A DNA stretch of 64,000 nucleotides from positions 46,654,698 through 46,718,697 of the forward strand of contig JALGQZ010000011.1 of NCBI GenBank assembly GCA_023105745.1. The letters run 5' to 3'. Positions within the stretch are counted from its first letter, which is position 1. Every line of letters begins with the position of its first letter. Source of the DNA: Austropuccinia psidii (lineage: Eukaryota > Basidiomycota > Pucciniomycetes > Pucciniales > Sphaerophragmiaceae). Position numbers and translations under genes: made by a program. Of this stretch, positions 1 to 64,000 are shown piece after piece. A model generated the notes under the pieces. It was not told the origin of the DNA, searched no databases, and saw only the letters and a list, made by a program, of their open reading frames with translations.

Positions 1-540
1 CTTGATAAAGTGAAACACCATGAAAAGCAAAGTATGGCTGATGCTTTTGAATATGCAAAACAGAAATGGGACAAGAGTCATAAAGTACCAGATTTCAAAG
101 TGCGGAACTTAGCTTTAGTTTTAATCTTGAATTTTAATAATATCAAAGGCCCAAAGAAACCAAAATATTTGTATATAGGAACTTTTGTTATTGCTACCTT
201 ACATGGAGCCAATGCAGTTCAAGTGTAATGGAGTGGTAAATTAGAAAATAAACACCACACTTTTAAAGTCAGCTTGATAAATCCTTATCAGCCAGCTGAA
301 AAACAATTGTTTCCTTTTAGGAACCCAAATCCTTTAACTGTACCACCAGTGGAACAGATTGAAGACAAAAGGATAAAGAAATTCATTAAAGAAAGGAGAC
401 ATAGGGGTAAAAATCGAAGAGAATATCTTGTCAGATACAGAAATCAGGTAAATGAAGATGAATGGTTGGCAGAATCAGAAATACCTGAATCAGAGAAACT
501 CTTGAGAAGATTTAGACATGAAAGAAAGCCACAATCCTGA
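1..540 (+). pseudogene. Integrase C-terminal remnant, element A0 (family I)
   Basis: This is the 3' end of a Ty3/Gypsy integrase that enters from the left edge of the window. The frame (codons from base 10) encodes the basic segment around the DKSHK motif, a GPF-like region degraded to a GTF, the [12 protein letters not shown] linker and the terminal chromodomain-like segment containing YLVRYRN and DEWLAE. A TAA at 226-228 interrupts it; the related element A1 has GAA there. The frame then stays open to the stop at 538-540. The GPF and chromodomain segments of such integrases are known to guide integration into chromatin. The copy is closely related to A1 (23365-24762) and is non-functional. 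The frame and homology are clear from direct comparison with A1. Confidence 0.85.
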
Positions 541-684
541 ATAGGTCTATAAATATGCTCAGAATTACTTGATCTAAGTAATTTGAAGAGGTTGGACAGT
601 GGAAATTAACCCCCTTTTGGGCCTATTTGTTCTTCAAATCATTAATAAAATTGTAGTACAATTGTATTTTTTGGTGGGAGGGAA
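541..684 (+). other. 3' untranslated region and polypurine tract of A0
   Basis: This stretch lies between the integrase stop and the 3' LTR. The purine run GGTGGGAGGGAA at 673-684 abuts the TGTGAG start of the LTR, the expected position of the plus-strand primer (polypurine tract). The same arrangement occurs after A1 at 24893-24904. Confidence 0.75.
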
Positions 685-1835
685 TGTGAGCCTTGGGGTA
701 TTTTTTACATACCCAAATAGGCCACAATTATATTTGAAGATAAATTCTGAAGTATGCATAAGCCATAAGTAATGCATATATTTGAAATTAATAATTTTGG
801 ATTTCAGAAAAGATGAATAAATATTTTGTGAGCAAGTAAATCCATGGATTTAGGGCCATATTGGGAGTCTACACAAACAATTCAAGTAGGGTAGCTCCAT
901 AGAGTGAATAAGCTGAAATTAACTCTATGAGGTGGTAATATGGAAAATAATTCAATACCACATAAAGGAATTGTGAAAATTGTTGTTTTTCTCAATTTAA
1001 CACAAAGAAAAAGGGGAATGTGAGAGATCCCATGTTATATATACACTGTAAATAGTGTTATTAATGCTTGTTGCACTTAATATTATGGTATTATAATATA
1101 ACTGTTTGATAAAACCATAGTGAATATAAGTCTCTAAGCCTAAAATTCTATTTGTGATGTGAAAATAGCTAAGGGGGACAAAAGACATCAAAGAGAGCTA
1201 GGGTACCCAGCTTCTGAGGCATCTGAGGCATGCATAGCTCTAAAGATTGGATCAATGGCTGATCATGGCCTAATTTGTATACTCAAACCATTTGGAAACC
1301 TGGTTACCAAGTTCAAATCTCATCAAATCATAAGAAAATTGCAAATAAGCTACTATCTTGAGGTGACAGAGAGGTAAAGAGCAACTTAGACTCCTTTAAC
1401 CATGTGAATTCTTAATTTCTTTCCATGGATAAACCTTAAAAGAGTAATTAAAACACTCTTTGGACTAGTATCCCTTGATTTACCTCATAGAAACCTGCCA
1501 TACTGTGATATTTGTAATTCTATGTAGAAATGAGGCAAAAACTTTAAAAATTCATTAAAAATACAGTTCTTAATGAAGCTTTTTCAGCCTTTTAGGACCA
1601 ATTTGGAATTGTATTACTAATAAAGAAACAAAAAAGACTTATGGCTTCATAAGTAAAACTAAAAGTTTTACTTACAGTCTATTTTTGATGATTCCACATG
1701 AAATACTTCATCTTCAAAATTTCACAGAAAATACAACCTGTGATGAAATTTCCAATAAAATTCATGACTTTGAGACAATAATGTGTATTTTTAGATGAAA
1801 GAATATTTAAAGTTGTTACTTCTTTTATTCTTAAC
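685..1835 (+). repeat. 3' LTR of A0, family I, truncated by the A1 insertion
   Basis: The LTR starts TGTGAGCCTTGGGG right after the polypurine tract and follows the family I LTR for 1151 bases. It stops after TTATTCTTAAC, where the 5' LTR of A1 begins. By comparison with full family I LTRs about 750 bases are missing. The remainder is not found as a separate piece after A1; the LTR ending at 26770 may contain it (see findings). No gene is seen inside. Confidence 0.85.
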
Positions 1836-3745
1836 TGTGAGCCTTGAGGTATATTTTACATACCCAAATAAGCCACAATCATCTTAAAAATAAATTTTGA
1901 ATTATACATAACTCATAAGTCATGAATATATCCAAAATTCATCATTTTTGATTTCAGAAAATATGAAAAACCTTTTATTGAGTAAGTAAATCCATGGATT
2001 TAAGCCCAGATTTGGATTATACACAAAAATTAACCTAGGGTAGCTTCATAGAGTGAACAAGCTCAAACTAACTCTTTGAGGTGGTAATATGGAAAATACT
2101 TCAATACCACATAAAAGATCTGTGAAAATTTTTGTCTTTCTTAATTTCATGCCAAAATAATGGGAATGTGAGAAATCCCATGTTACATATACACTAATAA
2201 TAGTGTTATTCATGTTTTGAGCACTTGATATCATGGTATTCTTACATAGACTTTTGGTACACCCATAGTGGATATCTCACTTAAGCCAATTTTGTATTTT
2301 GACATGAAAAATAAGCAAGGGGGACAAAAGACATCAAAGAGAGCCAGGGTACCCAACTTCTGAGGCCTCAGAGGTGTGGACAGCTCAAAAGCTTGGATCC
2401 ATGGCTGACCTTGGCCTCATTGGTAAACTAAAACCTTTTGGGAACTTGGTTACCATGTTACAACTACAGTAAATCTTAAGAAAATAGCAAGTAACCTGCT
2501 ATTTTGACGTGCCAAGGAGGTAAAAAGCTACTTGGACTCCTGTAACCATGTCCATTCTTAATGATTTTCCATGGATAAGCCCCAAAAAGAGTAATTAAAG
2601 CCCTTTTTGGACTTGTATCCATTGAATTACCTCATAGCAACCAGTTAAACACTGATATTTGCAATTCTATGTAAAATGAGGTAAGAACTTCAAAAATTCA
2701 TTAAAAATACAATTCCTAATGAATCTTTCTGAAACTTTCAGGACCAATGGAGAGCTCTATTATCTATGGTACAACCAAAAAGAATTACATTTTAATAGTA
2801 AAATTAAAGGTTTTACCTACAGTCCATTTTTGACTATTCTACATGAAACACTGAATCTTCAAAAATTCACAGTAATTACAACCTGTGATGAAATTGCTGG
2901 TAACATTGATAACTTTGAGAAATAAATGATTATCTTGGAATAAAAGAAGATTTACAGATGTTACTACTTTTATTCTTAACCATATTGGGGTTGGTAGTCA
3001 TGTAAGAGCATCAATTAAGTAATTATTATAATCTTATGTGACAACAGATGATGCAATCAATAATCCAAAAGAGTTTATTGTTTTCTCACTCACTGGTTTT
3101 TCAGTTTGCTCCATGGAACGCCTCTGTGAGCTGTTGTTGACTTAAACGAGGCCTCCTCTTGATGTTTTTTCCATATCATCATCATCTTATTATCACTTAT
3201 AACATTGTTACCAACAAGTAAGTATTAGTTAAAAGCTATTCTTAAGTGTTTTAATTCTTTCAGAATCAATCAAAAAGACGTGAAATCATAGAAACCAACT
3301 ATAAATTGTTGTAATACTCTTATAAATTCATTTTGATCCTTTAAATCCACAATTCTACATCAAATCCCTCTATCTTATCTTTCAAATAATTCTTTGGAAT
3401 ATTAGTGAGTGATTTATCTTTAATTCTTAAAGTTTTTCTCTAAAATGAGTTTTCTTCAAGAGTTACCATTATAATTATTCTTGCAAAAGATAATTATATA
3501 TTAAAATAACTTTATTATTTTAATAAAAAGAAGTTTTATTATTAAATTCTTCTTGTAATTGATTCTTGTAGACAATTACTTGCTCACTGTTAAAATCACT
3601 AGCAGTGTTTGACACATGAAAGAAATAATTCTTTAATTATTTAATTGTGGTTATAATAACACTTTGTTATGATATTTCATAAGAACAGTCATACTACTGT
3701 TTATTAATAGTAATATTATCATCAGTTTCATAGACACCTCTTACA
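1836..3745 (+). repeat. 5' LTR of A1 (family I)
   Basis: This 1910-base LTR starts TGTGAGCCTTGAGG and ends in CTCTTACA, followed directly by the PBS-like motif. It matches the 3' LTR at 24905-26770 over its length with scattered substitutions and small indels, so the insertion is not very recent. The interior is AT-rich and has no coding capacity. Confidence 0.85.
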
Positions 3746-3865
3746 TTTGGGGGCCTGGCCGTGATTTTATCCATAGACTTGGCTTTAATCATATTCTAGA
3801 CTTCATTTTTGTGTTCTAAAAAACCACCATACCGACCACATCTTACATTTGGGGGCCTGGCTGTA
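3746..3865 (+). repeat. Duplicated LTR end plus primer-binding motif
   Basis: The motif TTTGGGGGCCTGGCCGTG follows the LTR at 3746-3763. A near copy, TTTGGGGGCCTGGCTGTA, lies at 3848-3865, again preceded by an LTR-like end (CACATCTTACA). The unit length is about 102 bases. The second copy's LTR-like end resembles the usual family I terminus better than the first. The same motif follows the 5' LTRs of A2, B1 and B2, so it is the likely minus-strand primer-binding site; the matching tRNA is not identified. Confidence 0.7.
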
Positions 3866-4221
3866 TTTTCTTTTGAACCTTGTACCCTAAATTAATATAT
3901 TTTTAAGTTCTAAAATATATTGGTTTAATAATTTTTTCTTTCATTTTAAAGGTAAAATAATTCTTATTTTTTGAAATTATTTTGGAAATTCTTTCATTGA
4001 GGAATTTGGTTTAATTTTATACTGTTTTTACACGTGGCTTTTCACATCCAAAAACTTATAAAATTATTTTTTGAGTTACTCTGAGTTAATTTTCATTCAA
4101 AATCTTAAAATTTTATTTTATTTTTCTTTAAAAAGAATAATTTTTTTAATATTCAAAAATATAAAACTTATAAAAAATCCTTAAAAATATTTTAAAAAGA
4201 ATAAAGAATAATTTTTTCTAG
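3866..4221 (+). other. AT-rich leader of A1 ending in a 3' splice site
   Basis: No gene is seen here. The segment ends in TTTTTTCTAG at 4212-4221, a good fungal 3' splice site, directly before TG TCT TTA, the first codons of ORF1. The donor of this leader intron is not obvious in A1; the place matching the GTAAGT donor of B1 is eroded. By analogy with family III this is probably a leader intron. Confidence 0.45.
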
Positions 4222-5195
4222 TGTCTTTAATCAGATACTGTGCAGCTGGCAACAGACTCAGTAAAATATATATCACTAGTCCAGAATCTGAAGAGAGTAT
4301 TGAGGTGCAAATTGCTAAAAGAGGCAGCTTATTTAACTCAGAAAAGAATAAAATACCACCAAAAGGTGTGTGTTTATCTTATATTTTCACCTTTTTATCT
4401 TTCAATTGACCTGAAAATGGTGTATACAAGAAATGGAAGCCACTATTCAGTCCAACCAGATGGATGTGGAAAAGGAAGAGGAAAGACCAAATCCAGAAGC
4501 GCCAAGTATTCCTCAAGAAAGACACATTTGGAGGATGCCAGAGTTGCCCCCCATTCCCCAAGGTCTGTACCCACAGATTTTGACGTGAATTCTGAGCCTC
4601 AACTGATTCATGATAATTTTTCCAGGGCAGAACCATTTTCAGGTGGCAGCAATAGAAATATATCAATTCCAATACAAAAATTGGCTCAGAGCAACCAAAG
4701 AAGAGGAGTGAGAAATATGCCCAAGCCTTTGGCAGGGGGCCATGAACTCCTACTTACACATCAAGAGCTTTCTGGGTCAGGAGAAGACCATAGAGCTCTT
4801 AGGAGGATGGAGCCCCCTGTCTTGCAAATACAAGGTCAAAAGGATAAAGAACTGGTTGAAGAACCAAAGTCTTTCATCCATAGACCAGAAGAAGGAACTG
4901 GAAATGACTCCAGCTTTGGAGACAGAGGCCCCAGTGGCATCTACCAGCTCCAAACCAGCTCCAGAAGTGTCCAAAGACAAGCCCAAAGGACCTCAGAAGA
5001 AGCAGAGAGGTCCCAAGAGCCATCAAGACAAGGGCAAAGGCAAAGCCAATTGGCACAGCCCTTACCCACAGGGGTACAGGATCCTCAAATTGGAGCCTTC
5101 AGCTGTGGGACAGTGTGTTCAACATGGCCAGAACTCTAATGGAATTCACAGCCAAGGAGAAGGAAAGGATGAACAGGACCTTTCCACGTAAATAA
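4222..5195 (+). pseudogene. ORF1 of A1 (spliced overlapping accessory ORF, broken)
   Basis: This is a hypothetical protein with no recognised family. Exon 2 (4222-4365) begins TG TCT TTA after the leader acceptor, so an exon 1 ending in A would make ATG. It ends AAAAG before GTGTGT. The best acceptor in frame is TTTTTCCAG at 4617-4625, giving a 260-nt intron. Exon 3 then reads through the GGWSPL motif, EAPVASTS and a final helix containing MARTLMEF, ending FPRK at the TAA 5193-5195. [12 protein letters not shown] and MARTLMEF segments recur in A2. Damage: TGA at 4709-4711 and a frameshift near 5080-5110. The splice sites are inferred, not proven. It overlaps the frame-1 gag extension. Confidence 0.5.
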
Positions 5196-5790
5196 ATCAT
5201 GTACAAAGTAGTATTAATGTAGAAATTGGTAAACTTGAGTCAAACTTAACTAAAATAACATTGGATATCAGTGAATTGAAAAGACATGACAAAAAATATA
5301 CTGAATGGTATAAATTGACAAATGCCAGATTTGATTCAATTATCAATGCATGTAGCAGAATTGAGAGTACATGTCAAGTTCAGAATGATGAAATGGAAGA
5401 TCTTTCTATTTTTAAGATGAATGATCAACTCAAAATTCTACAAGATCATGTCTTAAAAATAGTTGAAAATACCAATCAGTTTGCTACACATTTAGAAAAA
5501 AGTGACAGTGAAAGGCAGAAGTTAAAAAATGAAATCATTGCAAATGTAGAACAAATTCATAAGAATTATGAGCCACATATGCCAAGACATTCTACACCTT
5601 TGACTGAAGAAAAAATTTCTGTTAAAGGAAGTTTTACCCCACTTTTAGGGGAAAATGATGTCTCTGTTAAAGATATTCCCAAATTGGAAGAATGGCCAAC
5701 ATTCTCTGGTGAAGGGGAATACAATCATATTGAGTTCATCAGGACTATTGATATGTTACAAGAAGACTTTAATATACCTGATGAAACCAT
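4417..5790 (+). pseudogene. Gag, N-terminal part, of A1 (broken)
   Basis: An ATG at 4417, inside the ORF1 intron, opens a frame of low-complexity Gln/Ser/Arg-rich residues that corresponds to the start of the A2 Gag and ends at 5139. After a frameshift near 5100, the Gag coiled-coil region (DISELKRHDKK, LKNEIIANVEQI) continues in another frame to the capsid-like WPTFSGEGEYNHIEFI motif. The solo LTR at 5791 interrupts it in the codon after PDET. Gag forms the particle. The upstream low-complexity part may not be translated as Gag, because in family III the overlapping ORF1 frame seems the constrained one. Confidence 0.65.
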
Positions 5791-6188
5791 TGTGAACCTT
5801 TCAGATATGACCACATACCCAAAAAGGTCACAAGAAATATTTAATATAATTATACATTAAAAATAAGTACCTTAAAGCTACAAAAATACCATAAATTGGT
5901 ATAAAACTTGGTTTAACTTAAAAACCAATGAATAAACATGTGAAAGAAACTATACCATTGGATTCCCCATGGTAAAATACACATATACCATTTTTATGGC
6001 ATATCTGTAAAGTCAATATTTAATAAGTTATAAGTAATAATACCTTATAAAAAACACAAATCCTTATTTATTTCAAAACCCAATGAAACAACATGTAAAA
6101 TAAATGGTACCATTGGATTCTCCATAAACATTCACACATAAAACAATTAATAAGCTAAGCTTCAAAATCAATACTTAAGGAATTAACC

Positions 6189-6225
6189 TGAATATATGCA
6201 CTTTTTTGGTCAACACATATATTCA
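6189..6225 (+). repeat. Inverted repeat TGAATATATG / CATATATTCA in LTR II
   Basis: The two 10-base arms at 6189-6198 and 6216-6225 are perfect complements around a 17-base loop. The same structure, with a similar loop, appears in the other family II LTRs, for example near 12727-12764 and 60207-60241 (less perfect). Confidence 0.7.
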
Positions 6226-6389
6226 AGGATTTTAGCTAATATCTCTTGAATTATGCATGATAGCGTGATGAACCAAAAATAAAGTCATCCATTAATTACT
6301 GTAGGAATACAGAAATGAAGTTTATTTCACAAGTTATAAGCAAGGTTAAAATCTGTAAGGAATTATTGATTAAAATCAACAGAGCTGTT

Positions 6390-6413
6390 GACCACTTTGT
6401 TGTGAAAGTGGTC
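6390..6413 (+). repeat. Conserved 9-bp hairpin in LTR II
   Basis: GACCACTTT and AAAGTGGTC form a perfect 9-bp stem with a 6-base loop. A perfect copy lies at 22528-22551. The A2 LTRs keep it with one mismatch (near 12540 and 21200). Retention in copies that differ elsewhere suggests an RNA or DNA structure of use to the element. Confidence 0.7.
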
Positions 6414-7781
6414 CAAACTTAAAAAAAGGAGACAGTTGGATTCTACTAGTTCATTCGTGAATAATGATGTATTTTTTATTATAATATTCAAGGTATAACC
6501 CCTTGAAATCATAGTTTGAAGTTTAAAATATTAAATTTCGACAGAAAAGATGAGTTACAAGAAAAATCATCAAAAATAGAGTTTTGATGATGTAATGAAA
6601 TTCTCTTGGAAGCATAATAGGGTTGTTCCAAGCTATTAGAATTAACTCCCCGAATTGCTTTAGCGTTTAAATCTTAAAAGTTATTAAGGATCTAAGTTTG
6701 AGCTTAATTTGATCATTTATGATCACTCACTGTAACCTTAAATTATGTTTAACAGTCATATGAGTGATAAAATTGGTGAATACTATTAGTTTATGATTAA
6801 AACTAATAAAATGAACAAATTTTGGGGCTCTGCCAAGCCTTTGACGTCATCAAACTTAGAGTTATAGTGATAACTCTAAATAATGGCGTAATAGTGATGT
6901 AATATGGTCTGATCATGATGTAATCATCACCAAACCTTAAAATATTGATCAATTACAGTGGATATGATCTGTACACGTCTACTAGAAGCCTTTTGGACTC
7001 TAGGAGGGAGGTATTTACTTTAAATAGAGCTCTTTTAACTCTGTTTTCCCCTCAGACGCATCAAAAACATTAAATCAATACAATTAAAAAGGTAACATCT
7101 TTATTCTTTATATATAAAACTTTTATATTATCAAAGACCAAAGATCATCTTATCATAATAATAAATTTTGACATGATTAAATCATTTATTTGATTGTTTT
7201 TGTTAAAAATCTCTCTAAAATCTCATTTCCATGTAAAAATCAAGAATATTTGTAATTTTCTATATTTTTTATTGTAAATTCAATTTGGATAAGTTGTATT
7301 TACATTGTTTGGCATAAAATATCTCAAAATTATTATATTAAGTATTAAAAGTAGGTTATTTTCTCTTATTATAATAATTTTCTCTTTATTATTCTTTTAA
7401 TAATTCTTCAAATAATATAAATAGTATTTATATTAATTTATAACTTTAATATTGGTAATATTATTGTTATTAATTGTTTTTTATTAATAAAAAACAATTT
7501 TTTAAGCCTTTATTATTTGTTTGTAACAATAATAAAGTGCCATTAAATATATTAATTATTTTATATTAATATATTTATTTTATTATATTATATTTTATAA
7601 TATAAATTATATTATCATATTTTATTGATAATATAATTATTTTTACGCCATAATTATAATAATTCTTCATTATTATAATTATTTCTATCTTATTTATTTC
7701 ATTTATAAGGACATTAATAGTACAATAAGTAAAATATTAGTAATTTTTACTTATTGTTTCATAGTCAAACCTTACAACCAT

Positions 7782-10496
7782 AGTGGGTACATTACACTGT
7801 CTGTTTACCAGGACTGAAAAGAAATGGTATTACAAGATGAGAATAGATCATGGGAAACATGATTGGTCTTGGTGGAAATCTGAATTGATTACCAAATGGG
7901 CCAATAATTCTTGGAGGTTTGAAATGGGAAATGCTTTTGAAAGTGCCATTTTTAACTCAGAGAAAGATAAACCACTTACTTGGTTCTTCAAGCAAAAAGA
8001 CAGATTATCTGCTTTACACCCAGATATGTCTGACCCTATGACTAATATGAATATATTGAGAAAGTGTGGATGAGAACTGGAGCAGATGTGTAGAACCCTG
8101 TTCAACAGAGGACTAAATTAATGCAATGGAAGATATCATTACCAGAACAAGAATTGGTAAAACTTGGACTAGAATACCTATGTAACTCAAGATGGTTCCA
8201 AAGATTCACAGAGAGGATAAAAGACCAGAAAGACCTGTCTTGAAGTGTCATAAATGTGGAAGTACTTCACATTTAGCCAACACTTGCACCAAAAAGACAA
8301 AAATTAATGAATTTCAGGTCATTGAAGGAATTCAGTGTACTGAAGAGAAAGAGGAATCTGATCAAGATTCTGCAGTCTCTGAGGATATACCAGTGGAGGA
8401 CTATTCCATTGAAACCTTTACCGCTTTCTTTGAGGTCACAGAAGTTCATAAACACTTGCCACAGTACAGTGAGGATTGCTGCAACCTGATCAATATCCAA
8501 GATGCCAAAATGTGTAAAACAAAACCTGCTAGAGGTAAAGGTTACACTGCTGGAGCATCCTGTATCACATCAGTTTTGATGAGTGATATTGAAGCCAAAG
8601 TAAATTTGGATACAGGGGCATTTTGCACTTGTGTGGGAAAAGATTATCTCCAAATTATAATTCCTGAATGGAAAAACCATCTATTACCAATAGAAGGTGT
8701 GCAATTTAGTAATTACAGTAACAATATATACCCCTTCGGTATATTAGACACTAATCTTGTATTTCCACACCCAGCAGGAAGTGTAAGGATGAAAACTGAG
8801 ATTGTGGTAATGGATAATTGCACATCTCAGCACATCATTATTGGAAATTATTACTTAAATATTTATGGTATTGACATCAATAACCATAAAGACAGATATT
8901 TCACAATTGGGGATAACAAAAGACAAAAATTTGCTTTTTCCAATATGCCAAAACAAATATCTGTGGTATCTTCTGTCAAGGATACTTATAAAGATGAATT
9001 TGTGTCTAATCAACTTGTTGAAGCACAGATTAATCCATCATTGTCACCAAAAATGAGAAATGAACTTGTTGATGTGTTATACACATAGAATAATGCATTT
9101 GCCTCTGATAATGAACCATTAGGTGCTATAAGAGGACATGAAGTTGATATTACTCTTAATATTGACAGAACATATCCTCCAGTACTTAGAAGACCAGCTT
9201 ATCCAGCCAGTCCCAGAGCTAGAAAAGCCTTGGAAAAACATATCCAAGAGTTAATCCAACTTGGTGTACTAATTAAAGTAGGCCATAATGAGGAAGTTGA
9301 AGTGACAACACCTGTTATTATTGCCTGGCATAATGATAATTCAATAATGGTTGGAGATTTCAGAGCATTGAATACCTACACAGTTCCAGATAGGTATCCA
9401 ATCCCTAGAATTCAAGAAACCTTGACTCAGTTGAGTAAAGCAAAGTATATAACATCAATGGATGCATTGAAAGGCTTTAATAAATATTTTTTGACTCCTA
9501 AAGCTATGAAATTACTTACAATTATCACTCACTGTGGTATTCATGAGTATCCTAGACTGCCATTTGGCATTAAAAATGCTCCATCCCATTATCAAAGAGT
9601 GATGAATACCATCTTTCCCACAGAATTGTCTGAAGGATGGCTTATCATTTATATTGATGATATTATCATATGTTCTGATTCTTGGTCCTTACACCTTGAA
9701 AGACTTGCAAGGGTATTTCACAAAGCTGCAGAAGTGAACATGAAAATTTCACTTAAGAAATGCAATTTTGGTTTTGAAGAACTCAAAGCATTAGGACATG
9801 TTGTTTTTGCTTTAAGCTTGGGTATTGACAAAAACAAAGTAGCAGCAGTGTTACTTAAGCCAATACACCAGAATAACAAAGAAATGATGTCTTTTCTTGG
9901 GCTTACCAGCTATTATAGGCAACACTTGAAAGACGTTGAAATTCTAGCCAAGTCACTATATAGAATCTGTGATTAACAGACTGTATTTGAGATGAGACAG
10001 GAGAGAATTAAAGCTTATGAGAAGATAAAGAAAGCACTTACAGAAGCACCTTTACTCCTCATGCCAGACTGGAATTCTCCTTTTAAATTTTACATTGATG
10101 CATGTGGCGATGGATTAGGGGCAGCCCTACATCAAGCTCAAATTATTAATGACAAACCTACAGAGGGACCAGTTTGTTATATCTCAAGACAAATCAAACC
10201 AACAGAGGCCAGATATGAAGCAAGCCAAATGGAGTGCTTATGTTTGGTATGGGCACTTGAGAAATTACACTATTATCTTGATGGCAGTGTTTTTGAAGTG
10301 ATAACTGACTGTAATGCAGTAAACTCACTCCTTAACATGAAGACTCCCAACAGACATATGTTGAGATGGCAAATAGCCATTCAAGAATATAGAGGAAACA
10401 TGACCATAGTTCACAAAGGAGGAAATATTCACAAGAATACTGATGGACTTAGCAGGTGGGCATTAGCCACCACTCCTGATAACCCAGCTTATGTAC
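7782..10496 (+). pseudogene. Gag C-terminus, protease, RT and RNase H of A1 (broken)
   Basis: After the solo LTR the capsid region resumes ([26 protein letters not shown]). A TGA at 8071, a small deletion and a frameshift follow before 8192. Then come the zinc knuckle CHKCGSTSHLANTC (from about 8249), the protease active site NLDTGAFCTC (near 8605), a TAG at 9086, RT with VGDFRALN and the catalytic YIDD (9651-9662), a TAA at 9974, and RNase H with [16 protein letters not shown] and the [21 protein letters not shown] block (here MECLCL). The frame is otherwise continuous with Gag, so Gag-Pol was a single polyprotein. The TGTAC target and the next solo LTR end this piece. Confidence 0.9.
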
Positions 10497-11195
10497 TGTA
10501 AGGTTTGACTATGAAACAATAAGTAAAAATTACTAATATTTTACTTATTGTACTATGAATGTCCTTATAAATGAAATAAATAAGATAAAAATAATTATAA
10601 TAATAAAGAATTATTATAATTATGGCATGAAATAGTTATATTATTAAATAAATATAATAATATAATCTATATTATAAATTATAAAATATATCAAATAAAT
10701 ATATTAATATAAGATAATTAATATATTTAAAAACACTTTATTATTGTTACCAAAGAATAATAAAGGTGTAAAAAACTGTTTTTTATTAATAAAAAACAAT
10801 TAATAACAATAATATTACCAATATTAAAGTTATAAATTAACATAAATACTATTTATATCAATTATAGAATTATTAAAAGTAATAATAGAGAAAAAGTATT
10901 ATAATAAGAGAAATAACCTACTTTTAATGCTTGATATAATAATTTTGAATAATTTAATGCCTATAAATGTAAATACAACTTATTTAAATTGGAGTTACAA
11001 TATAATTCAAGAGAAATTACAAATTTTCTTAGTTTTACGTGGAATTGAGGTTTTTAAGAGAAATTTGAACAAAAGAATTGAATAACTGCAATAATCACGT
11101 CAAAGATGAATATTATTATAAGATTATCTTTGGCCTTTAATATTATAAAAGTTTTATATTTAAAGAATAAAGAAACTACCTTTTTATTTAATGAT
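10497..11195 (-). repeat. Solo LTR of family II, 3' part (in A1 pol), TSD TGTAC
   Basis: On the minus strand this is the last 699 bases of a family II LTR ending CAAACCTTACA. The rest is at 21868-23150. The host target TGTAC lies at 10492-10496 and again at 23151-23155, and deleting the LTR rejoins the A1 pol frame. Element A2 entered here at ATGAT (11191-11195 and 21863-21867). Confidence 0.92.
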
Positions 11196-13201
11196 TGTAA
11201 GGTTTGACTATGAAAAAATAAGTAAAAATTACTAATTTATTACTTATTGTACTCTGAATGTCCTTATGAATTGAATAAATAAGATTAAAAATATAATAAT
11301 AATAAATAATTATTATTATTATGGCGTAAAATAATTATATTATTAAATAAATATAATAATATAATATAATAAATAAATATATTAATATAAAATAATTAAT
11401 ATATTTAAAAAGCTCTTTATTATTGTTACCAACAAATAATAAAGGCGTAGAAAATTGCTTTTTATTAATAAAAAACAATTAATAACAATAATATTACTAA
11501 TATTAAAGTTATGAATTAATATAAATACTATTTATATTAATTAAAGAATTATTAAGAGAGTAATAATAGAGAAATTATTATAATAAGAGAAAATAACCTA
11601 CTTTTAACACTTAATATAATAATTTTTAAATATTTTACGCCAAAAAATATAAATACAACTTTTTCAAATTGTATTTACAATAAAAATAAAGAAAATTACA
11701 AATTATTCTGGATTTTAACGTGGAAATGAGTTTTTAAAGAGATTTTTAGCAAAAACAATTAAATAAATGATTTAATCACGTCAAAATAGATGATTAAAAC
11801 AAGGTGGTCTTTGATCTTTAATGATATAATAGTTTTATATATAAAGAATAAAGAAATTACCTTTGATTTAATTGATTTAATGTTTTTGATGCGTCTGAGG
11901 GGAAAATAGAGTAAAAAGAGCTCTATTTATAGTAAATACCTCCCTCCTAGAGTCCAACAGGCTGCTAGTAGACGTGTACTGATCATACCCACTGGAATTG
12001 ATGAATATTTTAAGGTTTGGAGATGATTACATCATTATCAAACCATATTACATCATTATTACACCATTATTTAGAGTTATCACTATAACTCTACGTTTGA
12101 TGACATCAGAGGCTTGGCAGAACCCCAAATTTCGTGGATTTTATTAGTTTTAATCATAAAATAATAGTATTCACCAATTTTATCACTATTAAGACTGTTA
12201 AACTTAAATTAAGGTTACTGTGAGTGATCATAACTGTTCAAATTAAGCTCAAACTTTGATCCTCAATAACGTTTAAGATTTACACGCTACAGCAATTCAG
12301 AGAGTGAATTCTGGTAGCCTGGCATAACCCTATTATTCTTCCAAGAGCTTTTCATTACATCATAAAAACTCTAATTTTGATGATTTTTCTTGTAACTCAT
12401 CTTTTCTGTCGAAATTCAATATTTTAAACTTCAAACCTTGATTTCAGGGGGTTATACCCTGAATTTAATTACAAACATTACATCATTCTTCACGAATGAA
12501 CTAGTAGAATCCAACTGTATACTTTTTTTTTAGTTTGGAACACTTTCACAACAAAGTGGTCAACAGCTCTGTTGATTTTTATCAATATTTCATCATAGGT
12601 TTTAACCTTGTTTATAATTTGTAAAATAAAGTTCATATCTGTGTTCCTACAGTAATTACGTGGTAACTTTATTTTTGGTTCATCATTCTATCATGTATAG
12701 TTTAGGAGATATTAGCTATGATCCTTGAATATATGTGTTGACCAAAAAAGTGCATATATTCAGGTTAATTCCTTAAGTATTAACTTTGGAAATTAGCTTA
12801 TTAATTGTTTTATGTGTGGAATTGTGTGGGGAATCTACTGGTACAGTTTATTTTACATGTTGTTTCATTAGTTCTTGAGATAAATAAGGTTTTATGGTTT
12901 TTATAAGGTATTATACCTTATAATTCATTAAATATTGACTTTACAGATATGCCATAAAAATGGTATATGTGTATTTTACCATGGGGAATCCAATGGTTTA
13001 ATTCAATTTACATGTTGATTCATTTGTTTTTAAGTTAAACCAATTTTTGTACCAATTTATGGTCTTTTTTGTATATTTAAGTAATTATTTTTAATGTATA
13101 GTTATTCTAAGTAATTTTAATATAATTATATTAAAGGTATAATTATTCTGAGTCTTTTTTGTGACCTTATTGGGTATGTGGTCATATCTCAAAGGCTCAC
13201 A
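11196..13201 (-). repeat. 3' LTR of A2 (family II)
   Basis: This 2006-base LTR reads TGTGAGCCTTTGAG to CCTTACA on the minus strand. It pairs with 19858-21862. It is AT-rich and carries no gene. It includes a near-perfect form of the GACCACTTT hairpin and the TGAATATATG inverted repeat. Confidence 0.92.
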
Positions 13202-13324
13202 TTCCCTACCACCAAAAAAGATTGTACCACAATCTGATATGTGTGATGAGGGTATCATCCACTGTCCTACCTCTTCATTAGACTTTATCATTCCTGAAGC
13301 TCAATAATGCTTTATTTTGTTATT
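13202..13324 (-). other. 3' untranslated region and polypurine tract of A2
   Basis: On the minus strand the segment after the chromodomain ends in TTTTTTGGTGGTAGGGAA, a polypurine-type tract directly before the LTR start at 13201. No gene is seen. The same segment occurs at 59813-59961 in another family II element. Confidence 0.7.
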
Positions 13325-14840
13325 CTTTAGGTTTTCTTTAATGTCTAACCCTCCTCAGTAGTTTATCAGCATTTGTTATATCTTTCTCAAGTAGCCATTC
13401 ATCTTATTGAGTTGGATTTCTATACCTTAGAAGGTATTCTCTTTCTTTTTTGTTCCTTGTCCTTCTTTCTTTAAGGACTTTTACAATTTTTTTTCTTCTC
13501 CTTCTTCCAAAGGGGGAATTTCAAGTGGGGGTTTATTTCTTAGTGGAAATAATTCCTTGTCAATTGAGCTGTAAGGTTTTATAAGACTTACAGGGAAAGT
13601 TGGGTGTTTATTCATTAAATCACCTGTAAGTTCCAATTGTACAGAATTGGGTCCATGAAGTTCTTTTACCATAAATGGTCCTGCAAAGGAATCTTTCAAT
13701 TTCTTTGGTCCTTTTATTTTATTAAAGTTAAGAGTTGATACTAATACCAAATCTCCTATTTTGAAGTCAGGTGGTTTATGAATTTTGTCCCATCTTTCTT
13801 TTGCATATTTGAAAGAGTCTTGCATGCATCTGTTTGCATGGTGTCTTGCTTTGTCAAGCATTATCTTAAAACTGCTTGCTGTTGGATGTATGTCCACTAA
13901 GTCCTTTTTGAGGGTATCATAAGGAAGTCTTGGATTTCAACCTTTCTCTAGCATTGCTGGTGTTTTGCCAGTAGAAGAATGGCTTGATGTCTTATATGCC
14001 AGTTCAAGTGCTGGTATTAGTGTACACCAATCATGGGTAAAACCATCAGAATCTTTTAATTCTAGCCCATAAGCACAGAATCTTCTGATCATGTCCTCTA
14101 AGGTCTGTATCATTCTTTCTGCTAAACCATCAGTTTGGGGATGGTAAGCTGTTGAGAATGATAGGTTTGTCCCAAATAAGTTATGAAGATTTGTCCATAA
14201 TGCTGAAGTGAACTTTGGGTCTCTGTCACTTATAATATTTTGGAATAAGCCTGTGTGGCTAATGACTTTATTCCATATCATTATGGCTGTATCCATAGCT
14301 GTGTCATCTTTATGACATGGTAAGAACATGGGAGTTTTACTGTACCTGTCAACTAACACTAGACATGCATTATAGCTCCTGTCTCCTCCTGGAGGTAGTG
14401 CTGTTACCCAATCCATATGAACTATTTCCCATGGGGATTTTGGTTCTTGGATTTGGATCATCATTCCAAATTTCTTTCATGTGGCTCTGTTGGCTTTTTG
14501 ACATCTGTCACAGGTTTGGCAGTACTCTGCAACATCTTTCTTCCAATTTGGCCACCAAGAGCAGGTTTTCACCCTCTCTAGTGTCCTATCTTCTGAGAGA
14601 TGTCCAGATGCAACACTATCATGACACTCATGTAAAATAGTGTTTATTAGTGTTCTATCTGTTAAGGCCATAACACATGTGTGTTTTGTTCTATGGTAAA
14701 GGATTCCATCAAGGAGGTGGAATCTTCCTTCATCATATGCCTTTTTCCATATTTCATCTAGTTTTGATGAAAGTGATGGATCTTTGCAGTCTTTCATTAG
14801 AAGTTGGCTTAAGATATGGCAATTTTTGTCTGTCTTATAG
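13325..14840 (-). pseudogene. Integrase of A2 (two in-frame stops, two frameshifts)
   Basis: Domains in order on the minus strand: the HHCC zinc domain (HECHDSVASGHLS, then CDRCQKAN), the catalytic core with [15 protein letters not shown] and [10 protein letters not shown] giving an intact D,D35E triad, the GPF motif in FAGPFMV, and a chromodomain segment. Damage: a 1-base T insertion in the T run near 14862 separates it from pol; TGA at 14477-14479 follows ANRAT; TGA at 13937-13939 replaces the Trp of the usual GWNP; a frameshift in the A run near 13485 shifts the chromodomain, and further stops follow. Integrase inserts the cDNA copy; this copy cannot make it. Confidence 0.9.
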
Positions 14841-14855
14841 CTTTCTTTAACTTGG

Positions 14856-16877
14856 TTAAAAAAATTCTGTGCCTATGTCTGTGACACATATTCCTTCTAT
14901 ATGGTGCTCTTCTTGTGGTACCCATGCTGGATTGTCAGGGGTATTTGCTAAAGCCCATCTGCTAAGACCATCTGCATTTTTATGAATATTTCCAGATTTA
15001 TGTACAATAGTCATATTTCCTCTATATTCTTGGATAGCAATTTGCCATCTCAGCATATGTCTATTTGGAGTCTTCATATTTAATAGTGATTTCACAGCAT
15101 TACAGTCTGTGATTACATCAAATACTGTGCCATCCAAATAATAATGCAGTTTTTCTAAAGCCCACACTAGGCATAAGCATTCAATTTGGCTTGCTCCATA
15201 CCTTGCTTCTGTTGGCTTTATTTGTCTTGAAATGAAACAAAGTGGTCCTTCCACTGGTTTATCATTGATAATTTGTGTTTGGTGAAGTGCAGCACCTAAT
15301 CCTTCTCCACAAGCATCAATGTATAGTTTGAAAGGTAGTTTCCAATCTGGAATTAGAAGAAATGGGGCATTTGTTAGTGAATTTTTCAATTCTTCATATG
15401 CCTTGACCCTTTCTTCAGTCATTTCATAAACTGTTTGTTGGTCACATAATTTATATAAGGATTTGGCAATTTTTGCAAGGTCCTTTATATGCTGTCTATA
15501 GTAACCAGCAAATCCTAAAAATGATTGCATTTCTTTTTTGGTTTGAGGCATTGGTTTGAGTAGTACTGCTGCTACTTTATTTTTGTCTATGCCTAGACTA
15601 AGTCCAGATACAACATGTCCTAGTGCTTTTAATTCACTATATGCAAAATGACACTTTTTCAAGGAAATTTTCATATTCACTTGGACTATTTTTTGTAGTA
15701 CCCTTTCTAGTCTTGTAAGGGGATTTTCCCAAGTTTCTGAGCAAACTATGATATCATCAATATAGATAATTAACCATCCTTCTGATAATTCTTCAGGGAA
15801 TATGGTATTCATCATTCTTTGATAATGGGAAGGTGCATTTTTTATCCCAAATGGCATTCTTAAGTATTCAAAAATTCCACAATGGACTATTATTCTTAGT
15901 AGTTTCTTGGAATTTTCTGTTAAGACATTTTGATGAAAACCCTTAAGAGCATCCATAGCTGTGATGAACTTAGCTTGTGACAATTGGGTCAATGTCTCAT
16001 GGATTCTAGGTATTGGATATCTGTCTGGAATGGTATAGGTGTTCAGGGCTCTGAAGTCTCCTACCATCCTTGATTTTCCATTATGCCAAGTTATAATGAC
16101 AGGTGTAGTAACTTCTACTTGTTCATTATGTCCAACCTTTCTTAATACTCCAAGGTCCATTAATTCTTTAATGTGCACCTCTAAGGCTTCTCTAGCCCTT
16201 GGACTGGCTGGATAAGCAGGTCTTCTTAATAAAGGTGGGTAAGGCTTTTCTACATTAAGAATTATATCCACTTCATGTCCAATTATGGCACCTAGTGGCT
16301 CTTTGTCAGTTGCAAAGGCATTTTTATACTTAAATAAGAGGTCAATCAATTTTTCTTTCATTTTTTCTGTTGATTCTTGATTGAATTCTGCCTCTTTAAG
16401 TTCAGATATAAAAAGTTCCTTTTCTGGCATTTTTTCTGCCTTCTTAATAACTGTGATTTGTTTTTTGTTATTTAAGAAGCCAAACTTTTGTCTTTTGTTA
16501 TCTCCTATGGTAAAATATCTATCTTTTTGGTTGGAGATATCTATACCATAGATTGATAAGTAGTCATTCCCAAGTATGAAATGATTACTAGTACAGTTGT
16601 ACATTACTACAAACTCTACTTTAATTCTGACACATTGTGAGGGATGAGGAAAAATTAGTGTTAAATCAATTATTCCAAGGGGCTTCATGCTCTCACTTGC
16701 ACTACTAAATTTGACACCTTGTATTGGCATAAGTTTTTCTTGCCAGTTTGGGACAATGGTTTTTAAATAACTTTTGCCAACACAAGTGCAATATGCTCCT
16801 GAATCCAAGTTAACTTTTCCTTCTTGGTTATCAACCATAACAATACTTATACTTAATTTTCCAGCTGTATATCCCAT
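14856..16877 (-). CDS. Protease-RT-RNase H of A2 (673-codon open frame)
   Basis: The frame is open from an ATG at 16877 but is really the continuation of Gag. It starts at the protease, with the active site [10 protein letters not shown] at residues 23-32. RT follows, with [31 protein letters not shown] and the catalytic YIDD near residue 372, then RNase H with [15 protein letters not shown] and the [16 protein letters not shown] block. It ends in an artificial stop caused by a 7-T run where related copies imply 6. At the upstream edge one base is missing compared with A1 (16860-16870 region), so Gag and Pol are in different frames here only. Minus-strand cDNA synthesis is its normal role. 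Confidence 0.88.
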
Positions 16878-19114
16878 CCTCTTGCAGGTTTGGTTCTATA
16901 CATTTTGGCATCTTGTATGTTTGTCAGGTTTGTGTCAGATGTTCCAACTTGTGGTAAGTTTGAATTAACATCCAGTACTTCATAAATTATATCAATATTA
17001 TTAATTTGTGCATTAATTATATTGATTTCATCACTTTCAGAGCTTTCTGACTCTTCTGTCTCTTTTTCAGAGTCAGATTCCTCTTCTTTGTCATTGTGGC
17101 TTTCTGTTTCCATAATTTCATTAATCTTTGCTTTTTTAAGGCAATTATTGGCTAGGTGTCCAATACCTCCACATTTATGGCATTTTCTTTGCTCATTATT
17201 GTTGGATGTATCGGGCTTTAAGGATTCTTTTGATTTATATTTTTTGATAAATGGTTTATTTGGGCTTTTAATGTCCAATTTTTTCCAAGTCCTGCCAATT
17301 TTTGTTCTTGTCACTATATCTTCTAGTGCATTTATATACTCTTCTGTGGAGCATGGTTCTATACACCTGCTTCTTAGGGCATGTTCTAGTTCCCCTCCAC
17401 ATTTTTTAAGTATTTTCATGTGCACCATCTTTTGTGACATTTCTGGGTACAGTGCATTAAGCCTTTCAGCTTGTTTCAAGAACCAAGTTAAAGGTTTGTC
17501 TTTCTCTGGGTCAAAGAAAGAGTTTTCAAATGCATTTTCTATCTTATACCTCCAGGCATCATTTTCCCACTTGGTGATTATTTCTTGTTTCCACCAAGAC
17601 CAGGTATTTTCACCATTTGTTTGTCTTATGCCATAATACCATCTTTTTGCAGATTTCTCAAACAATGAATGTAATCTTGCAGTGATTAATTCATCTGGTA
17701 TGGCATAGTCTTCTTGTAACATGTCAATTGTTTTAATAAATGACATGTGGTCATATTCACCTTCTCCTGTGAATGTTGGCCATTCCTTCAATTGAGGTGC
17801 TTCCTTCATTAAGACTTGGTTATTATCTTGGTGACTCAAGTCTGTTATGAAAGGATTTGACAATTCCTCTTTTGTTTTAACAGGGCTTCTTATATGAGAA
17901 AATGGTGTTGATAACTTTGGCATATTTAAATTAGCCTCATTAATTTTATCCATTTTTTCAGTAATAAGCCTTATTTCACTCTGAATATCATCTTTCAGAT
18001 GCATTCTTGCTTCATCACTTTTTTCCACATGGTCCAAAAGTAATTTTTGGTGTGATGAAGTCTTTTCTTCAAATTTTTCTACAGAAATACTTAATTTATT
18101 TAATTTTTCTGTAAGATTGTCAATACTCACATCATAATTGATTGTCAAAGTCTTGTCTTTGATATCTTTTATGTATTTATACAATTCTTGTTGTCCTTGT
18201 ATTAATTTTTGAGTATTGTCAATTAAATTCTTTGGTTTATTATTTTCAACAATAAACTTAATGTTGTCAATTTCTTTCTTGTTTTGCACAACAATTTTTG
18301 TTAAAGAAGATAAATTGTTATTTATTTCTTGTAGTGATAATAAACTATCTTTAATTTCTTTTAGAGGTAATATACTATTTTTAATTTCTGTTAAAGTATT
18401 TAAAACATCTTTGGACAAGGTTATTTCTTTGGGAAATGAGGTTGTCTCATTCTTTGCTCTTCCTTGTCCTTGAATTCCATCAAGGTTCTGGCCATGTTGA
18501 AAACATTTTCCATGGCATCCTTTTGGATTCTTGGGATCCTGTAGCTTGGGGAATATGGTTTCCTCCAATGCTTTTTCTTGTTCTTCTTTCCTTCTTATGG
18601 AAGTGGGCTGGCTTGGGGCTTGCTGGTAGAAGCTACTGGGGCTTCTTCCTTGGTTGCCTCCCTCTTTTTGGCGTGGTAATCCTTGATTTTTTTTATTTGA
18701 GGTTTGGATGACAGTGGATTCCATCCATTGGAGTATTTCACTATCTCCTCCTCTTTGAGGAACTTTTTCAGGATGTGCCAGGAGTTCATCACTCCTTGGT
18801 GTATTTGAGGCAGCATTTCCCAATCTTTGTCCTTGTACACTGTGTAATACTGCTTGTACTGGCTCATGTAGATGTCTATTTGAGCCCTCTGAATGTGATT
18901 TGTACCTATTTGAGTTACTCATACTTAGCTCCAATTCAGGTTCAGATATCATGGCCATTTCTGGGACTTGCCTTTGGGATAAGGCACTTCCTTGTGTGGA
19001 TTCTGTTCCACTGGGGATATTGCCCTTTCTTTTCCCTTGTGAGGGATCAGTTATACCTCTGAGTCCAGCTCCATCTGATTGGATGGAGTATTGGGAACCT
19101 CTTTTGGTAGTCAT
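16853..19114 (-). CDS. Gag of A2 (753-codon open frame)
   Basis: The ATG at 19114 lies inside the inferred ORF1 intron. Residues 1-220 are low-complexity and overlap ORF1 in another frame. Residues about 225-400 are long Lys/Leu/Ile-rich coiled coils. The capsid-like part follows with [29 protein letters not shown] and [11 protein letters not shown]. The CCHC zinc knuckle [14 protein letters not shown] lies near residue 660, then an acidic Glu/Ser run. The frame ends early after KPARG because of a 1-base deletion; in A1 and B1 the same point reads on into protease. Gag packages the RNA. Translation may truly begin downstream of the ORF1 stop (see findings). Confidence 0.85.
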
Positions 19115-19339
19115 AATTTAATAAAATAAGAAATAAAAGTATTTTAGGATAAAAATTCTTTTTATGGCAATTATAAAAGAGGTGCTCACCTTCAGAGTCT
19201 TGAATGGTGGGTCCTGGAAAGTCTAATTTCTTAGCTTTCTTTCTTTTGGTGATAACTGGTGTTGGAGAACTTTGACAAGTTTCTTCCACCAATCTCTCAA
19301 CAGTAGCTTGGTTGTCTTCTGTTGGGTTATCTTCAAACA
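18421..19339 (-). pseudogene. ORF1 of A2 (spliced overlapping ORF, one stop)
   Basis: The product is unrecognised. Exon 2 runs 19339-19190: TTTTTTTAG precedes TG TTT GAA GAT, and the exon ends GAAG before GTGAGC. It is acidic then basic (KRKKAKK), with nuclear-signal-like residues. The next part lies in the frame with [43 protein letters not shown] and EAPVASTSK, overlapping Gag by hundreds of bases. A TAA at 18595-18597 interrupts it, but the frame continues to MARTLMEF and FPKK before TAA 18421-18423, matching A1. Four stops upstream of 18920 mean the intron must end near 18906 (CAAATAG, weak) for this to work. Role unknown. Confidence 0.5.
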
Positions 19340-19340
19340 C

Positions 19341-19857
19341 TAAAAAAAGACAAATAAATATAAGTCTTTTTATAAGAAGTGTTATTTTTTGGTAAGATAT
19401 GGCAATTTTCCACGTAGAAATTGCTTTTATATCTTTAAAAACTTGAAATGAATAAAGAAATGAATAAAAATTAATAAAAAAATAACTTTTTTTTTATTTA
19501 TTTTTTGGTTTTTTAATATTTTTTAATATTTTTTATATTTTTATTTTTAAAGAATAAAATAAAAAATGAATATGATTCTTTTACAAAATTAAATTATAAA
19601 AAATTATTTTTAATTTATAAATTATCTTTTTTAATCACTAGAGTCACTCAAAGAAAGTTCTTGCAAGTCTAAGGATGTGAAAAAACCATGTGTAAGACAG
19701 TACAATTGCTTTCCAAATGCCTCAATAGCTTTTAAAATCAATAAAATATAAAATTATTATATAATTCTATGATTATAAATATAATTTATTATTGGATAAA
19801 CCCAATTAGAATCTTTTTAAAGGTCTTTTAAGTAAATATCACAGCCAGGCCCCCAAA
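19341..19857 (-). other. Leader of A2 with PBS-like motif
   Basis: On the minus strand the LTR end TTACA is followed by TTTGGGGGCCTGGCTGTG (19857-19840), the shared family I-III primer motif. The remaining 480 bases are AT-rich without a gene and end in the acceptor TTTTTTTAG at 19340. No clear donor is seen at the place that carries GTAAGT in B1. Confidence 0.65.
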
Positions 19858-21862
19858 TGTAAGGTTTGACTATGAAACAATAAGTAAAAATTACTAATTT
19901 ATTACTTATTGTACTCTGAATGTCCTTAAGAATTGAATAAAAAAGATTAAAAATATAATAATAATAAATAATTATTATTATTATGGCGTAAAATAATTAT
20001 ATTATTAAATAAATATAATAATATAATATATATTATGAAAATATAATATAATAAATAAATATATTAATATAAAATAATTAATATATTTAAAAAGCTCTTT
20101 ATTATTGTTACCAACAAATAATAAAGGCGTAGAAAATTGCTTTTTATTAATAAAAAACAATTAATAACAATAATATTACTAATATTAAAGTTATGAATTA
20201 ATATAAATACTATTTATATTAATTAAAGAATTATTAAGAGAGTAATAATAGAGAAATTATTATAATAAGAGAAAATAACCTACTTTTAACACTTAATATA
20301 ATAATTTTGAAATATTTTACGCCAAAAAATATAAATACAACTTTTTCAAATTGTATTTACAATAAAAATAAAGAAAATTACAAATTATTCTGGATTTTAA
20401 CGTGGAAATGAGTTTTTAAAGAGATTTTTAGCAAAAACAATTAAATAAATGATTTAATCACGTCAAAATAGATGATTAAAACAAGGTGGTCTTTGGTCTT
20501 TAATGATATAATAGTGTTATATATAGAGAATAAAGAAATTACCTTTGATTTAATTGATTTAATGTTTTTGATGCGTCTGAGGGGAAAATAGAGTAAAAAG
20601 AGCTCTATTTATAGTAAATACCTCCCTCCTAGAGTCCAACAGGCTGCTAGTAGACGTGTACTGATCATACCCACTGGAATTGATGAATATTTTAAGGTTT
20701 GGAGATGATTACATCATTATTACACCATTATTTAGAGTTATCACTATAACTCTAAGTTTGATGACATCAGAGGCTTGGCAGAACCCCAAATTTCGTGGAT
20801 TTTATTAATTTTAATCATAAAATAATAGTATTCACCAATTTTATCACTTTTAAGACTGTTAAACTTAAATTAAGGTTACTGTGAGTGATCATAACTGCTC
20901 AAATTAAGCTCAAACTTTGATCCTCAATAACTTTTAAGATTTACACGCTACAGCAATTCAGAGAGTTAATTCTCGTAGCCTGGCATAACCTTATTATGCT
21001 GCCAAGAGCTTTTCATTACATCATCAAAACTCTAATTTTGATGATTTTTCTTGTAACTCATCTTTTCTGTCGAAATTCAATATTTTAAACTTCAAACCTT
21101 GATTTCAGGGGGTTATACCCTGAATTGAATAATAAAAATTACATCATTCTTCACGAATGAACTAGTAGAATCCAACTGTATACTTTTTTTTTAGTTTGGA
21201 ACACTTTCACAACAAAGTGGTCAACAGCTCTGTTGATTTTTATCAATATTTCATCATAGGTTTTAACCTTGTTTATAATTTGTAAAATAAAGTTCATATC
21301 TGTGTTTGTAAAGTAATTACGTGGTAACTTTATTTTTGGTTCATCATTCTATCATGTATAGTTTAGGAGATATTAGCTATGATCCTTGAATATATGCGTT
21401 GACCAAAAAAGTGCATATATTCAGGTTAATTCCTTAAGTATTAACTTTGGAAATTAGCTTATTAATTGTTTTATGTGTGGAATTTCGTGGGGAATCCACT
21501 GGTACAATTTATTTCACATGTTGTTTCATTAGTTCTTGAGATAAAATAGGTTTTATGGTTTTTATAAGGTATTATACCTTATAATTCATTAAATATTGAC
21601 TTTACAGATATGCCATAAAAATGGTATATGTGTATTTTACCATGGGGAATCCAATGGTATAATTTATTTTACATGTTGATTCATTTGTTTCTAAGTTAAA
21701 CCAATTTTTGTACCAATTTATGGTATTTTTTGTATATTTAAGTAATTATTTTTAATGTATAATTATTATAAGTAATTTTAATATAATTATATTAAAGGTA
21801 TAATTCTTCTGAGTCTTTTTTGTGACCTTATTGGGTATGTGGTCATATCTCAAAGGCTCACA
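19858..21862 (-). repeat. 5' LTR of A2 (family II)
   Basis: This 2005-base partner of 11196-13201 reads TGTGAGCCTTTGAG to CCTTACA on the minus strand. It should hold the promoter of A2; no single element stands out. It lacks about 20 bases present in the partner (ATCATTATCAAACC region) and has an extra TATATTATGAAAATATAA stretch. Confidence 0.92.
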
Positions 21863-21867
21863 ATGAT

Positions 21868-23150
21868 TTAATGTTTTGTAGGTGTCTGAGGGGGAAATAG
21901 AGTAAAAAGAGCTCTATTTATATTAAATTCATTCCTCCTAGAGTTCAACAGGCTTCTAGTAGACGTGCACTTATCATATCCACTGGAATTGATCAATATT
22001 TTAAGGTTTGGTGATGATTACATCATGATCAAACCATATTATCTCATTATTACACCATTATTTAGAGCTATCACTATAGCTCTAAGTTTGGTGACGTCAA
22101 GGCTTGGAAGAACCCCAAAATTCGTGGATTTTATTAGTTTTAATCATAAACTAACAGTATTCACAAATTATATCACTCATATGACTGTTAAACTTAATTT
22201 AAGGTTACAGTGAGTGATCATCAATGATCAAATTAAGCTCAAACTTTGATCCTTAATACCCTCTAAGTTTTACACGCTACAGAAATTCAGAGAATGAATT
22301 CTAATAGCTTGAAATAACCTTATTATTATTCCAAGAGAATTTCATTACATCATCAAAACTCTATTTTTGATGATTTTCTTTGTAACTCATCTTTTCTATT
22401 GAAATTTAATATTTTACACTTCAAACCATGATTTCAAGGGGTTATACATTGAATATTATAATAAAAAATACATCATTCTTCACGAATGAGCCAGTAGAAT
22501 CCGACTGTCTACTTTTTTTCAAGTTTGGACCACTTTCACAACAAAGTGGTCAACAGCTCTATTGATTTTAATCAATAATCCCTTACAGGTTTTAACCTTG
22601 TTTATAACTTTTGAGATAAAGTTCATTTCTGTATTCCTACAGTAATTAGGTGATGACTTTATTTTTGGTTCATTACTCTATAATTCATATTTAAAAAGAT
22701 ATTAGCTAAAATCCTTGAATATATGCATTGTCCAAAAAAGGGCATATATTCAGCTTAACTCCTTAAGTATTGACTTTGGAGATTAGCTTCCTAATTGTTT
22801 TATGTGTGGAGGTTTATGGAGAATTCAATGGTACCATCTATTTCACATGTTGTTTCATTGGTATTTGAAATATTTAAGAATTTATGTTTTTTATAAGGTA
22901 TTATTACTTATAACTCATTAAATATTGACTTTACAGATGTGCCATAAAAGTGTCATTTGTGTATTTTACCATGAGGAATCCAATGGTATGATTCATTTCA
23001 CATGTCTATTAACTGGTTTTTAAGTTAAACCAATTTTTATGCCTATTCATGGCAATTTTGTAGTTTTAAGATAATTATTTTTAATGTATAATTATTTTAA
23101 ATATTTCTTGTGACCTTTTTGGGTATGTGGTCATATCTCAAAGGTTCACA
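21868..23150 (-). repeat. Solo LTR of family II, 5' part
   Basis: This is the continuation of 10497-11195 on the far side of A2. On the minus strand it begins TGTGAACCTTTGAG at 23150. Together the parts give 1982 bases, a full family II LTR. TGTAC at 23151-23155 is the right copy of the target duplication. A perfect GACCACTTT hairpin lies at 22528-22551. There is no gene. Confidence 0.92.
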
Positions 23151-23155
23151 TGTAC

Positions 23156-24762
23156 CGTTAGAAGCTGAACCACAGATTCCAATTGAAGGAATTAACATAA
23201 CTGATATTGGAACTGAATTCTTTGAAGAGGTCAGAGAATCTTATAAGCAAGACAAGAATTGCCATATCTTGACTTCTTTATTAGATAAAGACTGCAAAGA
23301 TACATCTTTAGTCAATGCACTAGATGAAGTTTGGAGAAATTCCTATTCTGAATGAAGATTTCACTTGTTTGATGGGATTCCTTACCACAGAACCAAACAT
23401 TCTTGTGTAATGACATTATGCAGAAGATTGCTTATCAATCCAATTCATCATCAATGCCATGATAGCATCTACTCTGGACACCTGTCAGAGGGCAGAACAC
23501 TTGAAAAAGTAAAAAACTGTGCATGGTGGCCAACTTGGAGAAAAGAAACCATTCAATATAGCCATACCTGTGACAGATGTCAAAAAGCAAACAGGAGTAC
23601 AGGCAAGAAATTTGGACTTATGATCCATATTCAAGAGCCAAAATCCCCTTGGGAAGTTGTTCAAATGGATTGGGTCACAGCACTTCCTCCAAGTGGTGAC
23701 AAAAGCTATAATGCTTGTCTAGTCATTGTAGACAGATATAGCAAGACTCCCATATTCTTACCATGTCATAAAGATGACACTGCTATGGATAAATCTCTTC
23801 TTCTATGGATTATAGTTATTTCACATACAGGATTATTTAAGAATATCATAAGTGAGAGAGATCCCAAGTTCACATCTGCACTTTGGACCAATATTCATAG
23901 ATTGTTTGGGACTAAGTTATCATTCTCTACAGCATACCACCCTCAAACAGATGGGCTAACAGAGTGGATGATTCAAACTTTAGAAGACATGATCAGGAGA
24001 CTTTGTGCTTATGGGTTAGAATTCAAAGACTCAGATGGCTTTACCCATGACTGTTGCACTCTGATACCTACATTAGAATTGGCATACAAGAAATCAGTCC
24101 ATTCTTCCACAGGACAAACTCCTGCTATGTTAAAAAAAGGATGGAATCCAAGACTCCCAGCAGACACACTGAGGAAAGACTTGATTGACATTCATCCTAC
24201 AGCTTCCAGCTTCAAGATAATGCTTGATAAAGTAAAACATCATGCAAAACAAAGTATGAATGATGCTTTTGATTATGCAAAACAGAAGTGGGACAAGAGT
24301 CATAAAGTACCAGGCTTCAAAGTAGGGGACTTAGTTCTAGTATCAACCTTGAATTTTAATAATATCAAAGGCCCAAAGAAACTTGAAGATTTTTATTTAG
24401 GACCTTTTGTTATTATTGAATTACATGGAAACAATGCAGTTCAAGTGGAATTGAGTGTTGAATTTGAAAATAAACACCCAACTTTTCCAGTCAGCTTGAT
24501 AAAGCCTTATCAATCAGCTTACAAAGAATTGTTTCCTTTAAGGAACCAAACTCCTTTAACTGTGCCACCAGTGAAACAGAGTGAAGACAACAATATAAAG
24601 GAAGTCATTAAAGAAAGGAGACTTAGGGGTAAGAATCAGAGAGAATATCTTGTCAGATATAGAAATCCAGTACATGAAGATGAATGGCTTGCAGAATCAG
24701 AAATACCTGACTCAGATAAACTCTTGAGAAGATTTAGACATGAAAGAAGGCCAAAAGCCTGA
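23156..24762 (+). pseudogene. Integrase of A1 (one stop, catalytic Asp changed)
   Basis: A1 pol resumes after the solo LTR with a linker ([11 protein letters not shown]), a TGA at 23353-23355, then an open 465-codon frame. The HHCC domain ([22 protein letters not shown]), core ([11 protein letters not shown]), GPF (YLGPFVI) and C-terminal chromodomain ([14 protein letters not shown]) are all present. The second catalytic residue is changed: the block reads [10 protein letters not shown], whereas A2, B1 and B2 have [10 protein letters not shown], so Asp has become Glu; the third residue sits in [10 protein letters not shown]. The protein would probably be inactive even without the stop. It ends at 24762. 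Confidence 0.9.
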
Positions 24763-24904
24763 ATATGTCTATAAATGTGCTTTACGTTACTTGATCTAAG
24801 TGATGTAAAGAGGTTGGACAGTGGAAATTAACCCCCTTTGGGGCTTTTATACTTTATACCATTGATAAAATTATAATCCAATTTTATTTTTTGGGGGGAG
24901 GGAA
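24763..24904 (+). other. 3' untranslated region and polypurine tract of A1
   Basis: The segment matches 541-684 of A0. It ends in TTGGGGGGAGGGAA directly before the 3' LTR, the expected plus-strand primer. Confidence 0.75.
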
Positions 24905-26770
24905 TGTGAGCCTTGAGGTATATTTTACATACCCAAATAGGCCAGAACCATCTTAAAAATAAATTTTGAATTATGCATAACTCATAATTCATGCATATAC
25001 CCAAAATTCATCATTTTTGATTTCAGAAAAGATGAATAACTTACATTGAGTAAGTAAATCCATGGATTTAAGGCCAGATTTGGACTCTACACAAAAATTC
25101 ACCTAGGGTAGCTCCATAGAGTGAACAAGCTCAAATTAACTCTTTGAGGTGGTAATATGGAAAATACTTCAATACCACATCATTAATACCACACAAAGAA
25201 GGCATGAAAATTTTTGTTTTTCTTAATTTCACGCCAAAATAATGGGAATGTGAGAAATCCCATGTTACATATACACTGAGAATAGTGTTATGCATGTTTT
25301 GAGCACTTAATATCATGGTATTCATACATGGACTTTTGGTACACCCATAGTGGATATCTCACTTAAGCCCAATTTTGTATTTTGACATCAAAAATGAGCA
25401 AGGGGGACAAAAGACATCAAAGAGAGCCAGGGTACCCAACTTCTGAGGCCTCAGAGGCATGGACAGCTCCAAAGCTTGGATCCATGGCTGACCTTGGCCT
25501 AATTGGTAAACTAAAACCCTTTGGGAACTTGGTTACCATGTTACAACTACAGTAAATCTTAAGAAAATAGCAAATAACCTGCTATTTTGACATGCCAAGG
25601 AGGTAAAAAGCTACTTAGACTCATGTAACCATGTCCATTATTAATGATTTTCCATGGATAAGCCCCAAAAGAGTAATTAAAACCCTTTTTGGACTTGTAT
25701 CCATTGAATTACCTCATAGCAACCAGTTAAACACTGATCTTCTCAATGAATCTTTCTGAAAATTTCAGTACCAATGGAGAGCTTTATTATCTATGGTACA
25801 ATCAAAAATAATTACAGTTTTACTAGTAAAATTCAAAGGTTTACTTCCAGTCCATTTTTGATTATTCTATATGAAACACTGAATCTTCAAAAATGCACAG
25901 CAATTACAACCTGTGATGAAATTGCCAATAACATTGATAACTTTGAGAAATCAAGTATTATTTTGTAATAAAAGAATATTTACAGGTGCTACTATTTTTA
26001 TTCTTAACCATATTTGGGTTGGTAGTCACCTAAAAGCATCAATCAAGCAATTATGATAATCTTATGTGACAACAGATGATGCAATCAATAATCCAAAATG
26101 GTTTATTGTTTTCTCACTCACTGGCTTTTCAGTTTTCTCCATGGCACGCCTCTTTGAGCTGTTGTTGACTTAAAAGAGGCCTCTTATTGCTGTTTTTTCC
26201 ATATCAAATCATCTTATTATTTGTTTATATCATTGTTACCAACAAGTAAGTATTAGTTAAACTATTCTTAAGTGTTTTAATTCTTTCAGAATCAATCAGA
26301 AAGACGTGAAATAATAGAATCCAACTATATATTGTTGTAATCCTGCTATAAATCATTTTGATCCCTTAAATTCAAAATTCTACGTCAAATCTCTCTACTC
26401 ATATCTTTCAATAAGGTCTTTGGAGTATAAGTTAGTCATTTATCTTTAATTCTTAAAGTTTTTCTCTAAAATTATTTCTCTTCAAGAATTATCTTTATAA
26501 TTATTCTTGAAAAAGATAATTATATATTCAAGTAATTTTATTATTTTAATAAAAGAAGTTTTTATTATTAAATTCTTCTTGTAATTGATTCTTGTAGACA
26601 ATTACTGCTCACTGTTAAAATCACCAGTAGTGTTTAACACATGAAAGAAATAATTCTTTAATTATGTAATTGTGGTTATAATAATATTTTATTATTATAT
26701 TTCATAAGAGCAGACATAGTACTGTTGATTAATAGTAATATTATCATCAGTTTCATAGTCACATCTTACA
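24905..26770 (+). repeat. Family I 3' LTR (A1, possibly A1/A0 hybrid)
   Basis: The LTR has 1866 bases, starts TGTGAGCCTTGAGG and ends GTCACATCTTACA. The right flank is family IV protease sequence, not the missing remainder of the A0 LTR into which A1 inserted. One LTR thus closes both nested elements, as expected if recombination fused the A1 3' LTR with the A0 remainder. There is no coding content. Confidence 0.85.
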
Positions 26771-27944
26771 AAATGAGTTGGAAGCACCAGAATCAATGTG
26801 AATACTGTAAAACACGTCAGAAAGAGAATAAAATACAAAAAACTTTGAATAATTCTTTACACCAGTATTCAGAATGCTCAATTGTGCTCTGGAAGGAAAA
26901 CAGTGAAGACCATTGAACACAGAATGATCTCCACTCAGGCTTTTCCCAGGCTGGGGAAAATGCCTGATGGTTGGGTAAGCTTGTTTTGAGGCCTTTTGAA
27001 ACAGGACTCAAGACTATGATTCCCACCACAATAGGTACATAAACCCTCTTTGATTCTTCTTTCTTTTTCAGAATTCATCAACTTTAAATCTTTCTTTAAT
27101 AAAGAAGAATGGGGATTGTCCCTCTTCTGAGAATTCTTCTTCTTCTTATGACTTGAACTTGAAGAATTTGACTTTGAGGCTTCAGGCTTCTTCTCTTGAT
27201 GATGATTCTTCTCCTTTTGCCTCTCATGGTACCTGCTATCAAGTTCCAGGGTAATATCCATTAAGTCTTGAAGAGAATCAATGCTTGAAGGATGGGAGGC
27301 CAATTGATCCAGAATCCTGGAGGCCAACACTCTCCTGAAATGATAAATGAGAGCCCTTTCACCCCAATCCCCAATTCTTGACAATAAGCTTCTAAAATCA
27401 GCAATGTATAAAGATACATTCCCACCTTCTTTCATTCTCAAAGAATTCAACTCTGCTTCAGCTTTTCTGAGTTCATTTGGGTCACCAAATAAAGTGATGA
27501 GTTGAGATTCAAATAATTTCCAAGAGTTGAGAAGGTAGCTTGGGTCTTGATTAGTGAGATTGGAAAGATAAGGCTCAATCCATTGTGCAGCCCTGCCAAA
27601 AAGAAATGAAGTGGCATAAAAAACTTTCTTTCTGTCTTGAGAGAAATTTGCCGGATCATTATGAAAAATTAATTTACAAGACTGAATAAAGATTCTGACT
27701 TTGAAGGGCTGAGTCCCATCAAAGCATTCTAGTGCCTTCATAGATCGAGTCTTGAAGGCTGGTGGTCTTGATGATTCAGAAGAACAAGCTGCTTGAATAT
27801 TGGCCATAATTTGAGTCATCTGCTGCATAATGGCCAATAAAGATGGTTCAGATTGATGAGAGACAGGCTGATAAGACTGGGCTAGAGTTGGTCTTCCAGT
27901 ACCTTGAGGTGCCCCCACAGGAGCAGGAGTGGCCTCAGTACCAT
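26771..27944 (-). pseudogene. Gag C-terminal two-thirds and protease start of C2 (family IV)
   Basis: On the minus strand the frame from 27944 encodes the family IV Gag: GRPTLAQSYQPVSHQ, the capsid block with ECFDGTQPFKVR and LTLFGDPNELRKAEAEL-type residues (here ITLFGDP), Ser/Lys-rich repeats and the zinc knuckle CTYCGGNHSLESC. It stops at 26935-26937. GGGAAAA at 26947-26941 precedes the stop by two codons, and the -1 frame continues into the protease (ILNTGVKN, HIDSGASNSF), where the A0/A1 insertion border cuts it at 26770. The N-terminus of this Gag is at 57162-57471, on the far side of B2. Internal stops were not noted in this part. Confidence 0.88.
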
Positions 27945-27949
27945 CAGAC

Positions 27950-28531
27950 TGTCAGTCTGAGTCTATGTTGAAGCAGTAATTAGGCTATTTACAACTAGAA
28001 CTTTGACTTTGAAACGTAGAAAATGATGCAAGATAAGAGTGTTTTGAGTAAAATAAAGATTTATAATAAAACTAAAGGGTTCTACCATTAAATAATAGTG
28101 GTGGTGAGCACTATTGAGAACCCTGGGTGCAGTCTTACCAGTTGGATTACTATAATAAGAGCTACAATAACTAAAATTAAAATTATACCTGATTATTACC
28201 CAAGAGTAAAACTGTTTTGGACAGTTTGCTATGTAGGGTATTCAAGAGCAGGATGAGGAAACAATTCTGCCTGTGAAAAGCCTCCTTCTTATCCTGAAAT
28301 GGGGTGGAAAGGGTGCTAGACCTTTCCACGTAGAGGAAGTGAATATTTTTCACGCTCTGGGACAGGCTTGTGGTTTGCAAAGACCTGTATTAGCCTGTAT
28401 TGGGCTCAGATGTGGTTTTAAAACCACATCTGGGCAGTTTTCACCAATATAGGGTGAAAGGTTTCATCTGGGGACCTCACAGCCTGATTCTGACGTGTAT
28501 GATGCATAGAATGCTGTGCAGAAACTGTATG
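27950..28531 (-). repeat. 3' LTR of B2, distal part
   Basis: On the minus strand this is the last 582 bases of a family III LTR, ending GACTCAGACTGACA. B1 interrupts the LTR at GTATG (28527-28531, repeated at 38211-38215). The rest is 38216-39055. Confidence 0.92.
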
Positions 28532-29951
28532 TGTCAGCCTGTGACTCAAAACCAGAGCACAAGCATGACAGCCAAAATACCATAAACCAATGGTATACCC
28601 AAAATACCACCAAAACATGGAGCTGAGCCAAATTAGCTCAAAAGGTATCAGAAGAAAGAGGAAACTTACCTCTTTCTGAAAATATAAGTCCCATCACCAT
28701 AGGACAAGAAACAACAAAGTTATTCCTGCTCAAAGTTATTGCTGAGCATAAACCTTAATTTTCACCTCTCATCTAAAATCTAGAAGGAGAGGCTTAACCC
28801 CATCAAATGGGTATTCAAAATGAAGCTCTAAGCCAGGGCTATCCAATGGTACCAGCCAAACTGAGCTAGCACCAGTATTACTTGAGTTATGGTCAAATTC
28901 AGACCAAATAAGGGTGAACAAAACATTCACCTCTCATCTAACTTTTACAGTTTTACTGTGAGATACCTAAAGTGGGGTCTTTTTGGAAAGAGCACAATCA
29001 GGGCTATCTGGTGGTGCCATCCATTTCCTCATAACTCAACTACAACAGAAGTTATTGGCCAAACAAGCTTAATAAAGCTTTTGACCAGACCACGCCAATG
29101 TACAAAAATACTTGTACATGGGATAACTTTGTCATATTTAATGATAACCATGTCAAGTTGGGTACCATTGTGTAGAGCTCATACAGGGCTATTCAATGAA
29201 CCAACGTTGAGCTTGATATCTCAAAAAGCGACAGAGCTATGACCATTTTAAAGTCAAAATCCCACCTGCTGTCAGATAAAGCCTTACCATGGGATAATAT
29301 CCCATAACCATGAATATGAGGTGTCAAATAGACGAAGAAGCATGTTTTTACTTCAATACTGGGGTCCCATACAGTTTCTGTACAGCATTCTACGCGTCAT
29401 ACACGTCAGAATCAGGCTGTGAGGTCCCCAGATGAAACTTTTCACCCTGTATTGGTGAAAACTGCCCAGATGTGGTTTCAAAACCACATCTGAGCCCAAT
29501 ACAGGGTATACAGACTGTTTGAAAACCACAAGCCTGTCCTGGAGAGTGAAAAATCTTCACTTCCTCTACGTGGAAAGGTCTAGCAGCCTTTCCACCTCAA
29601 TTTCAGGATAAAAGGAGGGCTTTTCACAGCCAAAAACCTTTCCTCATCCTGCTCTTGAATAACCTACGTAGTAAACTGTCAAAAACAGTTTTACTCTTGG
29701 TTAAATAATCAGGTATACTCTTAATTTAAAGTATTGTAGTCTTTATTATTGTAATCCAACAGGTAAAGCTGCACCCAGGGCTTTCAACAGCGCTCACCAC
29801 CACTATATCTCTATAGTAAAGCCCTTTAAATCTTAAATTAAATCATTTATTATCAATCTTATCATCTTTTAAAACCATTTTTACCGTGTCACAGTCATAG
29901 TTAAAGCGTGTAAATACTCATATACACCTTTATCATAGACTCAGCCTGACA
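28532..29951 (+). repeat. 5' LTR of B1 (family III)
   Basis: The LTR has 1420 bases, from TGTCAGCCTGTGAC to GACTCAGCCTGACA; its TGTCAG and CTGACA ends are inverted repeats. It should contain the promoter. There are no genes; short open frames inside are not conserved. Confidence 0.93.
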
Positions 29952-29970
29952 TTTTGGGGGCCTGGCCGTG
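29952..29970 (+). other. Primer-binding-like motif of B1
   Basis: TTTTGGGGGCCTGGCCGTG follows the LTR without a gap and equals the motif of families I and II apart from the first bases. TGG two to three bases inside would pair with a tRNA CCA end; I could not assign the tRNA. Confidence 0.6.
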
Positions 29971-29997
29971 TTTTTTTTAACTTTTTGGACCTTACAA

Positions 29998-30543
29998 GTA
30001 AGTCTTTTCTCTTTTTTATGACTTATTAACACATTGTTTTATTTTTTTTAGGCGTAATTTCCATTTAAATATATATATTTTATATATTTTTATCTTTTTC
30101 ATATACTCATATTATAAAAGAGTATTTTTCACGTGGCTAATACCCACTGAAAATAATTATTTTTGGCGTGTTTTGTATATAAAAACACATAAGCCATCAA
30201 TAAGTCCTGTATTCTTGACTGAATAAGGACACCTCTGACTGAAAAACCATCAGTTGAGGCGTGGATTAAGTGTATTGTTGACTCAATAACACTTATACAA
30301 AACCACTTGTACAGAATACACTTGAAAACCACAAGTGTATCTGTGGGATACTGGCACACAAACAGTGTGACAGGGTACCAAAAGCTGTAATTCTGACGGG
30401 GAATTGTTGATTAAACCACACTGTCATTATACAGGGGCATACTGTAATAATATACAAGCCCAGAGGCCATTCTTAAACGTGCAAAACCAGCCTTGTAAGA
30501 AGTCTTAACTGACATAAGCCCTCTTTTTCCTGTCTTGATTCAG
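29998..30543 (+). other. Leader intron of B1; splicing makes the ORF1 start codon
   Basis: A consensus donor GTAAGT at 29998-30003 follows CTTACAA, and a pyrimidine-rich acceptor TGTCTTGATTCAG ends at 30543. Joining gives CAA-TGGAAGAA, that is ATG GAA GAA. B2 has the same design (CAA before GTGAGC at 55680, TTCAG before TGGAAGA at 55125). The intron (546 nt; 555 in B2) holds no gene. Splicing is inferred from sites conserved in two copies. Confidence 0.65.
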
Positions 30544-31612
30544 TGGAAGAAAACTACATCCCACTTGAAACCCAGTCACAGGCCAACACACCAGTGACAC
30601 CCTCAGAACCAGAGGGCAGCAAGGGTAAAGGAAAAAGGCTTAGTGAAGGCCTCATTACAGCCAAGAAGTGGACACCAATAGCCACTCAGAGGAGTAGAAA
30701 ACCACGAAACTCTGCTTCAATACAAGGTAAACCAACCTTAACCACTTGTACAGGGAAGATTACAATTATTAACCCAGTTGTAACCTCCAAAGGCAAACTG
30801 CCCAAATCAGCAGATAACAAATTTGTACAAGGCACAGTCAAAGGTAAATACCCTAAGAACATAAAGTTTTTGACTGCTTGCAAACACTTATATGTCCCCT
30901 GCATACCTCAGAGACCTTGGCTTCCAAAGGAACCAGCCAGAGGATAGAGCAGGAATGTCTAGAACCAGAAGACCTGAAAGAAGACACATTGGACACAGTG
31001 GTGGATGGCAAAACAATGAGGGAGATAATATCAACCTTGCCATTCACACTCCAATTCAACAGAAACCTCAAACCAGAAGACTGGAAGGATATGGATCAAG
31101 TTCTTCAAATCCACCAACTCCTCAAAGATGTGTTTCAATGGAGCATGGAAAACAAGAGGTTCAACCTAGCAACTCACTGGGCAGAACTGGGATCAAGTTG
31201 CCAGAAGATCTGTCTCAAAGAGATAGACTTCAAAGACCTTATGGTAATCACCAAGGGTTGGAATCCTACCAGGCAGCACAGACTCCTGGAGGCAAGGGCA
31301 CAGAGGATAAGGGAGAATCAAGCCACTATCCAAGCTATAGAAGAACAGTTAACCCAGACAGGGCCTACTCAGATTCCTTCAGGTTCACAAGGAGCATGCC
31401 AAATCAGCTCTCCAGTGGCTTGACACCATTCAGAAACCAGCAGATCAGTGGCCAAGAGTCACCATTCTTCACAATTCCAGGAAGTTTCCAGGAGAAGACA
31501 AGGCAACAAGGGCAAGAACAAAGCCTCCTTCAACCAGAGGAGGAAAGAGTCAGACCCCATGATCCAGAAGCTGTTAGATTTGGTAAAAGAAGTACACAAG
31601 AACCAGAAGTAG
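30544..31612 (+). pseudogene. ORF1 of B1: spliced 294-codon overlapping ORF, one stop
   Basis: No family is recognised. Model: A of exon 1, exon 2 30544-30726, exon 3 30912-31612; 885 nt including stop, exactly the length obtained in B2. Exon 2 is Pro/Ser/Lys-rich with GKGKR and RSRKPR basic patches. Exon 3 is acidic then helical: LKPEDWKDMDQVLQI, FQWSMENKRFNL, CQKICLKEIDF, KGWNPTR, a long Arg/Gln helix, a basic segment SRRRQGNKGKNK and the final QKLLDLVKEVHKNQK. TGA at 31421-31423 is the only stop; B2 has TCA. Its frame differs from Gag, which it overlaps fully. Between copies, changes favour silent sites in this frame. It could be an RNA-binding or regulatory protein; no function is assignable. 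Confidence 0.65.
30727..30911 (+). other. ORF1 intron 2 of B1, with tandem acceptor CAGAG
   Basis: The donor GTAAAC follows ACAAG at 30726; the acceptor CTCAG ends at 30911. Exon 2 ends after one codon base and AG completes Glu, entering the ORF1 frame. A second AG two bases on (30912-30913) would instead enter the Gag frame. The Gag-frame ATG at 30892 lies in the intron, so retained and spliced RNAs start different frames. Donor and CTCAGAG acceptor are identical in B2 (54942 and 54758). Confidence 0.55.
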
Positions 31613-32298
31613 TTGTAAACCACTCTAGAATCAGTAGTCCTAGTAATAGAAACATTACCCCCACTCAGACTGAAAATAACATTATCACATCTGAGAGTAA
31701 CATCAACAGTGACACACTGTGGTTACAAATGTCCCAATATGCTGAGCAATCTGCAAAGCAGGCTACAGAATTTGCAGCTGCCCAAGAGAGGATGAGAAAA
31801 ACTCAAGCCTCATTGGAGCAGATAGTTAAAAACCTTCAGGAAGGATATTCTCAACTGAGCAAAGCCTCTGAAGAAACCAACAAGAGACTGAATCAAGTCT
31901 CTGAAGAACAACACCATAGTAGCAGGGACAGGGAGTGTCTGAACCAAGACATCAACAAATTGTTTGATGCCTACCATAGCTTAAAGCCCCAACCACAAGG
32001 CCAAGCTATGGAGAATCCATATCAACCAGATGACATCAAACCAGATGCCATGTTGTTGAATAAGGCAAGATCTCCATTACAATACCAGGATGGAGATGGC
32101 ATGTCTTATTCAGAGAAGGAAGCCTTGAAACAGCTTCCTGAGGCCTCAAACTGGCCCAAATTCTCTGGATCAGGAGAATATGATCATATGGAACTCATAG
32201 ATTATATTGATGGACTCTTCATTGATGTACCAAGCATACCAGATTACTGGATTACTGCTAGACTGAATACTGCATTTAAAGGTCATGCAAGTATATGA
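30892..32298 (+). pseudogene. Gag of B1, upstream part, ending in a nonsense codon
   Basis: The frame opens at ATG 30892. Codons up to about 240 are low-complexity and overlap ORF1; they may not be translated as Gag, and ATG 31729 (MSQYAEQ) just after the ORF1 stop is a good alternative start. Coiled-coil residues follow (QASLEQIVKNLQEG, ASEETNKRLNQV), then the capsid-like WPKFSGSGEYDHMELI. TGA at 32296-32298 replaces the Trp codon kept in B2 (IWYTEMKE). The same frame continues in the next entry. Gag builds the particle. Confidence 0.82.
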
Positions 32299-32307
32299 TA
32301 CACTGAA

Positions 32308-35300
32308 ATGAAAGAAATCCATGGCAGAAGAAATTGGCCATGGTGGAAGAGTCAAATAATCCAAAAGCACAGTAATGGAACTTGGATATGGCAAAAGACC
32401 ATGTCATTTGAAAATGACATATACTCTGTGGACAAAGATCCATATGAGTGGTGTCTTAGACAGTCTAAAAGACTTAAAGCCATTGATCCCCAAATGAACA
32501 TTCAAATGAGGAATCATAAACTTCTGACACAACTGCCAGGAGAACTAGAGCATGCAGTAAAGTGCAGATGCAACCAAAATTGCACTCTAGATGATATAGC
32601 CAATACCTTACAAGACATAAGGAAAAGGACTAATATAGGGAAATTCACCCCATATAGAAGCAGTAGTTTCAAAGAGAAACAACCTTTCAGGGTGGAGTTT
32701 AAAGACAGACCCAGAGAAAGAGTGGCAGAAGTGGCAAAGAAGAAGAATTCTTGTCACAATTGTGGTTCAACAGACCACTATGCCAACAACTGTCCAAAAG
32801 CAAAGAAGAAAGTCTATGCTATAGAAAAAGTCCCTGAAGAAGAACCTCCAACAGAGGATTCTGAATCAGACTCTATGGGTGATGCCATTAGAGAACTATC
32901 TGATGAGGATCAAGACCCAAGAGAGGAATTTCTAGTGGAATACCAAGAGGAAACCCCACTAGAAATCCAGGATATACAGTTGGAAGCAGGCATGCCACAA
33001 GACACTGCCAACAAGAATTTGTGTAAACATACACAAGATGCACAAACATTCCTGGTTACACCAACCAAAGGAATGGCATACATACATGGAACAGCCACAA
33101 AAATGACTGTATGTATTGACAATGCTCAGCATCCACTGATCACTGACAGTGGAGCACACTGCTCCATAGTGGCCAGAAATTATCTGGATAACCACTTCCC
33201 AAACTGGGAAAAAGAACTCTTGCCCACCAGGGCAAAGAACTTTAAGAGTGCATCTGGAAAGATGACCTCTATTGGGACAATTATCAAAGAGATAATTATA
33301 CCCCACAGAAAAGGTAATATCAGACTCAACCCAGAGTTTGGAGTGCTTGAAGATGCCCACATCCAAGGGTTTTTACTGGGAACAGATTACCAGAGGATGT
33401 ATGGCATAGATATTTACAATAGTAAAAATAGGCATATTACCATTGGTACTAACAAGGAAAAGAAATTTTCTCTTGATATATACCAGATATCTTCTCAGGA
33501 CCCACTGGAAGAACTTCTGAAAGAATTCAGAGAGGGACAGTTTAGCACTACCCTCACCAGTAAACAAAAGTTAGGTTTACTGAAGATGCTGAGGAAGAAT
33601 ATACCAGCATTTGCCATTGGTGAAGAACCATTAGGCAAGATCAAAGGCCATGATATAGAACTATATCTGGATGTGAAAAGGCCTTATACACCCATGTTAA
33701 GGAGACCTCCTTACCCAGCAAGTCTGGAGACCAGGAAAGAGATTGAGAAACATATCAATGAACTCCTGGACATGGATGTCATTAGGAAGATTGGACATAA
33801 TGAAATAGTGGAAATCACCACTCCTGTCCTAATCACCTGGCATGATGGCAAGTCTAGATTGTGTGGAGATCTCAGAGCCCTGAATAACTACATAAAAGCA
33901 GACAGGTACCCTATACCAAGGATACCTCATGCCTTGGATAAGCTAGCCAAAGCCAAATACATAACCAAGATGGATTGTATGAAAGGCTTCCACCAAAATG
34001 GAGTTAAACCAAATTCCATGAAGTTGCTCAGAATAATATGCCATATGGGCATATATGAGTACACCAGGATGCCATTTGGCATCAAGAATGCACCAGCCCA
34101 CTTCCAAAGGATGATGGACACCATATTTCAAGAAGAAATAATGGAAGGCTGGATGGTAGTGTATATTGATGATATCATTATATACTCAGAGACATGGGAA
34201 GACCATGTACAATACATAGACAGAGTTCTAAGTAAATGTACACCCATCAATCTGAAGATTTCACTTAAAAAGTGTAATTTTGGCCAACAAGAGCTACTAG
34301 CTCTAGGACACAAAGTCTCAGGCCTTAGTCTGGCAATTGACCAGAACAAAGTAGCAGCAGTACTGCAAAAGCCAGTACCAAAGAACATCAAAGAGATGCA
34401 ATCTTTCCTTGGATTTGCTAGCTACTATAGAAACCACATCAAAAACTTTGCTCACATAACTAGTAGTTTATACAAGTTATGCTCAAAGGATGTAGTTTTT
34501 GAAATAACCAAGGAAAGGAGGGAAGCATATGAGAGTATCAAATATGAACTCACAAATGCACCTGTGCTCATCTTGCCTGACTTTGAACTACCATTCAAGT
34601 TATATATAGATGCAGCATGCAGCCAAGGCTTGGGAGCAGCCCTTCACCAAAGACAAATTGTGGATGGTGAACCAAGAGAAGGTGTAATATGTTACATCTC
34701 TAGGCAGCTGAAAGATTCAGAAGCCAGGTATGGGGCCACCCAGACAGAATGTGTATGTCTAGTCTGGGCTCTAGAAAAACTCCACTATTATTTGGAGGGT
34801 GCAGTCTTTGAAGTCTACACAGACCGCACAGCCTTGAAGTCTTTACTAAACATGAAGACTACTAATAGACACATGCTGAGATGGCAAATAGCCATCCAGG
34901 AGTATAGAGGGAACATGACCATCATATACAAGGAAGGTAAAAGCCATACCAATGCAGATGGCCTTAGCAGATGGCCACTGGACAATGTCAAAAGCAATCC
35001 AGCTTATGACCCTGAAGTTGCTGCAAAAATTCCTATCCATTTTATGGAAATAAATAGGAAAAAGAACTTCAGATTCTCTGAATGGGCACCAGGGAGTGGT
35101 ACCCTTGACAGTGGAAACACTGATTCAGAAGGGACAGAAACCCCCATACTGGGAATAAGTTCCTCAGAATTGCACAATGAATTTTTCAATGCAGTACTGA
35201 AATCCTATGCTAAACACAAACAGTGTAGCATACTACTCCAACTCCTTCAACAAAAATACAGGAGCCCAGAACTGGAAACCCAGCTGGAGGAACCCTGGTT

Positions 35301-36747
35301 GAGGGCCTATAAGGACAATAAATTCTTCCTTATAGATGGCCTGATTTATCACAGAGAAAAGCACACCAGTGCACTCACAGTGATAGACACAGACCACATC
35401 TCCTTAATCCTGCAGGAATGCCATGACTGCCCCTACATGGGACACATGAGTGAGGACAGGACGAAAGAGAGGGTAGCAAGCACAGCTTGGTGGCCCAAGT
35501 GGGAGCAAGAGTTGAGTGAATACATCAACACTTGTGAAAGATGCCAAAAGGCAAATAGAAAACATGGGAAAAAATATGGGTTACTTCAACACATAGAAGA
35601 ACCCAAACACCCATGGGAAACCATCAACATGGACTGGGTCACAGGACTTGTCCCAGGAGGCAAAGAAAACTACAATGCCTGCCTAATCATAGTAGATAGG
35701 TTCAGCAAGAGCATGAGATGTCTACCATCCCATAAAGAGGACACAGCCATGGACACTGCTCTGTTATTTTGGAATAACATCATATCCACCTGTGGAGTCC
35801 CTAAGATCATAATTAGTGACAGGGACCCAAAATTCACATCTGAATTTTGGACCAATTTATATGAAATGCTAGGCACCAAGCTTGCTTTTTCCACAGCTTA
35901 CCATCCACAAACAGATGGCCTAGCTGAGAGGATGATCCAAACAATGGAGGACATCCTCAGGAGGTTCTGTGCCTATGGCATGGAATACAAGGACCATGAG
36001 GGATATACCCATGATTGGGTCACCCTCTTACCAGCAGTCCAACTGGCTTATAATACAAGCCAGCACTCTACCACAGGAAAAACACCTGCACTGGTAGAGA
36101 AAGGGTGGAATCCCCTTTTACCTGTGGATCACTTGAAGAAAAATCTTCTGACCATCCACCCCACAGCCAAAGACTTCCATGATATGTGGAAGAAAGCCTG
36201 TGATACTGCTGCCAAATGCATAGCTGAGGCCAAAGAGTATAATAAGCAGAGGTGGGACAAATCACATATGGAACCTGATTTCAAGGAAGGGGACCAGGTG
36301 TTAGTGTCTACACTAAACTTTAACAATCTCAAAGGACCCAAGAAAATGAGAGACTCATTTGTAGGGCCCTTCACTATCATTAAGTTGATAGGGAAGAATG
36401 CAGTAGAGGTCAAGCTCACTGAGGAGTTTTCTAGGAAACACCCAGTCTTTCCAGTAAGCCTGGTCAAACCATACTTCCAAACAGAAGAGGATAAATTCCC
36501 CTCCAGGAAGAAAAACATCACTCCACCAGAAATAGTGGAAGTAGAAGACTCTCCTGGACCTGTGAGTAAAATCATCAGGGCCAGAAAAATCAGACTCAAT
36601 GGGAAGGATCAGAGACAATATCTAGTCAGATTCAAGAACCAGACAGCTGACAAAGACAAATGGTTGGCAGAGGATGCCATACCAGATGGGAACCTCCATT
36701 TAAGGAGATTCAGAGCCTCTAGGAGGACTGAACAGTCTCATCAATGA
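32308..36747 (+). CDS. Gag C-terminus-protease-RT-RNase H-integrase of B1
   Basis: This intact 1479-codon frame continues Gag after the single TGA. In order: rest of capsid; CCHC knuckle [14 protein letters not shown] (residues 149-162); protease DSG at 280; RT with [13 protein letters not shown] and catalytic YIDD at 619-622; RNase H with first Asp about 768 and [16 protein letters not shown]; integrase zinc domain (His 1039 and 1046, Cys 1076 and 1079); catalytic Asp 1109, Asp 1171 and Glu 1207 with the exact 35-residue spacing; GPF at 1353-1355; chromodomain-like [15 protein letters not shown] near the end. All catalytic residues are present. Only two CG dinucleotides occur in 4.4 kb. It could supply enzymes if the stop is read through or a sister copy is intact. 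Confidence 0.95.
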
Positions 36748-36771
36748 TGAGCCTTTTTTAGAGGGAGGGTA
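36748..36771 (+). other. Polypurine tract of B1
   Basis: Only 24 bases separate the Pol stop from the LTR. They include TTTTTTAGAGGGAGGGTA, ending at the TGTCAG start of the 3' LTR. Confidence 0.75.
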
Positions 36772-38210
36772 TGTCAGCCTGTGACTCAAAACGAGAGCAC
36801 AAGCATGACAGCCAAAATACCATAAACCAATGGTATAGCCAAAATACCACCAAAACATGGAGCTGAGCCAAATTAGCTCAAAAGGTATCAGAAGAAAGAG
36901 GAAACTTACCTCTTTCTGAAAATATAAGTCCCATCACCATAGGACAAGAAACAACAAAGTTATTCCTGCTCAAAGTTATTGCTGAGCATAAACCTTAATT
37001 TTCACCTCTCATCTAAAATCTAGAAGGAGAGGCTTAACCCCATCAAATGGGTATTCAAAATTAAGCTCTAAGCCAGGGCTATCCAATGGTACCAGCCAAA
37101 CTGAGCTAGCACCAGTATTACTTGAGTTATGGTCAAATTCAGACCAAATAAGGGTGAACAAAACATTCACCTCTCATCTAACTTTTACAGTTTTAGTGTG
37201 AGATACCTAAAGTGGGGTCTTTTTGGAAAGAGCACAGTCAGGGCTATCTGATGGTGCCATCCATTTCCTCATAACTCAACTACAACAGAAGTTATTGGCC
37301 AAACAAGCTTAATACAGCTTTTGACCAGACCACGCCAATGTACAAAAATACTTGTACATGGGATAACTTTGTCATATTTAATGATAACCATGTCAAGTTG
37401 GGTACCATTGTGTAGAGCCCATACAGGGCTATTCAATGAACCAACGTTGAGGTTGATATCTCAAAAACTGACAGAGTTATGACCATTTTAAGGTCAAAAT
37501 CCCACCTACTGTCAGATACAGCCTTACCATGGGATAATATCCCATAACCATGAATATGAGGTGTCAAATAGACGAAGAAGCATGTTTTTACTTCAATACC
37601 TCATATGTCAGTCAATACTGGGGTCCCATACAGTTTCTGTACAGCGTTCTACGCGTCATACACATCAGAATCAGGCTGTGAGGTCCCCAGATGAAAATGT
37701 TCACCCTGTATTGGTGAAAACTGCCCAGATGTGGTTTCAAAACCACATCTGAGCCCAATACAGGGTATACAGACTGTTTGCAAACCACAAGCCTGTCCTG
37801 GAGAGTGAAAAATCTTCACTTCCTCTACGTGGAAAGGTCTAGCAGCGTTTCCACCTCAATTTCAGGATAAAAGGAGGGCTTTTCACAGCCAAAAACCTTT
37901 CCTCATCCTGCTCTTGAATAACCTACGTAGTAAACTGTCAAAAACAGTTTTACTCTTGGTTAAATAATCAGGTATACTCTTAATTTAAAGTATTGTAGTC
38001 TTTATTATTGTAATCCAACAGGTAAAGCTGCACCCAGGGCTTTCAACAGCGCTCACCACCACTATATCTCTATAGTAAAGCCCTTTAAATCTTAAATTAA
38101 ATCATTTATTATCAATCTTATCATCTTTTAAAACCATTTTTACCGTGTCACAGTCATAGTTAAAGCTTGTAAATACTCATATACACCTTTATCATAGACT
38201 CAGCCTGACT
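36772..38210 (+). repeat. 3' LTR of B1 (family III)
   Basis: This 1439-base LTR is nearly identical by eye to 28532-29951, with about 18 extra bases near 37600 (CTCATATGTCAGTCAAT). Its last base is T, not A (CCTGACT), so the terminal TG...CA is imperfect. GTATG follows at 38211-38215. Confidence 0.93.
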
Positions 38211-38215
38211 GTATG

Positions 38216-39055
38216 GGATCCCAGTATTGACTGAAATATGAGGTATTGAAGTAAAAAACAAGCTTCTTCATCTATTTGAAACCTCATATTCATGATTATG
38301 GGACATTATCCCATGGTAAGGCTGTATATGACAGCAGGTGGGAATCTGACTTTAAAACTGCCATACCTTTGTCAATTCTTGAGGTATCAACCTCAAAATT
38401 GGTTCAGTGTGTAGCCCTGGCTGTTCTCTACACAATGGTACCTCATTTGATATGGGTATCATTCAATATGGCAAAGTTATACCATGTACAAGTTTTTTTT
38501 ACATTTGCGTGGTTTAGGCAAAAGGCTGTATTGAGCTTATTTGCCCCATAACTTTTGTTCTAGTTGGGCTATGAGGAAATTGATGACACCATCAGTTAGC
38601 CCTGATTGTGCTCTTTCCAAAAAGACCCCACTTTAGGTATCTCAAGCTAAAACTGCAAAAGTTAGATTGGAGGTGAATGTTTTGTTCACCCTTATTTGGC
38701 CTGAATTTGGCCATAGCTCAAGCAATACTGGTGCTAGCTCAGTTTTCCTAGTACCATTGGATAGCCCTGGCTTAGAGCTTCATTTTAAATACCCATTTGA
38801 TGGGGTTAAGCCTCTCCTTCTGGATTTTAGATGAGAGGTGAAAATTAAGGTTTATGCTCAGCAATAACTTTGTTATTCTTTGTCCTATGGTGATGGGACT
38901 TATATTTTCAGAAAGGGGTGAGTTTCCTCTTTTTTTTGATACCTTTTGAGCTGATTTGGCTCAGCTCCATGTTTTGGTGGTATCTTGGCTATACCATTGA
39001 TTTATGGTATTTTAGCTGTCATGCTTGTGCTCTGGTTTTGAGTCACAGGCTGACA
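38216..39055 (-). repeat. 3' LTR of B2, proximal part
   Basis: On the minus strand this LTR piece begins TGTCAGCCTGTGAC at 39055 and runs to the B1 insertion. With 27950-28531 it makes 1422 bases. A short open frame on the opposite strand (38276-38551) also occurs in the other B2 LTR but not in B1, so I do not call it. Confidence 0.92.
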
Positions 39056-40952
39056 TACCCTTCCTCTAAAAATTCTCATCATTGATGAGACTGTTCAGTC
39101 CTCCTAGAGGCTCTGAATCTCCTTGAATGAAGGTTCCCATCTGGTATGGCATCTTCTGCCAACCATTTGTCTTTATCAGCTGTTTGGTTCTTGAATCTGA
39201 CTAAATGTTGTCTTTGATCCTTCCCATTAAGTCTGATCTTCCTGCCCCTGAGGATCTTACTCACAGGTCCTGGGGAGTCCTCTACTTCCACTATTTCTGG
39301 TGGTGTGAGGTTCTTCTTCCCAGAGGGTAATTTACCCTCTTCAGTTTGGAAGTATGGCTTGACCAAACTCACTGGAAATACTGAGTGTTTCCTGGAAACC
39401 TCCTCTGTGAGCTTGACTTCTACTGCATTCTTGCTTATCAACTTAATGATAGTGAAGGGCCCTACAAATGAGTCTCTCATCTTCTTGGTTCCTTTAATAT
39501 TGTTCAAGTTCAGTGTAGACACTAACACCTGGTCCCCTTCCTTAAAGTCAGGTTCCATTTGTGTCTTGTCTCACCTCTGCTTATTATAATCTTTTGCCTC
39601 AGCTATGCATTTAGCAGCTGCGTCACAAGCTCTCTTCCACATATCATGGAAGTCTTTGGCTGTGAGGTGGATTGTCAGAAGATTCTTCTTCAAGTGATCC
39701 ACAGGCAACAAAGGATTCCACCCTTTCTCTACCAGTGCAGGTGTTTTTCCTGTGGTAGAGTGCTGACTTGTATTATAAGCCATTTGGACAGCTGGTAGAA
39801 GGGTAACCCAGTCATGGGTATATCCCTCATGGTCCTTATATTCCATTCCATAGGAATAGAACCTCCTAAAGATGTCCTCCATTGTTTTGATAATCATCTC
39901 TGCTAGGCCATCTGTTTGTGGATGGTAAGCTGTGGAAAAAGCAAGCTTGGTGCCAAGCATGTCATACAAGTTGGTCCAAAATTCAGATGTGAATTTTGGG
40001 TCCCTATCACTAATGATGATCTTAGGGACTCCACAGGTAGATATGATGTTATTCCAAAATAACAGAGCAGTATTCATGGCTGTTTCCTCCTTGTGGAATG
40101 GTAGACACCTCATGCTCTTGCTGAACCTGTCAACTATGATCAAGCAGGCATTGTAGTTTTCTTTGCCTCCTGGGACAAGTCCTGTAACCCAGTCCATGTT
40201 GATGGTTTCCCATGGGTGTGTGGGTTCTTCTATATGTTGAAGTAACCCATAATTCTTCCCATGTTTCCTATTTGCCTTTTGGCATCTTTCACAAGTTTTG
40301 ATGTGTTCACTCAACTCTTGTTCCCACTTGGGCCACCAAGCTGTGCTTGCTACCCCCTCCTTGGTCCTGTCTTCACTCATGTGTCCCATATAGGGGCAGT
40401 CATGGCATTCCTGCAGGATCAGAGAGATGTGGTCTTTGTCTACCACTGTGAGTGCACTTGTGTGTTTTTCTCTGTGGTAGAGCAGGCCATCCATAAGGAA
40501 GAACTTGTTATCCTTCAGGCCCTCAACCAGGGTTCTTCCAGCTGGGATTCCAGTTCTGGACTCCTGTACTTATGTTGAAGGAGTTGTAGTAATATGCCAC
40601 ACTGTTTTTGTTTGGCATACAACTTTAGTACTGCACTAAAAAATTCATTGTGCAGTTCTGAAGAACTTATTCCCAATATGGGAGTTTCTGTTTCCTCTTA
40701 ATCAGTGTTTCCACTGTCAAGGGTACCACTTTCTGGTTTCCATTCAGAAAATCTGAAGTTCTTCCTCCTATCTATCTGCATGAAATGGATAGGGATTTTG
40801 GGTGAAACTTCAGGTTCATGAGCTGGATTGCTCTTGACATTATCCAGTAGCCATCTGCTACGGCCATCTGCGTTGGTATGACTTTTACCTTCCTTGTATA
40901 TGATGGTCATGTTCCCTCTATACTCCTGGATGGCTATTTGCCATCTCAGCAT
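39056..40952 (-). pseudogene. RNase H end and integrase of B2 (broken), with polypurine tract
   Basis: On the minus strand: end of RNase H ([14 protein letters not shown]), linker with TAA at 40698-40700, a 1-base deletion near 40525, then the integrase with [17 protein letters not shown] zinc residues (here [14 protein letters not shown]), [16 protein letters not shown] and [10 protein letters not shown] catalytic blocks, a TGA for Trp at 39571-39573 (NKQR then stop), GPF and chromodomain-like tail to 39079. The polypurine tract AGAGGAAGGGTA borders the LTR at 39056. The D,D,E residues are kept, but the gene is dead. Confidence 0.9.
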
Positions 40953-40967
40953 GTGTCTATTGGTAGT

Positions 40968-42845
40968 CTACATGTTCAGTAAAGACTTCAAGGCTGTGCA
41001 ATCTGTGTAGACTTCAAAAACTGCACCCTCCAGATAATAATGGAGTTTCTCCAGAGCCCAGACTAAGCATAGGCATTCAGTATGGGTGGCCCCATACCTG
41101 GCCTCTGAAACTTTCAGTTTCCTAGAGATGTAACATATTACTCCCTGTCTTGGTTCACCATCCACAATTTGTCTTTGGTGAAGGGCTGCTCCTAGGCCTT
41201 GACTACATGCTGCATCTATGTATAGCTTGAATGGTAGTTCAAAGTCAGGTAAGATGAGCACGGGTGCATTTGTGAGTTCATATTTGATCCTCTCATATGC
41301 ATCCCTCCTTTCCTTGGTGATTTCAAAAACTACATCTTTTGAGCACAACTTGTATAAACTACTAGTTATGTGGGCAAAATTCTTGATGTGGTTTCTATAG
41401 TAGCTAGCAAACCCAAGTAAATATTGCATCTCTTTGATGCTCTTTGGTACTGGCTTTTGCAGTATTGCTGCTACTTTGTTCTGGTCAATTTCCAGACTAA
41501 GACCTGAGACTTTATGTTCTAGAGCCAGTAGCTCTTGTTGGCCAAAATTACACTTTTTCAGTGAAATTTTCAGATTGATGGGTGTACATTTGCTTAGCAC
41601 TCTGTCTATGTACTGCACATGGTCTTCCCATGTCTCTGAGTATATAATGATATCATCAATATATACCACCATCCAGCCTTCCAATATTTCTTCTTGAAAT
41701 ATTGTGTCCATCATCCTTTGGAAGTGGGCTGATGCATTTTTGATGCCAAATGGCATCCTGGTATACTCATATATGCCCATATGGCATGTAATTCTGAGTA
41801 ATTTCATGGAGTTTGGTTTAACTCCATTTTGGTGGAAGCCTTTCATACAATCCATTTTGGTTATGTATTTGGCTTTTGCCAGTTTATCCAAGGCATGAGG
41901 TATCCTGGGTATAGGGTACCTGTCTGCTTTTGTGTAGTTATTCAGAGCTCTGAAATCTCTGCACAGTCTAGACTTGCCATCATGCCAGGTGATTAGGACA
42001 GGGGTGGTGATTTCCACTATTTCATTATGTCCAATCTTCCTGATGACATCAATGTCCAATAGTTCATTGATATGTTTCTCAATTTCTTTCCTGGTTTCCA
42101 TACTTTCTGGATAAGGAGGTCTCCTAAGCATGGGTGGATAAGGTCTTTCCACATCCAGATATAGTTCCATATCATGGCCTTTGATCTTGCCTAATGGTTC
42201 TTCACCAATGGCAAATGCTGGTCTGTTCTTTCTCAGCATCTTCAGTAAACTTAGTTTTTGTTTACTGGTGAGGGCAGTGCTAAACTCTCCCTCTCTGAAT
42301 TCATTCATAAGCTCTTCTAGTGGATCTTGAGAAGATATATGGTATATATCAAGTGAAAATTTCTTTTCCTTGTTGGTACCAATGGTAATGTGCCTATTTT
42401 TACTGTTGTAAATATCTATGCCATACATCCTCTGGTAGTCTGTTCCCAGTAAGAACCCTTGGATGTGGGCATCATCTAGCACTACAAACCCTGGGTTGAG
42501 TCTGATATTACCCTTCCTGTGGGGTATAATTATCTCTTTGATAATTGTACCAATGGAAGTCATCTTCCCTGAGGCACTTTTAAAGTTCTTTGCCTTGGTT
42601 GGCAAGAGCTGTTTTTCCCAATTTGGGAAGTGATTATCCAGATAATTTCTGGCCACTATGGAGCAGTGTGCCCCACTATCAATGATCAATGGATGTTGGG
42701 CATTGTCAATAAAGACAGTCATTTTAGTGGCTGTTCCATGTATATATGCCATTCCTTTGGTTGGTGTAACCAGGAATGTTTGTGCATCTTGTGTGTGTTC
42801 GCACAAGTTTTTATTGGAAGTATGATGTGGCATGCCTGCTTCCAA
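40968..42845 (-). pseudogene. Protease-RT-RNase H of B2 (625-codon open stretch)
   Basis: On the minus strand this stretch opens after a TAG at 42846-42848 (CAG in B1) and ends in a TAG at 40968-40970 (AAG in B1), all in the Gag frame. Protease active site [11 protein letters not shown] with [10 protein letters not shown] and RNase H with [16 protein letters not shown] are present and closely resemble B1. RT is internally uninterrupted. Confidence 0.9.
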
Positions 42846-44211
42846 CTATATGTCCTGAATTTCTAGTGGGGTTTCCTCTTGGTATTCTACTAGAAATTCT
42901 TCTCTTGGGTCTTGGTCATCATCAGATGGTTCCCTGATGGCATCACCCATGAAGTCTGATTCAGAATCCTCCATTGGGGATTCCTCCTCTGGGACTTTCT
43001 CAATGGCATAGACTTTTTTCTTTGCCTTGGGACAGTTGTTGGCATAGTGGTCTGTTGAACCACAATTGTGACAAGAATTTTTCTTCTTTGCCACTTCTGC
43101 CACTCTTTCTTTGGGTTTGTCTTTAAACTCTACCCTGAAAGGTTGTTTCTCTCTGAAACCACTGCTCTTATATGGGGTGAATTTCCCTATATAAGCTCTT
43201 TTCCTTGTGTCTTGTAAGGTATTAGCAACGTCATCCAGAGTGCAATTTTGGTTGCATCTTCATTTTACTGCATGCTCTAGTTCTCCTGGCAGTTGTTTCA
43301 GAAGTTTGTGATTCCTCATTTGGATATTCATCTGAAGATCAATGGCTTTAAGTCTTTTAGACTGTCTAAGACACCACTAATATGGATCTTTGTCCACAGA
43401 GTATTTGTCATTGTCAAATGACATGGTCGTTTGCCATATCCAAGTTCCATTACTGTACTTTTGGATGATTTGACTCTTCCACCATGGCCAGTTCTTTCTG
43501 CCATGGAGTTCTTTCATTTCTGTGTACCATATACTAGCATGACCTTTAAATGCAGTATTCAATCTAGCAGTAATCCAGTAGTCTGGTATGCTTGGTACAT
43601 CAATGAAGAGTCTATCAATATAATATATGAGCTCCATATGATCATATTCTCCTGTTCCAGAGAGTTTGGGCCAGCTTGAGGACTCAGGAAGCTGTTTCAA
43701 GGCTTCCTTCTCTGCATAAGACATGCCATCTCCTTCCTGGTATTGTGATGGAGATCTTGCCTTATTCATCAACATGACATCTGATTTGATGTCATCTGGT
43801 TAATATGGATTTTCCATAACTTGGCCTTGTGGTTGGGGCTTCAAGTTATGGTAGACATTAAACAATTTTTTTATGTCTTGGTCCAGACAATCCCTGTCCC
43901 TTTTACTGTGGTGTTGTTCTTCAAAGACTAGATTCAGTCTTTTTTTAGTTTCTTCAGAGGCTTTGCTCAATTGAGCATGTCCTTCTTGAAGATTTTTAAC
44001 TATTTTTTCCATGGAGGCTTGTAATTTTTCATCCTCTCATGCCTGGCTTCAAGTTCTGCAAACTGTTTTGCAGTTTTCTCAGAATATTGGGACATTTGTA
44101 ACCACAGTGTATCATTGTTGATGTTACTCTCAGATGTGACAATGTTATGTTCAGTCTGAGTGGGGGTAATGTTTCTATTACTAGGACTAATGATTCTAGA
44201 GTGGTTTACAA
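42846..44211 (-). pseudogene. Gag of B2 downstream of ORF1 (several stops)
   Basis: On the minus strand: coiled coil (MEKIVKNLQEGHAQL), capsid-like WPKLSGTGEYDHMELI, IWYTEMKELHG (Trp intact, unlike B1) and knuckle [14 protein letters not shown]. In-frame stops replace B1 sense codons at 43800-43802 (TAA), 43377-43379 (TAG), near 43262 (TGA) and 42846 (TAG), and a frameshift lies near 44020-44045. The damage is typical of a long-dead copy. Confidence 0.88.
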
Positions 44212-44439
44212 CTACTTCTGGTTCTTGTGCACTTCCTTTACCAAATTCAACAGCTTCTGAATCATAGGGTCTGACTCTTTCCTCCTCTGGTTGAAGGAGG
44301 CTTTGTTCTTTCCCTTGTTTCCTTGTCTTCTCCTGGAAACTTCCTGGAACTGTGAAGAATGGTGACTCTTGGCCCCTGATCTTCTGGTTTCTGAATGGTG
44401 TGAAGCCACTGGAGAGCTGATTTGGCCTGCTCCTTGTGA
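44212..44439 (-). pseudogene. ORF1 C-terminal exon part of B2
   Basis: This is the continuation of B2 ORF1 after C1 is removed: codon GGA at 54287-54285 joins TCA at 44439 in frame. It encodes HHSETRRSG, SQFQEVSRRRQGNKGKNK and QKLLNLVKEVHKNQK, ending TAG at 44214-44212. It is uninterrupted and lacks the TGA seen in B1. Compared with B1 31421-31609 there are 12 substitutions: 8 silent, 3 missense and 1 nonsense in this frame, while all are replacements in the Gag frame. Confidence 0.65.
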
Positions 44440-44444
44440 TCCTG

Positions 44445-46079
44445 TGTCACAACCACGAGTGTGACCCTCCTCCTTGATGGTTGCGGCAAATCAACCTGGA
44501 GCCAAGTTGCGGCCAATTGGCCAATTGGCCCCCTTGGGTGTTCTATGGCACCCATGGCCATATCCTGCTGTCATTGGCCTTCTTGGCCAATTCCCACTTC
44601 ACCAACCCCCAGGCCTTCATCTTTGATTTTGGGCCTGGGGGGTCATTTGTTCTTCTAGGGGCCTCCAGGCCCCCTAGCCATCATCTTTGGATTCAGGGCC
44701 ACCCCTTTCATTAATGGGGTTTTGGCCTAAATGGCCTTTTGGGGTCATTTAGGCCCCCTATGGCTCCTACGGCCTGTGGGCCGTGATTCACAGTCCGCGG
44801 TCCGTAGGCCATTTAGGCCCCTTTTGGCCTAATCCAATGAGGCCAAAAGGGGCCAGCCAGGTGGGTCCCAAACCACAATTGGGCCCACCTGAGCCATTTT
44901 TTGGCTATCACCCCCTTGGACCCAAAAACGACTAAGAACCTCATGGACACCTTTTTGGCCATAAATCCCATAGGACCCAATTTTGGCCATGGACCACCAT
45001 GGACCAATAGCTCAGCCATGGCCTCTGGCAACCACCAGAGGCCACCAGATCAGCTCATCCCGTCTTTCCCCTCAACTCCAGGGGATTTCCTCTTTTCCTC
45101 CATACCATCCATACTCAAGGTTGCAGGCATGGTGCATATATGTTATTATATACCATTATGCACCATTTTTGCTCAGCAATCCAATGGTGACGTTTTCAGG
45201 ATCCAATTCCACCTTCCCAACTCAAGGTCTCAAATCCCAACACCCATTTTGAAGGAGGATTAATCAACTCATCAGTCTGACAAGTTATGGCGGCAATCAG
45301 AAGACTCTTCAGGGATCCCAACCACCTGTATCTGCAGGAGTTGGGTTGGCACAATTCATTCAGGAGTATTCAAGGACAATCCTCAAGAGGTATTACATCA
45401 TTTCAACCAGTTGTCAAGGCATCAAGTATTCAATACTCCTTTGGACAACCCAATTCATCCGTACAGGCCTCATACAATCAACCTGTATGGTCTTGGCCCA
45501 ATTGGGTCATTTCATATTCCACTGTGAGAATTCCATCACACAGTTCAATTTCAAGATAGCCAGAACTGTATTTCCCGATCTGGACAATACAGCCATTGAT
45601 CCACCTTCCAGGATCAATCTTTCAGTTTTCACATATACCGGCTACCTTTCAGCACCTGGGGACTTTTTCCCCAGTTAATTAATATATTGGATTTATTTTT
45701 GTCTCTATTTTCTTTTACATTATTAAAGTTAATACTGATAATCTTAAGTAAGTCATTAGCACCTTTTCTCTTTCTTTCTTCGCCTGTCAGTGGATATTGG
45801 TGGTCATATCCTTTACTAATTCCATTGTTCTTTCTGGCAGGTTGAAACAGTGAATTGAGGATTCACTTGGTTGGCTTCTTGGCTTTTGGCTTCCTTTTAT
45901 TTTTGGCCTCTGGCTTCGTTATTCTTATTCTTTGTTATCTTTGGCATATTTGTCCTTTCTCTTAATCCTGCTTAAGAAATATATTCCAGAGTATTTCTTA
46001 TCATCTTTTGCAGCCCTCCAAGTGAGTTCTTGATTCCTGAGTGCCAGGCCCTCTTGCTTCCATAAGAGCCCCTGTGACA
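44445..46079 (+). repeat. 5' LTR of C1 (family IV)
   Basis: The LTR has 1635 bases and starts and ends with the perfect inverted repeat TGTCACA...TGTGACA. The first 600 bases hold about 25 GGCC tetramers. A CATATACC box at 45633-45639 lies about 35 bases before the hairpin CTGGGGA-CTTTT-TCCCCAG (45656-45674) and the inferred RNA start. It is shorter than the 3' LTR because short GGCC-rich stretches are missing. No gene is called. Confidence 0.93.
45656..45686 (+). promoter_or_regulatory. Inferred transcript start: hairpin plus self-priming arm of C1
   Basis: A perfect 7-bp hairpin (45656-45674) overlaps AGTTAATTAATATA (45673-45686), the exact reverse complement of 46081-46094 just after the LTR. 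In Tf1/sushi elements the mRNA 5' end folds back on the PBS to prime reverse transcription. By that analogy RNA should start near 45673. Both parts are conserved in C2 (about 58584-58615). Confidence 0.5.
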
Positions 46080-46842
46080 TTATATTAATTAACTCATAAT
46101 TTATTTTCATTTTATTCATTCATTCTTCATCAATTTCATTCATTCATTAATCAAAATTATGACTCTTTAATGCTTATGAAAATTTATGATTCTTTGTCAT
46201 CTCTCAATTTTCTCTCATTCATTTCTTCATTCTGAAAATTGAAAGCTGACCCAAAAATTTTATTTTCTGTTTATCTTTTCAATCTTAATCTCAATCATCA
46301 ATCTCATTTTATCCTTCATTTCAGGCGTCTTGTTATTTTGATTCTCAGATTATTCATCAAATTATCCAGACACGTTCTTCATATCGGGATTCAATTTGAT
46401 TTTCTCTTCAAGAATTTTGATTCAGAAAGAATTCACTTGATAATTGATTTGATTGACTGATTTGACATAATTGATATTGACTTCAAGATATTTGATTGAC
46501 CTGAAGATTTTTCCATTGATTTGGTGAATTTCACATCAAGACTTTGACATAAATTGATTTTTTACTCAAGAATTCATTTGACTGATTGATTTTCACTGCA
46601 AGATTTGATTTCATTGATATTGATTGATTGATTTTATTGACTTCAAGATTTTCATTGATTTTGATTTTTGACTTCAAGACTCATCTGATTTGATTGATTG
46701 ACGTACGTGAAGACTTTAATTTGATTCATCGATTTTTCCCCTCAAGATTTGATTTGATTTGATCCTCAAGACTATTTTGGTTTTGCCTCAAGTTTTATTC
46801 AAGTTTTTATTCTTTTTATTTAAATTTTACTCTTATTAAATC
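46080..46842 (+). other. Leader of C1 with self-complementary PBS and TTGATT repeats
   Basis: TATATTAATTAACT (46081-46094) is the candidate primer site. The rest up to the Gag ATG has no gene. From about 46430 it is a loose tandem array of TTGATT, TGATTGA and TTCAAGA words, pyrimidine/T-rich. C2 has the same leader in reverse at 57472-58212. Confidence 0.65.
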
Positions 46843-48160
46843 ATGCCACTCCAACACTCACCTCCTGCAAGACAGACAAGATCCCAGGCCCGAACTCAAG
46901 CTGTTCTTACTCCTACTTCAAGAGTTCCTCTTGATGGCACCCCAGCAGTTCCTCAACTGAGGGCCCAATTAGATAGAGGACCCCGCATGGAAGGAAGGAA
47001 GAGTGCCAAGAAGATCAAATTCTTTTTCAGGAGTAGTTGGCGGTTTTCCAGGCATGTCAAGGACTAGTTTCAAAGGTCCAGGTGAAGATGGTGAAGAGGA
47101 GGAGGAGAATTCTGTGGAAGAGGAAGAGTCTGAAGGTACTGAAGGTGTTCCTGCCCCGGTGGGGGCATCCCAAGGTACTGGAAGACCAACTCTAGCCCAG
47201 TCTGATCAGCCTGTCTCTCACCAATCTGAACCGTCTTTATTGGCCATCATGCAGCAAATGACTCAGATCATGGCCAATCTTCAAGCAGCTTCTTCTTCTG
47301 ATTCATCAAGACCACCAGCCTTCAAGACTCCATCTATGAAGGCACCAGAATGCTTTGATGGGACTCAACCCTTCAAAGTCAGAAGCTTTATTCAGTCATG
47401 CCAGCTTATCTTTCATAATGATCTGGAAAGCTTCTCTCAAGACAGGAAGAAGGTTCTTTATGCCACTTCATTTCTTATTGGCAGGGCTGCAAAATGGATT
47501 GAGCCTTATCTTTCTAATCTCACCAATCAAGACTCAAGTTATCTTCTCAATTCTTGGCCATTATTTGAATCCCAACTCTTGACTTTATTTGGAGACCCAA
47601 ATGAAGTTAGAAAAGCTGAAGCGGAGTTGGACGGCCTTAGAATGAAAGAAGGTGGCCATGTTTCACTATACATAGCCAACTTCAGGAGTTTGGTTTCAAG
47701 ATTTGGGGATTGGGGAGAAAGAGCTCTCATCCATCATTTCAGGAAGGGATTGCCATCCAGGATTCTGGATCAATTGGCCTCCCATCCTTCAAATATTGAT
47801 TCTCTTCAAGACTTAATGGACGTTACCCTGGAACTTGAAACCAGGTACCATGAGAGGCAAAAGGAGAAGAATCATCATCAAGAGAAGAAGCCTGAAGCCT
47901 CAAAGTCAAGTTCTTCTCATCCTCAAAATTCTTCAAGCTCAGGTCAAAAGAAGAAGAAGAATTTTCAGAAGAGGGAAAAGCCCCATTCTTCTTTGTTGAA
48001 TAAAGATTTCAAGCTCATGAACTCTGAAAAAGAAAGAAGCATCAAGGAGGGTCTTTGTACCTATTGTGGTGGGAAGCATAGTCTTGAGTCCTGTTTCAAA
48101 AGGCCCCAAAACAAGCTTACCCAACTGTCAGGCAAATTTCCCAGCCAGGGAAAAGCCTGA
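46843..48160 (+). pseudogene. Gag of C1 (family IV), one frameshift
   Basis: ATG 46843 opens MPLQHSPPARQTRSQAR, typical of this family as I remember it from A. psidii. A deletion near 46990-47010, where C2 has extra codons (EAPSRKEGK), shifts the frame, which resumes from about 47003 as SFSGVVGGFPG and an acidic run, then a capsid block with ECFDGTQPFKVRSFIQ, LLTLFGDPNEVRKAEAEL and RKGLPSRILDQLA, a Ser/Lys-rich linker and the zinc knuckle CTYCGGKHSLESC. It stops at TGA 48158-48160. The capsid block fits the retrotransposon gag fold of chromoviruses. It packages the RNA. Confidence 0.9.
48148..48154 (+). promoter_or_regulatory. Candidate -1 ribosomal frameshift heptamer G GGA AAA
   Basis: Read in the Gag frame the bases are G GGA AAA, of the X XXY YYZ type, two codons before the Gag stop. 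The -1 frame is open across it and leads straight to the protease. C2 has the same heptamer at the same place (26947-26941). A downstream RNA structure was not verified. Confidence 0.55.
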
Positions 48161-50391
48161 GTGAAGATCATGTTGTGTTCAATGGTCTTCACAGTTTTCC
48201 TTCCAGAGCACAATTGTGCATTCTGAATACTGGTGTAAAAAATTCTCTTAAATTTTTTGTTTTCTCTTCTCTTTCTGATGTTTTTTACAGTATTCTCATT
48301 GATTCTGGTGCTACACACTCATTTATTGCAAAGTAGTTTGTTCACAAGTACTCATTGACTACGTCAGAACTTCCAGAGAAGATTCCCCTTATCATTCTTG
48401 ACTCCTCTGAGTCTCCTTCCTTATTTGTGACTCACCATACTAGATATATGGTTGAGCTCCCTTCCTTCCCAAGCTTTGAATGGGACTTTTTAGTCATTGA
48501 TACTCCCAAGGGAGAAGACCTCATATTGGGCTTTGATTTTCTCAATCATTTTAATCCTTCTATTGATTGGAGGCAAGGGTTGATCACCTTTAATCCTGAT
48601 CATTTGGACTATTCTGATCCTTCTAATTCTGTCCGTAATGACTTTTCTTCTGCCAAATCTTGTGCAGCTCTGGTTGGTGATTCTAGAACACCATCATTTC
48701 CGTCTTCTGTCCATATTCCTTCCCTTAATTCCCCACAGTCATTACTATCTCCTAGAGCTGAAGTCTTCAAAAAGATTCAAGATGTTGGAGAAGATAATTC
48801 TGTATCTTCACTTCACCTCTTATTTGGGAATATGGACCTTCCTCCTTCATCTTATCATGACTCCCTGGAAGAGTTGTGGGATGAAGAGGAAGAGCCAGAA
48901 GAAGTAGAAACCGTGATGAAGGTTGTCCCTTCTGTCTATCACCAATACTTGGATGTATTCTCCAAGGTGAAAGCAGAGAAACTTCCTTCTCACCGCGCCT
49001 GTGATCATCATATTGAGCTGGAGGGGTCTCTACCTCCAGTTGGGGTGATCTACTCTTTATCCAAACAAGAGTCAGATACACTCAGGGCCTACATTTCAGA
49101 GAATGTAGAGAAAGGTGTCATCCGGCCAAGCTCCTCTTCAACAGGAGCACCTGTCCTCTTTGTCAAAAAGAAAGATGGTGGCCTCCATTTGTGTGTTGAT
49201 TACCGCAAACTCAATGCTGTTACTAGGAAGAACAAGTATCCTGTTCCTCCTATGAATCACCTTCTCAATGTCTTTAATGGTTCTTCTATCTTCTCCAAGA
49301 TTGATTTGCGTGGTGCATATAACCTGCTCAGAATCAAGGAGGGTGATGAACACTTGACTTGTTTTAGAACTAAATATGGCAGTTATGAATACTTGGTTAT
49401 GCCATTTGGGCTCACCAATGCTCCTGCTTCTTTTCAAAATCTTGTCAATGATATCTTTCAAGATCTTCTCGATGTTTATGTTGTGGTTTATTTGGATGAC
49501 ATTATGGTCTTTTCCAAATCTGAGGAAGAACATGTCACTCATGTGTCCACTGTTCTTTCCAGACTCAGAGCCAATAACCTTTTTGCTAAGGCCTCCAAAT
49601 GCCTGTTCCATGTTTCAAGCGTGGAATATATTGGTTATGTAGTTTTTTCTGAAGGCCTCAAGATGGACCAAGCAAAAGTCCAGCAGATTCTCAATTGGCC
49701 GCCTCCAAGAAACCTCAAGGCTCTTCAATCCTTCCTTGGTTTTGCCAACTTCTACCGCCGTTTCATCAAGAATTATTCAAAGAAGATCAGTTCACTCACC
49801 AGTTTCCTCAAGAAATATTCCTGTTTTCCCCTCAATGAGGAAGCCCTTAGTCAGTTTCACCAACTCAAAGAGGCTTTCACCACCGCTCCAATCCTTTCCC
49901 ACTTCAATCCTTCTCTACCCACCATTGTAGAGACCGATGCATCAGATTATGCCTTGGGTGCTGTACTGAGTCAGGTCTCTGATTCAGGAAAACATCCCAT
50001 TGCATTTGACAGCCACAAGCTTATCCCATCAGAGCTCAATTACGAAATTCATGACAAGGAACTCCTTGGTATTGTCTGGGCTCTCAAGTGCTGGAGGGCT
50101 TTTCTTCTTTCACTGTCTTCCCCTTTTGAGGTTCTCACCGATCACTCTTCCCTTCAATACTTCATGACCTCCAAAGTACTCACTCGCCGTCAAGCCCGTT
50201 GGGCTGAATTCCATTTCTCAATCACTTACCGCCCTGGCCGCCTAGCTACTCTTCCGGATGCCTTATCACGTCGGGACGACGTTTATCCGGAGAGGGGGGA
50301 GGATTTCATCAGCAAGAATCCAATGAATTTTCAGCAAATCATTAAGCAAGACAAAGTTCAACCCTCAAAGTTTTTTGCAGTCAAGGTGTAA
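48161..50391 (+). pseudogene. Protease-RT-RNase H of C1 (one internal stop)
   Basis: In the -1 frame of Gag: ILNTGVKNSLKFF, the protease active site LIDSGATHSF at about 48297-48326, then a TAG at 48334-48336, after which the frame is open. RT has [34 protein letters not shown] and the catalytic YLDD. RNase H has [30 protein letters not shown] and [10 protein letters not shown], ending with PDALSRR. A TAA at 50389-50391 cuts it from the integrase in the same frame. This is a typical chromovirus order, and all RT and RNase H catalytic residues are visible. Confidence 0.92.
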
Positions 50392-50403
50392 TCTTTTTCA
50401 AAT

Positions 50404-51810
50404 TTGATTGACTCCATCCAGAAGAAATTATGGCAAGATCCCCAGTACAGAAGTATCCTTGAAGATTTGGGTAAAGGTAAATCTGTCCAAGATTATTCTC
50501 TTGATTCCTCTTCCCAACTTCTTCTCTTCAAAGATCGGGTTGTAGTCCCAAATGACTCCACAATTCAACTTAGTATTCTTCAAAAGCATCACGATTCTCC
50601 TCTAGCTGGCCACCCTGGCCAAGAGAAGACTCTCAAACTTGTCAAGCGGGATTTCCACTGGTCTGGCATGTCTCAATTTATCAAGGATTATGTTTCATCC
50701 TGTCAACAGTGCTCAAGAAACAAGAATATTCACCACAAGAAGTTTGGATTCCTCAAACCTCTTCCAATTCCAAATGGTCCTTGGATTTGTCTTTCAATGG
50801 ACTTCATCACTCAACTGCCGCTGTCCAATTCCTTTGATTCAATCCTGGTCATAGTGGACAGATTCTCAAAAATGGCAGTTTTCATTCCAACAATGTCTTC
50901 AATCACTTCCCTGGATTTGGCCCATTTATTCATCAAGAATATCTTTTCAAAGCATGGCCTTCCATTAAGCATTGTCAGTGATAGAGCTTCCCTCTTTGTT
51001 TCTTCTTTTTGGACCAATCTTTGTCAGCAGCTCAAGATTTCAAGAGACTTGTCAACTGCTTACCATCCAGAAACTGATGGACAGACAGAGAGGGTAAATC
51101 AGATACTAGAACAGTATCTTCGGATGTATGTCAGTTATCATCAAGATGATTGGAACACCTGGCTCCCTCTGGCTGAATTTGCCTACAATAATTCTGATCA
51201 CTCTTCAACCAAGCAATCCCCGTTTTTCACTGTTTATGGAAGAGATCCGCATTTTGATTCAGTTCACATCACTCAAGATACTCCTGCTGGAAAGTTATCA
51301 ACAAAAATCCAATCAGTACAGCAAGATGTCAAGAGAGAACTTGAAGCTTCCATAAACCGGTTTAAGAGGTATGCAGATAAAGGTAGAGCAAGTCCACCTG
51401 TTTTCAATCCTGGCGACATGGTATGGCTTTCTTCCAAGAGTATCAAATCAACCAGACCCACCAAAAAACTATCCGAAAGATGGTTGGGTCCCTTTCCAAT
51501 ATTGAAGAAAGTCAGTTCTCATGCTTACCACCTCAAGCTTCCATATCTCCCTTCTGGAACCAGTCAAGACATCAACAATCCCAAATCGGCATCAAGAACC
51601 TCCTCCTCCAATTACGATTGAAGAAGAAGAGGAATGGGAAGTCTCTCAAGTACTGGATTCAAAAGCTCAAGAGGAGAAAGCTATGGTATCTGGTGGAATG
51701 GAAAGGATTCAGCCAAGACCCAGAAAGATCCACTTGGGAACCAGCCAAAAACCTCAAGAATTGTCCTGATCTTGTCAAAGATTTCCATTATTTGTATCCC
51801 GACAAGGCAG
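50404..51810 (+). pseudogene. Integrase with chromodomain of C1 (C-terminal frameshifts)
   Basis: The frame from 50404 to 51621 encodes the HHCC domain (HHDSPLAGHPGQEKT, CQQCSRNK), the core with MDFITQLPLS, VSDRASLFVSSFW and TDGQTERVNQ (D,D35E type), and the GPF motif in WLGPFPI. The frame then shifts twice: an acidic linker (PPPPITIEEEEEWEV) is in one frame and a classical chromodomain (LWYLVEWKGFSQDPE, STWEPAKNL) in another, up to about 51800. The chromodomain of chromoviruses binds methylated histone H3 and directs insertion to heterochromatin. The frameshifts disable this copy. Confidence 0.9.
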
Positions 51811-52612
51811 GACGCAATTCTTCAGAAGCTTTATATTTTATGGTGCTTGGTGGGGAGAGGAATTACCAAAAGTAAGTCCCACTCCTGGTATGCACCTTTA
51901 GGGGTATTCTACTCCTCTTTGTTGTAAGCATCACCTTGGCCACTCTGTGAGCACTTTGCAATTTGGACACAGATTCTTTGGCCTGGCTTTCAACATCAAT
52001 TTCAAAATTATGGCCATTTTTCACTTGGGGAAATGGACCTTTCATTTTCATTTTTCTTTCCAAGTTTTCCAATTCAAGACACTCCTTAATTCAAATTGAT
52101 ATCCTTATTTATGGCACTGGAGGGATTGGCAACTCCTAAAAGTAAGTTCCTCTCCTGGTGTGCACTTCCCTGAGGGGTCTACAATCTTTTCAAAACATCA
52201 CCTTGGCCACTCTGTGAGCACCTGGCATCAAAATCTTTCCTTCCAGGTCCTTGGCCACTTTCAAATCAACCGTCAAAATCCATGCTGAAGATTTGGATCC
52301 CCCTTCAAAATTTTTTCTTTTTTTTTATTTTTTATTTCCCTTTTCTGTTCCTTTATCTTTATTTTTTCTTTTATTTTTATCTTTATGCCAAAATTCTACG
52401 TCAAACTCAATCCTTCAAACATTTTCAAGCCAAATGTCAAGAGAAGACCACGTCAACCTCAATTCATATGCCAACATTATTATCAGTACAAAATTTTCTT
52501 TTCAAAATCAAAATACCTCTGTAACCCCTCTGTCCAATCCGTCTCAACAGCCTCAACAGGCTTTTACCTTATCTTGGTGCTCAGGAGCTCACCATTCAAG
52601 GTAGGGGGGTAC
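51811..52612 (+). other. 3' untranslated region of C1 with a duplicated block
   Basis: There is no gene. A block of about 90 bases (CTCCTGGTATGCACCT ... CACTCTGTGAGCAC) near 51868-51955 is repeated at about 52131-52222. A T-rich tract lies at 52300-52380. AAGGTAGGGGGGTAC at 52599-52612 is the polypurine tract before the 3' LTR. Confidence 0.65.
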
Positions 52613-54284
52613 TGTCACAACCACAAGTGTGACCCTCCTCCTTGATGGTTGTGGCAAATCAACCTGGAGCCAAGTTGGGGCCAATTGGCCACGTCGTATC
52701 TTTTATGGCCAATTGGCCCCCTTGGGTGTTCTATGGCACCCACGCCATAACACCTCCCCATGGCCATTTTATGGCCTCAGGCCATATCCTGCCATCATTG
52801 GCCTTCTTGGCCAATTCCCACTTCACCAACCCCCAGGCCTTCATCTTTGATTTTGGGCCTGGGGGGTCATTTGGTCTTCTAGGGGCCTTCAGGCCCCCTA
52901 GCCATCATCTTTGGATTCAGGGCCACCCCTTTCATTAATGGGGTTTTGGCCTAAATGGCCTTTTGGGGTCATTTAGGCCCCCTACGGCCCGTGGGCCGTG
53001 ATTCACAGTCCGCGGTCCGTAGGCCATTTAGGCCCCTTTTGGCATAATCCAACGGGGCCAAAAGGGGCCAGCCAGGTGGGTCCCAAACCACAATTGGGCC
53101 CACCTGAGCCATTTTTTGGCCATCACCTCCTTGGACCCAAAAATGACCAAGAACCTCATGGACACCTTTTTGGCCATAAATCCCGTAGGACCCAATTTTG
53201 GCCATGGACCACCATGGACCAATAGTTCAGCTATGGCCTCTGGCAACCACCAGATCAGCTCAGCCCGTCTTTCCCCTCAACTCCAGGGGATTTCCTCTTT
53301 TCCTCCATACCATCTGTACTCAAGGTTGCAGGCATGGTGCATATATGGTATTATATACCATTATGCACCATTTTTGCTCAGCAATCCAATGGTGACGTTT
53401 TCAGGATCCAATTCCACCTTCCCAACTCAAGGTCTCAAATCCCAACACCCATTTTGAAGGAGGATTAATCCACTCATCAGTCTGACAAGTTGTGGCGGCA
53501 ATCAGAAGACTCTTCAGGGATCCCAACCACCTGTATCTGCAGGAGTTGGGTTGGCACAATCCATTCATTATTATTCAAGGACAATCCTCAAGAGGTATTA
53601 CATCATTTCAACCAGTTGTCAAGGCATCAAGTATTCAATACTCCTTTGGACAACCCAATTCATCCATACAGGCCTCATTCAATCAACCTGTATGGTCTTG
53701 GCCCAATTGGGTCATTTCATATTCCACTGTGAGAATTCCATCACACAGTTCAATTTCAAGATAGCCAGAACTGTATTTCCCGATCTGGACAATACAGCCA
53801 TTGATCCACCTTCCAGGATCAATCTTTCAGTTTTCACATATACCGGCTACCTTTCAGCACCTGGGGACTTTTTCCCCAGTTAATTAATATATTGGATTTA
53901 TTTTTGTCTCTATTTTCTTTTACATTATTAAAGTTAATACTGATAATCTTAAGTCAGTCATTAGCACCTTTTCTCTTTCTTTCTTCGCCTGCCAGTGGAT
54001 ATTGGTGGTCATATCCTTTACTAATTCCATTGTTCTTTCTGGCAGGTTGAAACAGTGAATTGAGGATTCACTTGGTTGGCTTCTTGGCTTTTGGCTTCCT
54101 TTTATTTTTGGCCTCTGGCTTCGTTATTCTTATTCTTTGTTATCTTTGGCATATTTGTCCTTTCTCTTAATCCTGCTTAAGAAATATATTCCAGAGTATT
54201 TCTTATCATCTTTTGGAGCCCTCCAAGTGAGTTCTTGATTCCTGAGTGCCAGGCCCTCTTGCTTCCATAAGAGCCCCTGTGACA
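52613..54284 (+). repeat. 3' LTR of C1 (family IV)
   Basis: The LTR has 1672 bases, TGTCACA to TGTGACA. It carries two GGCC-rich stretches absent from the 5' LTR (around 52690-52705 and 52740-52785). CCTACGG at 52981-52987 and CCGTAGG at 53017-53023 are inverted arms in a GC-rich knot. The self-priming arm is at 53878-53891. Confidence 0.93.
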
Positions 54285-55125
54285 TCCTGAAGGAATCTGA
54301 GTATGCTCTGTCTGGGTTAACTGTTCTTCTATAGCTTGGATAGTGGCTTGATTCTCCCTTATCCTCTGTGCCCTTGCCTCCAGGAGTCTGAACTTCCTGG
54401 TAGGATTCCAACCTTTGGTGATTACCATAAGGTATTTGAAGTCTATCTCTTTGATACAGATCTTCTGGCAACTTTCTCCAAGTTCTTCCCAGTTAGATGC
54501 CAGGTTGAACCTGTTGTTGTCCATGCTCCATTGGAATAAGTCCTTTAGGAGTTGGTGGAGCTGAAGAACTTGATCCATGTCTTTCCACTCCTCTGGTTTG
54601 AGGTCTCCATTGAATTGGAGTGTGAATGGCAAGGTTGATATTATCTCCCTTGTTGTTTTGCCATCCACTACTGTGTCCAAGGTGTCCTATTTCAGGTCTT
54701 CTGGTTCTGGAAAAACCTTTTCTGTCCTCTGGTTGGTTCCTTTGGAAGCCAAGATCTCTGAGGTGTACAGGTGACATGTTAGTATTTGCAAGCAGTCAAA
54801 AACTTTATGTTCTTAGGGTATTTACCTTTGACTGTGCCTTGTACAAATTTGTTGTCTGCTGATTTGGGCAATTTACCTTTAGAGGTTACAATTGGGTTAA
54901 TTATAGTAATTTTCCCTGTACAAGATATCAAGGTTGGTTTACCTTGTATTGAAGCAGAATTTCGTGGTTTTCTGCTCTTCTGTGTGGCAATGGGTGTCCA
55001 CTCTTTTGCTGTTATCAGGCCTTCACTGTGCCTCTTCCCTTTGCCTTTGCTGCCCTCTGGTTCTGAGGGTGTCACTGGTGTGTTGGCCTGTGACTTTCTT
55101 TCAAGTGGTATTAAGTTATCTTCCA
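54285..55125 (-). pseudogene. ORF1 5' exons of B2 (one stop)
   Basis: On the minus strand exon 2 is 55125-54943 (TG GAA GAT AAC, basic KGKGKR and QKSRKPR patches) and exon 3 starts at 54757. The donor GTAAAC and acceptor CTCAGAG are identical to B1. TAG at 54689-54687 (GAA in B1) is the only stop. The helical part (LKPEEWKDMDQVLQL, FQWSMDNNRFNL, KGWNPTR) is well kept: about 18 changes in 131 codons versus B1, many conservative, while the overlapping Gag frame shows about 26, mostly radical, with a stop at 54493-54495. C1 interrupts after 54285. Confidence 0.62.
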
Positions 55126-55680
55126 CTGAATTAAAACAGGAAAAAGAGGGATTAATGTCATTTAAGACTTCTTAAAATACTGTTTGCATGTCTAAGAATG
55201 GCCTCTGGGCTTGTATATTACTACAATATGCCCTTGTACAATGACAGTGTAATTGAATCAACAATTCCACGTCAGAAATAAAGCTTACTGATATTTGGTA
55301 TACTGTTTGTATACCAATATCTCAAATATTACTTGTAATTAGCAAGTATAATCTGTCAAAAGTGGTGTATAACAGGGCAATTGAGTTAACAATATGCCCA
55401 ACCACACCTCAACTGTTGGTTTATGAGTATGAGGTGTCTTAATTTAATTAAAAAAGAAGACTGTATTAATGGCTCAAGTGTTTTTATAGGTAAAACACGC
55501 CAAAAATAAGGGTCTTGTGGTTATTAGCCACGTGGCAGATACTCTTAAAATATGAGTATAAAGTGGTATATATACCAAAAAAAGGAAAATATATATATAA
55601 TATATATTTTGTAAGAAAAATTGTGCCTAAAAAGAGTAAAACAATTGTCAGAATGAGGAAATTCAGAGAAAAAAGCTCAC
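55126..55680 (-). other. Leader intron of B2
   Basis: On the minus strand GTGAGC at 55680-55675 follows TTATCAA, and TTAATTCAG ends at 55126. Joining yields CAA-TGGAAGA, again creating ATG. The sequence is AT-rich without a gene. Confidence 0.6.
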
Positions 55681-55706
55681 TTGATAAGGTCCAAATAAGC
55701 TTAAAA

Positions 55707-55725
55707 CACAGCCAGGCCCCCAGAA
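55707..55725 (-). other. Primer-binding-like motif of B2
   Basis: On the minus strand TTCTGGGGGCCTGGCTGTG directly follows the 5' LTR. It is the shared motif of families I-III. Confidence 0.6.
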
Positions 55726-57161
55726 TGTCAGGCTGAGTCTATGTTGAAGCAGTAATTAGGCTACTTACAACTAGAACTTTGACTGTGACATGTAGGAAAT
55801 GATTTAAGATACGAGTGTTTTGAGTAAAATAAAGATTTATAATAAAACTAAAGGTTTCTACTATTCAAGAATAGTGGTGGTGAGCACTATTGAGAACCCT
55901 GGGTGCAGCCTTACCAGTTGGATTACTATAATAAGAGCTACAATAGTTAAAATTATAATTATACCTGATTATTACCCAAGAGTAAAACTGTTTTGGACAG
56001 TTTACTATGTAGGGTATTCAAGAGCAGGATGAGGAAACAATTCTGGCTGTTAAAAGCCTCCTTTTTATCCTGAAATGGGGTGGAAAGGGTGCTAGACCTT
56101 TCCACGTAGAGGAACTGAATATTTTTCACTCTCTGGGACAAGCTTGTGGTTTGCAAAGACCTGTATTGGCCTGTATTGGGCTCATATGTGGTTTTGAAAC
56201 CATATCTGGGAAGTTTTCACCAATACAGGGCGAAAATGTTCATCTGGGGACCTCACAGCCTGATTCTAATGTGTATGATGCGTAGAATGCTGTACAGAAA
56301 CTGTATGGAACCCCAGTATTGACTGATATATGCGTTATTGAAGTAAAAACAAGCTTCTTTGTCTATTTGACACCTCATATTCATGATTATGGGACATTAT
56401 CCCATGGTAAGGCTGTATATGACAGGAGGTGGGAAGCTGACCTTAAAACAGCCATAACATTGTCAATTCTTGAGATATCAACCTCAAAACTTGTTCAGTG
56501 TGTAGCCCTGTCTGTTCTATGCACAATGGTACCTCATCTTATATGGTTATCATTGAATATGGCAAATTTATCCCATGTACAAGATTTTTGTGCATTTGCG
56601 TGTTTTAGGCAAAAAGCTGTATTGAGCTTGTTTGCCCCATATCTTCTGCTGTAGTTGAGATATGGGGAAGTGGATGACACCATCAGATAGCCCTGATTGT
56701 TCTCTTTCCAAAAAGACCCCACTTCAAGTATCCCACACTAAAACTGTAGAAGTTAGATGAGAGGTGAATGTTTTGTTCACCCTTATCTGGCCTGAAATTG
56801 ACCATAACTCCAGTGATATTGGTGCTAGCTCAGTTTGGCTGGTACCATTGGATAGCCCCAGATTAGAGCTTTATTTCGAATACCCCTTTGATGGGGTTAA
56901 GCCTCTCCTTCTGGATTTTAGATGAGCCGTGAAAATTAAGGTTTATGCTCAGCAATAACTTTGAGCAGGAATAACTTTGTTATTTTTGTCCTATGGTGAT
57001 GGGACTTATATCTTCTGAAAGGGGTGAGTTTCCTCTTTCTTTCAATACCTTTTTAGCTTATTTGGCTCAGCTCAATGTTTTGGTGGTATCTTGGCTATAC
57101 CATTGATTTATGGTATTTTGGCTGTCATGCTTGTGCTTTGGTTTTGAGTCACAGGCTGACA
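55726..57161 (-). repeat. 5' LTR of B2 (family III)
   Basis: On the minus strand this 1436-base LTR runs TGTCAGCCTGTGAC to GACTCAGCCTGACA. It pairs with the split 3' LTR 38216-39055 plus 27950-28531. CAGAC follows at 57162-57166, equal to 27945-27949. Confidence 0.93.
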
Positions 57162-57471
57162 CAGACTCTTCCTCTTCTACATAATTCTCCTCCTCCTCTT
57201 CATCATCTTCACCTGGAACCTTGAGACTGGTTCTTGAAAGTCCTGGGAAACCGCCAACTACTCCTAAGAATGAGATTGATCTACTTCGCCCCTTGCCTTC
57301 CTTCCTGGATGGTGCTTCTCCTTCCATAATAGGTCCTCTGTCTAATTGGGCCCTCAGTTGAGGAACTGCTGGGGTGCTGTCAAGAGGAGCTCTTGGAGTT
57401 GCAATAAGAACATCTTGAGTTCTGGCCTGAGATCTGGTCTGTCTTTCAGGAGGTGAATGTTGGATGGGCCT
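57162..57471 (-). pseudogene. Gag N-terminus of C2 (start codon lost)
   Basis: On the minus strand the frame encodes QHSPPERQTRSQARTQ, RAQLDRGP, EAPSRKEGKGRSRS and an acidic Glu run, ending where B2 inserted. The codon matching the C1 ATG is AGG (57471-57469). The frame continues at 27944. It retains the codons missing from C1, so it defines the C1 deletion. Confidence 0.85.
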
Positions 57472-58212
57472 GATTTCAGGAAGATATGAATTAAAAATAA
57501 TAAGAATCACAATTTAAATGGATAACTTGAGGCAATAAAAAGTGAGAGCTTGAAGTCAAATCAAATAAATCTTGAAGTGAAACTAAGAAATCAAATAAGA
57601 ATCTTCAGGTACGTCAATCAATCAAATATAAAATGAAGTCTTGAAGTGAATAAATCAGTCAATCAAATAAATCAAAATCAAATTCTTGCAGAAAATCAGT
57701 CAATCAATGATTTATTGAATCAAAATTTATTTATGTCAAAATTCTTGATGTGAGTAATCAACAAAATCAATGAAATCTTCAGGTCAATCAATTCTCTTGA
57801 AGTCAATGTCAATTATGTCAAATCAATCAATCAAATCAATATCATGCGAATTCTTCCTTAAAAATCAAAATTCTTGAAGAAATAATCATAACAAATCTTG
57901 ATGTGAGGAAGGTGTCTGAATAATTTGATGAGCAATTTGAGAATCAAAAACAAAAATATGTTGGATTATGGTTGGAATGAGATTGGATTATTTTAAATTG
58001 AGATTTAAGAAGAAGATAAATAAAGAATAGAATAAAAATGGGTCAGTTATCAATTTTCAAGAATGAATAATGAATGAGAGAAAATTGAGAAGTGACAAAG
58101 AATCATTAAGCTCATAAGCATTGAAGAGTCATAATTTCAATGAGTGAAAGAATGAAAATTATAAAAGAATGAATGAACATAATAAAGAAAAATTATGAGT
58201 TAATTAATATAA
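57472..58212 (-). other. Leader of C2
   Basis: There is no gene. On the given strand it is rich in AATCAATCAA and TCTTGAAGTCAA words, the reverse of the TTGATT array in C1. TTATATTAATTAACTCATAA follows the LTR end (58212 downward), the same PBS sequence as C1. Confidence 0.65.
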
Positions 58213-59812
58213 TTTCACAGGGGCTCTTGGACAGAAAACAAGAGTGGCCTGGCACTCAGGAATCAAGAACTCACTTGGAAGGCTCCAAAGAGATAAAAGA
58301 GATAAAGAAGAATGAATTTCTTTAAGAAGGATAAGAGTAAGAATAAGGACAAGTATGTCAAAGATAAGAAATATTAAGTGAAGCCAATAGCCAGAGAAAT
58401 AAGGAAGCCAACCAAGTGAATCCCCAATTGACTGTTTCAACCTTCCAGAAAAGGAAATGGAATTAGTAAAGGATATGACCACCAATATCCACTGACAGGC
58501 AAAGAAGAAAGGTGAAAATTACTGACTTAAGAATATCAGTATTTTACTTTAATAAATGAGAATAAAATAAAGATAAAAATAAATCCAATATATTAATTAA
58601 CTGGGGAAAAAGTCCCCAGCTGATAAAAGGTGGCCAGTATATGTGAAAAACTGAGAGGCTGATCCTGGAAGGTGAATCATCTGGCTTTATTTTCTGAATT
58701 GGGTAAATACAGTCCTGGCTATCTTGAGAATTGAACTGTGTGATTGAATTCCAACAGTGGAATATGAATTGGCCCAATTGGGCCAAGGACATACAGGTAT
58801 AATTGATTTCTGCCTGAATGGACCAATTGAGTTGTCCAAGGAGTATTGAATTACTTTCTGCCTTGACAACTGATTGAATGATAAATGACCTCTAAGAATC
58901 TCCCTTGGTATAATCCTGAAATAATTTCCAACCCAACTCCTGCAGGGCCATGTGGTTGGGGTCCTTGAATAGTCTTCTGATAGCTGCCATGGATTGGCAG
59001 ACTGATGAGCTGAAGAGTCCTCCCTCGAAATGGGTGTTGGATTTTGGGACCTTGATTTGGAATCATGTAATTTGGTCCTGAAAACTTCACCATTGCATTG
59101 CTGAGCAAAAATGGTGCATAATGGTATATAATACCATGTATGCACCACTCCTGCAACCTCGAGTACTGGGTGCATGGAGGAATGGGAAGAATCCCCCTTA
59201 AGTTGAGGGTAAGGATTGAGCTGAACTGATCTGGTGGCCACTGGCTGTTACCAGAGGCCATGGGCTGAAAAGTGGTCCTTGGCCAAAAATGGGTCCTGTG
59301 GGTCTTGATGGCCATTTTGGGTTTGATGGTATTTTGGGCCAAGAATGGCTCAGGTGGACCCAATTGTGGTTTGTGACCCACCTGGCCTTGAGGGATAGTG
59401 GGATGCTCCCTTTGGCCCCTTTTGGCCTCATTGGATTAAGCCAAAAGGGGCCTGATTGGCCCACGGACCATGGGCTGTAGAGGCCATAGGTGGCCTGAAT
59501 GGCCCAAAAATGCCATTTAGGCCCTAGACCCCCTAATGAAAAGGGGTGGCCCCAGGATTGTGTTTATGGCTAGGGGGGCCAGAACCCCCTAGGAGACAAA
59601 AGGACACCCCCAGGCCCAAAAACAAAGATAGATACCTGGGGTTGGAGATATGGAAATTGGCCAGGGAGGCCAATGATGGCAGGATATGGCCTGAGGCCAT
59701 AAAAGGCCAGGGGAAGGTGATATGGCCAAAGGGGGCCAATTGGCCGCAGCTAGGTCCCAGGCTAATTTGCTGCAAGACCCATGAAGGAGGGTCATTACTT
59801 GTGGTTGTGACA
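58213..59812 (-). repeat. 5' LTR of C2 (family IV)
   Basis: On the minus strand this 1600-base LTR starts TGTCACAACCACAAG and ends CCCCTGTGAAA, so the final TG/CA pair is mutated (TTTCACAG at 58213). It is GGCC-rich around 59240-59780. The hairpin CTGGGGA...TCCCCAG and the self-priming arm are kept near 58584-58620. Confidence 0.9.
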
Positions 59813-59961
59813 GTTATGGCATGAAAGAAGACCAAAAAAATAAGAGAATTAAGCATTATTGAGCTTCAATGCTACAAACTTTTATTGAAGAGGTAAGACA
59901 GTGGATAATACCCTAATTGACTATATCAGATTGTGGCTCAATATCTTTTGGTGGTGGAGAA
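59813..59961 (+). other. 3' untranslated end of another family II element
   Basis: The segment matches the A2 end (13202-13330, reversed): GCATTATTGAGCTTCA, GACAGTGGATAATACCCT, and a degraded polypurine tract TTGGTGGTGGAGAA before the LTR. It is the host element into which C2 inserted; its coding part lies left of C2, outside the window. Confidence 0.75.
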
Positions 59962-60401
59962 TTTGAGCCTTTGAGATATGACCACATATCCAAAAAGGTC
60001 ACAAAATAACTTTACAAAACCTGTAATTGAAATAATAATCTCAAAACAAGTAGAAATGACATAAAAAGATACTAAATTCTTGATTATCTGAGAAAGAAAC
60101 TAATAAAAATTTGAAAAAAACATTACCATTGATTTTTCCATCAAGCATTACATATATGACTCTTTTATGTAATATATCTAAACCCAATACTTACTAAGAT
60201 AACCTGAATATATGCACTTTTATTATTAGTGCATATATCCATGGTTTCTAGCTCATACCTTTTGAAGAAATCATGATAAAGAGTTGATTCAGATGTGAAT
60301 TTACCACCAAGTAACTGTGAGAATAAAGATATAAGCTTTATTTGGCAAGCTTTAAACAAGGCTAAGACCTATAAGGGGATATTGAGCAAAATAGGAATAG
60401 C
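59962..60401 (+). repeat. 3' LTR (family II) of the outermost element, first part
   Basis: It starts TTTGAGCCTTTGAG (TG mutated to TT) and follows the family II LTR for 440 bases, then is broken by a solo LTR. It resumes at 62204-62284. Confidence 0.8.
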
Positions 60402-62198
60402 TGTAAGGTTTGAATATGAAAAAATAAGTAAATATTACTAAAATTTCACTTACTGTACTCTGAATTTCATTATTAAAGTAATAAATAAGATTCAGAATAA
60501 CTATAATAATAAAGAAATATTAGAATTATGGCTCAAGAATAGTTATATTATTTCAATAAATTAGATGATAGAAACTATATTATGAAAAGAAGTAAATTAA
60601 TATTTAATATTTGATATACCTATGGAAATTTATTATTGCTAAAAACAATTAATAGATGTGCAAAAAGTGGTTATTTAATAATAAAAACCAATCTTTAACA
60701 ATATTAAAATTATATATTAATATAAATACTATTTATATTAATAAAAGAATTGTTAAGAACAATAATAAAGAGAAAATAGCCTAATTTCAGCACTTAATGA
60801 AATAATTTTGGATAATCTTTTGCCAAAAAATGTAAATAAAACTTATACAAATTGTATTTATGAATAAAAATAAAAGAAATTACAAATATTCTTGATTTTA
60901 TGTGTAATTGCAGATTTTGGAGAGAAATTAACAAAAGCAATTGAATATTGGCTTAATCGCGTAAAAATTTATTATTAAATGAAATATTAAATTTATCCTT
61001 CAATAATATAATAGAACTATGTAAAGAGAGTAAATTTATTTCCTTTGGATTTAATATTTTAATGTTTTTGATGCATCTGAGGGAAAATAGAGCTAAAAGG
61101 AGTGTTATATATAGCTTAATCCTCCCTCCTAGAATCCAGAAGGCTTTTAGTAGAAATTTACTGATGGTATCCACTGGTATTGATCAGTATTTTAAGTTTT
61201 AGTGATGATTACATCACAATTAAACCATCTTATCTCATTATTACAGTAATACTCAGAGTTATCACTATGACTCTAAGTTTGATGACATAATAAGCTTTGA
61301 AGAAGCCTAAACTTTTTTAACTTTACTATTAATAATTATAATACACCCACATTCACCAGTTTTATCACTTAGATAACTGTTAAACTTGAAATAAGGTTAC
61401 AGTTAGTGATCATGAATGATCATTTTGAAGCTTAAACTTTGATCATTAATAATGTTTGATTTATGCATGCTACAGAAATTTGAAGAGTTAATCCTGATAG
61501 CTTGGCATTTCCTTACTAAAACTCCCAGATAATTTCATTACATCATCAAATCTCTATTTTTAATTAGTTTGCTTGTAACTCTACTTTTCTGTTGAAATTT
61601 ACTAATTTAAACTTTAAACCATGATTTCAAGGGGTTATATTTTGAATATAACAATTAATATTACATAATTCTTCATTTATGAATTGGTAAAATCTGAATA
61701 TCTACTATTTTTGAGCTTGGATTACTTTCACAACCAAGTGGTCAGAAGCTATAACTATTTAGCTCATTAAACCCTGGTAAGTTATACCCGTGTTTCTAAA
61801 TTGTCAAATAAAGCTTGTATCTGTATTCATAAAGTAATCAAATGGTAGCTTTATTTTGGGTGAAACTCTTTATCATTCATATTTCAACAGATATGAATTC
61901 AAAACCATGAATATATGTGCTGATCCTAAAATTTCATATATTCAGGTTATTTCAGTAAGTACTTACTTTTCTGATATGAAATAAAAATGTTATATGTGTA
62001 TTTTTTCATGGTGAACTTACTTGTATAGTTTATTTCACATGTTTACTCATTGGTTTCTGAGGTAATCAAGGTTTTATGCCTTTTTATGGCATCTTCACTT
62101 TTTTTAAGATAGTAATTCCAATTCCTACAACTGAAATAGGTATTGTGAAGTTTTTTTGTGACCCTTTTGTATATGTGGAAGTATATCACAGGCTCACA
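60402..62198 (-). repeat. Solo LTR of family II, reverse orientation
   Basis: It has 1797 bases; on the minus strand it runs TGTGAGCCTGTGAT to CAAACCTTACA. The flanks ATAGC (60397-60401) and ATATC (62199-62203) differ by one base, an aged target duplication. The LTR is more diverged and shorter than the other family II copies. No gene is seen. Confidence 0.85.
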
Positions 62199-62203
62199 AT
62201 ATC

Positions 62204-62284
62204 TGTTGAAAATTTCAAATTAAACATTGTCCAAAGCTAAGAAAAAAGGAATATTCAGATTCTACTAGTTCATAAATGAATGAT
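62204..62284 (+). repeat. Family II LTR of the outermost element, second part
   Basis: This short continuation (TGTTGAAAATTTC to the CATAAATGAATGAT end) corresponds to the part of LTR II after the GACCACTTT hairpin region. The next LTR cuts it off. Confidence 0.65.
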
Positions 62285-64000
62285 TGTGAGGTTTGTCTAT
62301 TAAAATCTTGAAAATAGTATCAAATATCAAGAGTACTATGACCTTCCTCAGTAGATGATATAATATAATCAATTACTATAACCACAAATTAATATAATTA
62401 TCAAGAATAGTTATATATAAAAAAGAGTTTATTTAGTATTGTATAACTCAATAATAAAACAATCTGAATAATTATGATAAATTATAATCATTCTATTATT
62501 GTTATACAAACTTAAAATAATAAAATTAAGAAATATAAAGCTCTTAATGAGACAATTACATGGCTAAAATAATGATGTTTAACCACCCATAAATAATATA
62601 TAAATATTATTTATATAAGAAATTATCACACACACTTTGCATAGATAATTCTTATTAAAAAATTCTCTATAAAAAAGCTAATAATAGATAAAAATATGGA
62701 GCTTTAGACAAAACTTACTTATAATATTTATTTAAAAAACAAGTTAAACAGCAACAGTTATTATATTAAATAGTGTTTATAAGTGAAAACACACCAAAAT
62801 TCAATATTCCAAAAGATAAAAACAATTTCTTTATGATCAAATAATATTTGAGAGTTTTTAAGAGGAATTTGTGGATTTAAAAGATATTTAAGACAATAAT
62901 TTTATATTATAAGATATATTGTTTTTTATTAAAAAAATAATCTGATTTCTGTGATTTCAATTCTTCAAATTGAGATAAATAAATAATAAAATACTTAAGA
63001 AAATACTTTAATTATAACATTTTATGTTTAATAAAATATTACTTGTTTAAAATGTTTAATTAATTGGAATGATGATTGGTTATTTGGAAAACAAAGTGAT
63101 GTAAACACTCTTTTTATGCATGCAAAGCAGCTCTGATGATCCATAATCAATATAGAGGGTGTGCTCAGGTCAAAACTGAAAAACAATGGTTCTTAACTTA
63201 AGGCAGCTTATTTTCAATTCGAATTGAAAGCTACCAATTTTATTCTTCACTCCAAGTAACTTGAATCATCTTTTGGATTAATTATTTTAAGCTTTAATAT
63301 AAAATAATTTCATTTATATCAAGGTTCATCACTTTAACAACTTGAAAATAAAGTTTCACACAAAAAGCTGTTGAACTGAATTTTTAATTAATTTTTGCAG
63401 AAATCCTAATTTTCTTCAAGGATAATCGAAATTGTTAATTTCAAGGCTAATTAGCACTTAAACCTGTTCAAGTAATATACTTAAAATTTAATTCATACAC
63501 ATATAACATTAATTTGTAAGCTGTGTGAAATGGTCAAGAAAATCCATTCATAATTGGATTCTTTATGAATATTTGAAGTTATTTCTATTTTTCCACATAA
63601 AATAGAAATACACACCAAACCTTAACTTTTAATATTTTAACTTTAAGGCTTTAAGCTCAATCAAGCTTTCACAGTTCTTGAAACCTTGATTTCAGGCTTA
63701 CATATTGGGATTTACCCTTTGGAAGCTTGAAATTTGTGTCCAAATTAGGATAAACCAGTTTAAACTTTAATATTTGATAAAAGTATACTCTTAAAGCTTA
63801 GATAAGGTTGAAAATACTATAATATAGCTGGACAACCTTAATTGAATCCTTTCAGATGCAAAAAGCTGGGTACGCCAGCTCTGTTTGGTCTTTTTCCTTT
63901 GTCCCACCTTTGTGCATGGATTTTGACCTTTCATTTATTTAAAGACATACTATGGCCTTAAACCCTTTTAAATTGAGCTCATGAAGGATTTGCAGTCTGT
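62285..64000 (-). repeat. Diverged family I-like LTR, reverse orientation, runs off the window
   Basis: It begins TGTGAGGTTTGTCTAT, the reverse of a family I/II LTR end. Near 63858-63905 it contains GCTGGGTACGCCAGCTCTG and TTTGTCCCACC, matching in reverse the GGGGGACAAAAG...AGCCAGGGTACCCAAC block of family I LTRs (about 2315-2355). By that alignment some 450-500 bases should remain beyond 64000. ATGAT at 62280-62284 would be its target duplication. There is no gene. Confidence 0.65.

What the first reader, a model, noticed from the sequence alone, without database searches (positions are those of the whole stretch)
30544..31612. A hidden spliced ORF1 overlaps gag in another frame in family III elements
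Seen: with two inferred introns, both B1 and B2 give an 885-nt ORF (294 codons) of exactly equal length, each with a single, different stop. In the last 63 codons (B1 31421-31609 against B2 44439-44212) I count 12 substitutions: 8 silent, 3 missense and 1 nonsense in the ORF1 frame; none is silent in the gag frame. In the 131 codons before, about 18 amino-acid differences in ORF1 against about 26, including a stop, in gag. Inference: ORF1 has been under protein-level selection and the overlapping gag frame has not, so Gag may really start near 31729. A spliced accessory gene upstream of gag is unusual for Ty3/Gypsy elements, which normally encode only gag-pol.
Basis: partly seen in the sequence, partly recalled or inferred. 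Interest (0 to 1): 0.92.

Follow-up and report, generated by a model that had tools for sequence, protein, structure and literature searches.

The report
Spliced gene hidden inside gag
In a rust-fungus genome (likely the myrtle-rust fungus), a very abundant jumping element carries a second gene written over the start of its coat-protein (gag) gene in another reading frame, and DNA copies that lack exactly the introns show that its RNA gets spliced, which likely switches the element between making the two proteins.

Summary
In detail: B1 and B2 give the 885-nt ORF1, and the last-63-codon count is exact. ORF1 is spliced and under protein-level selection (among variants seen in at least 4 of 74 genomic copies, dN/dS is 0.22 in exon 2 and 0.37 in the overlap). 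Splicing is recorded in DNA: 18 copies lack exactly 30844-30911, and eight of them also lack intron 1 (29998-30543) and a 66-nt cassette (30727-30792). Of these 18, 17 were placed on a tree, where they need 15 changes of state, at least 9 forced. The gag frame is not dead: about 1 stop per copy, against 12 in the third frame. Gag likely starts at ATG 30892, not 31729. That ATG lies inside intron 2b, is kept in 51 of 53 unspliced copies, and is preceded in B1 by 1 ATG where about 16 are expected. So splicing creates the ORF1 start codon (A|TG) and removes the likely Gag start codon: a likely two-protein switch resembling complex retroviruses, in a fungal Ty3/Gypsy element with thousands of copies. 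Gag's amino-acid constraint in the overlap is weak, ORF1's function is inferred only, and no RNA reads were available.

The parts
28532..29958 (+). 5' LTR of element B1
   Evidence: 97% identical to 36772-38217
36772..38217 (+). 3' LTR of element B1
29640..30891 (+). leader nearly free of ATG (29640 is my guess of the transcript start)
   Evidence: 1 ATG against 15.9 expected, below all 2000 dinucleotide shuffles; 22 CAT; two controls not depleted
29998..30543 (+). intron 1; its removal joins A(29997) to TG(30544-30545) and makes the ORF1 start codon
   Evidence: junction in 8 genomic copies, 5 by pattern and 3 by reading; among 64 copies that keep it GT 64, AG 63, A..TG 62
30544..30726 (+). 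ORF1 exon 2 (ORF1 coding only)
   Evidence: 18 of 24 B1/B2 substitutions at third positions; dN/dS 0.22 (0.13-0.35)
30727..30792 (+). 66-nt in-frame cassette, intron 2a: absent or kept without changing the frame
   Evidence: absent at 14 places by pattern; ORF1-frame dN/dS 0.28 (0.10-0.79) when kept; lies between short repeats, so deletion is an alternative to splicing
30793..30843 (+). ORF1 exon 3
   Evidence: dN/dS 0.45 (0.18-1.12), not significant
30844..30911 (+). intron 2b, 68 nt, contains the likely Gag start codon
   Evidence: precisely missing in 18 genomic copies; donor pattern present at 7860 sites
30912..31612 (+). ORF1 exon 4, overlapping gag; stop codon 31610-31612; B1 has one premature stop
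   Evidence: ORF1 dNN/dSN 0.37 (0.26-0.54); stop codon TAG in 65 and TAA in 3 of 74 copies
30892..32298 (+). gag frame from its likely start codon; one stop splits the gag-pol frame in B1
   Evidence: ATG in 51 of 53 copies that keep intron 2b; open through the overlap
32299..36747 (+). rest of gag-pol: zinc knuckle (below cut-off), RT, RNase H, integrase
   Evidence: Pfam matches
54286..55125 (-). B2: exon 2 to the point where another element is inserted; B2 Gag ATG at 54777
44212..44440 (-). B2: end of ORF1 on the far side of the inserted element
18424..18867 (-). ORF1-like frame in cousin element C, one internal stop, same relative phase to gag (Gag ATG 19114)
   Evidence: 876 protein relatives; gag frame 0 stops against 4.5 expected, P=0.002
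4712..5191 (+). ORF1-like frame in cousin element A (Gag ATG 4417); A is decayed and the frame shifts near its end
   Evidence: A against C: 95.9 bits in the ORF1 frame, 63.9 in gag, 27.7 in the third frame

Best explanation
This is a Ty3/Gypsy retrotransposon whose spliced gene ORF1 overlaps the first about 240 codons of the likely gag gene in another frame; ORF1 is likely translated only from spliced RNA and Gag(-Pol) likely only from RNA that keeps its introns. Shown in DNA: removal of intron 1 (29998-30543) makes the ORF1 start codon A|TG; removal of intron 2b (30844-30911) joins the ORF1 frame and takes out ATG 30892; a 66-nt in-frame cassette (30727-30792) is missing in some copies, giving conceptual proteins of 311 or 333 aa; the leader is nearly free of other ATGs. 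Inferred: ribosomes scan the unspliced RNA to ATG 30892 and make Gag, while fully spliced RNA offers the ORF1 ATG first. Inferred and untested: ORF1 is a regulatory RNA-binding protein acting on the element's own RNA (export, splicing balance or packaging), because it comes from the fully spliced RNA and a basic patch (SRRRQGNKGKNK) and the C-terminal helix are among its most constrained parts.
For: Splicing: 18 places with the exact 30843|30912 junction, 0 for the reversed control pattern, against 7860 sites with the intact donor. Three other possible junctions were found nowhere: 30726|30912, 30792|30912, and 30843 to an acceptor 2 nt further. Eight of the 18 copies also have the intron 1 junction; in four of the eight 97-100% of the LTR is aligned in front of the spliced leader, and 42-50% of it in the other four. 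Seventeen of the 18 could be placed on a tree, where they need 15 changes of state, at least 9 forced by well-supported branches, no more clustered than shuffled labels. ORF1 selection. Gag frame kept open. The same layout and relative phase occur in cousin elements A and C. Segment-wise, ORF1 dN/dS is 0.06 in the C-terminal helix and 0.27 in the basic patch.
Against: No RNA or protein data. The 66-nt cassette lies between short repeats, and 9 of the 14 places that lack it were not fetched, so its loss could partly be repeat-mediated deletion. Amino-acid constraint on gag in the overlap is not shown (0.78, interval spanning 1; 1.37 for variants in at least 2 copies), and avoidance of new gag stops shows only among variants in at least 4 copies (ratio 0.34; about 1 with rarer ones included). 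The frame test in the intron core had too few variants to serve as a control. The fold models are poor (mean pLDDT 51.5 and 62.2) and match nothing solved, so the function of ORF1 rests on layout and composition only. The GWNP segment of ORF1 (31214-31342) is only mildly constrained (0.69) and the linker 31343-31495 not at all (1.55). Homology of ORF1 between this family and cousin C is not established (hhalign E=0.032 over 14 columns). The listed relatives carry the name A. psidii MF-1, and no call reached DNA of another rust. Many annotated gene models use other junctions, and four of the 120 listed gag models join exon 3 to the gag frame.
Confidence: 0.85

Rival explanations
1. ORF1 is not a separate protein but an alternative N-terminus of Gag, joined by a second acceptor 2 nt downstream (CAG|AG|) or by ribosomal frameshifting.
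For: Four of the 120 listed gag models join the exon 3 end to DLGFQ in the gag frame, which fits that acceptor (P0138, P0146, P0160, P0236).
Against: A pattern for the second-acceptor junction found 0 places in the genome (up to 3 mismatches), against 18 for the ORF1 junction. The residue that needs the second AG reads N, not D, in 29 of 120 gag models by a regular expression. The ORF1 stop codon is kept in 68 of 74 copies and the last 21 ORF1 codons are its most constrained (dN/dS 0.06). Frameshifting was not tested.
Confidence: 0.07
2. One reading: ORF1 is coding, the overlapping gag frame is unused, and Gag starts near 31729.
For: Substitutions in the overlap follow ORF1 codon positions (32 of 61 at ORF1 position 3, 14 of 61 at gag position 3). 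Overall gag dNN/dNS is 0.78 with an interval spanning 1, or above 1 with rarer variants included.
Against: Stop avoidance in the gag frame; ATG depletion of the leader up to 30892; conserved ATG 30892; the contrast between the two frames reverses in 31343-31495 (segment chosen after seeing the data).
Confidence: 0.05
3. ORF1 is an assembly or nucleic-acid-chaperone cofactor of the particle rather than a regulator of RNA fate.
For: Basic patch and predicted helical segments. Spliced RNA has occasionally been copied into DNA.
Against: A protein needed in bulk in the particle would more naturally be made from the gag-pol RNA (argument, not a test); no zinc knuckle or capsid match in the three ORF1 proteins scanned.
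Confidence: 0.3
4. ORF1 counters a host defence (for example silencing) and has no direct role in replication.
For: Accessory genes made from spliced RNA in viruses often do this (general knowledge). The element is extremely abundant.
Against: No direct evidence either way.
Confidence: 0.2

Closest known systems
Ogre/Tat lineage of plant Ty3/Gypsy elements (recalled from general knowledge; my searches returned no paper)
   Same: Ty3/Gypsy element with an extra ORF1 before gag and an intron in the element
   Different: As recalled, Ogre ORF1 lies upstream of gag without overlapping it in another frame, and its intron lies near the protease/RT junction. Here ORF1 overlaps gag, its start codon is made by splicing and the likely Gag start codon sits in an intron.
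BARE1 of barley (PMC3735527, abstract and passages read)
   Same: Alternative splicing of an LTR retrotransposon RNA sets which protein is made
   Different: BARE1 splicing yields a Gag-only RNA and no new protein. [quoted passage not shown] here such copies exist.
Complex retroviruses with tat/rev/rex made from multiply spliced RNA (general knowledge)
   Same: Overlapping frame and small protein from fully spliced RNA, structural proteins from unspliced RNA, basic patch
   Different: No sequence relation shown; the host is a fungus; RNA-binding and export are untested
Gypsy-type families of rust fungi (PMC8063080 and PMC12210899, passages seen)
   Same: Same class of elements that dominate these genomes
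   Different: Words beginning gag or splic do not occur in the main text of PMC12210899. The passages seen of PMC8063080 describe no extra gene or splicing of these elements; I did not search it for those words.

Membership tests
Ty3/Gypsy LTR retrotransposon | pol order RT, RNase H, integrase | tested here: met
   RVT_1 517-673, RT_RNaseH 761-869, Integrase_H2C2 1030-1087, rve 1104-1203
Ty3/Gypsy LTR retrotransposon | flanking LTRs | tested here: met
   28532-29958 and 36772-38217, 97% identical
Ty3/Gypsy LTR retrotransposon | CCHC zinc knuckle in Gag | tested here: inconclusive
   20.0 bits, cut-off 20.8
Ogre/Tat-like (extra ORF before gag) | additional conserved ORF 5' of gag | tested here: inconclusive
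   an extra conserved ORF exists but overlaps gag; no Ogre sequence was compared
Rev/Rex-like regulator | start codon present only in spliced RNA | tested here: met
   A|TG is formed only by intron 1 removal; 8 DNA copies lack all three introns; no RNA was seen
Rev/Rex-like regulator | binds element RNA and exports unspliced RNA | not testable with these tools
   needs biochemistry
Rev/Rex-like regulator | sequence or fold relation to Rev/Rex | tested here: not met
   no significant solved-structure match by sequence (best E 0.16) or fold; the fold models are of low confidence
Overlapping (dual-coding) genes | both frames kept open beyond chance | tested here: met
   gag frame given ORF1; stops per copy in both frames. 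The openness of ORF1 given gag is no surprise by itself (1.4 stops expected, 1 seen in B1)
Overlapping (dual-coding) genes | amino-acid-level selection in both frames | tested here: inconclusive
   ORF1 0.37 (0.26-0.54); gag 0.78 (0.53-1.18), and 1.37 with variants in at least 2 copies; a gag signal only in 31343-31495

The most novel reading that the evidence does not exclude
A fungal Ty3/Gypsy lineage has independently evolved the expression plan of a complex retrovirus: a Rev/Rex-like regulator whose start codon is created by splicing, overprinted on gag whose own start codon is hidden in the intron, so that a single splicing decision toggles early (regulator) and late (Gag-Pol) expression; thousands of copies, plus rare reverse-transcribed spliced RNAs, record the switch in the genome.
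Probability: 0.22. Interest if true: 0.92.

Novelty: new variant of a known kind. Interest (0 to 1): 0.78.

Why it matters
Ty3/Gypsy elements of fungi are usually treated as plain gag-pol elements. Here a family with thousands of copies in a one-gigabase rust genome carries a selected, overlapping extra gene whose start codon is built by splicing. The splicing is documented by DNA copies of spliced RNA rather than inferred from sequence alone, which gives a direct way to study how a retrotransposon divides its RNA between regulation, Gag and genome. In public annotation these loci appear as hundreds of differently cut 'hypothetical proteins'.

Tried and rejected
Short second intron (30726|30912): pattern with up to 3 mismatches found 0 places in the genome, although 7 of 120 annotated models lack the alternative exon in the way it would give. 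Junction 30792|30912: 0 places, although 10 of 120 models resemble it. Second acceptor 2 nt downstream, which would give a Gag fusion: 0 places. Early idea that exon 3 joins the gag frame through a donor at 30844: wrong by one base; corrected. Pfam and solved-structure sequence search of ORF1: nothing above cut-off. AlphaFold models and Foldseek: low confidence, no match. Homology of ORF1 between family III and cousin C: only 14 columns, E=0.032. IMG/VR scan with ORF1: none. Set aside from the spliced count: L051 and L059, which the coverage rule classed as lacking intron 2b and intron 1 respectively but for which it printed no junction, and L044, L047, L055, L060, L064, with deletions of roughly 64-74 nt in or near intron 2b that are not at the splice sites.

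Literature: the listings show no title describing such a gene; this says nothing beyond those searches of the held library.

Full report
SETTING. The protein relatives listed carry the name Austropuccinia psidii MF-1, and the published A. psidii primary assembly has a similar size, 1.018 Gb (PMC8063080, passages), so the host is likely that fungus. B1 is a Ty3/Gypsy element on the + strand, with LTRs 28532-29958 and 36772-38217 that are 97% identical. B2 is another copy on the - strand, split by an inserted element.

OBSERVATION. The 885-nt spliced ORF, its equal length in B1 and B2, the single different stops and the 12 substitutions of the last 63 codons are as described.

ORF1 IS A SELECTED PROTEIN GENE. 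B1/B2 substitutions fall on ORF1 third positions in exon 2 (18 of 24), in 30727-30843 (8 of 12) and in the overlap (32 of 61), but not in the intron core (1 of 6). A search with ORF1 found 744 proteins, of which 120 were listed. For DNA I used 80 genomic loci; 74 have enough of the overlap aligned and 6 were dropped. Among variants present in at least 4 copies, ORF1 dN/dS is 0.22 (0.13-0.35) in exon 2, 0.28 (0.10-0.79) in the 66-nt cassette, 0.45 (0.18-1.12) in exon 3 and 0.37 (0.26-0.54) in the overlap, where only changes that alter gag are compared with each other. For variants in at least 2 copies the overlap gives 0.72 (0.58-0.89), and with all variants 1.08 (0.95-1.22), as expected if many rare changes arose in decaying copies. 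The intron-core frame test had too few variants to inform. By segment, ORF1 dN/dS is 0.39 (30914-31042), 0.29 (31043-31213), 0.69 (31214-31342, with the GWNP motif), 1.55 (linker 31343-31495), 0.27 (basic patch) and 0.06 (C-terminal helix). Bias to note: 30 loci were found through an ORF1 protein and 12 through junction patterns; the two groups found by DNA similarity show the same picture of stops.

SPLICING IS WRITTEN IN THE GENOME. Five of the 13 loci printed lacked exactly 30844-30911. A genome-wide pattern for the 30843|30912 junction found 18 places (up to 3 mismatches; reversed control 0), while the intact donor occurs at 7860 sites. A pattern for the intron 1 junction found 5 places, against 1830 sites with the intact acceptor. 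Reading the other loci added three (L074, L077, L078), so eight copies lack intron 1; all eight also lack intron 2b and the 66-nt cassette (exon 1 is diverged next to the junction in L077 and L078). Of the other ten, eight lack 2b only (intron 1 not readable in one), one lacks 2a and 2b but keeps intron 1, and one lacks 2a and 2b with intron 1 unreadable. In four of the eight, 97-100% of the LTR is aligned before the spliced leader; in the other four 42-50% of it is. These are most simply products of LTR-primed reverse transcription of spliced RNA. On a tree of 48 copies from 30912-32190 (6 of the 80 loci too short, one of them spliced; 26 others thinned out), the 17 spliced copies need 15 changes of state, at least 9 forced, and are no more clustered than shuffled labels: splicing recurred. 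Splice signals are intact in nearly all copies that keep the introns: intron 1 GT 64 of 64 and AG 63 of 64; 2b GT 50 and AG 50 of 53. The cassette is missing at 14 places; by coordinate five of these are among the 2b-less copies, and the other nine were not fetched. Junction patterns are built on B1, so divergent spliced copies are undercounted.

GAG LIKELY STARTS AT 30892, INSIDE INTRON 2B. The gag frame of the overlap matches 769 proteins, 120 listed; 95 of the 120 by a strict and 108 by a loose regular expression start near the same MSPxxLRDLGFQ motif. Gene models tend to begin at an ATG, so this count is not independent evidence of initiation. The codon 30892-30894 is ATG in 51 of 53 copies that keep intron 2b. 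The leader upstream is swept of ATG: 1 against 15.9 expected in B1, 3 against 15.3 in B2, 1 against 9.5 in cousin C, 2 against 11.4 in cousin A; controls are not depleted: LTR 19 against 19.5, pol 38 against 38.7. Forty-eight copies that keep the introns average 3.4 ATG (range 0-11) and 16.7 CAT in 29960-30891. Synonymous shuffling of ORF1 predicts 8.1 gag-frame stops in B1; there are 0 (P=5e-5). C gives 0 against 4.5 (P=0.002) and A 0 against 2.4 (P=0.04); the control exon upstream has 8 against 5.9. Over 74 copies gag has 0.97 stops per copy, ORF1 0.91, the third frame 12.42. The reverse test is weak: given gag, only 1.4 ORF1 stops are expected in B1, and 1 is there.

HOW THE TWO FRAMES SHARE THE DNA. 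Overall the overlap follows ORF1. Gag amino-acid constraint is not shown (0.78, 0.53-1.18, for variants in at least 4 copies; 1.37, 1.09-1.73, for at least 2); downstream of the overlap (31729-32190) gag gives 0.64 (0.48-0.86). New gag stops are avoided only among variants in at least 4 copies (ratio 0.34). The exception is 31343-31495, where the contrast reverses and gag-silent changes are the freer ones (codon permutation 0 of 2000, but 6 of 232 equally long windows are as extreme, and the segment was chosen). The protein-only test agrees with ORF1 control: common gag variants in the overlap sit at gag position 1, which is ORF1 position 3 (47 against 19 at position 2, p=1.8e-5), while ORF1 variants give no sign of gag constraint (p=0.27).

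COUSINS. Elements A (gag from 4417) and C (gag from 19114, - strand) have an ORF1-like frame in the same phase relative to gag. For C, 876 relatives were found, 120 listed, 44 of which begin with the same eight residues MSQYKQYY. Between A and C the ORF1-like frame is conserved best (95.9 bits), then gag (63.9), then the third frame (27.7). Whether C splices its ORF1 was not tested. Homology to family III ORF1 is suggestive only.

MECHANISM. Shown in DNA: exact intron loss, the A|TG it creates, the loss of ATG 30892 with intron 2b, an ATG-poor leader, selection on ORF1, an open gag frame. Inferred: translation of each frame from its RNA, and the regulatory role of ORF1. The low number of spliced DNA copies against unspliced sites fits preferential packaging of unspliced RNA, but selection after insertion and undercounting may also contribute.

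VERDICT.

Noticed in passing
44441-54285: A different LTR element (frames 46973-51621) is inserted in B2's ORF1; the flanking B2 sequence shows a short duplicated CAGG(A) on both sides.
   Followed up: partly
32296-32298: A single stop codon splits the otherwise continuous gag-pol frame of B1; B2 does not have it.
   Followed up: no
30544-31612: Besides the window itself, the 39 other scored matches of this stretch in the genome are all 99% identical to it (1953 candidates, 40 scored), a sign of a recent burst.
   Followed up: no
L072, within the ORF1 exon 4 region: One spliced copy is interrupted by a long run of a short repeat (its translation there is a repeating unit).
   Followed up: no
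L044, L047, L055, L060, L064: Deletions of roughly 64-74 nt in or near intron 2b at varied places, not at splice sites; these loci came from an ORF1 protein search that favours copies in which exons are brought into one frame.
   Followed up: partly
30727-30792: The optional 66-nt cassette is bounded by similar donor-like words (AAGGTAAA / AAGGCAAA); in B2 the second is also a GTAAAT donor, and some annotated models end an exon there.
   Followed up: partly
18424-19114 (-): Some annotated models of the cousin family join its Gag N-terminus (MTTRRGSQYS...) to its ORF1-like frame (P0267, P0307, P0330, P0331), which hints at splicing there too.
   Followed up: no
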